This document shows positions 1 to 64,000 of a stretch of 64,000 bases of DNA, in pieces. Positions within the stretch are counted from its first letter, which is position 1. Every line of letters begins with the position of its first letter. The notes beneath the pieces were generated by a model that did not search any database, was not told the DNA's origin, and was given only the letters and a program-made list of their open reading frames with translations. Made by a program: the position numbers and the translations under genes. The stretch is from contig NC_134683.1 in the NCBI RefSeq assembly GCF_024713945.1, positions 4,031,501-4,095,500 on the forward strand, read 5' to 3'. The DNA comes from Dermatophagoides farinae. Its lineage: Eukaryota > Arthropoda > Arachnida > Sarcoptiformes > Pyroglyphidae.

Positions 1-1313
1 TTTTTTTTTTCTTTTTTAAAGTTCGTATCATCATCATCAACGATACAACAACAATATTCTCTCATTGGTTCGAATTCTTTTCGAACTAAATTTCTATTTA
101 ACTGTGTTAATGGGTTGAATTCATTCATTCATTTTGTTGAGAGTTGAACAACAACAACAACAACAACAATGAAAAAGGATATAGGAAACGCCGAACATTA
201 GAAAAAAAAGAAAGAACTCGAAAATCCATAAAAGGGGTAAAAAATTCAAATGTTTGTCGTTGTTGTTGTTGTTATTGTCATCAACAACAAACATTCGAAT
301 TTTTTTTATATGGAAAAAACTTACGTTTCTTGTTGTTGTTGTTGTTGTGTGTCCATGATTAATTATTAGGTGTGTTTTTGATGAAAATTCTCGATGATTG
401 ACTGATGATGAAATTTTTAGTTTAGCTTTTTTTTAGTTAGTCGATTACGTAAGAAGCAGACAAATGGATGATATTAAAAGATGATGATGATGATGATGAT
501 GATTGATGACGATGATGATGATGATGGACGAAACAGAATTAAATTTTTCGGTTCTCGAAAATGAACTGTTGTTTTTTTTTGTGTGTGTATGTTTGAATTT
601 TAAAATTATTAAAAATCACAAATTCGTTGAAAACAAAACAAGGTTTTTCGTCGTCGTCGTCGTCGTTCGAATGTGAAAACAAAAAACCTTAATCGAATCA
701 TTAAAAAAAATGATTCGATCAGGTTAGTTCGTATTTTCGTTTACGATGGTTCATTGTTGATATTATTCGTGTGCATTTTTGTTTCACTTTCATCCAATTC
801 AAAAATTAATCGCAATTCACACTCTGCTGGTATACATTATTATCTCATTCGTGAAACAAATACCGGGCCAATATTAAATGCCCGTAGTAAATGTTTCGTT
901 CTCGTTCTCGTTTTTTTTTTGTTTGTTAACCACCAATATTTTATCAAGCACACGCACACACCGCGTAACCATTCAAGAATCGTGATAATTTGCGAATGAT
1001 CAACAATAAGAATATCAACAGGAAGAATTTTTCATCATCATCATCATTGAATGGATTGCAATTTTAATGATTTGAGCATGCGCGTTTATATATCAATATA
1101 TAAATGAAAACTTGAAAAAATAACTTTGTTTGCCCCCAATTTTCGTTTCGTTTGTATAAAGAATTTATGTGAGAAATGTGTAAATTCTTTATCCGTATAT
1201 GTTTCGGTTTCTATGCTCTGCATCTGGTGGTGTTTGTTCGTTGTTCGTTGTTCTACATTTTTAGTAGATGTGTGTGATTATTTTATTGTCACAAAAGCGG
1301 GAGAAATCTTTTC
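1..1313. other. Non-coding, low-complexity spacer
   Basis: This stretch is made of T and A runs plus CAA, GAT and GTC microsatellites (for example around 150-170, 480-530 and 650-665). Short open frames here are products of those repeats and carry no recognisable domain or credible splice structure. I see no gene. Confidence 0.6.
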
Positions 1314-1573
1314 TTTTCATCCAATTGGATGGAAATAGTCAAATGTGTCTATGTTGACATTGATGGCACAATTTTTACCAGTTTTTAAGCTGTAACATCA
1401 TCTATGGACATGTGTGGATGAAAAACGAACGGAATATAAAGCATGAGCATGGAAAACACACGTGTGTGGCATTTTCATAGCATTTCCACTTCGAATTTAT
1501 GTGAAAAAAATTTCAACAAAATTAAATTAAAAAATTTCTGTGTAATAAATGAAATTATCAAAAAAAAAAAAAA
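1314..1573 (+). repeat. Dispersed ~250-bp repeat, copy 1, with AATAAA and A-tail
   Basis: This block is clearly homologous to 3125-3390. Both begin with TTTTCATCCAATTGG, share AGCTGTAACATCATCTATG and TAAAGCATGAGCATGGAAA in the middle, and end with an AATAAA (1544-1549 here) followed by ATGAAATTATC and a run of A (14 in this copy). A poly(A) signal followed by an A-tail suggests the 3' end of a retroposed transcript, or a SINE-like element. That reading is inference; only the pairing and the tail are seen. Confidence 0.7.
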
Positions 1574-1669
1574 TTCTAAATTCTATTCATGATCAAATTA
1601 TGAACGATTTTGATGTTGCAACAATTACATTTATTTTTATATCCTCATCTGTATCATTATTTCCAAATT

Positions 1670-1876
1670 ATGGTAATGATAAAGAAGAGTTTTAAATTTC
1701 TTTGTCCTTGACCAAGATGCGACAAAAAATTCCTGAAAATTGGAAAATATAATGAACACGAGAAAATATTCCATCTTGAACAGAAAAATAAGTGCAAGAA
1801 AATTGGATGTGGAAAATCGTTCTTCAGCAAAGGTGGCTTATATAAACATAAAAAAATAAACATTCACAATAATTGA
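1670..1876 (+). pseudogene. Decayed C2H2 zinc-finger exon
   Basis: In the frame starting at the ATG at 1670 the sequence encodes two recognisable C2H2 zinc fingers. Finger 1 has Cys at 1703, a second Cys four residues later, then KKF, KYNEH and a final His. Finger 2 reads KCKKIGCGKSFF then LYKH and a closing His. Spacing is C-x4-C, with F and L/Y hydrophobic positions and two His, as in classical fingers. An in-frame TGA at 1709-1711 sits between the two Cys of finger 1, and the frame ends at TGA 1874-1876, so the copy is broken or is an exon fragment. No flanking exons could be joined with confidence. It could be a retroposed or dead member of a zinc-finger family. Confidence 0.6.
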
Positions 1877-2640
1877 TTCTGATATATTCAATTTAGAAAC
1901 ATGGATCACAACCAACGAAATCAGCTATTCCAAATACAAAGAAACCTTTTACAAATACAACATCAAATAATTGACGACCACCACGAGAGCTGCTGTCGAA
2001 ATCACTACCACTTCTCGTACTGTTCAACCATGGTTCCAACAATTTCAAGATGACAATTTTACGAATACGACGTACTAAAAACTCTTGAGGAATTTGATAA
2101 TTTATACACTTCTCAACAAAATTTTTGAGACAAATTATCGATCGCAACCAACACATAATTCAAATATTACACCTTCATTCGAAATCAATAACGAATCTAA
2201 TTTAACTGAATGTAATCATCAAGTGCAAAGAAAATGGATTTGATCTAACATCACCATCGATCATCATATTATTAATCGACTAGAAAATTTTAATTTCCAC
2301 CATGGTAAAATTCTAGTTTAATATATGAAAAAATGATATTCATAATCAAAGACATATATACCCAAATTATTGCGGTAATTATGTACAGCCCGCAACACAA
2401 ATATTTATGTTGTAATTCATGTAATTGTGTTCTGTTAATATATTTTTTATGATAATTATGTTCTATTCAAATTGCATGGATCTTACGGAAACAACTTTTT
2501 TTCCGTTTTCAAATGTATGACGCTTGTTATATATTTATTATATGAAAAATAAATTCTGTAAAAACTCTTTTCACCATTAACAATAGATGGCAGCACTTTT
2601 ATAGATTGTAAATAAAATCAATCATCACAACAAAAAACAA
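1877..2640. other. Spacer with no supportable gene
   Basis: This stretch is less repetitive than its surroundings and may contain old coding remnants downstream of the zinc-finger exon, but every frame is interrupted and no domain is recognisable. Confidence 0.4.
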
Positions 2641-3085
2641 ATTAGTTTTTCAATTTAAATATTGCAAAATATTGTTCAATTTTTTTTAATTAAAATTGAA
2701 ATTGAAATTAGGGTAAAAAAAATGATCAAAAAAAAAACGAAAAACGAAAAGAAACAATTTTCAATATATAATAACATCAATGATTTTGACAGCTGATGAT
2801 AAGGAGCCACAAATTCCTAAATCATTTTTTTACCATTATTATTATTATTGATAACATTATTGATCCAATCAATATATGATGATGTTCGTGTATAAACATC
2901 CGGTGCACCAAACATACGACATGGAAGTGAAAATGAAACAATACCAGTATGTATTGCACGTCGATCATCATCATCATGATCATTATTGTCATTAGTATAG
3001 GTAATTAATGCTGATGCAGAATCACCTCATCATGGATGCATGAATCATTGCACCCTGTTTGTGTGTGTGTGTGTATAAATAATAT
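2641..3085 (-). pseudogene. Broken duplicate of the 3' end of the serine protease gene
   Basis: This block is homologous to about 4975-5372, that is, the 3' flank, last exon and part of the last intron of the neighbouring serine protease. It carries the same C-terminal coding text. A 16-bp insertion (about 3028-3043) just before the catalytic Gly-Asp-Ser codons shifts the frame and brings in a stop, so it cannot encode the active-site loop. No upstream protease exons accompany it, so it is a dead partial duplication. The repeat at 3125-3390 follows shortly after. Confidence 0.85.
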
Positions 3086-3124
3086 AAAGTCTACCCCAAA
3101 AATGGGGGTCTATTTGTTTGTGTG

Positions 3125-3390
3125 TTTTCATCCAATTGGGTGGAAATAGTCAAATGTGTCCATTGTGACACATTGATGGTCGTCGTGTATACACGATTTT
3201 TAACAATTTTTAAGCTGTAACATCATCTATGAACATGTGCGGATGAAAAACGAACGGAATATAAAGCATGAGCATGGAAACATGCGTGTAGCATTTTCAT
3301 AGAATTTCCACTTCGAATTTATATTGTGAAAAAAAAATTCCATCAAAATTAAATTAAAAAATTTGTGTAATAAATGAAATTATCAAAAAA
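3125..3390 (+). repeat. Dispersed ~250-bp repeat, copy 2
   Basis: This is the partner of 1314-1573, with the same start and the same AATAAA and A-run end. Here the A-run is only six bases long and abuts the permuted transposase-like element at 3392. It lies directly after the broken protease duplicate. Confidence 0.7.
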
Positions 3391-3391
3391 G

Positions 3392-3435
3392 TATGGTATC
3401 ATGAGAAGCAGTGAGTTTTTTAAACTCAACTGCAA
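3392..3435 (+). repeat. 44-bp direct repeat, left copy
   Basis: It matches 4854-4897 with one visible mismatch. It encodes the YGIMRSSEFFKLNCN segment in the transposase-like frame, so it is the overlap between the two swapped halves rather than an ordinary target-site duplication. Confidence 0.9.
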
Positions 3436-4853
3436 CCTGTTCAAGTTGGCCCTTCCCGACCTCTTTCATGACATTCAGGAAGGCATTCTGACTGATGTCA
3501 CCAAATCAATTTTGATTTGGTTGAAAGTAAGGAAGTGAGAAATTAGGAGGAAGATCAAATCCATCAGGTGGGTCAACTAACTCGAGCCGAACTTCCAAAT
3601 AATGGGAAAGGCGGCGATTCAAGTAAGTTTTTAAATGGTAAAAAAGATTGACTTATTCTAGTGTTTATTATTTTAGAAATTTGAATTTTTTTGCCGTCTT
3701 ATCGAAATGTTTTCGACATTGATGAATGATCAAAACAAAGTTTTGCGTTTGTAGCATTTACCAATTGAGCGCTGAACTTGATGAAAAATTTGAAAATAAG
3801 ATTATCCAAAGTTATAAGCGATAATCTAGCCCAGAATGAAATTCTTGGCTACAAAATGTCATTTGGACGAGGCAGCGAATCAAACTTGTAAGATCATTCA
3901 AATTTATGTGATTGATTCTTAAAATTATTGATCTAATTTTTTCATTTAAAATAGCTCTTGAATCCTGATCGTTGGACAGAAACATAGTCCGTGCTATCGT
4001 TAAAGGTGATTCAGATGACTATATCGTTTTCATCAAAGCAAAACGACTTGTCATTGAAAACGAAAAAGTTATATTTTTTAACGACAAATTTAAAACAACA
4101 ACGACAGATTTATTTTATATCCGGAAAGTGACGATTATTGAACAAGATGTTTCGATATTTCTTGAAGAAATTTCTTTTAACAATTCATATATTTTCGCCA
4201 ATGATCAATTGATAAATTACTAAAAAAATTTAGGTGAACAAATTTTACACGATGCACGCAAAAGATTTTTTCTTTGTATTTGGATTCGGACAATACCACC
4301 AAATACAGGACTAAATCGGAAGATTTCCCAGCTCTCCTTTTGGCTAATCGTAAAACCATAAAAGCAACTTCGATCCACCAAATTCTTTCACCATTGGTTT
4401 CAGATTTGAAGCGGCTAGAAGTATGTTTTTGCATAGTTATTATAATTTTTTCAATAACTTTAATTTCCAGGACCGAGGACTATTCTTCTGGGAACGTGGC
4501 ATCACTATAAAAGTCTGATTGGCTTTTGTGATAGGCGATAATTTGGGGGTGTCAGAACTGTTAGGATTTAAACAAAATTTTTCCACCTATTTCGCCTGCC
4601 GGTAATTAATTTTTTTTTCTTTTTATGTTTTATCTACATATAATTTAATTATATTTTAAAGATTTTGCGGCCCCACTTATCACGAATATAAAGATCATCC
4701 AGTGATTTCTAAACCGCTGAACATACATACCATGTAAATACTAGATTATCATAAATATTAAATAGACATCTGTAATATATGTAATTTAAATGTAATTTCT
4801 TTAGCAATTACTCTGAAGCCAGAAGACTCAGACTCTGACTTAGTCCTGGAAGA

Positions 4854-4897
4854 TATGGTATTATGAGAAGCAGTGAGTTTTTTAAACTCAACTGCAA
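4854..4897 (+). repeat. 44-bp direct repeat, right copy
   Basis: This is the second copy of 3392-3435. Homology stops after TGCAA, where unrelated AT-rich sequence leads into the 3' flank of the serine protease gene. Confidence 0.9.
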
Positions 4898-5120
4898 TTA
4901 TTGATTTATTAATTGGTAAAAAAAAAATGCGTGGTCGTCTCCATAGACTCTTTTTTTTCTGTGTACCTTTTCAATATTGCAAAATGTTCAATTTTTTTTA
5001 TTTAAAATTGAAATCATGATTAAAAAAATGATCAAAAAAAAACGAAAAACAAAAAGAAATAATTCAATAATATAATAACATCAATGGTTTTGACAGCTGA
5101 TGATAAGGAGCCACAAATTC

Positions 5121-6278
5121 CTAAATCATTTTTTTACCATTATTATTATTATTGATAACATTATTGATCCAATCAATATATGATGATGTTCGTGTATAAA
5201 CATCCGGTGCACCAAACATACGGCATGGAAGTGAAAATGAAACAATACCAGTATGTATTGCACGTCGATCATCATCATCATGATCATTATTATCATTAGT
5301 ATAGGTAATTAATGCTGATCCAGAATCACCTCTCATTGCACCCTGTTTGTGTGTGTGTGTATAAATAATAGAAATGTGAAAAACGAAATTCAAGTAAAAA
5401 AACAATGAAAAAATTACCGAACATCTACCATATGTAGTGACACCGGCACAAATCATACGATCCGTTATTGGTATTCGTGAAACATTATATGTTTGACGAC
5501 AATTATCCATACGTACAATCGGTACGCGAACAGCTTTCAAACGATCGGGTAGAAAATTAAAAACCAGATTGTCCGTTGTATAACCATAACCGGCAACCGT
5601 AACGGTTTGTCCACCATGTAATTCATAATTCTTTGATTCAGGCAAACAAATTGGCTGTACACGTTGATTGAAAACAATTGGTTTTGTTGTTCGTATCAAT
5701 GCAATATCATTCTGTGCACGACGTGAATTCCATTCTGGATGTATAATGATTTTAGCAACAGGTATCATTTGAATATTTTGTTGAAACAATGTGTAACGCC
5801 ATCTATCTGTACCGAGTACAACACGTAATTGTCCTGGCCACCATGAATTGATTAATCCATCAACACAATGTGCAGCGGTTATTAGATAATTTTCATTGAT
5901 AATCGATGCACCACAAATATGACGCCAATCTGGTATTGGTAATGGAAATAAAAGACGAAGTTTTTGCAACGAACCATGCCATGGAAATTCTTCAATCAAT
6001 GCATCTTGACCACCAATTATACGTGGCTGTCTTGGTGATGATGATGGTTGTTGTTGTTGTACTTGTTGATTATGAATTGATCCGGTAATTTTTTGATATG
6101 TACCACATCGAATTGATATTGATTTATTTGTAGATAAAATTGATTCGGTTGTTGTCGTTGTCGTCGTTGATGAAACAAGATTATTATTATCAATTTGTTG
6201 AGCAATAATCATGTAGTACATTGTTTGTGTATAGATCATCATCAGAAAAAAAGCCAACATATGTCGAATGGAAAACAT
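5121..6278 (-). CDS. Secreted S1 (chymotrypsin-fold) serine protease
   Basis: Two exons, 5418-6278 and 5121-5342, are separated by a 75-bp GT-AG intron (5343-5417). The intron happens to be open in frame, so an unspliced reading would add 25 spurious residues. The product is 360 aa. The start at 6278 gives MFSIRHMLAFFLMMIY, a good signal peptide; an upstream in-frame ATG at 6350 would bury it 24 residues in. A Q/S/T-rich pro-region leads to the activation site PR|IIGG. The catalytic triad is present: His in LITAAHC, Asp in NDIAL, Ser in MRGDSG. The residue six before the Ser (chymotrypsin 189) is Gly, which argues against trypsin specificity. Position 191 is Met instead of the usual Cys, and the motif is GDSGSA rather than GDSGGP. 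It is probably an extracellular digestive or haemolymph protease with a non-tryptic pocket. Confidence 0.9.
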   Translation of the reverse strand: MFSIRHMLAFFLMMIYTQTMYYMIIAQQIDNNNLVSSTTTTTTTESILSTNKSISIRCGTYQKITGSIHNQQVQQQQPSSSPRQPRIIGGQDALIEEFPWHGSLQKLRLLFPLPIPDWRHICGASIINENYLITAAHCVDGLINSWWPGQLRVVLGTDRWRYTLFQQNIQMIPVAKIIIHPEWNSRRAQNDIALIRTTKPIVFNQRVQPICLPESKNYELHGGQTVTVAGYGYTTDNLVFNFLPDRLKAVRVPIVRMDNCRQTYNVSRIPITDRMICAGVTTYGRCSVIFSLFFYLNFVFHISIIYTHTHKQGAMRGDSGSALITYTNDNNDHDDDDRRAIHTGIVSFSLPCRMFGAPDVYTRTSSYIDWINNVINNNNNGKKMI

Positions 6279-6350
6279 TTTTTTGTTTTGTATTGTTTTG
6301 TTTTTTTTCAAATTTTCATTGATTGATTTGATTTGATTTGAATCTATCAT

Positions 6351-7389
6351 CGATGGATGTTCACAGCATTTTTATAGTCGAAATAGAAACAAAAAATTCA
6401 ATTACATGGACCCCCTCTTTCATCCATATCCATCCGTCTACCGTCGAGAGTTGCCAATTGGAACGAATTTCTCGACGATGAACTTTTTTTTCTAACTGAA
6501 TGATTTAACGATGAAATGAAAATCAAAACAAAAGTAACAGTTTGACCGCAAAAAAAAATCGAAATCACAATCCTGACCAATCATCCTGCATGTGTTATCA
6601 TTATCATTGTCGTTGTGAGTGTGTGTGTGTGTGTGTTCATAACACCAAAACACCGAAATCTATTTTTTTTCGTTTCTCATGGATAATGATAATCAAATGT
6701 TGACTTGATCATCATCATGATATTCCGTCCGCATCCATAAGACCTAGATTTTTTTTTAAAATTTAGACGATATGACCTGGAAACCGAAAAAAAAATGAAA
6801 CACCAACATCGTGGTACCCCCTCATAATTCAAATTTTCATTTTGGGTACACGACGACGACGACGTGTATTAGATTCAATCTTCCGTTCTCATCATCATCC
6901 AGAAATCTAGGCCAAATTGCTACGGTAATTGGAACGGAAATTGAATCATCATTAATGTGTATGTGTGTGTGTATGTGATATTTTCTTTGAAATTCATTCT
7001 GTAAAAATATGATGTCATCAAAAAAAAGTAATGAAGATTTTGGCAATGTAAGTAAGTAATAAAAATCTTGCTTTTTTCTTTGTATAGAATGTGTTACAAA
7101 CATTCATTCATTCATCCATACAGAATCCACATCGGTTGTGATGCCAAAAATGATGAGCAACTTTGATGACTACGATGATGATGATGATGATGATAAAAAA
7201 AATTATTCTGTATTTCTTCCAATTCGTATGTCCTAAATTCTTTCTTCAAGTTTTTATTTCTCACTCTAAAGCTTAGTTTTTTTTTGTTGTTCGTTTAGTT
7301 CGATAATTTTGTCTGTGTGTTAACGGTTACCAATCTTTTGTTTTGACAAATGATTGAACAACCGAATAATAATCATAATAATAAATAAA
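6351..7389. other. Spacer between divergent genes
   Basis: This is AT-rich with GTGTGT and GATGAT microsatellites (for example 6618-6635 and 7170-7195). It must hold the promoters of the protease (-) and the four-span protein (+), but I cannot point to a specific element. Confidence 0.5.
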
Positions 7390-8198
7390 ATGGAACGACC
7401 ACAATTAAAAGCCGATTATATTGAAAAGATTGAAATACAACCTGAAGATATTATACCAAAAAGTTCATGGTTCAAATGTGTAAAATATACATTGATATCA
7501 TTGTTATTATCAATGATAATCATTGCAATTATTGCCATAATTGTTGCTGAATCATTTTTGGAACGATCATATCTTGCTGTTGGAATTATTTCGTTGGTAA
7601 GTTAGCAGAAAGATTATCTTGAAACTGACCAAACATTAATATTTTATTACTATTTTAATTTTATATATAGTTGGGCATCATATTATTCTTAATCGGATTG
7701 ATTGCAATCATCAAAGAACATGTACCATGTATATTAATATTTGCTGTATCAATGATTTTCTATCTATTGCTATTGATGTATTCACGAATATTCGATACAG
7801 CCGGATGGATTATATTGCGTACATCGATATTGGCCTGTCTTATTTTATTGACAATAATCTATTGTATACTAATACGTGATTGGCGCCAATTACAAGTATC
7901 ACGTTTACGTCAACGTGCAATTAAAGAAGTTACACAACAATATGGATTATCACCACTACCACCACCATCATCATCATCACAACATTATTATCGAACATCA
8001 ATTCATCAACATCATAATCACCAATTACCAAATCATTTAATGCCAGCCAATTATCAAAATAATCCTAATCATCATCAATATGAACAGATTGAAAATATTT
8101 ATTCACAGATTAGTAGTGCACCATCACCATCATCTATGACAGCAAAAGTATCAAATCATCGTACACCTGGTGTCATTTTGACTACCCATTATAATTGA
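7390..8198 (+). CDS. Four-span membrane protein of unknown function
   Basis: Two exons, 7390-7596 and 7671-8198, are joined in phase 0 across a 74-bp GT-AG intron (donor GTAAGT, acceptor TATATAG), giving 244 aa. The ATG at 7390 (MERPQLKADYIEKIE) is preferred over an in-frame ATG 12 codons upstream, whose extension is only N and I. Four hydrophobic helices are visible: LISLLLSMIIIAIIAIIV, then SYLAVGIISL running into LGIILFLIGLIAII across the splice, then CILIFAVSMIFYLLLLM, and SILACLILLTIIYCILI. A basic stretch (RDWRQLQVSRLRQR) and a P/S/H/N-rich cytoplasmic tail follow. I do not recognise the family. A poly(A) signal lies shortly downstream. Confidence 0.8.
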
Positions 8199-8243
8199 TT
8201 AAAATTTGTGTGCAAAAAAAAAGATTGAAAGGCTTAAAATTTG

Positions 8244-8249
8244 AATAAA
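8244..8249 (+). terminator. Poly(A) signal AATAAA
   Basis: A canonical AATAAA lies 45 bp after the stop of the four-span protein gene, on the same strand. Confidence 0.5.
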
Positions 8250-8392
8250 ATTCATTTAATTTTTCAATGAGCATAAAACAACAATTTTAATCTAACTTTG
8301 AATTTAAATGAACAAACACACACGTGTGTATGTTGTTGTTTTTTTGAGTATTTAAAACCGAAGCTTTTTGGATAGAAATCATCATCATCAGA

Positions 8393-9071
8393 TTAAATTA
8401 ATTTGGACAAAACATTTTCAACGGCAACAAATACTGTATCCACCGGTTTATTTGAATCAATTTTTGCCAATTTTGTTTTCAAATATTCCAGGATTGGATC
8501 AGAATTTTCATGAAATACTTGCAAACGTTTTCGAATTGTTTCTTCATTATCATCAACACGGCCACTTGTTTTACCACGATTTATTAATCGTTCAATCATC
8601 ACTTGATCTGAACAATGAAAATAAAAGACCATTGTGCATGGTGAAATTTGTTTTTCAAATTCAATGGCCTGATTTATTTCACGTGGATAACCATCGATTA
8701 GAAATCCTTTGGATTTGGAAAGATTTTTTTCAATAGCTGATTTCAACAGAGTCAATACCTGTTGATTGGATACCAATTTACCGGATTGCATTACCGTATT
8801 CAATTCTTTACCCAATGATGAGCCGGATGCAACTTCATCACGTAATAGATCACCGGTTGATAAATGTGTGAAACCATATCTGTGTGGGTTTTATTCGAAC
8901 CAACAACAACAAAAAAACCATGTTAAAATGTTCGAATGTTACAATCAGAAATCTGACTTACTTTGTTTTTATTCGTTCACAAATGGTACCTTTTCCTGAA
9001 CCAGGACCACCAATAACAAAAATAATGATTGGTTTTGTAGATGTCGTTGATGTTTGCGTTGTTGGTGCCAT
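8393..9071 (-). CDS. AK1: Adenylate kinase isoenzyme 1
   Basis: Two exons, 8962-9071 and 8393-8879, flank an 82-bp intron (8880-8961); the splice joins ...KTK to YGFTHLSTGDLLRDEV. The product is 198 aa, close to the ~194 aa of animal AK1. It catalyses reversible phosphoryl transfer between ATP and AMP in the cytosol. Visible family marks are the P-loop GGPGSGKGT, the AMP-site STGDLLRDE, the core GFLIDGYPRE, and NRGKTSGRVDDNEETI, the short-lid signature of cytosolic AK1. The absence of a long zinc-type LID separates it from AK2-type enzymes. An in-frame ATG at 9140 would add 23 mostly Thr/Asn residues. I prefer 9071 for length, but the upstream start is possible. Confidence 0.95.
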
Positions 9072-9140
9072 ATCAATGATATTGCTATTAGTAGTAGTAG
9101 TAGTAGTAGTAATAGTAATTGTATCGTCGTTATTGGACAA

Positions 9141-12100
9141 TGGAAAAAATTGAATTAAAATTATGAAAATGACAAAAATAGCAAAAAACGACAGTGAAAT
9201 TGTTAATCAGAGAAAAAAAAACCGAATCTAAACGATGATAAATCAAACAAACAAACACGATAGAAATTCGAAATTTAATCTAAGAGATGATGATGACATT
9301 TTCTAACAAACGAACGATTTCGAATTTTTTCGACAAAAAAAAAGTTTTTTTTTGTTCAAAAGAAAAACTATAGTGAATTCAACACATACACACACACACA
9401 CACACATTGAGACCTTTAGCTAACCTTTTTTCTTTTTATCTGTTAATTCGAATTTTTTTTTTGTTAATTTCTATTTATAAAATCCACTACCACCACCATC
9501 ATCACCACCACCATTTATCGTTAAAAATGCTGGCAATTAAATGTTTGACATAACAAAGAATTCAACGATTTACAAAATTATAAATTCTACATTTTTACAC
9601 ATTAAAAACTTACCCAAAGTTGAGTAGACCGAAATCAACCACCGTCTAGATAGGAGAATTTGGTTCTGTTTTCTTTCAATTTATCCGGAAAATATTGAAT
9701 TTTTTCTTCCGAATAATGAAAACAAAAACCTCAATTTGTCCTTTATGTGCGTGTCCTAGATACATGAGTATATAATAACCATATTGATATATGCTATATA
9801 ATCAATTCCAAACGAAAACGAAAACAAAATTCTTTTTGGAATTTTGTTTTTTCGGATACGTCATTTATGAATGAATAGATTCGTTAAATTCGAATGATTT
9901 TTTTTGGTGGAAAATTAAAATTTAATAATACGATAAAAGTACCCAAAATTACCTGACGAAAATAATTATCAAATTAATTACATCATCATCAACATTGAGA
10001 TAGTGAAAAAAAAACAAAACATCTGTACCCAATAATAATGATTTTTTTAATTAAAAAAAAAAAAAAAAAATACCAGGAAGACAACAACAAAAAAATGAAA
10101 TAATTATATCACACATCACATTCATACGATGCAAGTACATCTGTGTATATTGAACATCAATCAGGTACATTTTTTTTTGTTTTTGTAATTGAATGGGGGA
10201 AATTCTGATTTTTTTTTTTTTGATCATTTCGTTTATATAAAAAGACACATCGTTTGTTTAGATAGCGAAAAAAATGAAATTCATCATCATCAACAGCAGA
10301 AGCAGCGAATAAATCAAATCAAAATTCGATCAACTGTATCAATAGATGTACCTGGCCGATCAATATCAAATTGGCAATTTTTTTGGTTTCTTTTTCTGGA
10401 TGTTTATCATCATCATCATCATCAAAAACAACAGCAGCTAAATATTTTTTTTTGTTTTTTTTGGTAACAATTTAATTTCGAAATTTTTTTTTCGCTCGAT
10501 CACATGTTCATGTTCATCATTTTCATGTTTAACATTCACATTCGATTGTTTTCATTTTTTCGCTACATTCAAAAAAAAAAAAAATTTCTATTTTTGTCAC
10601 ATTCATCATCGTTTTACTCTTCTATATCGTATCAAAGTCACCAACTCATTGTGTCTTGACATCATCATTATGATCATTGATTCAAGAATCTTGATCAAGA
10701 TCATCATCATCATCATCATCATTGGTTGTTGTTGTCATGATGATAATCGTGGTATATGACATCAACAAACGACGATGATGCCGAACATTTTGTCAACCAA
10801 AAAAAAAAAAAAAAAAATAACGAATTTCAATTTTTTACCACTACTACCTTCACCGCTACCACCACGACAACGACTACGATAATCCTATCAAGATTTTCAA
10901 GATTTATTATTTTTCTCTCTGTTTCTGTTTCTGTTTTGTGTTGTCTGAACAAACAAAACAAAACAAAACAGAAAAAATCGTAACAAGTTCAAAACAGGAT
11001 ATTATCATCATTTGTTGTTGTTGTTGTCGTCGTCGTTGTTCGTTTGTTTATTTGTGGGTATTTGTCATCATCCTGTCTTTCTATGTATGTGTTTGTGTGT
11101 TTGTGATATTTATGTAATTGAAATGCATGATGATCCCAATTTGATACCGGTCATCATCATCATCATCATTTAATCAATTATAGAGATGAATGTTTTTTTG
11201 TGGAAATCCTGTTTCAAAAAAAAAAAAAAAATTCATTCTGAATAATACACATATTTGTCCAGGTGACAAAAATTGAGTTTGTATGAATGTGTGTGCTGTT
11301 CTGTCACCTGAACATCATCATATCATCACCATCAAGGTGTGATTGACGGTTTTTTTTTAATTTAAAAATCCAAATGTTTTTTTTAAACATCCGAATTTTG
11401 ATAATTAATAATTAATTGTCGTCGTAGTTGTCAATTAACATATTGTGTGTGTGTGTCAATGCCAAGGCCGATTATTCCATTCATTCAATGTTTCGGTTAT
11501 TCATATTCATCGGATTTTTTAATGAGTGTGTGTGTGTGTGACAACAGCAACAAATTGAACAAAAATCAAAGCTCAATGACATTGAAATGTTGTCATTGTA
11601 AATTCAATCACAATCTCGGTTGTTTGAAGAAATTCAAATTTCAATTTTTTTTTTTGAAATTTAAAACACTGCACATAGTGATTTTATTAGTCATCATTAT
11701 CATCATCATCATCACCATCATCAATACGATGAACAACCAACCAGTGTTTTTAAAATGTGAAATTTTTTTTCTTCTAAATTGAAATTAATTAATTAATAAT
11801 GAATGATGATGATGTGATAAAAAAAAGAGCACCGAAAAGCAACAAGTGTTTGTTTATTTGTTTTTTTTTCTCATCAATCGATTAATCGATCGATGATGAT
11901 GATGATGATGTTGGAATGACTCAATTTTGATTTTTAATTTTTGTGATTGATTGAAAAGAAAAATTTTTTCACCAAATCATTCCTCTTCATCTCATTGATC
12001 AGATTTTTTCTATCTTTCGACATTATACAAGGTGGAAATGTCTTTTTTTTCGAAATTTCATTTTACAAGTTTTATTTGATTGTGTTCAATAACAATAACA

Positions 12101-12779
12101 ACAACAACAACAACAACAAATAATTGGCTAACCAAGTAAGTAGTTGTCTCTTATTATAACCGGATATGTACGTTATAAAAAAATGGGGAAAATACCGGCC
12201 CAAAAAAGAAAAGAGAAAATCTAAGAAACAAAAAAAAATTGTTCATTTCCTCAATAATAACTTTTTTGTGTTTACCAAATTTTTTTTCTTTTTTTTGGGT
12301 AAACATTGGCAAGAAAAACATGGTAAAAAACTAAACTAATAGTTAACTTTTATTTTCATCTCCTAGTAATAATATAATAATGGATATATGATAATTATTA
12401 TGTGACAAAATTTTTAGTACATTAGATAATGTTGATGATATGATAATTATCTTTCTATGAATAATTACCTTCAGTTAATTATCACGTAATGTTTTATAAT
12501 GATATAATAAATTGTTTTACAATTCTTATGTCATTTGGTCATTATTTGATCTTATTTGATAAATGATTTTATTTATCAAGTGGTATTTATGACAAAAATG
12601 TGCCAAACATTTTGATAAATAAATAAATTGATTGATGATGATGATGATTTGAATAAATATACGAAAATGTGAAGAAAATACTTGTAATGTGTAAATTGTC
12701 TTATACAGTGTGTCTGTAAAGTCATTTCAATTGCATCCTAATTATAAATATTGGATATATTATCGACTTGGATAAAAAA
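9141..12779. other. Long non-coding spacer
   Basis: About 3.6 kb of poly-A/T runs and ATC, CAA, GAT and GT microsatellites (for example 9390-9406, 10415-10424, 10700-10720, 11158-11168 and 12100-12118). Short frames such as 10756-10983 and 11447-11782 are low-complexity translations with no domain or splice support. I see no gene. Confidence 0.6.
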
Positions 12780-13190
12780 AAAAATTTCGTATGACGAATG
12801 GCTCCAACAAATTGAAATACAACCTGATCAGTGGAAACGAAATATCGACGATGGTATTGATAACCTGAGAATTTTAACTTAAGTTAAATCAACAAGAATT
12901 TATTCCGACAAATTACTGACATACTGGCGCCGGAAACTAAACATGATAAACACTGGGTGGCAAGAGTATACATGAAAGATATACGAAAGTTTTACCAGAA
13001 CGGAAATGACCATCATCAAGTGCAAATTGAAGACATTGCGCTTTGAACTACTGGTGTGGTGATGGATAAAATTCCTGATGGAAAAATAGTACGAACATAT
13101 AAAATAAAACTTGGCGATAATATAATGGTTCGTCCCGCTCTTCAACGTATTGTCTCATTGGAGATAGCAAAAACGGGGAGGGGGGAGAAA
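12780..13190 (+). mobile_element. Decayed BEL/Pao-type LTR retrotransposon fragment
   Basis: The plus strand, over several shifted frames, resembles the extreme C-terminal part of a BEL/Pao polyprotein (the DUF5641-like region after the integrase core). A YWRR segment lies near 12922. An uninterrupted stretch at 13053-13187 reads GVVMDKIPDGKIVRTYKI and then MVRPALQRIVSLEI. That fits the family pattern of a G-x-V segment, DG-x-(V/I)-R, and RP-x-Q-x-(L/I)-x-x-LE(I/V). Stops and frameshifts break the rest, and no LTRs or reverse transcriptase were seen nearby. Confidence 0.6.
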
Positions 13191-13269
13191 TTTACAGAAA
13201 ATACTTGTGATGTGTAAAATTGGCTTAAGGACAAAATAACCAATGACTGGAGAAATGTAATGTCAGTGG

Positions 13270-13272
<3 letters not shown>

Positions 13273-13301
<29 letters not shown>
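13273..13301. repeat. (GA)n microsatellite
   Basis: A near-perfect run of GA dinucleotides with no other feature attached. Confidence 0.9.
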
Positions 13302-13304
<3 letters not shown>

Positions 13305-13764
13305 TTAATGATTTTCTTTCTTTCTTTCTTTACAATTAAAACTATTTTATTGTTAGTTAATCAACATCATCATCATAATGTTTTAAGATTTCATTGAATA
13401 AAGATGTCAATAAATTTTGTCTTAAACTGGTCGTTTTTTTTTGTTATGTGTTCTAAAAATTATAACGTTATTGAAATCACGTACAATAAACGATTAGTGT
13501 GGTGTGCTGCTGCTGCTGATAATGATAATAATAATCATCACTGTGTGTAGTGGTCATCTAAACTCCTTGATATATATGATTTATATTGCAGTTATAAACA
13601 AAATAAAAATTTTGTTGATATATTGTTTATATAAACATAGTCACAACAAGTGTTTTTTTTCATAATTTATCTTTTTAATTTTTTTTTACAGATTTCTCTC
13701 TCTCGTTTTTTGTCATTGAATCAATTTTTTTTTCTAAATTCATTTCAATTCAATTCAATCAATA

Positions 13765-15455
13765 ATGTCTATACAGAATAATTTATCACAACATTATAAT
13801 AATCATGGTGGTGGTGGTAATGAAAATGGTGGTAAAAATCATCATCATCATCATAATAATCAACAACAACAACAGCAACAACAACAACCATTATCGATAA
13901 TAACAACATCGAATGATTTGGATAAATCATCATCAATGAAAAATGGTCATCAAACTACTACTACTACTACTACGGCTGCTTCTACAACAACAACAACAAC
14001 GAATCATCAACCAAATGGTGATTTTCGTATGTTACCAATTATTGAACAATCATCACAGATTAGTAATGGTAATGGTAATGGTAAACAACCACGAAATTCA
14101 ATACATTCAATGACAAATAGTCAAAAAAGTAATCTTTTAAATCGTACAAAAAAATTCTTAAAAGGAATTTGTTTGACAATTCTTTCGGGATTATTTTTTT
14201 CAATCACAACATTGGTTGTAAAATATGTTAAAGATGTTTCACCTGGTACAACGGCTGGTTTCCGTTATTTTGGTAAGCAAATTTTTAACCATTTAATGCA
14301 AATGATTATTATTTTTTTGAATAATAATTTGAAACATTTGTTAAATTCTCATCAGGAATCATTATACTATCATTTCCATTGGCATTGGAATCACCGCAAC
14401 CATTATTCGGTATGTCTGGTACATATCTATGGATTGCATTACGTGGCCTGGCTGGTGGTACCAGTGTTTTTTGCCGTTATTCAGCATTACATTATATGTC
14501 GATGGCTGATTCTACAATCATCATTTTATCGATGCCTGTTTTTGTATTTGTTTTTGCCAGAATTTTTCTTAAAGAACATTTTGGTCCATATCATGTACTA
14601 GCATTAGTCATGTCTATTGTTGGTATAATTTTTGCATCAAAATTAGAAATTATATTTGGCAAACCAATGGGTGAAGAAAATGATTTTGTGATCAATAATA
14701 ATACAATGATAATGACAACAACAACAACGACGACAACGACAATGGCCACAACAGAATTTTTCAATGATAATGGTAATCAAACAATGAATGAAACCAATTA
14801 TTATATTGATGATAACCCAATAACAAAATCAATGGATTTAAGTGATCAATTAATTGGTACATTATATAGTCTTGGTGCAACATTTGTCGGTTGTTTTGTC
14901 TATGTGATTATTCGTAAGGTAAAGTGTTTTTTTCTTGAAATTCTTGATTGATTTATTAATTAACATATAATTTTGTTTACACAGCTCAAACATGTTGATA
15001 AATATGTGATTTTATTCAATTTTTCCATCATATCAATGATTGAAATGGTCATGATTGATTATTTTTTCTATGATATTCAATTACCAACAACTGGTTATAC
15101 ACCATATCTAATATTTCTGATTGGTATATTATCATTTTATGCACAATTATTATTAACACGTGCCATACAGATTGAAGAAGCTGGCGTTGTTTCCGTCGTA
15201 CGTACAAGTAGCGAGGTAATGTGTGAAATTGTTTTGTTTTGTTTTGTTTATTTTTTTTTCTCATTTTTCTTCATTTAGGCATTTTTTGCATTCATATTGC
15301 AAATAATATTCTTTCAACAAATACCGGATCTATTCACCATGATTGGTGCCATATTAGTATTAAGTGCCGTTTTTCTATTATCATTTCGTAAATACATAAT
15401 TGGATTGCCTGATAATCATCCGATGCGTATACGTTTTGCATTTCTTTCCAAATGA
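13765..15455 (+). CDS. SLC35G1-like EamA/DMT transporter, copy A
   Basis: Four exons, 13765-14272, 14356-14918, 14985-15215 and 15279-15455, sum in frame to 492 aa. The first ~125 residues are a low-complexity N/H/Q/T/G cytoplasmic tail. Then come about ten hydrophobic segments of the drug/metabolite transporter fold. Family marks are SGLFFSITTLVVKYVKDVSPG, LRGLAGGTSVFCRYSALHYM, MADSTIIILSMPVFVFVFAR, YAQLLLTRAIQIEEAGVVSVV (shown here in part), and FAFILQIIFFQQIPDL. These match the SLC35G (TMEM20) subfamily, organic-solute carriers of uncertain substrate in the plasma or endomembrane. A T/N-rich loop splits the two EamA halves. The gene is convergent with a paralogue whose stop is about 260 bp away. 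Confidence 0.9.
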
Positions 15456-15713
15456 TTGAAAAAAAAGTGAAGAAAAGAAAAAGAATCCAGAATCCAGAAT
15501 CTAATTCAAGATAACAAAACAAAAAACAAAAAAAAAATTTATTTATTTATAAATTCATTTTTATTGATTCATTACAATTTGATCATTATATGTGTTTCTC
15601 ATTATTATACACATGATAAAATCTTTGCATTTTTGTTTTTGTTGTTTTTTTTTGGCAGCCATTAATCAATCAATCAGATGAAAAAGTGAATCTTTTTTTT
15701 TTGGTTTCATCAT

Positions 15714-17181
15714 TCATAATAACAGGAAATAAAGTTTATCCCGAATACGTGAATGTTCTGGTAATGATAGAACCCATTTACGCATTGCTGTCAATACAAT
15801 ACAGCTGGATACGACTAAGGCACCAAAAATTGACCATAAATCTGGTGTTTCTTTAAATATAATCAATTGCCAAAGAAATGCTAATGTAATATCGGTTGTA
15901 GCACGTACAACGGATACTGGGCCAGCTTGTTCTAATTGTAATGAACGTGTCAATAACATTTGACCACAGAATGAAAACACAGCCAACACTACTATTAGAT
16001 ACCATTCGAATGGTGTACGTGGCATTGAAAAACCATTCAATAATGTTGTCAATATGATGGTTTCAATGATGGCAACCCAGCCAAAATTAAACATAATCAC
16101 AGCATGATGTGCACCTTTTGCTTTACGTATAAAAATGAATACAGATGATGAAAATATTAATGAACTAAGCGCGGCCAATACACCATATAGATGATTTAGA
16201 CGATCATTATGATTTCCAACAACAATTGATGATGATGATGTCATTGTGGAATTTGAATTAATCATCATCATCGTCATTTTTGGTGATGATGATGATGATG
16301 ATATGTTATTCACATTATTACCATTATGATAGCCAGCCATATTCATAAACATTGATGATGTTGATGACCATGATGGATGATAATAATTGTAATAATTATC
16401 ATCCATAATATGATTACCACTATAGGAGAAAAATATTGGTAGTTTTGTCGTCATAATTAGGCCAATCATTGCTATTATTATGGTCAATGTATGAAATAAG
16501 CCACATGGTTCCTATAGAATGGACAAAGATATTTAGGTTTTATATATTCATTTATTGGCACCAAACTAACCTTTAGATAGAACCAAGCAAATATAGAGAC
16601 AAATATTGGTACAGAGAAAATAATAACCGATGCATCAGCAATTGATAGATAATGAAATGCAATGAAACGTAGAAACAATGATGTAGCCCCGGCAATACCA
16701 CGCATTATTAATATTGGACGTAATTCTGGTGGACCAAATGGATTCAAATCATGATAAACAATCAATGGTATGGTCAGAATGAATATGCCGAAAAAACGTG
16801 ATACAGCCAATTGACCGGGATGAATATCCTGATTAAATAATTATCATATTAATGGAAATGAAAAAAAAACAGGCCAAGAAAACATACCTTAAGATATTTA
16901 ACAATAACAGCTGATAATGAAAAGAAAACTGATGATAATGATGAATAAAAAATGCCTTTATATAGGGCAAAATTACAGCTATTAATATTGGCTGTTTCAT
17001 TGGAATTTCGATTTTTCTTCTTCTGATGACTAGATTCTATGTCTGAATTGTGATGTTGATGATGTGTGTTATCAACAAGACGTTGAGTTTCATCATAACC
17101 GCTTATCAATCCTACTGAACCATGTTCTAATGATGATCGATGATTGATTGATTTATTCTCTGATAATTGATTTGTATCCAT
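15714..17181 (-). CDS. SLC35G1-like EamA/DMT transporter, copy B
   Basis: Three exons, 16888-17181, 16571-16828 and 15714-16511, are joined in phase 0 by short GT-AG introns and give 449 aa from the ATG at 17181 (MDTNQLSENKS). Marks shared with copy A are SVFFSLSAVIVKYLK, RGIAGATSLFLRFIAFHYLS, IADASVIIFSVPIFVSIFAW, GQMLLTRSLQLEQAGPVSVV and FLWQLIIFKETPDLWSIFGA (each part of a longer stretch). The loop between the two EamA halves is rich in S, M and N. The open frame extends upstream to 17265 without an ATG. A second frame with ATG at 17599 (MNRSQTYSSLSSATSS, then a D run) overlaps it, so the true 5' end is unsettled. The tail-to-tail pair with copy A suggests an inverted local duplication; the exon structures are similar but not identical. 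Confidence 0.85.
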
Positions 17182-17599
17182 TTCTGTTTGAATCGATGTT
17201 GATGATGATAATAATGATGTTAATGATAATGATGATGATGACCAATGTCGGTTTTGGTGGGACAAATTTATTTTTTGTCAACTTTAATTTAATATTACAA
17301 GGATTAATTTTTTGACCACGAAATTCAACATTAGTGTTGTTTTGAAATAATGGATCACTTAATATTGTACCACCACGTCCACTGTAGTTTACTTGATTCC
17401 AACCACAATAACCATAAGATTTTCTTGCTGTTGTTGTTGATGGATTTTTCTGGCCATCATCATCATCATCATCATCATCGTTGAAATTAATTTCGTTATC
17501 ATATTGTTGTTGTTGACGGTTTGCTGTTGGTCGATCGAATGGATATTCACTAGATGATGTGGCTGATGATAGCGACGAATATGTTTGTGAACGATTCAT

Positions 17600-19458
17600 T
17601 CAGAGCATCTTATTGTTGTTGTTGTTGTTGTTAGGGAACAGCAGCTGAATTGAATGGAACAAACAAAAGATTCGATGATAATGAAGAATGACAAAAAAAA
17701 ATGAATGAATGAAAAAACAGCAAGCAGCAAAATGTGTTAATATAGCAGTTTTATAAAAGAAAAAAGAAGACACACACACGATATGATGATGTTATATAGA
17801 GCAAAAAAGAAGAAGATCGATAACAATTATATTTTCAATATATAAATTCAATCAACAAAGAAATGAAATTCAAATCGATCCAAATATGATGATAATAAAG
17901 AAAAAAAAATTCCGAATGAATTGAGAATATATATTCTTATTATTATTATTATGTCGATATAGTCGAAATCATACAGATGTGAGAAGAACAGCTCAGCTAT
18001 TCTCTAATTGAAATCGATTGAAAGAATTTTGAATTATGAATAGAATTTCATTGTCGATTAAAAAGGATGGCTTCCACTATTCATATCAGATGATGATCAA
18101 ATTGTGGTGTTTTTTTTTGGATCGAAAAAAAAACATGTAAGTGAAGGCCCAATTTTTTTTTACCATCTATATAATAAACATATATTGTTGTCAATAACAG
18201 TTGATCAGAAGACAGAATTATATATTTAATTTAATAGAAGAATTCTGATTCTGTCAGAAATTTTTTTGTCGTTGTTCTGTAAAATGTAGATTTTTTAGCT
18301 ATTCAAATTTAATCGAATTCTTTTTCATTTCTTTCAATAAATATAGATGACATGAATGTAATTGCAATGACGATTCAATGGTTGTTGTCGTTGTTGTTGG
18401 TCATCTATAGAATGAAATTTATCATACATTGACAATTCTCAAATGAAGAATCGATAAAAGTTGAATTCAAAATTCAATACTACACACGCAGAGACACACA
18501 TTGCTGAAACCAATGGTTACCAGAAAATTTTTATTGTTGTTGTTGTTGTTGTGGAATTTGAAGAAGAAGAAGAAAAAGACGAAAAGTTTTTCCAATTCTT
18601 TGTGAATAAATAATAATTCGAGCAGCTACAAAAAAAATGGATTCCAACATACACACACACACACCGACCAACAATATATACAATCGAGAATATTGAATTC
18701 GAATATCTATATATATGGATTCTATAGAATTCGACAACCGCTAGCCATATATACGGATATAAATTGTCGATAACCACCAGAATGTTTTTCATGAATCAAG
18801 CGCAAGCGCTTGGATCATTTATTCTGATGCTTGAATGTTACCGGCACCATCATCATCATCATCATCATCATCATCATAATGGCAATGACAGACACAATAT
18901 TGTTTTTTGTTTGTAACAAATTGACAACAAAATCAACAATGGTGACAGGAAAAAGAAAATTATTATCAAATTTCTCGTTTATTTATACTGTATATGTGTT
19001 TACAGGATGTTTGGAACACAAATGGCGACAAAATTAATGTTTTTTCTCTTGTTTTTTTTTTTGAAAAAACAATAATGATGGCCATTATAGAAGGAGTGGC
19101 CAATACAAACGAATTTCATCATCAAACACCACCAATAAACAACAGATTTCCTTTTCAAAGTCAAATCTTTTTATTTATTGTTCAATTAGTGTTGTTGTCG
19201 TTGTTTTTTATATTAAAACGAAAAAAAATGCCTATGTGTGTGTGACAATTTGGCAAAATTTTTGATGGAATAAAAATTGTTGTTGTGTCATGAATAAATG
19301 AATATAATTAAATTATATAATAATAATAATAATGAGAGATCTGGATACAAAATACAGATAGATATATAGATAGATAGATAAATGGATAGATAAGATGATA
19401 ATATATGCGATGATGGTGGTTGTAGTAGTAGTAGTAGTAGTGGTTGTGAATTGATTGA
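17600..19458. other. Non-coding spacer
   Basis: AT-rich sequence with CAA, ATC and GT repeats (for example 18535-18552 and 18848-18877). Open frames on both strands here are short and low in complexity. I see no gene. Confidence 0.6.
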
Positions 19459-21137
19459 TTAAACAACTGATTGTTTGGCAAAAATATCAAAATTTGGTGG
19501 TTCATTACGAATTATTTGTTGTTGTTTTGTTGTTGATTGTATTGTTGTTGTCAATTCATGAACACCGTGGTTATCATCGATTCTCATTTCAATCTGATCA
19601 TTATTATCATCATTATCACTATTTGAATGATAGAGATGATCATGTGATTTAAGAATTACTGGATGATGATTTTTAATCATATTGGAATTTTTTTTCAATT
19701 TTTCATCATTACCATCATTATCATGTTGTATTTGTTGTTGGCGATGTTTTTGATGATGATAATGAATATCTAAATGTTGTTTCTGTTTTGCATATCTATG
19801 AAATGGTGAACGAGAAAAAAAAATCAATGAAAAAAAAAGAATGCCATAATAAATCAACACAAGACCAATATTCACATACCTGACTAAAACAGCTGCAATA
19901 ATGATTGCCCATAATAGTACGATTAAAAATATGACCAAACCTAAATGGCTTATTTTATTCGACAATGGACTTGATTCTTCGTTCGATTTCATTTGTTTAT
20001 CGATAATTGGTGATGGTGATACAGTGTTTTTAGGCTGATTCGATAATGTTGATTCAATATCAGTAGTACATGGTTGTACTGTTGTTCGTTCAATTGATTG
20101 ACAGATTGAATTATTTTGTTTTGGATGATAACCATGTCGACATTTACATATTGGATAGCCATATTTATTATCATATTGACAAATAGAATTTGAATCCATT
20201 GCCATACATTGTTCATTGATTAAACATTGTTGTTGTTGTTGTAATCCAATCGGTTTTATACAAATTGTTTTGGCTAAATTCATTGCCATTATCCAAATGG
20301 TTACATTTGAATATCCATGTTTACATTGACACGACATTGATGATGATGGTGAATTTTTGTCAACTTTCAAACATTTCATATTTGTTCCACATACATCTTC
20401 AGTCGAACCAGTTTTGGCGTAGCACATATCACCATAATTAAACACTTGATCCATAAACAAACAAACAAATAATTATCGCAATTTAAATCAAAAAAAAAAA
20501 AAAAAAAAACTTTACCTTTTGGAAAATGAAAAAAACCCGAATCATTACAACGTATAGGTAGCCGTGAATAACCAGATGTATCGGCAACATCACATGTAAC
20601 TTTTATTGTATAAGGTGATGATGTCGAATATTGAGGACGATGATTTGCTGTTGTAGATGATGATGGTAATAATAATTTAATCAATGCCAATGTTGATACA
20701 TGAAATTCACTTTTACATCTAGTATAATTATCAAAACAATCAGGTTGTCCACGTACAATATAAACACCAGTATTGGTTGTATCACCAAATGATAAATCAA
20801 ATACCGGATGAATGAAATTATCATTCAGATCAGTTAAATTAGCCATACAACGAACAGTTATTGTATCTTGAGTGGTAACAATATCTAAACCAGATGATAA
20901 TGATGATGATGATGGTTTTATGGTTAACATACGTGGTATCATTGATGCTTTACATGATAATGTTTTTATTGTTGTTGCCATTTGTTGTTGTATATTTGGA
21001 CTTGGTGTCCGTTCCTGGTGTTGTTGTTGTTGATGAACATTTTGAACCATTATTACAATGATTATAATCAATTGTAGTAAGCAGAAATTTGCATTAAACA
21101 TTCGAAATGATGAAAAGAATTTTTTATTGGTCGACAT
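19459..21137 (-). CDS. Type I membrane protein with EGF-like modules
   Basis: Three exons, 20516-21137, 19880-20444 and 19459-19795, sum exactly to 507 aa. The 84-bp second intron (19796-19879) is open in frame and would add 28 false residues if retained. An N-terminal hydrophobic segment (LLQLIIIIVIMVQNV) looks like a signal peptide. A Cys-containing ectodomain follows, then two EGF-like Cys-rich modules: one around CYAKTGSTEDVCGTNMKC ending CQCKHGYSN, the other around CLINEQCMAMDSNSIC ending CKCRHGYHP. A Ser/Thr linker precedes one transmembrane helix (GLVIFLIVLLWAIIIAAVLV) and a long polar H/D/N/Q cytoplasmic tail. It resembles small EGF-bearing receptors of arthropods. I do not recognise an orthologue and the ligand is unknown. 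Confidence 0.8.
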
Positions 21138-23973
21138 TTTTTCAATTATTTTCCTACGCGGTAAATCGGGTGTGGATGAACTGAAAAATGAATCAAATCA
21201 AGCCGACAAGACACGTTGATAGTTGATCAAATAAAAAAAAAGATGGATAAATTGAAAACACGGTAATTGAAACATGGAAACGATGGCAAACTCATTCAAT
21301 CCAATTTTGATGACGATGATGATTTAGTAACCAATGGTGATCAATCGACACAGACACGAACAATAAACATCCGAAAAAAAAGTATTTAAAAAAACAAAAC
21401 ATTGTATATCAACAACAACAACAGCAACAGCAATCTTTTGCTTATTCACATTCCTATGAACGATGAATAATGGCGATGATGATGATGATGATCTATGAAA
21501 CGAAATGAAAAAATCAAAATCAAAAAAAAAAAAATGATAAAATTTTATATGTGTGCACGTATTATGTGAAAATAACAAATGTTCGAATAATCAACAAAAC
21601 AAACAAAACAAAACAAAAAAAAAAACATTCGAATATTGCCAATGATTATGATGATGATGATTGACATTCATTTGAATTTGGTCATCATAATCATCATCAA
21701 AAAAAATGTCTTATCAAATGTATGATTCATTCGAATATCATCAATCAATTAATCAATGTAAAAAGTTAACAAGAGTGAAATAACCAGCCAACCACCATAG
21801 TGATCATAATCATGTACGAACTAAGCGAAATTAGAATGATAATGTTTTCAGGTAAGAAATATTCAAGTTTTCAATCATCATCATCATCATCATCCTACGT
21901 TATTATTCTCAGTTCTTTTTCTATAATGAACAACAAAGTGTTTTGAATTTTTTCTTTCTTCTTCAACTCTGTTTCGATGATTCATTCCTTTCATTCTCAA
22001 ACCTTTTTTGGGTATTTTAAAGAGAAAGAAAAAACAAACTTTGTTGTCGAGTATAAGTTGTATATTTTTGTTTTTCGTCTTGTTGTTGTTTTTGTAAATT
22101 TTTTGTTGTTGTTGTTGTTTTTACACATTTCTGGTCAAAGCCTGATCAGATATCTTTTTTTTCTCTTTGTTTTCATCTTGTTTTCATCATTCATTCAAAA
22201 GGTGTCGGTTTTGATTTTCGCAAACATTTTATAACTATCAACAGTGAGAATGAATTAATGAATGAATGAATCATCGAACCACGCTTTGTATCACACTGGC
22301 AAATCATACATCGAATGTTTGTTTGTTTGTTTTTTGTCATCATCAAAAAATTTTTATATTCAGGGCGTAATTGATTTTCTGATTATCATCATCATTGAAA
22401 TTCTCACCTTTTTGTGGATGAAAGAAAACCAACCCAAAAAAAATGATGATGATGATATGCTAATCGATGAACGTTTTACATAAATAATTATCGAAACAAA
22501 CAATAAAATCAACTATATCGATAACATCGATGATGATATGATCTATGGATAATCATCGCACATAACACACACACACCTTTTTTTTGGTACGATATTGATA
22601 ATTGTTTTTTTTTGTTTTCACTTTGAAAAAAAAATTTTTTTATTAATTCTCTCGATTTGGTTTGTTTACTTTGTTGTTGTTGTTGTTGCTGTTTATTCAG
22701 GAGATCACAAGTGATTTGTTCATGAATATTCATTGAATCATGGAATTTTCACGAATAATACGCACACACACACATATTACAAAGTGGCGATTCGATATTT
22801 TCATTTGTTTGTTGCAGGAAAACTTTCTGCAAACAACAACAACAACAACAATGGAAATTGTTGATCCAAATTCAAAAATCACATTCGACATCAAGAAGAA
22901 ACCAAAGTGTTAAATGTTGCAAAAAATATTGTAATTCAAATTTCCTGGCATGTTCTTCTTAATCATTTTATCCAGTTTACTGTTGTTTTTGTGAATTAAC
23001 ATTAATCAAGTACATTATTGTTTTTATTATATATAACCATCATCATCATCCACCACCGCCTTCATCATCATCATCATCATCAAGTGCTGTCAATTTTAAT
23101 TGAAATTAATTCATAACTTGTGTACATTTAATTTTCTTGTTGACAAAAATTTGATTCATTCAAAATATGTGTGTACGTGTTTGTATTGTTGTTGTTCAAT
23201 TTGATTCATTCTGTATTACTGAATTTCCGGTTTTTATGTTTCATTATCATCATTCATTCATTAAACACGTTGATCATCAATGTTTCTGGCTCGGTTTTTT
23301 TTATCAAATCATTTTCAACACTTATACACGAACACATGCACATAAAATGGCTATAAAATGTAATAAAATATCATCATTCGATTTTGAATTGTTCCAAACA
23401 TCAATAAAAAAATTTTTTTTTGTTGTTGTTTGGTTGGTTGGTTGGTTGGTTAGCGGTACCATCTCATGTCAACATAGACGACATTACATTATAATGAACC
23501 CGGACGCACCCTTTTCTATTATTATTATTATTATTATCACTTCTGTTCCAGAATCTAGAATCTAATCGATCGATTTTGATTATTACAATTTTTAGGGGTT
23601 GTTGTGGTGGGTGGGTGGCTGGCTGGGTGGCTGGTTTTTTTCATCAAATATATTGCTTCTTGAATAAACAAATTGCCAAATTTTATTTTATTATTTCGTA
23701 TCGATTTTCTTCGATCCTGGATCCCCATATCCTGATCATCATCATTCATTTGTATTCAATGATGATGCTGATATGTGTGTGTGTGTGTGTGTATGTGTAT
23801 GGTGGTCGATTCAAAATGGCAGAAGCATCATGATGATGATGATGATCAGTACTGACAACGATTTTTATTCCAGTGTGTGGCTTGAATTTAAAAAAAAACC
23901 TATCAATAGTGGACATACTAAACCAGCAACTCATCGGGAAAATTTTTTTTTTTTTTTTTTTTTGAATTATTGA
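21138..23973. other. Non-coding spacer between divergent genes
   Basis: About 2.8 kb of microsatellite-rich AT sequence containing the 5' flanks of the EGF-like gene (-) and the GPCR gene (+). Repeats include TTG/GTT near 22085-22118, GGTT near 23430-23450 and GTGT near 23773-23792. No domain-bearing frame was found. Confidence 0.6.
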
Positions 23974-25311
23974 ATGAAAATTATGGATCCAACATATTTA
24001 GCAAGTCTAAATAATACTTATGAATTGGAATTATTGAACAATGAATGGCAAATGATTTTGATTGTTTGGTATAGTTCAACAGCAATTTTATCATTAATTT
24101 CAAATGTTTTAGCCATATTTATATTGATAAAATGTGATCGTTTCATGTCAGAGATATGGAAATATCTTGTTAATCTTTCTATTGCCGATATATTGATGGC
24201 CATGTTTTCAATACCATTCACATATACATCATTCATGCTTGGACAATGGATTTTTCCATCATGGCTATGTCCATTTATTCAATCCGTACAGCTTTGTTCT
24301 GTTTATGTTTCCGTATATACATTGGCCGTAATTGGTTTTGATCGTTATTTTGCCATCATACATCCATTTAATCATCCAATTATTTATTTGAAAACACATC
24401 GTTTAAATGTTATTATAACCATTTGGATAACGGGAATTCTGTTTTCCATCATACAGTTAATGCAAACACGTGCCGTACCATTTCGTTATGGTGATGAAAT
24501 ATTATTTGATTGTAAAGAATTATGGAATCAACAACAAGGACGTTATTATACAATATTTTTATTTATTCTTACATTCGGTTTGCCAATATCGATATTGATA
24601 TTTGTTTATGCATCAATTGGTATACATTTATGGTATAGAAAAATGCCTGGCAATCCGGAAATAATACGTGATTCTGTACAATGGCAACAAAAAATACGTG
24701 TAATCAAAATGTTAATTATGATTGTCATTATTTTCGTCGTTTGTTGGCTACCTATTCATATACATAGTTTTATTGTTTGGTTTCATCCAATTAGATTTCA
24801 AACATACATTGGTTATATGTCATATGTTATATCATTTTTTATTTGCCATTGGCTAGCAATGGCACATAGTTTTCTTAATCCATTTATTTATGGTTTTATG
24901 AGTGAAAATTTCAAGGTTTGTCTAAATTTTCAATTTCATTATGAAAATCGTTTTTTCGTTTTTCTAATTTTCATCTTTCTTATGATGTTTTTTTTTCTCT
25001 AGACAAACTTTCATCGATTATTTTGTATGAATATAAAGAAGAATAAGAAAAAGAAGAAAAAGAAACATTTATTATCAACAAACACGATAGAATGCCAAGT
25101 TGGCGCAGGTAACGGTAATGGTGGTGGTGGTGGTAGTAATGCTGTTCGTATGTTGGGCGTTGTTATTACTGATGATGATAATAATGGTGCATTATGTGTG
25201 GATGATGATAATATTCATATTGCTGAATTAGATAATCTAAGTACAACAAATATGACGACAACAAATATGATGATTACAGAATCGATTATTTCATCTTCAT
25301 ATGACACATGA
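23974..25311 (+). CDS. Class A GPCR, neuropeptide receptor type
   Basis: Two exons, 23974-24915 and 25003-25311, joined in phase 0, give 416 aa. A second ATG at 23983 is equally plausible. Seven transmembrane helices are visible. Rhodopsin-family marks are N in TM1 (LISNVLAIFIL), NLSIADILMA in TM2, a Cys in WLCPFIQSV, the DRY-type box GFDRYFAIIHP, CWLPIH in TM6, and NPFIYGF in TM7. The loop YRKMPGNPE before TM6, the VQxxSVYVSVYTL pattern in TM3 and HWLAMAHSFLNP in TM7 are like RYamide/luqin, NPY-like and tachykinin receptors of arthropods. I infer a peptide ligand of that kind but cannot name it. After the last splice the tail has LFC (possible palmitoylation), a strongly basic K run and a G/D/N/T-rich end. 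Confidence 0.85.
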
Positions 25312-25685
25312 TGGTGACCATGATCTTGATGATCAAAAAAAAAAAAAAAAATCGGTGAATTATTGATCTGAATTTTACTTTACTTGTCACTACAACATTA
25401 TTGATCCAGAAATTATGTTTGTTTGTTTGTTTTTTTTTATTAGTGTGGATATATTGAGATGAAATTTTGAAGATTGTGTTGTGTGTATGATATACCATGA
25501 TTATATTACCATGGTCGCATGTGTGTCTGAATAAATGTCATTTTTTTTTTTTGTTTGATCGAAATAAAATGATTTATAATGTGGAAATAATAAATGTTTC
25601 ATTTGCTTTGTTCGAATGAAAGCAAAGAATATGAATTTATTCATTTTTTTCATCCATTCCATGGTGGTTATCCAATGATTATCGA

Positions 25686-27613
25686 ATGACAAAAATGGCC
25701 AATGAAATCAAATCCAATGATAATAATTCAAATCAACGACAACAACAAAGAATGGCAATCATATTATTGATTATAACAATGTTTGGTGGTTTTTTATATA
25801 TGAAATTTACTGATTTTCTTGTCATAGCATTACAATCACAATTACAGATAAATGGAGATCCAAATGATTTTACAAAAAATTGGCAAGATCCACCGATACC
25901 AATCACCATTGATGCTTATATATTTTCTATTGATAATCCACAAGAATTTGCTAGTGGCCATAGTCGTGCTAAAATACGTGAAATGGGACCATATTCATAT
26001 CGGTAATTTTTTTTAGCAGTAGAATATTTGAATGTTTGTAAATTGTAAAACAAAAAAAAAAAACATTAATCATTTTTTGTTTCAGTTTGGCAATACATAA
26101 AGAAATTGTTTCATTTGAAGATGATAATAGGATAGTTACATTTTTTGATGTACAAAAATTTTATTTTAAAAATCATGAATCACATGGTCAACTCAGTGAC
26201 CGAGTGAATGTGCTTAATTTTCCAGCCTATGTAAGTAAACATTGACAATTGATTAATTAATGGATTGATTGATTGATTTATAAATAGGCAATGGCCAATA
26301 TGGTACGTGGAATGATTGCATCGATGCCATTTTCATTTGGACTTAATCCGATTGTATTCAGTTTGGTTAGCCTATTATTTCTTACACATGGTGAATCAAT
26401 GATCAAACAAAATCTTACAGCTGGTCAACTATTGAATGGTTATCCATTTCGTATATTGGACACTATTGATCGTTTAGCAGCACCATTACGATTGTTTGGT
26501 ATTGAATTACCAGATACCGGTATGCCTGATAATAAATTTGGATTTTTATGGACCAAAAATGGTACAAAAAATGGTCCATATCAAACATATACCGGGCAAG
26601 ATGGTACAGATCTTTTACGAATGGTCACATTTAAAGGACAATATCAATTAGATTTTTATGATAATGATGAATGTAATGCTTTGAATGGAACTGAAGGCAG
26701 TACACTTGGTTTGAATGTACACAGAGATCGCTATTATTATTTATTCACACATGATTTATGTCGAAGTTTAAATGTTATCTATCAACAAGATACATGGGTC
26801 AATGGTTTTCATACATATCGTTTTGGACCAGATCGTAATGCATTTGCAGCGCCAAGAAAAAATCCATTGAATCGTTGTTTTTGTCGCCATATGGATAATG
26901 AAAATCTTTGTGATGGAATATTTGATCTTAGCAAATGTTTAGCCGGTGCACCATTAGCATATTCATTTCCACATTTTCTTTATGCACATTCGGATATTCG
27001 TACCAATGTTGAAAATATGCGGCCATCTGAAAATCGTCATCGTGCTTATATTGATGTAGATCCGGTATGTGTTTTGTTTTTTTTTTTTTGGATTGATTTG
27101 AATGATTGAAATTTTTTTTTAATCATTTATCAGATTACCGGCAGTCCATTTAATGGTGTAGATAAAATACAAATCAATGCATTATTAGAACCGATACCAT
27201 ATCTAAGTGGATATTCGGATGTTCATAGCACTATACTACCATTATTGTGGATGCAAAAAAGTGCTAAAATTGATGATAAACTAAGTGGTGAATTACGTTT
27301 AGCATTATATCCAATTTATGCTGTTTACATTATCATTTATCTACTATTTTTTGGTGGTTTTTCACTATTGACAATTCACATCGCCAGATGGAGCTATCAG
27401 TCTTATAAGGTTTGTATTCTTTTCAAAATTTTCCAATTATTCATTTTTTTTGTTCAAAAAAAAAAAAAAAAATTAACGACAATTTAGATTCGAAGTAATC
27501 GAATACCGCCATCAAGATCTAGTTCAACCGAACCATTGTATCATCAACAACAACAACAACAATCATCAAGTATTCAGATTGATAATCAACAACAATCAAT
27601 CAAAATGAATTGA
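25686..27613 (+). CDS. CD36 family class B scavenger receptor
   Basis: Five exons, 25686-26002, 26086-26230, 26288-27064, 27134-27409 and 27488-27613, sum in frame to 546 aa, within the usual CD36-family range. An N-terminal transmembrane helix (MAIILLIITMFGGFLYMKF) is followed by a large ectodomain with family marks IFSIDNPQEF, IREMGPYSYR, and a Cys-rich segment (RCFCRHMDNENLCDG, then KCLAGAPLAYSFPHFL). A second helix (AVYIIIYLLFFGGFSLLTI) precedes a short tail rich in S and Q. This two-anchor hairpin topology is diagnostic. Family members bind lipids, lipoproteins, pheromones or apoptotic cells (croquemort, SNMP, SCARB1); which role applies here cannot be read from the sequence. Start codons at 25686 and 25695 are both possible. 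Confidence 0.95.
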
Positions 27614-27657
27614 ATTGTTTAAATATTTTCTCTCCAATGATTGTTTTTTTTAGTTTA

Positions 27658-27663
27658 AATAAA
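27658..27663 (+). terminator. Poly(A) signal AATAAA
   Basis: A canonical AATAAA lies 44 bp after the stop codon of the CD36-family gene on the same strand. Confidence 0.5.
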
Positions 27664-30398
27664 AATTGTTATTAGGAAGAAATTAGACACCAAACTTGGT
27701 GTCAAAACAATATAACAATATATATTAATTATGACTTCAATCGGTCGATCATCTCGTTTCCGGGGATCAGAAAACCCGGAAAGAAAATGTTTACCTCGAA
27801 ACAGTTTCATATTTATTATTATTATGCTGAAATCCATTACCGTTATTGATTTCCGTTCAGGAAAAAAAAATTTTTTATGGTGATAATCTATGATGATCAT
27901 TTTTGTTGTATGCTAATCGATTGAATCCAACCAGATGTTTTGAGGAGAGAAAAAAAAAGAGCCGCAATGGCGTAATCAAGATATCAACAACACCACTACC
28001 CCACAATTTAAGCTCATTGGATTTTACCGTTTCATCTTGTAATGGAAAAACAACTTTGTCAAAAAAAATGTATGATCATATACAAAATTGAACCATCCAT
28101 ATAAGACGTACAACATATAGAAAAAAATTTTATTTACACAGAAAAAAATCGTGATAAAACGATAGTAACAATTTTTTTTTAACCAGAAAAAAAATAAAAG
28201 GTAGTAGCATAACGACAAATAAAAAAACGTTCTTATAAACGGTAAAATGTCATTTTGTCACTACAAAATTCATACCACTACTACTACAACTATTCATTAC
28301 ACATAATGCTCTTGTTTATTCATTTGTTTGTTTGTTGTGAGTCCACAATACACAACCACACAACAACTAGCGGCATATAATTGTTATATGAATGATAAAT
28401 TTTAATCGTCGTCGTCGTCGTCGTTGTTGTTGTTGTTAGCGTTAGCGTTAGCGTTCGATGTTTTTTTTTCAATTTTCAATGTTTACGTCTTTCACTTTCA
28501 AAGTGAATTAATAAATTATTATATTATATTTTTTTTTTCGTTCACCATTTTGATCTTGTTGTTGTCGTTTTCGTAATTATCATCTTCTTCAAATCATCAT
28601 CGTCATCATTCATTGTGTGTGTTTGTTTGTTTTCGTCGAGTTGGTTGTGTCTTTATTGTTGATATAATGTTGAATTAAATTCAATAACATCAATAGGAAA
28701 CAATAAAAAAAACGCAACAACCAAATGTAAGACACACACTCACCAGACCTAGACCAGTATAATGAAAAAAAAAATGTATCAAACAACCAATAAAAAACAA
28801 CATTCATCATCATCATCATCATCATTTGACAATATATAAATCAATTATTCGACACCTGTTTTTTTTTTGTGTGTGTGTGTGTATGAAAATCAACATTTTG
28901 CCTGAATTTTATCTATATAGATATATAAATTTGACTTTCAACAACAGCAAAAAAAAAAAAAAAAATGGTTAACCTTATAATGTATCAAATAAGAAAAGTA
29001 AATTTGAATATATTTATCCCATTTATCATTGATGATTATCACCGAACAAATTGATCATTTATCTTTTTATTTTTTGAACAACAAATTGAAACTGAACAAC
29101 AAAAAAAAAGTATTTCTGCTGTAATTGGCGAAAAAAAAAAAATTTTTTCCATTTCCCATTCATTCGTGTTTTTTTTTCTTTGCTCATTTCTGTTTCACTT
29201 TCATCATCTTCATTATTATCATCATAACAACATCAATTTGATCAGCCATTCATTCATATAATGTAACCATATTTTCTAATAATCATTGTAACATCGGATT
29301 CATCATTATCATCAACTCATCAACATTTTTTTTTAATCTCTGTATGTATGTTCAAATGTAGTCTTTTTCCATTTCTCTCAAAATTTTTCTCTCTCTCTCT
29401 CTCTATCTATCTCTTTTCTATGGATCGATTTGATTAAGAAACACCGTTAATCTCTTGAAAAATGAATGAAAAAAAAAGAGAAAAGGCCAAATTCGTTTAT
29501 AGTTATGACGCAATTTCTTTTGAAATTGTTCCAAATTGAAATGAAAAATTTTACAATTTTTTTTTCTTGCTGTTTATGCTGCTAGATCTTGAAATTTGGT
29601 TTTGGCCTGTTTGTTTGTGTGTGTGTTTGAAAAACGCCCTTATCTTCTACTATAGTGGATGTCATTTGATCATGAAACTTGGTGTTATGTGTTGTTTTTT
29701 TTTTTTTTGTTTGTATGGATGGTTCCACCAGTGATATATAAATAATAATTTGCTTTTAATTTTGAAATTTTTTTTGTTGTTGTTAAAAATCTGATGTAGT
29801 TATTATTATGTAATTTATTAGTGTGTTGTAATATCAGATTTTCCTTTTTTTTCTTGTGATTGATTTCATCCCATTTGATGATTGATTGATTGATTTATAA
29901 TTGAAAAGAAAATTCCGCGATTGGATTTCTTGTCAAAATTTTTTTTTGTTTCATTTTCGTTGATCATCAACAATAGCAATATTTATTTGTTGTTATCAAT
30001 TTCAACATTTTCAATTAACTATTTGTTTTTTTTGGTTCGTTTTGTACATTTTTTTTTACTCTTATCCATTTTGATCGATTGATTGATTGATTGGATTGAA
30101 CTGTAATGTAGTGTTTTGTTTGTTTGTGTGTGATAAGAATGAAATTTTGTTTTTCAAAGTCTATAAATGTGTATTATGAGCAAGTGTGAATGAATCTTGA
30201 CGAAAAAAAAATTGAGTTGATGGTCATCATTGAATTACAGAATTTCCATTCATTTATTTATCTTTCAATGTACTTTTTTTTGTTGTCTGGTTGATTAATG
30301 CTAATTTGTTTTTTATTTTGTTTATGATTTTGAAATTTAGCCAATCAATTTTTGACATTCGAATGAAATAATAATTTTCATCATATATATATTTCGAA
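27664..30398. other. Non-coding spacer upstream of the myotubularin gene
   Basis: Mostly AT-rich repeats (GTC/GTT near 28408-28437, CT near 29390-29404, GATT near 29880). A short palindrome, GACACCAAACTTGGTGTC, is at about 27687. No frame with a recognisable domain was found. Confidence 0.6.
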
Positions 30399-33300
30399 AT
30401 GAACGAATCATCATCATTATTACCGAATGGTTCTGGTATTAATAATAATGATAAAGAATCAATAAAAATAGCCGAAATGAAGATTGAACAATCACAACAA
30501 CGAGAAGATATTAGTGTAGAAACAACTGATAATAATGTTGTTACTGTTGTTGATGGATGTTTATGTGAAAAATCATCACCATCGATAATCGATAATGGTG
30601 ATGTAAAACAAGATCAACAACAATTAATTACCGATAATTATGAATTAAATGATCGAAATTTGGATGCAACAACAACGACAACATCAACAACAATTAGTGA
30701 TACAGCAAGTGAATCATCATCATCAAATAATTCTGATGATAATCATGATGTAAATCATCATAATCATATGGCCGGTATTATTATGTGTAATAATCGTAAT
30801 CAAAATGAAAATGAAACGAACAAAATTGATCATGATCATTTAATTGATAATAATAATGGTGATAAAGGTCAACAACAACCGTCAACAATGATACAATCAA
30901 CTGCCAATCATCATCATCATCAAATAGCACAACAACAACAGGTACCGTTTCCATTATTAGCAGGTGAATCATTGCAACATCATGAAACGACGAATGATTA
31001 TCAAATTTTCTTGACAAATTATCGATTTTTTGTAAAAAATATTATTATTCAACATAAACGATCATCAATAATGATACCATCATCACCACAACAGCAACAT
31101 TTACAAACAACGACACCATCAACAATTACAATGAATGGTGGTACTACAGCTGTTTGTTTTCAGAATGGTATAAATGGTCATGTAACAATTAAAAATAATA
31201 ATAATAATAAATCTCATCTTAATAATAATAATAATAATCAATTAAATTATCTACAACAACAAAATGATCATCGTACTAATTATCATCAACATTCGAATGA
31301 TCAGCGGCAAGAATTTTTTATACCAATCAATAATATTGATTGGATAGAGATACGTGACATTTATTTTCTTACAATTTATACAAAATATATTGAATCATTT
31401 GTATTGACGTTTGATAATCAAGAATCAATACAACAATGGCATAAACGTTTATGTGATATACAACAGATTGATATTAATAAATTGTTCTGTTTTCAATTCT
31501 ATCGTGAATTGGCCATTGGCATTGATAATAATCATCATAATAATCATATTATTAATAACAAATTTATAAATTTGTTTTCAAATAATCAAGATGTGATTGA
31601 AAAATTATATCGCCAATCTAATCATTTGATTCATTTTGAATTTAAAAGAATGAATTTTAAAAATAATGATGATAATGATAATGATCAACAACAACAACAA
31701 TCATGGCGTATTTGTGATTTGAATAAAGACTTCAAGTTCTGTAATAGTTATCCAGAATATTTTATTGTACCAGCAGATATAACAGATAAAGAATTGGAAT
31801 ATATTGCAAATTTTCGTTATTCAAGACGTATACCAGTAGTGGTTTGGCGTAATCGTCATAATGGTTGTGTTATAATGCGTTCATCACAGCCAGTTGTTGG
31901 TTGGTTTTTTGGCCGTTGTAATCAAGATGAAAAAATGTTGCAAAAAGTATTGAAAATATGTCAACGTGATACACAATATAATTATTATGGTGGTGGTGGT
32001 GGTGGTGATAATTTAATGATGACAACAACAAAATTGACAAACGGTGGCAATATGATTAATAGTAATGGAACTACAACACCTGCACTATACAATGGTAATG
32101 GAAATCATATGGATCATAATCAATCAATTAAAATGAATGGTGGTGGTGATGGTTTTAAATTATTGTCAAATGGTGGTAGTACGACGACAACAACAGCAAC
32201 GAAACAACAACAAACGAATCATTCCACTGTTGTTGATCAAGATTCTTCAAATGATGATGATAACGATGATGATGATGATGATGATCAATCAAATAATAAT
32301 AAGCTATTAATATTGGATGCAAGATCATATACAGCTGCATTTGCTAATCGTGCATTAGGTGGTGGTTGTGAATGTCCAGAATATTATACAAATTGTGATA
32401 TACAATTTATGGGTTTAAATAATATACATGGTATACGGAAAAGTTTTTATAATTTACGTTATATATGTGAATCATCACAGATTGATCAATCAAAGTAAGT
32501 GGAATATTTTTGTTTGTTTTGTAAACTGTACAATTATTAATTTATCATTTATTAAACACAGTTGGTATACATTATTGGATAATACAAAATGGCTTCATAA
32601 TCTAGCTAGTCTATTGAAAGCTGCCGTTGTTGTTGTTGATGCAATCACTATACAAGAACGTCCTGTGCTGGTACATTGTTCAGATGGTTGGGATCGTACA
32701 CCGCAAGTTATTGCATTGGCTGAATTAATGCTTGATCCATTTTATCGTACAATTGATGGTTTTAAAATTTTAATCGAAAAAGAATGGCTACAATATGGTC
32801 ATAAATTTGCTGATCGTTGTCGTAGTAGTACATTGAATATTGATCCAAATGAACGTTGTCCAGTGTTTCTGCAATGGGTTGATTGTGTTCATCAATTGGT
32901 CAAACAATTTCCACGAGAATTTGAATTTAATGTTTTCTATCTGGTAATTATTGTCATGTTTTGTTTTTGTACATTAGCATTTATTTTGATTTACTTTTAC
33001 TTTAGATGAAACTTGTCTATCATTCATATTCATGTTTGTTTGGTACATTCACCTGTAATACTGTTCAAGAACGTCGTTCATATCAGGTGTATGAGAAAAC
33101 AATATCATTATGGTCATATTTTGAAATGAATCGAGCCAATTTTATCAATTATCTTTATTTGCCAACGCTTGAGGTATTTATTTATTTATTTATTGTTGAA
33201 TGAAATTCATGAATTTTCGTAATTATAATTTGAATTTGAATTTTTTCATCAACAAAACAAACAAAGGTATTACGGCCTTCATGTCGTGTAAAGGATATAA

Positions 33301-34310
33301 TATTTTGGAATGAAATATATGTACCTGTATCAAATAATGGAACCGATGTAACGAATATGGCAATATCATCATGTAATGGTATTTGTAATCATCATGGAAC
33401 AGCATCGACAGCAGCTGTTGTTTCATTGGCCACCAATCGATCGACTATTGCCAATACAAATAATGAACAATTTGATTGTCAACATGAAACTAAATGTCAA
33501 TCACAATCTAAATGTGATCTTAATCGTTCAGCATCATATGAAAGTTTGGCCAATTTTGATATGAAACAGTCACAGCCACCACAACCACAACCACCGCCAT
33601 CTACTAATTACAATGATAGAAATTTACCATCATCAATAAAACATTTTACAGATACAACAATATCATCATCATCAGTAACAATATTGAATAGACATTTAAG
33701 CGATACATGTCTATTCAAAAGATCAAATCAAATTTTTAATAATTATGCATTGGCAACAACGCCATATATGACAAATGGATTGATGATTACAGATAATCGA
33801 ATTAATTGTGATAATAATGATGATGATATGGACGAAATGTCTAAACATCAACCTCCCATAATGAACGGATTAGCCAACAATAACAACAATATCAACAAAC
33901 ATTCGAATATGATAATGAGAATGGTTAATAATAATGGATATGATATTGAAGATTGTCATCTTTTATCATCAACATTATCATCATCACAAAATAAACCTGC
34001 TACATATGTTAATTGTAATGGATCATCAAAAACGTTGATGAATCATCAGCCAAATAATTTATCAACAACAACAACAAGTACAGATAGTAATTTGTCTACC
34101 ATATTCGATATTGATGGTCAAATTATTGGTCATAATAATAATAGCCGACTACAACTGCAACAATTGATCAATTATCATAAGGTATTTTTGTTCAAGTTTT
34201 ATAATTGACTAGAAACCATTTTAATTTCAATTTTTGTTTCCAATTTCATCGTGATACATTAGAATATGATCAAACGGCTAACGAGTCAATTGAATTTTAA
34301 GAAATCATAA
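30399..34310 (+). CDS. Myotubularin-related phosphatase (MTMR3/4-like), complete copy
   Basis: Five exons, 30399-32494, 32562-32943, 33006-33173, 33267-34181 and 34263-34310, sum in frame to 1202 aa. An N-terminal ~180-residue low-complexity tail is followed by a PH-GRAM domain (about 181-350; FPLLAGESL, IFLTNYRFFVKN, WIEIRDIYFLT). The phosphatase core then starts near residue 440 (FRYSRRIPVVVWRN, SQPVVGWFFGRC), with an acidic/G/N insert before the C-terminal half. The active site LVHCSDGWDRT has the intact C-x5-R (Cys738, Arg744). Following text such as GHKFADRC, CPVFLQWVDCVHQLVKQFP and YSCLFGTF points to the MTMR3/4 subgroup, which removes the 3-phosphate from PI3P and PI(3,5)P2 on endosomes. 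The C-terminal FYVE finger usual in that subgroup is not visible; the frame ends after a Q/L segment. Exon 2 onward is duplicated downstream. Confidence 0.92.
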
Positions 34311-35012
34311 TAACTACGAAAAAAAATCCAATATGATGACAATACATTCCATAATCGAATCAAAAACGATATATAATGATGGAATGATATATACCGATAA
34401 CGATCAATAAAACAAAAAAAAAAAACAAAACAAAACCACAAACAACAACTTTCTTCTCTTGAATGGAAAAAAATCCTAGTCGTAAATCTATTATATCGTG
34501 TTTCCGTTTCTTCTGTCTTTCCTTCCACCCGTCTCCCCCCCAAAAAAAATGAAATCATTTCATTATCATCATCGTCATCATCATCGTCAACACAACAACA
34601 AACAACAGTGCAAAATACCAAGTTATGGATAATGGAACATCATTTTTTTTCCTTCTTACAAAAACAAAAATTTTTAAAATTTCTTTTAGTTTTGTTTTTT
34701 TCCTACTTGTTATTATATATATTTATTGATGTGTTGTCACACACACATACACACACCTCTATTATTGTCCAAACAAAACAAATACAAAATCATCATCCAC
34801 CCAATTTGTCTTTGTTATTTTCCCTTTGTCACACCTACACACACACACACCTCACTTTCTATTTTACCTTTAAATTTGTTTGTTAATTTGTGACTACTAC
34901 CTATTATTATATATTACAAGAAATATTAAATGTTTCTATTTCTACTTTTAAAAATTAATTGATCATCATCATTTTATTTAAACTTTTTTTCTATGACAAT
35001 TTAATCACATTT

Positions 35013-37354
35013 TTAGTTTTCGGATGATGGACGACGATCACTATCATCGTTTGGTTCTTCAAAATTAAGATAGATTGGTATATGGGCACGGAATCCCATT
35101 GATTTAGCCAATTGTTCATGGATACCATCAAATGGATCGATCGACCATTGTTGTTGATCATTGGTAGCAGGAAATTGCGAATGATGTTCATTATAACAAC
35201 CAAGTTTTCGATACATTGAACTAATTGTTTTTCCATCTAAATTTTCAATCACAACGGCAAATTTATCATCCGTAGTCATGTAATATTTTCGTACAAACGA
35301 AGTTTTATCCGCATTTGTTATAGTCTCAATTTCAGCCAAATTTGTAATATCAATCAAATGTTTTGGAAGTTTATCCAAATAAACATCGATTCGATTCTGT
35401 TTAAGAACGTTCGGAAATTCATGGCCATGTTTACGATAATGATAAACTGCTTTCAATGGATCTTCAAAATGAATATCATTTTTACTGGCAATATCCATTG
35501 CTATTTTAGAATCAGATAAAATGTTCCAAATAAATGATTCTTTGTCAATGAATTGGAAATGATCTGAATTGATTGTTTTCATATCACGATTCGGAAACAC
35601 TGGTTGTGTAGGATAGAAAAATTATTATTGATTTTGTTTGTTTTTTTTTGGCATTTAATTTAGTATAACTTACATTTTTTAAGTTCTGCAGTAAGAATTT
35701 CAACAATGCTCAATACATCATCGATATTGTTCATTCCCATGCCAATAACGATGCTGATAGCTTCATTAAGAATATTCTCATTTTTGCCAGCTGTATCACC
35801 AATTACATTGTTTAAACGTGATTTTTGACGGTCATTCAAATTGTCGAAAATCTTTTTTCCATCTATTTCAATTTTATCTGCATTGATTTTTTCTAAACAT
35901 TTTCGTGTCTGTCGTTGTAAATTAACTGTACCAGAATTTCGTACTTTGCTAGTAAATTTTACATTATTATTTGGCCTTATACGATGTTTTAAATTATTTC
36001 CGTCACTAATCAACAAAGTACGTCCTTTTCGTCCACCAATTTCGATTTTTGTTGAATCTTTTAGATTGGCAAAAAGCTTGTTCGGATCATTTATTTTATT
36101 TATTGTTCGAACTATCTTTGATCTATCTTTAATCGAGCCACTTCCTTTGTTGTCAGCCAAAAATTTGTCGAATGTTTTCTGTGCATCAGCATCGGTCAAT
36201 GATTTTGAATATGCCTGAATATGTTTTTCTTGAGCTTTTTGAATAATAGTAGCGGCTATTTTTGGTTGAATTAAATTATTGGTAAAGAAGAATAAACTCA
36301 TTGAAAATTGTAATACGTCGAGAGGGGTGAGCTGATTATTTTTAGATTTTTCAATCAGATTAGCGATACCAAAACCAACCATAATGCTATCGACACCAAG
36401 CGTGCTGAAATTCAATATCGTTGCAAACATACGCATAGAACTACTAAATATTCGACCTTCCTCTGTGGCACCACGAACCAAAGCAGCATTGACCATTGAG
36501 CTTGTAAAGTTTAGCGGTGTGGCAGCAATACTAAACCAAAGAAAAAAGCTTTCCTTATCGGTTAAACTTTCGCCATGGGACCCTTTATCGACCAATCGAT
36601 TAATGGCTCGAAATGTTCCGTAAATAGCAGAGGAACCGCCAGCGTATGCGGAACCTAACAAAACAAAGGGAGCAAGTGGTGTGAACATCGAAGCAATTCC
36701 AATGGCTCCGCATGTAAATGTTGCTGCTGTAGTGATATTATCAGCGAAGTTTAAAAAACTAGAAGAAGCCTTACAAGCGGGCGACTTTCCAAATTCAATA
36801 TCAGGATCTTTGTCTGGATCGAATACGAAATTATTACCAGCACCAAAAGCAGTAAAAAAACCAAGTTTAGGATAACAATACTCAAGCTTTGGCAAGACAT
36901 TATTACATTTCCAATCATTCCAATCAGAATAAGTTCGTCGTTGCATATCAATAAAAACATTCGAATCTTCATTAGCTGCTTTTGGTTGCGAATAAGATCC
37001 AGTATACATTCGGAATATTGGTAAAGGAAATTCATTTTTTTCTGTTTTACAATAAATGAATATGATTCCAACAAAAAGACGTGAAAAACCTTGTCTTTTT
37101 TCCTTGTGAACATCCAGAATAATTTTCAAAAACTTTTCGCCTTCTGTACGTTGTTCATCGGTATAACCTTCCCAAACTTCTTTAGCTTTGCTAATGGTTG
37201 GACAACCATACATGGCAAAACATATTTTTGCAAGTAATAGTTTTTCGTCCTCGGTACCGATTTTGTATTCATCATATTGACTTCCGTTGAAACTTTGATA
37301 AAACATTTTCATTGTTTTAACGGCGTTTTCTCTCCAAAATGATTTATTTTCCAT
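35013..37354 (-). CDS. DUF4781-like protein Y1
   Basis: Two exons, 35674-37354 and 35013-35599, are joined across a 74-bp intron with donor GTAAGT and acceptor CAACCAG, giving 755 aa. Without splicing the frame would end 4 codons later. The start MENKSFWRENAVKTMKMFYQ has no signal peptide. A central hydrophobic region contains ASMFTPLAPFVLLGSAYAGG, then SAIYGTFRAINRLVDKGSHG and FLWFSIAATPLNFTSSMVNA. That resembles the arthropod DUF4781 family as I remember it, whose function is unknown. A charged K-rich segment (GGRKGRTLLISDGNNLKHR) and a C-terminal exon with DPLKAVYHYRKHGHEFP follow. It is followed downstream by the 3' end of MTMR (convergent), and gene X1 lies upstream on the same strand. 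A near-intact second copy is at 42480-44811. Confidence 0.8.
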
Positions 37355-37551
37355 TTTGTTCGTTTAAATTAGTGTTGGATTTAGGATAGCTGTACAAACC
37401 ATCAACAAATGATTACGATGAATACGATACAATTTTATTCAGCGGTCAAATCAGGTTGAAACCAGATGGAAAATCAAAAAAAAAAGAATTGGGGTGTTTT
37501 TTTGTGATTCAAAAAAAAAAAACAAATAGAAAATGAAACAAAACACAAATA

Positions 37552-37645
37552 ATTAGATCAGGATAAAAAATAAATCATATTTATATGATTACGTGTCGTG
37601 AAAAAATGAATGCAATCCATTGATTATTCCTATGGTTAATTTTAA
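37552..37645 (-). promoter_or_regulatory. Shared upstream element, copy before Y1
   Basis: This ~94-bp block has the text ATTAGATC...GGATAAAAAA, a CATATTTATATGATTACGTG core (TATA-like when read toward Y1) and TGATTATTCCTATGGTTAA. It recurs upstream of X1, Y2 and X2. Its position 5' of genes with unrelated coding text suggests a promoter or other control region; that function is inferred. Confidence 0.55.
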
Positions 37646-38035
37646 TATTTTTTTCCATTATCGTTAGAATTCCATGATATTTTGATACTTTATCAAAATC
37701 AACATCAAATGTTGATAATGTACAATGTTGTCGTCTCGCCCAATGAGATTGTATTCAATTCTCAATATAAACGCAAGGCGTTATTTGTCAATTTTGATTT
37801 CACAGGTAATATAAAAAAATCCTCAGCTATTCTTATCTCGATATGATTGAGATTGAGTCTTTTGATATGAGAAAAAAAAGACCATCCTCGATCGTAGTCC
37901 ACTTTGGCACAATGGTGGCAAAATATATTTCTTTTTCCTTGGAGATAAGTCCCAAATTTTGACCATTCTCAATACCATTGTAGAAAATTTTTTAAGATGA
38001 TAATCGATTATTGGAAAATTAATAGATCGTTTTAT
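37646..38035. other. Spacer between Y1 upstream element and X1
   Basis: Conserved in unit 2 (about 45101-45386 and 46317-46429). It contains ATCAAAATCAACATCAAATG and a short possibly coding-like stretch around 37700-37810 that is open in unit 2 but broken here. The intergenic site of the 930-bp insertion in unit 2 corresponds to about 37923-37928 here. Confidence 0.4.
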
Positions 38036-38530
38036 TTAAACTTTTTCATCTTGTTGTTCATCCGAATCATTGTCGGATATAGGTTGTACAAACCACCACC
38101 AATGATTGTGAGGGATACGAGAGATTTGTTCGTCGGTCACATGAGAATAATGAACAGATGGATATTCGATAGGCAAAGATAATTCCTTACAATTTTTAAT
38201 ATATTCATCAACCTGTACACAAGGAACTCTGTCTAAAATGGATCCATTACCAAGCTCATCAACAATATATTGAAGACCAGAACGAAAACGTTGAGCAGTT
38301 TCCACTGTATCAGGTACAAGACTTATACTCAATTGGATAAAGAATTCCTTTAGAATAGGAATGATTTTTTCCACCATACATTCAACTTCGGCACGTTCTT
38401 TGTCCCCAAACAATGGTTTCGGTTGATGAAAAGCAAATAATAGACAATTTTCCAATGTTGGACGTAGGTTTCGATTTTTTCTACTCATGGTAGATAGTTT
38501 TTGCAATTCTTTCAAAAAATTGTTTTCCAT
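38036..38530 (-). CDS. Orphan 164-aa protein X1
   Basis: A single-exon frame starts at ATG 38530 (MENNFLKELQKLSTMSRKNR) and ends in an acidic tail (SDNDSDEQQDEKV). It has no signal peptide and no transmembrane helix. Predicted helices lie around ECMVEKIIPILKEFFIQL, and a HWWWFVQP cluster lies near the C-terminus. I do not recognise the family. A nearly identical copy (X2, 46430-46924) keeps the whole frame with only a few substitutions, which supports it being a real gene. It lies upstream of Y1 on the same strand and shares an upstream element with it. The opening MEN-x-x-F also resembles Y, so distant kinship with the Y N-terminus is possible. Confidence 0.7.
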   Translation of the reverse strand: MENNFLKELQKLSTMSRKNRNLRPTLENCLLFAFHQPKPLFGDKERAEVECMVEKIIPILKEFFIQLSISLVPDTVETAQRFRSGLQYIVDELGNGSILDRVPCVQVDEYIKNCKELSLPIEYPSVHYSHVTDEQISRIPHNHWWWFVQPISDNDSDEQQDEKV

Positions 38531-40096
38531 TCTATATTACACACAAAAAAAAAACAATGAGAAAAATCATAAATTAGATCTGCGGATAAAAAAAATCAAA
38601 TTTACATGATTACGTTTAGTGAATCAAAATTGATTGATTATTCCTGTGGTTAATTTCAATTTTATCGTTGTTATCGTTATTGTTGTTGGAATTTTAATTT
38701 AAAAAAAATCGACAAACACCCACCATCAAAAAAAAAAAACAAAAAAGAAAAAAAACACGAGTACTTTATTTATGAATTTCTCCTTATTTCTCCCTCTCTC
38801 TCTCACACACATAAAAATCAATTGGATCAAACACCGTGTGTGTGTGTGTGAGTTTTTTTCTCTCTCACACTTTGTATGTGTGGCTAAAATCCCAAAAAAA
38901 AAAAAAAATCTAAACCCAAAGAATGTGTTTGTGATGCACACAAAACACACACTCAAATACACTGAACATTTTTTTTTTGTTTTGTTTCTTTGTTTATGAA
39001 TTTTATATTCGGGAATTGTGAAAAAAAAAACAAATGAATCCATCATCAAATTATTATTCTAATCAAATGAAACTAAGGACAAACGAAAAAAAAATCAATG
39101 ATTCTTGATGTTCAGTGATTGCATCCAGAGAAAAAAAAATAATAAGAACCAAATTGCTCAAACATTCTATTCTGTTGAACAGATGGTCATCTTTTGATTA
39201 AAAAAAATTTGATTTGAATATAAAATGTGATTGGTCACATAGTCATATCACAACAGCAATGACAATTGAATCATATTGAATCAATGAATTGGCATCCATC
39301 AAACCTAAATCAATCAATCAAATTATATATCGATCGATTGATCGATCACCCATATATTATTATTTTCATTTTATTTCATTGTTTCTCTTTCAATTATTAT
39401 TATATATTTTATTATATTTGTGCATGTAGAACTCATATTTTTTCATCGATGTTTAACACATTCATCATTCACATTTACCACCACCGCCAACACCATAGAA
39501 CACCAGTATATAATCATCATCATCATCGAAACTAGCATCATCATCATCATCATCATCCACCATCTATCGCATCGAAAAAAAAGAATCAGACATACACAGA
39601 CACACATACATACATTTTATAATTTCAGACGACCACATTTTTTTTTATCATCCATCCATCGTCGTCTTCTTCGTTGTTGTTGTTGTGTTTGTTTGTTTGT
39701 CGTCGACATCCCCCATAAAAAAAAAAAAAATACATTCAATGATGAGGATCAAGTGAAAAAAAAATCATCATTTTCTCTCTCTCTCTCTCTCGCTTTCTGT
39801 TTGTGTATGTATGTGTGTGTGTATTATTTGAGCAATTGTTTTGTATATGAGTGTGAGTAAAAATTTTGTGTATGGTATTGATGGTGTGTATGTTTTTTTT
39901 CTAAAAAAAAAAAGTTTGGAATTTTTTTTTCATTCTTATTTTCATCATTGTTTAAGAATTTGATTGATTTTGTAAACACACATCTTATATATTCTTGAAT
40001 TCAATTTGAAACATATACACAATCGAATATATATTATTCTCCATACAGACATTATTTGATCGAAATAGAATCGAATTGAATCGTTGTTGTTGTTGC
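38531..40096. other. Non-coding block, duplicate of the MASK 5' flank
   Basis: It holds the X1 upstream element and then sequence matching 46925-48452, the region 5' of the MASK gene. Because of the duplication it now lies directly before the truncated MTMR copy. It contains CT, GT and ATC microsatellites and no domain-bearing frame. Confidence 0.7.
38573..38660 (-). promoter_or_regulatory. Shared upstream element, copy before X1
   Basis: Related to 37552-37645: ATTAGATC, GCGGATAAAAAAAATC, ATGATTACGTTTAGTGAATC and GATTATTCCTGTGGTTAATT in the same order. It begins about 43 bp upstream of the X1 start codon. Confidence 0.55.
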
Positions 40097-41779
40097 AAAG
40101 CTGCCGTTGTTGTTGTTGATGCAATCACCATACAAGAACGTCCTGTATTGGTACATTGTTCAGATGGTTGGGATCGTACACCGCAAGTCATTGCATTGGC
40201 TGAATTAATGCTTGATCCATTTTATCGTACAATTGATGGTTTTAAAATCTTAATTGAAAAAGAATGGCTACAATATGGTCATAAGTTTGCTGATCGTTGT
40301 CGTAGTAGTACATTGAATATTGATCCAAATGAACGTTGTCCAGTGTTTCTGCAATGGGTTGATTGTGTTCATCAATTGGTCAAACAATTTCCACGAGAAT
40401 TTGAATTCAATGTTTTCTATCTGGTAATTATTGTGATGTTTTGTTTTTGTACATTAGCATTTATTTTGATTTACTTTTACTTTAGATGAAACTTGTCTAT
40501 CATTCATATTCATGTTTGTTTGGTACATTCACCTGTAATACTGTTCAAGAACGTCGTTCATATCAGGTGTATGAGAAAACAATATCATTATGGTCATATT
40601 TTGAAATGAATCGAGCCAATTTTATCAATTATCTTTATTTGCCAACGCTTGAGGTATTTATTTATTTATTTATTGTTGAATGAAATTAATGAATTTTCGC
40701 AATTATAATTTGAATTTGAATTTTTTCATCAACAAAACAAACAAAGGTATTACGGCCTTCATGTCGTGTAAAGGATATAATATTTTGGAATGAAATATAT
40801 GTACCTGTATCGAATAATGGAACCGATGTAACGAATATGGCAATATCATCATGTAATGGTATTTGTAATCATCATGGAACAGCATCGACAGCAGCTGTTG
40901 TTTCATTGGCCACAAATCGATCGACTATTGCCAATACAAACAATGAACAATTTGATTGTCAACATGAAACTAAATGTCAATCACAATCTAAATGTGATCT
41001 TAATCGTTCAGCATCATATGAAAGTTTGGCCAATTTTGATATGAAACAGTCACAGCCATCACAACCACAACCACCGCCATCTACTAATTACAATAATAGA
41101 AATTTACCATCAATAAAACATTTTACAGATACAACAATATCATCATCATCAATAACAATATTGAATAGACATTTAAGCGATACATGTTTATTCAAAAGAT
41201 CAAATCAAATTTTTAATAATTATGCATTGGCAACAACGCCATATATGACAAATGGATTGATGATTACAGATAATCGAATTAATTGTGATAATAATGATGA
41301 TATGGGCGAAATGTCCAAACATCAACCTCCCATAATGAATGGATTAGCCAACAATAACAACAATATCAACAAACATCCGAATATGATGAGAATGGTTAAT
41401 GATAATGGATATGATATTGAAGATTGTCATCTTTTATCATCAACATTATCATCATCACAAAATAAACCTGCAACATATGTTAATTGTAATGGATCATCAA
41501 AAACGATGATGAATCATCAGTCAAATAATTTATCAACAACAACAACAAGTACAGATAGTAATTTGTCTACCATATTCGATATTGATGGTCAAATTATTGG
41601 TCATAATAATAATAGCCGACTACAACTGCAACAATTGATCAATTATCATAAGGTATTTTTGTTCAAGTTTTATAATTGACTAGAATCTATTTTAATTTCA
41701 ATTTTTTTCCAATTTCATTATGATACATTAGAATATGATCAAACGGCTAACGAGTCAATTGAATTTTAAGAAATCATAA
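40097..41779 (+). pseudogene. 5'-truncated myotubularin copy
   Basis: It contains the duplicated part of exon 2 (40097-40423), exon 3 (40486-40653), exon 4 (40747-41652) and exon 5 (41732-41779), all with intact splice sites and open frame. The PH-GRAM domain, the N-terminal half of the phosphatase and the exon-2 acceptor are missing. The active-site loop VHCSDGWDRT remains. Indels relative to the complete copy are in frame (for example one Ser lost and one Asp lost in exon 4). There is no ATG before the active site in this frame within the copied DNA. It is most likely a pseudogene, unless transcription from the upstream MASK-like flank makes a chimera. Confidence 0.85.
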
Positions 41780-42479
41780 TAACTACGAAAAAAAATCCAA
41801 TATGATGACAATACATTCCATAATCGAATCAAAAACGATATATAATGATGGAATGATATATACCGATAACGATCAATAAAACAAAAAAAAACCAAAACAA
41901 AACCACAAACATATGGAACAACAACTTTCTTCTCTTGAATGGAAAAAAATCCTAGTCGTAAATCTATTATATCGTGTTTCCGTTTCTTCTGTCTTTCCTT
42001 CCACCTGTCCCCCCCCCAAAAAATGAAATCATTTCATTATCATCATCGTCATCATCATCGTCAACACAACAACAAACAACAGTGCAAAATACCAAGTTAT
42101 GGAACATCATTTTTTTCCTTCTTACAAAAACAAAAATTTTTAAAATTTCTTTTAGTTTTGTTTTTTTCCTACTTGTTATTATATATATTTATTGATGTGT
42201 TGTCACACACACATACACACACCTCTATTATTGTCCAAACAAAACAAATACAAAATCATCATCCACCCAATTTGTCTTTGTTATTTTCCCTTTGTCACAC
42301 CTACACACACACACACCTCACTTTCTATTTTACCTTTAAATTTGTTTGTTAATTTGTGACTACTACCTATTATTATATATTACAAGAAATATTAAATGTT
42401 TCTATTTCTACTTTTAAAAATTAAATTGATCATCATCATTTTATTTAAACTTTTTTTCTATGACAATTTAATCACATTT

Positions 42480-44811
42480 TTAGTTTTCGGATGATGGACG
42501 ACGATCACTATCATCGTTTGGTTCTTCAAAATTAAGATAGATTGGTATATGGGCACGGAATCCCATTGATTTAGCCAATTGTTCGTGGATACCATCAAAT
42601 GGATCAATCGACCATTGTTGTTGATCATTGGTAGTAGGAAATTGCGAATGATGTTCATTATAACAACCAAGTTTTCGATACATTGAACTAATTGTTTTTC
42701 CATCTAATTTTTCAATCACAACGGCAAATTTATCATCCGGAGTCATGTAATATTTTCGTACAAACGAAGTTTTATCCACATCATTTGTTACAGTCTCCAT
42801 TTGAGTCAAATTTGTAATATCAATCAAATGTTTTGGAAGTTTATCCAAATAAACATCGATTCGATTCTGTTTAAGAACGTTCGGAAATTCATGGCCATGT
42901 TTACGATAATGATAAACTGCTTTCAATGGATCTTCAAAATGAACATCATTTTTACTGGCAATATCCATTGCTATTTTATAATCAGAGTCAATTTTCGAAA
43001 TAAATGATTTTTTGTCAATTGATTGTAAATGGCCTGAATTGATTTCTTTCATACTACGATACGGAAACGCTGTTTGTGAGGAATAGAAAAATTATTATTG
43101 ATTTTGTTTTGTTTTTTTTTTGACAATAAAATTAGTATAACTTACATTTTTCGAGTTCTGCACAAAGAATTTCAGCAATGCTCAATACATCATCGATATT
43201 GTTCAATCCCATATCCTTGCTGATGCTGATAGCTTCATTAAGAATATTCTCATTTTTGCCAGCTGCTCCACCAATTGTTTTGTTACACCGTGATTTTTGA
43301 CGGTCATTTAAATTGTCGAAAATCTTTTTTCCATCTGCATTGATTTTTTCTAAACATTTTTGTGTCTGTTTTTGTAAATTAACTGCACCAAATTGTTGTA
43401 CATTGCTAGTAAATTTTACATTACTATTTGGCCTTATACGATGCTTTAAATTATTTCCGTCACTAATCAACAAAGTACGTCCTTTTCGTCCACCAATTTC
43501 GATTTTTGTTGAATCTTTTAGATTGGCAAAAAGCTTGTTCGGATCATTTATTTTATTTATTGTTCGAACTATCTTTGATCTATCTTTAATCGAGCCACTT
43601 CCTTTGTTGTCAGCCAAAAATTTGTCGAATGTTTTCTTTGCATCAACATCGGTCAATGATTTTGAATATGCCTGAATATGTTTTTCTTGAGCTTTTTGAA
43701 TAATAGTAGAGGCCATTTTTGGTCGAATTAAAGTATTGGTAAAGAAGAATAAACTCATTGAAAATTGTAATACATCCAGAGAGGTGAGCTGATTATTTTT
43801 AGATTTTTCAATCAGATTAGCGATACCAAAACCAATCATAATGCCATCGACACCAAGTGTGCTGAAATTCAATATCGTTGCAAACATACGCATAGAACTA
43901 CTAAATATTCGACCTTCCTCTGTGGCACCACGAACCAAAGCAGCATTGACCATTGAGCTTGTAAAGTTTAGCGGTGTGGCAGCAATACTAAACCAAAGAA
44001 GAAAGCTTTCTATATCGGTTAAACTTTCGCCATGGGACCCTTTATCGACCAATCGATGAATGGCTCGACATGTTCCGTAAATAGCAGAGGAACCGCCAAG
44101 GGATGCGGAACTAAACAAAACAATAGGAGCGAGCGGCGTGAACATCGATATTATCCCAGTTACTCCGCATAAAAATGTTGTTAATGCAGTAATCTTATCA
44201 GTGAAGTTTAACACCTTAGAAGAAACATCACAAGCGGGCGACGTTCCATATTCAATGTCAGGATCTTTGTCTGGATCGAATATGAAATTATTACCAGCAC
44301 CAGAAGCAGTAAAAAAACCGAGTCTAGGATAATAATACTCAAGCTTTGGCAAGACATTCTTATATTTCCAATCATTCCAATCCGAATAAGTTCGTCGTTG
44401 CATATCAATAAAAACGTTCGAACCATCATCAGCTGTTTTTGGTTGAGAATTAGATCCGGTATACAATCGGAATATCGGCAAAATAAATTCATTTTCTTTT
44501 GTCTTACAATAAATGAATATTGTACCGACAAGAAGACTTCGAAAACCTTTTCTTTCTTTCTTGTGAACATCCAGAATAATTTTCAAAAACTTTTCGCCTT
44601 CTGTACGTTGTTCATTGGTATAACCTTGCCAAAGTTCTTCAGCTTCGCTAATGGTTGGAGGACCATAAATGGCAAAACATATTTTTGCAAGTAATAGTTT
44701 TTCGTCCTCGGTACCGATTTTGTATTCATCATATTGACTTCCATTAAAACTTTGATAAAACATTTTCATTGTTTTAACGGCGGTTTCTTTCCAAAATGAT
44801 TTATTTTCCAT
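42480..44811 (-). CDS. DUF4781-like protein Y2
   Basis: Two exons, 43146-44811 and 42480-43069, with the same donor (GTAAGT) and an equivalent acceptor (CAAACAG) as Y1, give 751 aa. The frame is intact. The start, the hydrophobic core and the C-terminal exon match Y1. By my count, however, about sixty residues differ in the first ~275, including charge swaps such as KEKRQGFSR versus KKERKGFRS. Only about a dozen differ over the next ~195. Near residue 480 a five-residue segment (KIEID in Y1) is missing. Function is unknown; the family assignment is the same as for Y1. The intact frame and splice sites suggest it is functional. Confidence 0.8.
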
Positions 44812-45007
44812 TTTGTTCGTTTAAATTAGTGTTGGATTTAGGATAGCTGTACAAACCATCAACAAATGATTACGATACAATTTTATTCAGCGGTCAAATC
44901 AGGTTGAAACCAGATGGGAAATCAAAAAAAAAAAGGATTGGGATGTTTTTTTGTGATTCAAAAAAAACAAACAAATAGAAAATAGAAAATGAAACAAAAC
45001 ACAAATA

Positions 45008-45100
45008 ATTAGATCCGGATAAAAAAAAATCATATTTATATGATTACGTGTCATGAAAAAAATGAATGCAATCCATTGATTATTCCTATGGTTAATTTTA
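45008..45100 (-). promoter_or_regulatory. Shared upstream element, copy before Y2
   Basis: Unit-2 counterpart of 37552-37645, with ATTAGATCCGGATAAAAAAA, TCATATTTATATGATTACGTG (in part) and GATTATTCCTATGGTTAATT conserved. Confidence 0.55.
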
Positions 45101-45386
45101 ATATTTTTTTTCCATTGTCGTTAGAATTCCATGATATTTTGATAATTTATCAAAATCAACATCAAATGCTGATAATGTACAATGTTGTTGTCTCGCCACC
45201 AATGAGATTGCATTCAATTCCCAATAAAAACGCTAAGCGTCAATTTGTCAATTTTGATTTCACAGGTAATATAAAAAAAATCCTCAGCTAGTCATATCTC
45301 GATATGATTGAGATTGAGTATTTTGATATGAAAAAAAGATCATCCTTGATCATGGTCCACTTTGGCACAATGGTGGCAAAATATAT

Positions 45387-46316
45387 GTAAAAAATTTAAC
45401 TTTATTCAAATGAAATCACTGCTAAATAGTGTGATCTCCACAAGATAAAGATTGTCGTGTTCTGTGTTTAGTTTAAGGGGGATAGGAAGTGTTGAATGCG
45501 CAAAAAAGAACACATTTTTTGTTAAATGATTACTCTTTAATGAAATGTCCAAAATTTTTGAAATTTACTAATGTAATTATTTACAATTCCTTGAATAATT
45601 TAACATTAAAAAAAATAAAAAATATTTATGCATCAATATGAGACAATCAGTTAAAAATCACCTGTTCAAAAAGCATGGTCGGCGTGATATCTTAAGAACC
45701 GTAGCTCAGAATTTGATAAAATTTTCAGGAATTATTGATATTATCAGTGGCTATGGCGTATGACTAAATTAAGGCGTAGAACCGGATATTGCAGTAAATA
45801 TTAGCCTGAAAAAACTGTTAATTTTTCAACCCTAAGTTTCATTTGGCCCAAAAATGTTCTTTTTCTTGGAGATATATAGTGATTTAGTCATACGCCATAG
45901 CCACTGATCCTGTCCATAATTCCTGAAAATTTCATCAAATTCTGAGCTACGGTTCTTAAGATATCACACCGACCATGCTTTTTGAACAGCTGATTTCAAC
46001 TGATTGTTTCATATTAATGTATAATTTTTTTTAAATTTTTGTTTATGTTAAATTATTCTAGGACTCATAAATAATTACATAGGTAAGTTTCAAAAATTTC
46101 GGATGTTTCTTTAAAGAGCAATCATTTAACAAAAAATGCGTTTTTTTGGCGCCCTCTACAGTTCCTATCCCCTTAAATAGTTTGTATATGAATTTTAAAG
46201 AATGTTGATTGATATTTTTGTTTGTGTTTATTAATTATCCGATAACTAAATTATCGGTTATGTTTAAATGTTTGGAATTTATAGAAAATATTATAATTCA
46301 AATTTTATAATGTTAC
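45387..46316. mobile_element. 930-bp insertion unique to unit 2
   Basis: Comparison with unit 1 shows precise extra sequence between 45386 and 46317, flanked on both sides by ATATAT (45381-45386 and 46317-46322), a likely 6-bp target duplication, although the site is simple sequence. The ends are GTAA and TTAC, with only weak longer inverted similarity. Inside lies a TTAA-flanked fold-back element. There is no coding capacity. It entered after the segmental duplication, or was lost from unit 1. Confidence 0.75.
45473..46176. mobile_element. Fold-back (long inverted repeat) MITE, TTAA-flanked
   Basis: Two arms, 45473-45769 and 45882-46176, are inverted copies of each other around a ~112-bp loop. 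The outer ends are TTAAGGGGGATAGGAA and its complement TTCCTATCCCCTTAA, so TTAA sits at both edges, as expected for a TTAA-targeting (piggyBac-like) non-autonomous element. The inner ~115 bp of each arm (containing ATATCTTAAGAACCGTAGCT) are nearly perfect complements, while the outer parts differ more. A transcript would form a long hairpin. Confidence 0.8.
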
Positions 46317-46429
46317 ATATATTTCCTTTTCCTTGGAGATTAGTCCCAAATTTTGACCATTCTCAATACCATTGCAGAAAATTTTTTAAAATGATAATCG
46401 CTTATTGGAAAATTAATAGATCGTTTTAT

Positions 46430-46924
46430 TTAAACTTTTTCATCTTGTTGTTCATCCGAATCATTGTCGGATATAGGTTGTACAAACCACCACCAATGAT
46501 TGCGAGGGATACGAGAGATTTGTTCGTCGGTCACATGAGAATAATGAACAGATGGATATTCGATAGGCAAAGATAATTCCTTACAATTTTTAATATATTC
46601 ATCAACCTGTACACAAGGAACTCTGTCTAAAATGGATCCATTACCAAGCTCATCAACAATATATTGAAGACCAGAACGAAAACGTTGAGCAGTTTCCACT
46701 GTATCAGGTATAAGACTTATTCTCAATTGGATGAAAAATTCCTTTAGAATAGGAATGATTTTTTCCACCATACATTCAACTTCGGCACGTTCTTTGTCCC
46801 CAAACAATGGTTTCGGTTGATGAAAAGCAAATAATAGACAATTTTCCAATGTTGGACGTAGGTTTCGATTTTTTCTACTCATGGTAGATAGTTTTTGCAA
46901 TTCTTTCAAAAAATTGTTTTCCAT
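46430..46924 (-). CDS. Orphan 164-aa protein X2
   Basis: Single-exon frame matching X1 over its full length. I count four amino-acid differences: Ser to Arg, Leu unchanged, Val to Ile, His to Arg and similar conservative sites. Start, acidic tail and the HWWWFVQP cluster are kept. It is much less diverged from X1 than Y2 is from Y1. Function is unknown. Confidence 0.7.
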   Translation of the reverse strand: MENNFLKELQKLSTMSRKNRNLRPTLENCLLFAFHQPKPLFGDKERAEVECMVEKIIPILKEFFIQLRISLIPDTVETAQRFRSGLQYIVDELGNGSILDRVPCVQVDEYIKNCKELSLPIEYPSVHYSHVTDEQISRIPRNHWWWFVQPISDNDSDEQQDEKV

Positions 46925-49193
46925 TCTATATTACACACAAAAAAAAACAATGAGAAAAATCATAAATTAGATCTGCGGATAAAAAAAATCAAATTTACAT
47001 GATTACGTTTAGTGAATCAAAATTGATTGATTATTCCTGTGGTTAATTTCAATTTTATCGTTGTTATCGTTATTGTTGTTGGAATTTTGATGAAAAATTG
47101 ACAAACACCCATCACCAAAAAAACAAAAAAGAAAAAAAAACACGAGTACTTTATTTATGAATTTCTCCTTATTTCTCTCTCACACACATAAAAATCAATT
47201 GGATCAAACACCGTGTGTGTGTGTGTGTTGAGTTTTTTTTTTTCTCTCTCACACTGTGTATGTGTGGCTAAAATCCCAAAAAAAAAAAAAAAAAAATCTA
47301 AACCCAAAGAATGTGTTTGTGATGCACACAACACAACACACTCAAATACACTGAACATTTTTTTTTGTTTCTTTGTTTATGAATTTTATATATTCGGGAA
47401 TTGTGAAAAAAAAAACAAATGAATCCATCAAATTATTATTCTAATCAAATGAAACTAAGGACAAACGAAAAAAAAATCAATGATTCTTGATGTTCAGTGA
47501 TTGTATCCAGAGAAAAAAAAATAATAAGAACCAAATTGCTCAAACATTATATTCTGTTGAACAAATGGTCATCGTTTGATTGAAAAAATTTGTTTTGAAT
47601 ATAAAATGTGATTGGTCATATAGTCATATCACAACAGCAATGACAATTGAATCATATTGAATCAATGAATTGGCATCCATCAAACCTAAATCAATCAATC
47701 AAATTATATATCGATCGATTGATCGATCACCCATATATTATTATTTTCATTTTATTTCATTGTTTCTCTTTCAATTATTATTATATATTTTATTATATTT
47801 GTGCATGTAGAACTAATATTTTTTTCATCGATATCGATGTTTAACACATTCATCATTCACATTTACCACCACCGCCAACACCATAGAACACCAGTATATA
47901 ATCATCATCATCATCATCGAAACTAGCATCATCATCATCCACCATCTATCGTATCGAAAAAAAAGAATCAGACATACACAGACACACATACATACATACA
48001 TTTTATAATTTCAGACGACCACATTTTTTTTTATCATCCATCCATCGTCGTCTTCTTCGTTGTTGTTGTTGTGTTTGTTTGTTTGTCGTTGACATCCCCC
48101 ATAAAAAAAATACATTCAATGATGAGGATCAAGTGAAAAAAAAATCATCATTTTCTCTCTCTCTCTCTCGCTTTCTGTTTGTGTGTGTGTATTATTTGAG
48201 CAATTGTTTTGTATATGAGTGTGAGTAAAAATTTTGTGTATGGTATTGATGGTGTGTATGTTTTTTTTCTAAAAAAAAAAGTTTGGAATTTTTTTTTCAT
48301 TCTTATTTTCATTCATTGTTTAAGAATTGATTGATTTTGTAAACACACATCTTATATATTCTTGAATTCAATTTGAAACATACACAATCGAATATATATT
48401 ATTCTACATACAGACATTATTTGATCGAAATAGAATCGAATTGAATCGTTGTCCATTCTTTTGTGTGTACTCGATTTTTTTTTCACTCAAATTTTTGCTC
48501 ATTCAGGTATATATATTGATTGATTGATTATTGCCAATGTATGCATGCATGTGTTTTTTTTTAATTCATAAAATTGAAATGATAATGATTAGATTGGTGG
48601 TTTATTTTTCATTTTTTTTTGTCCTCTGTGTACACCACTCTTTGCACAAACACAAACACACACACACCCGCACATTCATTTCCGTTGTGGTTTTTGGAAA
48701 TCTTCTTGCGCCCACCAATTGCACCGATAAGAATTGTTTGATCCACAAGCTAGATTTTCTTTTCTTTTCTAATCAAATCATTTCATTTTTGTTTAAAAAA
48801 AAATTCTAATGATTCTCATTTTCTTTCTTGTTTTGTTCCAGGAATCAGGAATTAAATAAAATCCATTGATGATCGTTTATTATAGAAGAAATCATATAAT
48901 AACCGAAAAAAAATATCTGGAAATTGAATCAAATCGATTGTGTGTGTGTGTGTGTGTCTATGTGTTGGTAGTGCTCGGTATTTTTTTTCGTTTGTTTGTG
49001 AAATACACACAACAACACCCACCCATATAGTAAAATAATAAATCATCGAATTATCGCCTGTTTTTTTTCTATTTTATCGGCTTATTTTTTTCTTCTTTAT
49101 TCGGTGGATCATTCTGGAACTTTCCGGTAAGATTTTTTTTTGGTTGTTATTGTTCATCTGTTTTTGATTTTTTTTTTAAATTTTGATTTATAG
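46925..49193. other. 5' flank and probable leader region of MASK
   Basis: Non-coding and AT-rich with CT, GT and ATC repeats. Up to 48452 it is the duplicated block; beyond that it is unique. A splice acceptor (TTTATAG) at 49191-49193 just before the coding exon suggests a non-coding first exon somewhere in this stretch. Confidence 0.5.
46966..47050 (-). promoter_or_regulatory. Shared upstream element, copy before X2
   Basis: Unit-2 counterpart of 38573-38660, nearly identical to it and related to the elements before Y1 and Y2. Confidence 0.55.
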
Positions 49194-49215
49194 ATGATTG
49201 AAGAATTTAATAATA

Positions 49216-51033
49216 ATGGAATCAATGCAAACGGCTAAAACAACAACAGCAACAGCCGTACCAAAGTCAATGACAATAACCGGTCATACGAATGAATCAA
49301 CGAAATTGATTACAACACCACCATCCTCATCAACGACTATAACCAACAATAAAATACAAAATCAACAACAACAACAACATCATCATCATCTTAATGATCC
49401 AATAACAACATTGTTAAGTGATAAAATTCGTTCAACAATGAATGGCCATATCCATCATCAACATCAACACCATAATCATCATGGAAATGGTTCTATTGTT
49501 GTCACGGCCAATAATGTAACATCGTCTAATGCTACATTGGCAGCATATACCACCGGATCAAATAATCATCATAATAATACAAATTCAACATCATCGACAA
49601 CAACATCACCATCACCATATATGAATCATGAGGCATTTGCTGCACAAGTTCGTACCATCATGAAAGCAGCTGGATTGATTTCTGATAAGGTAAATTGGAT
49701 TCTTCATTAATTGATTGAATGATGACCAATAATCTTTTTCTCTTTATAGTTATCATCACATAAAATGACATTAATGGCTGAATTGTTTGCATCGGAAGAT
49801 GAAGATGGCGATGAAGTCGATGTCGATGATGATGACGAAGACGAAGATGAAGATGATGATGAAGAAATTTATGATGATGATGACGATGATTATGTTGTTG
49901 AACCTATCGATATTGAAGATGAAGAGAATATTGTCGATATTGATGAGGAGGATGAAATGGATGATGATGACGACGAAGAAGAATTGAATGATACTAATCA
50001 ACCTGACAATGACGACAATGATGTAATTGATGAACAAATGATCATTGCAGATAATAATAAGAATGATAATGTGGATTTAAAAAGCAATCAACTAATGAAA
50101 CAACAACAACAACAACAACCGCAATGGAAAAAAGGAATTCAAATTGCTCGACAATTACGTACAACGCAGCAGCTAGATAATATATCATCAGCAACAACAA
50201 CTATTAATGATAATCATCAAAGTGATGTTGGTGATGGTTTGGTTATCGATGCTGCAAATGATGCCGATGATGAAGAAGAAGAAGAAGAAAATTCTGAAGT
50301 ATGTATTAAAAAAAAATATACCTACCATATTTTACTGTTTATAAATCATATATATGCGTGTATGTGGGTGCGTGTTTGTAATCCAATGTTTGTCCTGAAA
50401 TTTTTTGTTTTTTGAAATTATTACATGTCAAATTTTGTTGCATGGTAATGTAAATATTGAATTTGACGATGATGATGATGATTGTGAAATTAGAAAAAAA
50501 ACAGAGAAAGAGAAAATAACGAAATAAAATAACGAGAGTGAGAGAGAGAAAGAGAGAGAAACGGAAAAGATATATCCGGTCAGTTCCGGGCTTGCCATTT
50601 GTTGTTTTTTTTCCTCTAATAATTTTTTTTTGTTGTTTTTCATTTTCAAATTGTATTTGCATGCATGTGTGTATGTGTGTGTGTTCCAGTTGAAATCTAG
50701 TTTGTTTTTTCATAGTCACAGGTGTCTTTTACTTACTTTCGCTGTTTGTGTGTGTGTATGTGTGTGTTTTATTTATTTGATCGACTTTTTTTCTACTTTC
50801 TAATTCACAAGCACAAACACACACACATTCAACAAGTAAGTTGTTTGTTATTATATATGTGTGTGTGTGAATATCGTGTGGTCAAATAATGAGTAATTTT
50901 GTTTTTTTTTCTTTTCTTTATTCAATGTTTGTTGTTGTTGTTGTTGTTGCAATTGATCATCAATATTATTATTTTATGAAAAAAAAGATGATCGATATAT
51001 ATTGATGTGTTTCCGTAATACTGTCTCACTCCA

Positions 51034-51066
<33 letters not shown>

Positions 51067-54000
51067 TCCAATGATGTTTTTATTCATTGATTGATGATGA
51101 TGATGATGATGATTATACAATTGTTCCAGCTGTTGTTTGAAATTTATTTTTTTTTCATAATTGTCAGTTGTTGTTGTTGTTGGGACAATCAATGATTTGT
51201 TGTTTTTTTGTTTTGTTTTGTTTGTTGTTGTTGTCCGTGAGACATGAATTTTTTCATATCTATCTACTATAGACACAAATGGCCTGAATTGAATGATAAC
51301 AAGATAGATAGATTGCTTACACTCTATAGAGTGGAGTTAGTTGTGGTGATAGTGGAAAGTAAAGAAGCAAGGAAGCGAATATTTTTTTTTTTATATTGAA
51401 ATCATTATTATCGTTCCAAATAAGTTTGTTGTTGTTGTTGTTGTTGGAATATTGTTGTGAAACGGATCAATGGATCGTCATCATTATTATTTTCATTTTA
51501 TTATTTATTCAGATAACAACCGTAATGATGATGATGATGATGATTGACCACATATGCCATTGACAAGTAATTGAATAATAAAAACAAAAACAAACGATGA
51601 AATATTACAGGTAATTGAAATTGTGTCTGAAATTTGACCATAGTTTGAGAAACCATCACACACAGTGTGTTTCCATATGGATTTTTTTTTTTTGGTTATC
51701 ACCAAAAAAAAAAATGTGATGGTAGTACATTGATGATTTAGAGTTTTGCAAAAAAAAAATAGATAGATTGCAGCAATCGGTAAAAAATGAATAAAATTCA
51801 ATTTTACTATGTAAAAGGTCGAATAATTTTTGTTCTGGTAAAGTTGCATCTTTCTCTCTCTGTTTTTTTTTCTATCTGTTGATCATAAGAAATGTAGAAA
51901 AAAAAATTGCAGCATCATTGGCAAAAAAAAAATGTCAAACAACAAGTGTCGTCGTTGTCATCATCATTCTCTTTTTTTTATTATTCAGGAAAAATCAATC
52001 AATGTCTGTGTGTGTGTGTGAGTGGATGTGGTAATTGCATGAATTTTTTTTTTCTTTAAATTTTTTTATATTCCAATTCCAATAGTATAAAAAAAAATTG
52101 ACGACCACGACAACAAACGATGACGATAAACTTTGAAAGAGATTCGATGATGATGATGATGAAATTTGACGACGATATGATTATTGAATTGAATAGAGCA
52201 TAAATAGAGTGAGAGAGAAATATAGATAAAAAAATGTGGAAGAAGTGATGGTGGTGGTGGTGGTGGTTGATGATGTATACTTTTTTGTCGAATATTTTTT
52301 AATTTATATGTATGGTGTGTATGTGTGTGTAGATTTTTCTCTCTTTTTTTTTATTTTCAACGATAAAATAAAATTTTTAGATTTTCCTCTTTTTTCTTCT
52401 TTCGGTATTTTATTATTATCTGCCACCATGCAAGTATGTCTTTGTGTGTGTGTGGATCTTTGAGTTTTTTTTTCTTCTGCCTATTTGTTCATCATTTCAT
52501 CTTTTCTTGTTGTTGTTGTTGTTGAGTTTTTGTTGTTATGTTTTTTTTTCTTTAGTTTCTTGGTTTGTTGAAAAAAAAGAATCAATTATTGTTGTATGAC
52601 CATTGACAATAATACAACAACAAACAGGGTCAGATTTTCCGGTAAAAACCATGATGATGATGATGAATTTTGTTTTGGTTTTTTTTTAAAAATTCATCAT
52701 CATCATCATCATTATTGGTGGTGATGTTAATAAACATTGTATATATAATAATAATTTGATCTTTGATTATGACTGAACTTTTGTGTGTGTGTTTGTTTGT
52801 TTGTCATATTCACGTCTTTTATTTTTATTTTTTTTTTTTGTAAATCATCATCATTTGTTTGGCTTTATTTCACTTCTGTTATGTGTGTGTGTGTGTGTGT
52901 GAAATGTGATTTGTTTTTTTTTCTCATCAAATTGTGATCTATAGATTGAATGATTGAATGAAATAATGGTGAAAAAAAAAATTTGAAAATTTTATTGATA
53001 ATTATCATCATTTTATTTCATATTTTCAAAGGTGGAATCTTTTACATTGGACGAGGATATTCATTCATCAACGGATCGTATCATACAACAACAACAACAA
53101 CAACAACAACCGATTAATGATAATGAAACTAGAGCAATGTTTAATGTTTCATCTGCTAATGCTGGAACTGCTACTACTACTGTTGGTAAAACACCATTAG
53201 ATCTTGTATCAATGATGACACGTTCTATTCGTAAAAATAATAAAGATGGTTAGTATTGATTCATTCAATCAATTCAATTTAATCGATGATCATTTTTTTT
53301 TTTTGCTCCATATTCTTTAGATATTTGTGGTGATAAAATTAAATTTTCATCATCATCTTTTAATCCTAAACAACAACAACAACAACAACAATTGAATACG
53401 TCTTCTGTTACAGATTTTCCAGGTATGTTTTTTTTTTGATTTTTTCTTCGATAAATTTTTTTTCAAATTAATCAATTTTTTTTAAATCTAGGTTCTCAAT
53501 TATATCATGAATTACAATTTACTTCATCTGATATACATTGTGCATTTGATGTAGTTGGTGCCACCATTGCCAAAATGCGTATTAGTGATAATCAACAACA
53601 ACAATCGCAACAGAATTTGCCTTCATCAATAAATAACGATGTCGATACAACAGCAACAACAACAAAATATTTGGATCATCATCATCATCACCATAGTGAA
53701 GATGTTCATGATGATGATGATGATGTTGATTTTATTGAAGAAACAATGATGAAATGTAGACCGGATTCAACGAATATTAACAACAACAACAATATGACGG
53801 CAACAACAATAATTCAAAAAGCATCATCATCATCAATAGATGATGAAGTGTCCAAACAGCAGCAGCAACCACAACAACAACAATCATCGTCATCTTCAGC
53901 ATCCTCTTCTTCCTCCGCTTCATCATCATCATCATCATCATCGGCTTCATCAATATCATCCACATCAGCAGCGGCAACTGTAGCCGGATTATTATCACTA

Positions 54001-57000
54001 AATGATGATTCTAATCGTGCTGATGTTGATAAATTATTTCAATATGCTGCCGGTTTTGGTTGTTATGAAATGGTGGAATATTTGTTAAAAAATCCACGTA
54101 TTGATGTTAATAAATGTGGTGCAAAAGAAATGACACCGTTGATGGAAGCAGCAAGTAATGGTCATTTAGATGTTGTCTGTCTTTTGTTGGATCATGGTGC
54201 CGATTTAAACCACAAGTCTTCCCAGGGCAGTACAGCATTGATTTGTGCTGCTGAAAATGGTCATTTAGTTGTTGTTGAACATCTGGTTGAAAAAGGTGCC
54301 GAAATTGAAACTCAAAATGAAAGTGGTCATACGGCATTAATGGAAGCTGCAAGTGCCGGTCATACCGATGTCGTACGATATCTAGTATCACAAGGTGCCA
54401 GCATTAATGTTCATTCAAATGAATATAAAGAAACGGCACTTACGTTGGCCGCATACAAAGGTCATACAGAAATGGTGAAATATTTGATTGAAATTGGCTC
54501 AACAGATATGGCACATCGTAATGAAGAGATGCATACCGCATTGATGGAAGCATCAATGGATGGTCATGTTGAAGTTGCAAGATTATTGCTTGATTCCGGT
54601 GCTCAGGTCAATATGCCACCGGATAGTTTTGAATCACCGTTAACATTAGCCGCTTGTGGTGGTCATGTTGAGCTAGCGTTATTGTTACTGGAACGTGGTG
54701 CCAATATTGAAGAAGTCAACGATGAAGGCTATACAGCATTGATGGAAGCATCACGTGAAGGTCATGAAGAGATGGTTGCATTATTGATATCACATGGTGC
54801 TAAAATCGATGCCACTACTGAAGATTCAAAAGAAACTGCTCTATTGATGGCTTGTGGTGCTGGATCAACCGAAGTTGTTAATCTATTGATTAAAGCTGGC
54901 GCTGATTTAGAGATTGGTGCCAATACACCATTGATTGAATCGGCACAAGAAGGACATTATGAGATTGTCAAAATACTTATAGATGCTGGTGCTGAAATCA
55001 ACACGTTTAATAGTTCGGGTGAAACGCCATTAGCATTAGCAGCGGAAAATGGTTATTTTGATATCGTAAAATTATTGATTGAATCTGGTGCCGATGTTGA
55101 TATTGCTGCTAATGGTGGCCGTACACCATTGATGAAGGCGGCGCAGAATAATCGTATAGAAATCGTAACGTATTTAATAGCAGCGAAAGCACCGATAAAT
55201 CGTTGTACAATGACAAACGATGCAACACCATTATCATTGGCATGTTCAAATGGCCATGCAGAAGTGGCAGAAATTCTTCTACAATCCGGTGCCGATCTTT
55301 ATCATCGTCTTAAAGATAATTCAACAATGTTAATGGAAGCGGCTAAACAAGGACACGTGAATGTTGTGGAATTATTATTACAATATAGTCATCATTATCG
55401 TTTGAATAATTCATGTCAATATCCTGTTAATAATCAAAATGGTAGTGGACCACAACAACAACAACAACAACATCAGAATCAGGGATCAACAACAGTGACT
55501 AAATCGAAAAAGAATTCAAACAATTCATCGGCAAGAATATTACCACCTTGTGCAAAGATGCAGAAAAAAATGACACAATTACAGCAGCAGCAACAATCAT
55601 CAAATAAATCGACAGCAACAAATGTCTATCAAAAATCTGCTTCAACAAATAATAAACGAATCACAATGACTAGAATTAATGAATCAATTTCAAATAAAGT
55701 GATCTATCCACCACCACCACCACCACCAACAACAACTTCGCAATCATCAACAACGATTGAATTGGCTTCAAAAAAGATTCGAATACCTGAATCATTGCCA
55801 CCACCACCACCACCATCATCATTACCACAATTATCTTCCGGTGCAACAAGTGGTAATAATAGTAGTAGTGGTGATAGTAGTAATGATAAGAAAATTCCAT
55901 TGGCAACAAAATCAACACGTAGCCTTTCTGATCCAAGTCATTCAATTGTGAATCCAGTGGTTACAACAGCAACAACTAATCAATTTGTTAATATTGATCA
56001 ACAACAATCAGATCATTATTCACATAATAATCGTTTATTATTGTATGATGAAATGGTTGGTTCAATGTTTTACAGTGTATTTCATTCATTATTGAAACCA
56101 TCAATGTTGATAACAACGGATAATGTAACAGAATTAATGAAACAACAAAAAAAATTATATCCAGATGATGATCGTTTATTCAATGAAGTGATTGCCAATG
56201 TAAACGATTTGATTGATAATAAGGATGAAATTGATTTCTGGCGTGGATGGATTGAAATTCGTCTTAAATTTTTGAATATTTTTCGACGATGTATGGCAAT
56301 GTATAAAAAGATTAATATTTATGAACAACAGCAACAACAATCATTATCAAATCAACAACAACAACAACATGATGGTGGTGATGCTACAAATGTTGTTGAT
56401 GACGATGATGATGATCAGATTCAGCCACCAATCATTGTACCTGGATTTGTTTTGCAAACATTTCTACGACATAAACGTATAATTGAATCATTTTTTGGAA
56501 TTGTCAATCCAAAATTATTGGATAAGCTACAAGAATTGTTACAAGCAAAATGGGATGGTTATGTACCAACAGAACATGTAGCCGCCAATTCCGTAGAAAA
56601 TGAAACATTTGGCTTACCAATAACATCTACATCGGCAACTTGTATGGTGACCAATTTGAATGACGATGATGGTAATGATGAAAGTGGCGAAAATGATGAG
56701 AATAATGGACAATCAACAAAAGAAAATCGATCAGCTTCATTAACTGAACAGGATTGTTTGTATTTTGGTACTGGTGATCATTCATCATCAATAATATCAA
56801 CAAACATTGAACAACATATGCAGCAACAACAAATGAAAACATCATTACAAGATATATCTACGAACAGCAATGTTGATCATTTTCATCCACCTGAAGAATT
56901 GGAAAAAATTTATCCAGAACAGATAATTTTCGCTATACATGATGATGATATTAAACCAGTTGGCTATTTGGATAATTCATTGTTTCAAGTTTTTTGCAAA

Positions 57001-60000
57001 TTATCAAGAACATTTTTATCACCAAATAAACCGGAATCAATGATACAATTGATGCAATTGGTTGAAACAAAATCAACATTAAAACAAGTAATGCAACCAT
57101 TGTTTGATTTAATCTATCGTCGTATACAGAGTGTACGTTCACGTTCAATTGATGAATTATTTGAATCATTGAAAGATGAAATTGAATTACATTTCTGGTA
57201 TTTTGCATCACGTTCATTGTCTACGGCTGATATGAAACAATTTAATGAAATGATGGCACTTGTTTCAAATACAACGGCTAATAATAACGATAACAACAAT
57301 AGTAATGATGATGATGATGTTATTTCGACAGTTGAAACAGTGAAAAATGATGCTATTTCTACTGATGATGATGATGGTGATCGACGATCAAAAATATGGC
57401 AATGTTTATTATCACCGGAACAGGTGGAAATGGAATTAAAAAATCAATTACTTGCTTCATTATCATTTGCAAAATTTACTACAGATAAATATGCAAAAGA
57501 TTTATTACGTGAAAATCTACGATATCCAAGAATTGCATTGTTACAACAACCACAAATGATGATGGCCAATACCACAATGGATGGTTCATATGAAATTAAT
57601 CTGGTTTTCTACATTTCAAGTGATGGTATCATAATGCCTACATATGGAACATCATCATTAATGAATAATAATCAATTTGATCGTCAAGAACAACAAAGAT
57701 CTAGATCGCCATCACCAACATCAATCAATGAGTCTATGGTGGATAATATAAAAAATTCAATTACCTCTAATGATAATGTTCCTAATGCTTCTGGGGCTAC
57801 AACTACTGCTGCTGCTGCTGCTGCTGCCGTGATTCCATCAACAAATTTTATTATGGAACCAACTGTTGCATGTTCAGATGCTGTTACTAGTAATAATAAT
57901 AACAATGTTGATGATCCATCATCAATGATGCCACCATCATGGTCAGCAAATACATTATTACCAAATGCTTTAATTGAATTTATTAACGCTATACCACAAT
58001 CATCGATTAGTGATCAGAATAAGATTCAATTATTACGTGAACGTCTTCGTGAGTTAGGAAATTGTAGTACGGAATTATTTCAACGACAACAACGTCTACA
58101 ACAGCATCAGCAACATCAACAACATAATCAACATGATCATGAAATGGATTTGGACCAAACAATGGGAAAAACAAATAATGATGATAGATTAACTTCGGGT
58201 AAGTGTTTTTGTCTGCTTTATTTTTTCTTAGATTTCGAAAAAAAACACGTGATACGTGATCGGATTCGATAATTCGATTCCATTTCGATCGTTTTAGTTC
58301 GTTTATGTTAGATTAGTGACTAAATACACACATGTGTTTGTATCAAATTTTGAGTTTTTATTTGAATTTCTATTTCATTTCAATTCTAATTTATTATTTT
58401 ATTTCAGATGTCCCAAAATTATTCCGAGAAATGATTGCTGCCCAATTACAACAACAACAACAACAACAACATGAACATGATACAAATCAAACCATTCAAA
58501 TATTGCCACATTTTTCAATGACCAATACAACAACAACGACTACCACCGTGAATCCTGATCTAAATCATTGTCAATTATCAACAACGGCTACAACAATTTC
58601 ACCATCAACTTCGTCATTATTTCATTTTGCTGCTACTGCAAATCAACAAACGTCAACAATGATGAATACAACGATGACATCATCTTCGTCATCATTGATG
58701 AATGATGCATTATTATCAACCATTTCTAATGATAATAATAATAATAATGATGAATGTCAAACAATCGAAACTACAACATCGATACAACCACAATCGCCAG
58801 AATTGAATTATGAAATGAATTATAAAACCTATCTAAATGTGCTTGATCAATCGACAAATTCTGCATTTGTTCCTGTGGTCGCACAACAGCATTCAACCAA
58901 TCAACAACAAATGATAACGGCTACAACGGTTATAATACCAACAAATACAACATCAACAGCAACTATTGCACGTACTGGTTTATTTATGAATAATAATAAT
59001 AATGCTGATTCAGTAATGATGATGGAACATCAAAATCAACAACAGGTACAAAAACAACCTTCACCTTTTCTATTTAAATCACCTCATTCAAAATCTTTAA
59101 CAACAATGACAACGACAATACCACGAACTGCAAAAATTCATAAACAAGATCTTTATTCATCAATGATGAATGATGAGGAAATGATTACAAAATATTATGA
59201 AACACAAGCAAAACAATATCAACAACAATTAGCGGCTACAACAACACCACCACCACCACCACCGTTGTCATCATCAAAAACAACGACCCAATCAGCATCA
59301 TCGTCATTAACGATTAAAAAGATTGCTCCGAATTGTCAACAACAACAACAACAGTCTCAACAACAATTGCTACAGGCAACAACAACAACAACAACAGCCA
59401 CAACAAACATTGAATCAATCAACAAAATTTAAATCACCATATTCTGATCTAAATTCACATAATGATTCCAATCATGATACAGCATTGACATTAGCATGTG
59501 CAGCTGGTCATGAAGAAACTGTGAAATTATTATTAATGCAAGGTGCTGATATTGAACATCGTGAAAAGAAAGGCTATACGCCATTAATGTTGGCAGCAAC
59601 AAATGGTCATTCGAAAATTGTTGATATTTTAATTGCACATAATGCCGATATTGAAGCACATACTGATCGTACAAAAGATACGGCATTATCATTGGCTTGT
59701 TCAGGCGGCCGTTATGAAGTGGTGGAAAAATTATTGGCACGTGGTGCCAATAAAGAACACAGGAATGTATCGGATTATACACCGCTTAGTTTAGCTGCAT
59801 CTGGTGGTTATGTATCCATCATTAATTTGTTGTTAAGTTATGGAGCAGAAATAAATTCACGTACCGGTTCCAAATTGGGTATATCACCATTAATGTTGGC
59901 TGCAATGAATGGTCATACGGAAACGGCAAAAATCCTATTAGATCGTGGTAGCGATATCAATGCCTATATTGAAACGAATAAAAATACTGCATTAACATTG

Positions 60001-63000
60001 GCATGTTTTCAAGGTAGAACCGAAGTTGTTGCCTTACTATTAGAACGTAATGCTAATATTGAACATCGTGCAAAAACTGGCCTAACACCATTGATGGAAG
60101 CAGCATCCGGTGGTTATGTTGACGTTGGAAAAGTTTTACTAAATAAAGGTGCCGAAGTTAATGCATCACCTGTACCGGCATCACGTGATACAGCATTAAC
60201 AATTGCTGCTGATAAAGGACATACATCATTTGTTGAGCTATTAATAAAACGTGGTGCAAATGTTGATGCAAAAAATAAAAAAGGTTATTCACCATTATGG
60301 TTATCATGTAATGGTGGCCATTATGATGTTGTACAATTATTGATCAATGCAAAATGTGATGTCGATGCACAGGATAATCGTAAGATTTCCTGTTTGATGG
60401 CAGCATTTCGTAAGGGTCATATAAAAATTGTTAAATTAATGGTTCGACACGTGATACAATTTCCATCGGATCAAGAGATCAATCGTTTTCTGTCCATTTG
60501 TCAGGATGAAGAATTGCAGAAAAAAGTTTGCATCTGTGCCGGTATCATACGTTTTGCGAAAGATCGACAAGCAGCTGAAGCATTTAAGAATGCTGCAAAT
60601 TTATTGGAAGAAATTGATCAAGAACGTTCACGTGAAGAGAATCGAAAAGCAGCAGCAGCTAGACGTCGTGAACGAAAAAAACAGAAGAAAAAAGAAAGAG
60701 CCGGTAAGAATCATTTGGAATCGAATAATAATAATAATCAAATGGATGATGAAATGAATTCAACAACGAAATCAAGCAATAGTGATAAAGCCAGTAGTGA
60801 AGAACCGATAAAATCAAATGATAATGATGATTTTACAATCGATGATGATGATGAAGATGATGTTGATGGTGATGGTGAGAAAACGATATCGGTTGATAAT
60901 AATAAATTGAAACAACAGCAATTGGATTCTTCAATATCATCGAAAGAAAAAACGAAAATTTCCACCAACACTAATGCTGAAATATCATCATCATCTATGA
61001 ATAAAAATAGTGAATTTATGAAAAAAATGAAAAAGAAGAAACAAAAATCTCGACAAATTGATGAACAACATGATCGACAGGTAGAGAATTTAATTAATCA
61101 ACAGCAGCAGCAACAACAAGAACAGGCTAAAGTTGATGTGGCAGATGCTATAATTAAAATTCATCAACAACAACAACAGCAGCAGCAGCAACAGAATAAT
61201 AATAAAACAGAAACAATGGTACATAATAAAAAGATGATAAATGGTGTTAGTAATAAAACAAATCGAACATCACCGACAACAAAAATTCAGATTATAAAAA
61301 ATCATCAAAATCGAAAACAAATTTTAATTAATAATAATAATGATGAATCATCAACGAATTCATCATCATTGCGAAAAACTAATCAGGAAATTTCCCATAA
61401 CAACGACAACAGGTAACGTCATTTATGGATATATTTTTATAATATACTTTTTTTTTATAAACTCACATTTTTTTTCTTATTTCATGTGTTCATTCTTTGT
61501 TAAAATAGTCTTTTTACCGGATCGAATAATAATCATCAATCACATTATCACAATAGTAATAACCACGGTGACAATACTTTGGGCAAAATTGATCAAATAA
61601 CATCGATAACTGCTGTACCATTGATGACTAATTCTAATTATCAACAACAACAGCATAAAAATCATAATCAAAATCAACCATCACAACAACAACAACAAGC
61701 GAATAACGTTGGAAATTCTCGTAACAACAATAGTAGTAGCAGTAGTGGTAGTAATAAAACATTTACTAGTAAACACCATCAACAACAACAACGTTTCGAA
61801 TCAACAAATTCGAATTCGAATATATCGTCGGCATCATTATTGTCGAATAATAATAATAATAAGTCTACGGCTAGCGTAACGACAGCAACAACAATAACGA
61901 ACGAAATGAAACGTGAAGACGGTTGGAAAGAAGTTGTTGAGAGAAGAAAATCTAAAAAAGTATTGGTTCCTGCCAATGCAATTAGCCGTGTAATTGGACG
62001 TGCTGGATGCAATATCAATACTATTCGTGAAATTTCCGGTGCACATATCGAAGTGGAAAAACAAAAAGGTCAAGGAGATCGTATGGTTATTATTCGTGGA
62101 TCGGCCGATGTTACACGAATTGCTTCACAATTGATTACGGTATTATCGAAAGAAGCCGATAAAGATTTATCCGAAATTATTCGAGAATTAGGCCTATCAA
62201 AGCCAACAAATGATACAACGACGACTGCTGTTGCAACTGTTCCCGCGGTGTCCAATTCTAATCACCATCAGACAGAATCGTCTACAACAACATTATCCTC
62301 ACCTGTTTCTGGAACATCAGAAATTTCGCAAACTTCAACGACCGTTTCAAATACCAGTAATCAAACACAACAACGTCAAGCATCGAAATCGGTTGGTCGA
62401 ACACCCACAACATCTGTAACCAATTTTCATACGAATAATGGCAAAACATTAGTCTCATCGGGAAAAAATCAATCCGATTCGAATAAACAATCATCTGGAA
62501 CATCGAATACTGTTTCCTATACAATGGCTGTAAATTCTAAAATACGATCAATAAATTCATCATCATCATCATCTTCGGTTTCGACATTGTCGACAACAAC
62601 GACACCAGTTTCGAATATCAAATCAAACAGCGGAAATAGTAGTAGCACTACTACCACAATCAATAATGGTGTGAAAATTATGAGTGCCGTTTATAAGCCA
62701 TCGAATAAATCTCAAATGTTTCGAAACACAAATAATATTGTTTACAACAACAATAGTATAGCTACGAAAATGGAAACTTCGCATTCAATGAATGAAACAA
62801 AATCATCATCCAGTGTACAATGTCTATCGTCGACAATAACAACGACAACGACGACATCATCCAAGATGAATGAAAAATTGAATTTTGCTTCTGTTGCTGC
62901 TGGCAGTATTGCTGTTAGTTCTAACATTGGTGATTCATATCATCATCATCATCATCATAATATCGCATTATCACCATCTTCGATTAATTCAGCTACATCA

Positions 63001-64000
63001 CCATCATCTTCAATGGCTTCTTCCACATCAATATCGAAACCACAACACAACAACAACATCAACATTCAGATTCAATGATTATTGATGATAAACAATCTAA
63101 TCTAACTTCTGTATTCAAAACCAGTAATGTTTCAAATAGTAGTAGTAATAATCGACAATTTGTATCATCAAATTCTTCATCATCGGCATCATCATCAGCT
63201 GTTGATGTTGCTGCAGCATTTTCACCATCATCAGCTGTAACCACAGGCTCATTATCGATACAAACTTGTGTGGATAATAATAGTAATAATAATAATAACA
63301 ACAATAATCAATCTGTTCCACCACATCATTCACAATATCATCAACAGCAGCAGCCACAGCATTCGAATCCAACACCAATTGGACATGTGAGATCGGCACC
63401 ATGTACTCCTCCTATTGCGAATTATATTTCATTTGGTTCCAAATTTATATCGGCCAATTCAAATAATCTACAATCACAACAATTACAGCAGACATTATCA
63501 GATGTTCTTTATAGTAATGATTCACAGCAACAACAACAACTGTTGCAATCAAATGTAACTGGAAACAATAATAACAAATTGAATAATGTTGATCCATTCT
63601 TATTGAATTCTGCTGCTGTTTCATCCACAACATCGGAATATGCTAATTTGTTTCAACAACAACAACAACAACAACAGCACAATAGCAATGGTGCTAATAA
63701 CCAGAATAATCAAATACATCCAAATTTTCTTTTATCCAATATGATGATCAATTCAAATGCTGAATCGACCTTATCGAATCATTCACATCATCATGGAATA
63801 ATGGGACATCAACCAGTATCAATGAGTTCACCAATCAATCGTGCATCTGTAAATGCTGCTAGCTTCCTTGATCATAGGCCAATCACGCCCAATATCTATG
63901 AACATCATTCTTCCAAACCAACAACATCATCATCGTCATCCAGTAGATCATCGCAATTGAATCCAAATGCACCGGATTTTGCTTCCCGTTCAAATTCATT
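49216..64000 (+). CDS. mask: MASK/ANKHD1: multiple ankyrin repeats, single KH domain (3' end outside window)
   Basis: Exons 49216-49689, 49750-50298, 53032-53248, 53321-53422, 53492-58198, 58408-61412 and 61509 to beyond the window. The N-terminal part has HEAFAAQVRTIMKAAGLISD and a long D/E run. Ankyrin array 1 (~15 repeats, about residues 620-1080) and array 2 (~10 repeats, about 2375-2695) follow the family layout. After array 2 comes a basic coiled segment (AAAARRRERKKQKKKERAG), then a KH domain near 3165-3235 with GWKEVVERRKSKKVLVPANA and the GRAG loop of an RNA-binding KH. MASK proteins are cytoplasmic/nuclear scaffolds known as Hippo/Yorkie cofactors and in receptor tyrosine kinase signalling. 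The reading frame breaks by one base near 59374 and again near 63046, both in CAA/CAG tracts. Confidence 0.93.
50299..53031 (+). other. mask: 2.7-kb intron of MASK
   Basis: The only large intron seen in the window, from donor GTATGT to acceptor TTTTCAAAG. It is filled with GT, GTT, GAT and poly-T repeats (for example 51038-51066 and 52248-52268). No nested gene was found on either strand. Confidence 0.7.

Follow-up and report, generated by a model that had tools for sequence, protein, structure and literature searches.

Two neighbouring minus-strand genes, here called X and Y, occur as two linked pairs (Y-A/X-A and Y-B/X-B) in the mite Dermatophagoides farinae, and the question raised by this locus is whether each pair is a functional unit that was copied and kept as such. 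A sequence-only reading had proposed this, describing a lineage-specific, co-regulated module. The genome encodes a Der f 21 that is identical over 111 residues, in keeping with this species. We analysed a window of 64,000 nucleotides of contig NC_134683.1; all coordinates are positions within this window (Table 1).

Extent and content of the tandem block

The block duplication at the X-Y locus is genuine. In both units the linked pair is present, the Y copy has kept its open frame and a GT-AG intron, and the X copy is open, as had been read from the sequence. The span first assigned to the duplication (30399-49193) was too wide, and while X and Y were indeed duplicated together, they were not duplicated alone, since a plus-strand myotubularin-related gene is represented in each unit by its 3' half. 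In the 5' sequence read for copy B of this half, no in-frame ATG precedes the catalytic motif. Because an unrelated half phosphatase gene travelled along, the joint duplication of X and Y is no evidence of joint function, contrary to what had been proposed. A search of the whole window against Rfam at gathering scores gave no match.

It is very improbable that the two units represent two haplotypes of one locus placed in series by the assembly. A single assembly is the sole source of the sequence, and the background divergence of approximately 2% is compatible with two haplotypes, for which such a value is within the possible range; against this, unit B begins inside a phosphatase exon, with short repeats at the junction, continues into a right flank of its own and carries a 0.93-kb insertion.

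Table 1. Positions of the features at the X-Y locus within the 64,000-nucleotide window
Feature	Position	Strand	Basis or remark
Tandem duplication unit A	32617..40088	.	boundaries approximate; self-BLAST and alignment
Y-A, DUF4781, 755 aa	exon 1 37354-35674, intron 35673-35600, exon 2 35599-35013	-	
Y divergence island spanning the intron and the adjoining ends of both exons	35517..35816	-	10-21% per 100-bp window
Y divergence island over the DUF4781 hydrophobic stretch	36617..36816	-	17-26% per 100-bp window
Y divergence island before/at the DUF4781 start	36967..37116	-	16-18% per 100-bp window
Y-A leader spanning the ATG, putative X 3' coding-end remnant	37347..37454	-	matches 38145-38042, E 4.6e-7
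Y-A upstream element, putative 5' part of a decayed X copy	37521..37649	-	
X-A, 164-aa open frame without significant relatives	38036..38530	-	
X-A upstream element	38545..38663	-	matches 37649-37521, 74.8% over 131 columns
Tandem duplication unit B	40097..48452	.	boundaries approximate; self-BLAST and alignment
Myotubularin-related gene, 3' half, truncated copy	40010..41679	+	frame reading, profile search
Y-B, DUF4781, 751 aa	44811..42480 (exon 1 44811-43146, exon 2 43069-42480)	-	
Y-B stretch tested as leader, putative weaker X remnant	44798..44927	-	score 37, 0/1000 shuffles
Insertion present in unit B only, 0.93 kb, dispersed-repeat member	45387..46316	.	
X-B, 164-aa open frame, 98% identical to X-A	46430..46924	-	

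Gene X and the start of gene Y

X is probably a real gene, as an ATG frame of at least 164 codons arose in only 4 of 1000 shuffles in a frame-length test. Codon usage was uninformative for X (z = 0.9), because Y exon 2 (1.4) and the myotubularin exon (0.8) were equally unremarkable and a presumed non-coding frame reached 4.4. The description of X as an orphan was borne out: no significant relatives were found in Pfam, NCBIfam, PDB, phage records or the mite's own genome, nor in a scan of viral contigs with few patterns. The AlphaFold model of X was unusable (mean pLDDT 42.5), and X-A and X-B show just 5 differences, insufficient to judge selection. X was also considered as a paralogue of Y; protein similarity to Y exon 1 or exon 2 was absent. 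The relation that we did find between the two genes is that of X with the leader and upstream DNA of Y.

The shared upstream element that had been noted is present, with 74-75% identity across about 110-130 bp, in at least four genomic places, every one of them at the X-Y locus; this number is a lower bound because the DNA search skips very common words. In unit A, the X element (38663-38545) matches that of Y with E = 6e-18, and this match is collinear with a second one between the Y-A leader and X, the pattern sought for a captured promoter. The local score of the Y-A leader against X was 46, which none of 3000 shuffles reached; in controls, the best score was 36 for 1846 other window pieces against X, 28 for 840 mite pieces of X size against the Y leader and 21 for reversed X.

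Taken together, the shared upstream DNA and the Y leader resemble both ends of an X copy from which the interior has been deleted. We propose that X was duplicated once and that the second copy then lost its middle part, so that the start of Y would now lie within a decayed X copy, the promoter of which is predicted to be used, probably, by Y. The direction of copying, from X to the Y leader, is assigned by parsimony only, with X probably the older resident gene. As descent from an X copy would suffice to explain the upstream similarity of X and Y, this similarity need not indicate a co-regulated system; X and Y may still be co-expressed. The locus is also a readable example of a gene that apparently owes its promoter and 5' leader to the decayed copy of a neighbour.

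Divergence between the Y copies

Divergence between the units is uneven, as the sequence-only reading had observed. Outside the Y core (35500-37354), 121 of 5526 aligned sites differ between A and B (2.19%), compared to 162 of 1840 (8.80%) inside, a fourfold level for tandem copies from one assembly. Differences within the core form islands that peak at 26% per 100 bp and affect synonymous sites too. The islands were defined from the same alignment, and the evidence counted here consists of permutation and whole-exon tests. Among 20000 permutations, none matched the observed variance and 1 matched the longest identical run. Synonymous differences in Y exon 1 (34/350, compared to 121/5526 over all outside sites) and differences in the Y intron (9/74) also show the excess; since divergence is elevated in the X-Y spacer as well (21/372), the excess is not purely coding.

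Coding constraint had been claimed for both copies. For Y this holds for frame retention, as 0 stops were found where 7.1 were expected and only 0.04% of simulations remained stop-free; it does not hold at the amino-acid level, where the dN/dS between copies, which had been suggested as a check, was 0.86 (two-sided P = 0.42 against 1) and nowhere significantly above 1. Both indels in Y are multiples of three, compared to 8 of 38 elsewhere (P = 0.058), and this is weak evidence for Y because the phosphatase exons, truncated in copy B, show the same (3 of 3).

A third, degenerate Y fragment lies on another contig (C8). This fragment is B-like at 16 consecutive informative sites (about aa 185-211) and A-like at 13 of 16 informative sites in the next stretch (aa 214-234), a block-wise mosaic which suggests that the islands arose by recombination among divergent sequences. 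Together with an excess that falls mainly in Y and includes synonymous sites, intron and spacer, these data favour recombination among diverged copies or alleles over cassette constraint as the source of the excess divergence.

Such recombination could have occurred in an ordinary cellular gene outside any conflict, its islands being relics of an older duplication, or of diverged haplotypes joined via unequal crossing-over, that were later partly homogenised; a diversifying force would then be unnecessary. The excess at synonymous sites and in the intron, a dN/dS of about 1 and not above it, and the fact that the C8 mosaic demonstrates recombination and not selection all agree with this explanation. 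We nevertheless hold it to be a serious but doubtful one, as it leaves unexplained both the concentration of islands in Y and the hints from snail and bacteria described below. Relaxed decay, with one or both Y copies dispensable and changes accumulating freely, appears quite unlikely: a dN/dS no different from 1 and the degenerate state of the C8 fragment would be expected of it, while the stop-free frames and retained splice sites would not. The synonymous divergence of Y exon 1, several-fold the outside level, also counts against decay because loss of constraint does not raise synonymous divergence.

DUF4781 and the possible role of Y

DUF4781 is a described, uncharacterised family without an assigned function; in the library searched, its name or Pfam number occurred in three papers and in the title or abstract of none. 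The assignment of Y to this family was confirmed, exon 1 matching PF16013 with 273.9 bits in Y-A and 267.2 bits in Y-B (Pfam curated cut-off, 27.9 bits) over profile positions 2-310 of 310. Hydropathy indicates a hydrophobic stretch within the domain and, by a crude measure, none in the approximately 110 residues that precede it. Exon 1 had no match in PDB and a single one in phage records (E = 0.7), and a Pfam search detected no Death domain in Y. Searches of Pfam and NCBIfam with exon 2 revealed no known toxin or immune domain, although a diverged toxin domain may exist, and a viral-contig scan with few patterns gave no relative; the AlphaFold model of exon 2 was unusable (mean pLDDT 36.0).

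The C-terminal part of Y contains an H-Y-x-K-H-G-x-E-F stretch, which we take to resemble bacterial toxins, and a BECR-type ribonuclease was considered. This candidate was dropped: Pfam and NCBIfam matches were weak and unrelated, two plasmid matches had E values of 0.4 and 0.6, and the fold model had a mean pLDDT of only 36. A motif scan of viral contigs yielded 47 loci with frames that appeared unrelated by eye, many of them nucleotidyltransferase-like; the top profile score among them was 10.2 bits (E = 0.0011 within the set), mostly outside the motif.

The view of a lineage-specific module fails for Y, because the DUF4781 family is reported from rotifer, snail and bacteria, and we recovered six bacterial loci here. 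In 3 of the 6 bacterial proteins examined (Bosea vestrisii, Paracoccus contaminans and Paracoccus sanguinis) a nuclease domain is found at the C-terminus, that of Methylobacterium jeotgali being below the cut-off; type III secretion genes adjoin 2 of the 6, and some of the DUF4781-nuclease genes sit beside immunity-like genes. Hydropathy places a hydrophobic stretch inside DUF4781 in five bacterial proteins. Among 385 genomes of the class of Methylobacterium, PF16013 occurred in 2, including the starting genome. A search of genome contigs with a Bosea-mite alignment gave one locus, in Methylobacterium, and a weak test with two N-terminal peptide patterns from the mite alignment gave no relatives. 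A protein of a Burkholderia type III cluster is reported to combine HopBF1 with DUF4781 (PMC12580581), and BSUD.9255 of Biomphalaria sudanica, listed as a candidate pathogen recognition receptor, combines DUF4781 with a Death domain and is among the top 20 most diverse transmembrane proteins, with a coding diversity of 3.3% compared to a median nucleotide diversity of 0.32% (PMC10875847).

From the sequence comparisons we tentatively favour the reading (probability roughly 0.4) that Y is a DUF4781 gene of conflict or defence that starts on an X remnant and was diversified by gene conversion or recombination among divergent alleles. Its product would be an intracellular protein, with the hydrophobic stretch of DUF4781, at about aa 195-255, predicted to insert into a membrane and the C-terminal domain presented or delivered in conflict, most likely in defence against microbes or parasites. 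We infer this role by analogy with the nuclease-ended bacterial proteins, the Burkholderia HopBF1 protein and the diverse snail gene. Against it, exon 2 matches no known toxin or immune domain, the excess divergence extends to the X-Y spacer, the bacterial link consists of 193 columns at 23% identity plus the Pfam profile, and the dN/dS of Y is not significantly above 1.

A functional cassette of X and Y, in its strongest form a co-expressed toxin-antidote pair with Y harmful and X protective, is improbable. The genes are adjacent, have related upstream DNA and were duplicated jointly, and immunity-like genes can follow bacterial DUF4781-nuclease genes; however, the small gene follows in the bacterial loci whereas X precedes Y, and X matches no immunity family in Pfam. 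X is also near-identical between copies while Y differs, where a cognate partner might co-vary, and descent from an X copy and the half phosphatase gene inside the block account for the upstream similarity and the joint duplication in other ways. Literature listings on toxin-antidote elements, D. farinae assemblies and D. farinae gene conversion showed nothing on Y.

An unlikely, more far-reaching version of the preferred reading is that an animal gene sharing the layout of bacterial DUF4781 toxins or effectors, with a membrane stretch and a C-terminal domain, was recruited to mite defence, is driven by a broken X copy and became hypervariable via recombination. If true, DUF4781 would be a conflict domain common to bacterial secreted toxins and invertebrate immunity. 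Three hints meet here, namely the bacterial nuclease-ended proteins, the snail gene and the patchwork Y of a mite that causes allergy; should all three be connected, the function of the domain becomes testable.

Compared to known systems, Y resembles PF16013 members in that exon 1 matches nearly the full profile, and differs from other DUF4781 proteins in a C-terminal part for which the searches gave no relatives, a leader apparently taken from another gene and its occurrence as a tandem pair with divergence islands. Like the bacterial DUF4781-nuclease proteins, it has the core (23% identity to Bosea over 193 aligned columns), an internal hydrophobic stretch and a further domain after it; unlike them, it lacks the approximately 400-500 residues preceding DUF4781 and a recognised nuclease domain, and has an intron. 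With BSUD.9255, Y shares exceptional sequence diversity, measured between inbred lines in the snail and between tandem copies here, and differs in having no detected Death domain. Bacterial polymorphic toxins carry a recognised C-terminal toxin domain, whereas exon 2 of Y matches no toxin family in Pfam or NCBIfam. They also have an adjacent immunity gene and an N-terminal secretion or trafficking region; the gene adjacent to Y is X, which matches no Pfam family, and the approximately 110 residues before DUF4781 in Y showed no hydrophobic stretch by crude hydropathy.

Genes that acquire a promoter from an adjacent partial duplicate form a general class, and like them Y has a start region that matches both ends of an adjacent gene, X. 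Unlike in promoter-capture genes, the donor copy of X apparently retained both ends and lost its middle, and donor and recipient remained neighbours and were duplicated together again.

Duplicated block and its genes

Self-comparison revealed a tandem duplication in the window, each unit of which carries, on the plus strand, the 3' half of a gene for a myotubularin-related phosphatase (PF06602) and then, on the minus strand, Y, which encodes a DUF4781 (PF16013) protein, and X, an orphan frame of 164 aa (copies are designated A and B by unit). Sequence to the left of unit A supplies the 5' part of this phosphatase gene, which copy B lacks, and no in-frame ATG was found before the catalytic motif of copy B in the stretch read. 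The phosphatase gene contains long Asn/His/Gln-rich stretches. Unit B alone carries an additional 0.93 kb between its Y and X copies, which belongs to a dispersed repeat with at least eight further near full-length copies (86-88%) among the matches listed for the genome (62.4 Mb, 22 contigs, with the window on contig C7); it contains an imperfect palindrome, some 700 bp long, and its two outer portions (query positions 1-88 and 791-930) match stretches that adjoin each other in other places, which might mean that one repeat sits inside another. To the right of the duplication, the stretch 53455-63078 has frames that encode ankyrin repeats followed by a KH domain, which we take, by domain order, to be MASK/ANKHD1-like. 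The genome also encodes a PF11642 mite allergen family protein identical to Der f 21 at residues 8-118, which identifies the source as Dermatophagoides farinae or a very close relative.

Coordinates of the duplicated units and related features (window positions unless a locus is named)
Feature	Position	Strand	Remark
Unit A	about 32617-40088		self-comparison
Unit B	about 40097-48452		self-comparison
Myotubularin-related phosphatase gene	30375-34208	+	3' half duplicated with Y and X
Unit-B-only insertion	45387-46316		dispersed repeat
Degenerate DUF4781 fragment	L016 (stretch on contig C8) 6040-6455		about 3.4 kb from contig end
DUF4781-nuclease gene, then small unknown gene, then SMI1/KNR4 gene	L030 3813-7931		Paracoccus sanguinis plasmid

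Y is intact in both copies, as the sequence-only reading had held, with two exons, a GT-AG intron of 74 bp (A) or 76 bp (B) and products of 755 aa and 751 aa, respectively. Exon 1 matches the DUF4781 profile almost from end to end (positions 2-310 of 310). For exon 2, searches of Pfam, NCBIfam and the plasmid collection yielded nothing meaningful, and a search of the mite genome found, besides its own two copies, only four matches at E 0.04-0.14. Searches of Pfam, NCBIfam, PDB, phage records, the viral-contig scan and the mite's own genome found no significant relatives of X. When the X region was shuffled 1000 times with dinucleotides preserved, a frame at least as long arose 4 times, and no indels separate X-A from X-B over 496 bp, where the rate in non-coding DNA would predict 5.4 (Poisson, 0.005), a prediction that is probably inflated because the non-coding DNA is homopolymer-rich. 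X is, on these counts, a probable rather than a proven gene. Fold models of Y exon 2 and of X were both unusable.

Divergence and selection between the copies

Divergence between the duplicated copies had been noted from the sequence alone to be uneven, and this was borne out: 162 of 1840 aligned sites differ inside the Y core stretch (35500-37354) as compared to 121 of 5526 outside. By region, differences were found at 26/1583 sites of the truncated phosphatase part, which in copy B should be close to unconstrained, and at 5/496 sites of X coding sequence, 40/1502 upstream of X, 21/372 in the X-Y spacer and 9/74 in the Y intron. Differences within Y coding sequence and intron are clustered (variance among 60-bp windows matched by 0 of 20000 permutations; longest identical run, 193 bp, matched by 1 of 20000), forming islands in which individual 100-bp windows are up to 20-26% divergent. 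As synonymous sites in Y exon 1 are also in excess (34/350 versus 121/5526 for all outside sites), the islands either predate the event behind the 2% background or come from another source; gene conversion among copies and the joining of diverged haplotypes would both fit. The B-then-A blocks of a degenerate Y fragment near the end of contig C8, close to a retroelement-like RNase H frame, agree with such an origin. Its 46 sites siding with one Y copy fall in alternating A and B blocks, which include 16 consecutive B-like sites (about aa 185-211) and then a stretch that is A-like at 13 of 16 (aa 214-234); on shuffling of site order, P was 2 × 10-5 for a run as long and 0.013 for runs as few.

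Of the coding differences between Y-A and Y-B, 126 are non-synonymous and 38 synonymous, which gives a dN/dS of 0.86, statistically indistinguishable from 1. When these 164 substitutions were placed randomly, a mean of 7.1 stops arose and 0.04% of 5000 trials gave none, the number observed. The coding constraint previously proposed thus holds for the Y frames but not for the Y residues. Each of the two indels in Y has a length divisible by three, which is true of 8 among 38 non-coding indels (P = 0.058); this adds little because all three phosphatase-exon indels, in trinucleotide-rich sequence, share the property. Overall, the Y frame has stayed open, with residues changing at about the rate of silent sites, a pattern that is compatible with a fast-evolving conflict gene and falls short of showing positive selection. 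The strongest rival to a conflict or defence role, somewhat unlikely in our view, makes Y an ordinary gene that has been through a complicated series of recombination events.

Origin of the upstream element and the Y leader

The upstream element shared by X and Y, once taken as a sign of co-regulation, is real, as it was found at four or more places in the genome, one before each X and each Y. A second collinear match, of 104 bp, relates the 3' coding end of X (38145-38042) to the Y leader (37454-37347), extending across the Y ATG. The Y-A leader scored 46 against X (reached by 0 of 3000 shuffles). The highest score was 36 when 1846 other pieces of the window were compared with X, and 28 when 840 mite pieces as long as X were compared with the Y leader; the Y-B leader scored 37 (0 of 1000 shuffles). 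For these relations, which are directly visible at the X/Y locus, the simplest reading is that X would have been copied once, the second copy would have lost its middle and Y would now begin within the remains of this decayed copy. The opposite direction, with X built out of the Y leader, is less likely because some 400 bp of open frame would have to be added. Descent from an X copy would account for the shared upstream DNA, and the case for a two-gene system is weakened accordingly; co-expression of X and Y would be possible under such descent, and an X/Y toxin-antidote pair seems improbable. X and Y also share, at their 3' ends (38026-38046 and 34968-34988, respectively), a 21-bp sequence with an AATAAA (20/21 identical), which may reflect chance, a common 3' end or a further trace of the X copy.

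DUF4781 in other animals and in bacteria

Of the transmembrane proteins of five inbred snail lines, one whose gene carries DUF4781 and a Death domain ranks within the 20 most diverse (coding diversity 3.3%, against a median nucleotide diversity of 0.32%; PMC10875847), and PMC12220480 lists a rotifer gene carrying DUF4781. A hydrophobic stretch lies within DUF4781 in Y and five bacterial proteins; that of the mite Y lies in a divergence island. The most likely reading (probability about 0.4) makes Y an intracellular protein of conflict or defence, which would insert into a membrane and owe its diversity to recombination, and whose start region came from X; its promoter use, membrane insertion and defence role are inferred here.

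Six bacterial DUF4781 proteins were compared (Bosea, Paracoccus contaminans, Paracoccus sanguinis, Ensifer, Methylobacterium and another of Methylobacterium's class). A C-terminal non-specific endonuclease domain was above the Pfam cut-off in three and below it in Methylobacterium, the other two having none. Type III secretion genes adjoin two of the six genes (Bosea, by annotation; Methylobacterium, by Pfam), and none were seen near the other four among the genes shown or scanned; a Burkholderia protein in type III clusters, according to PMC12580581, combines HopBF1 and DUF4781. In three of four plasmid loci, an immunity-like gene (SUKH or YezG-like) lies downstream of the DUF4781 gene, although only one of these three matches, the second gene after the P. 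sanguinis DUF4781 gene, exceeds its own cut-off. The gene order at this P. sanguinis locus resembles the layout of toxin and immunity genes.
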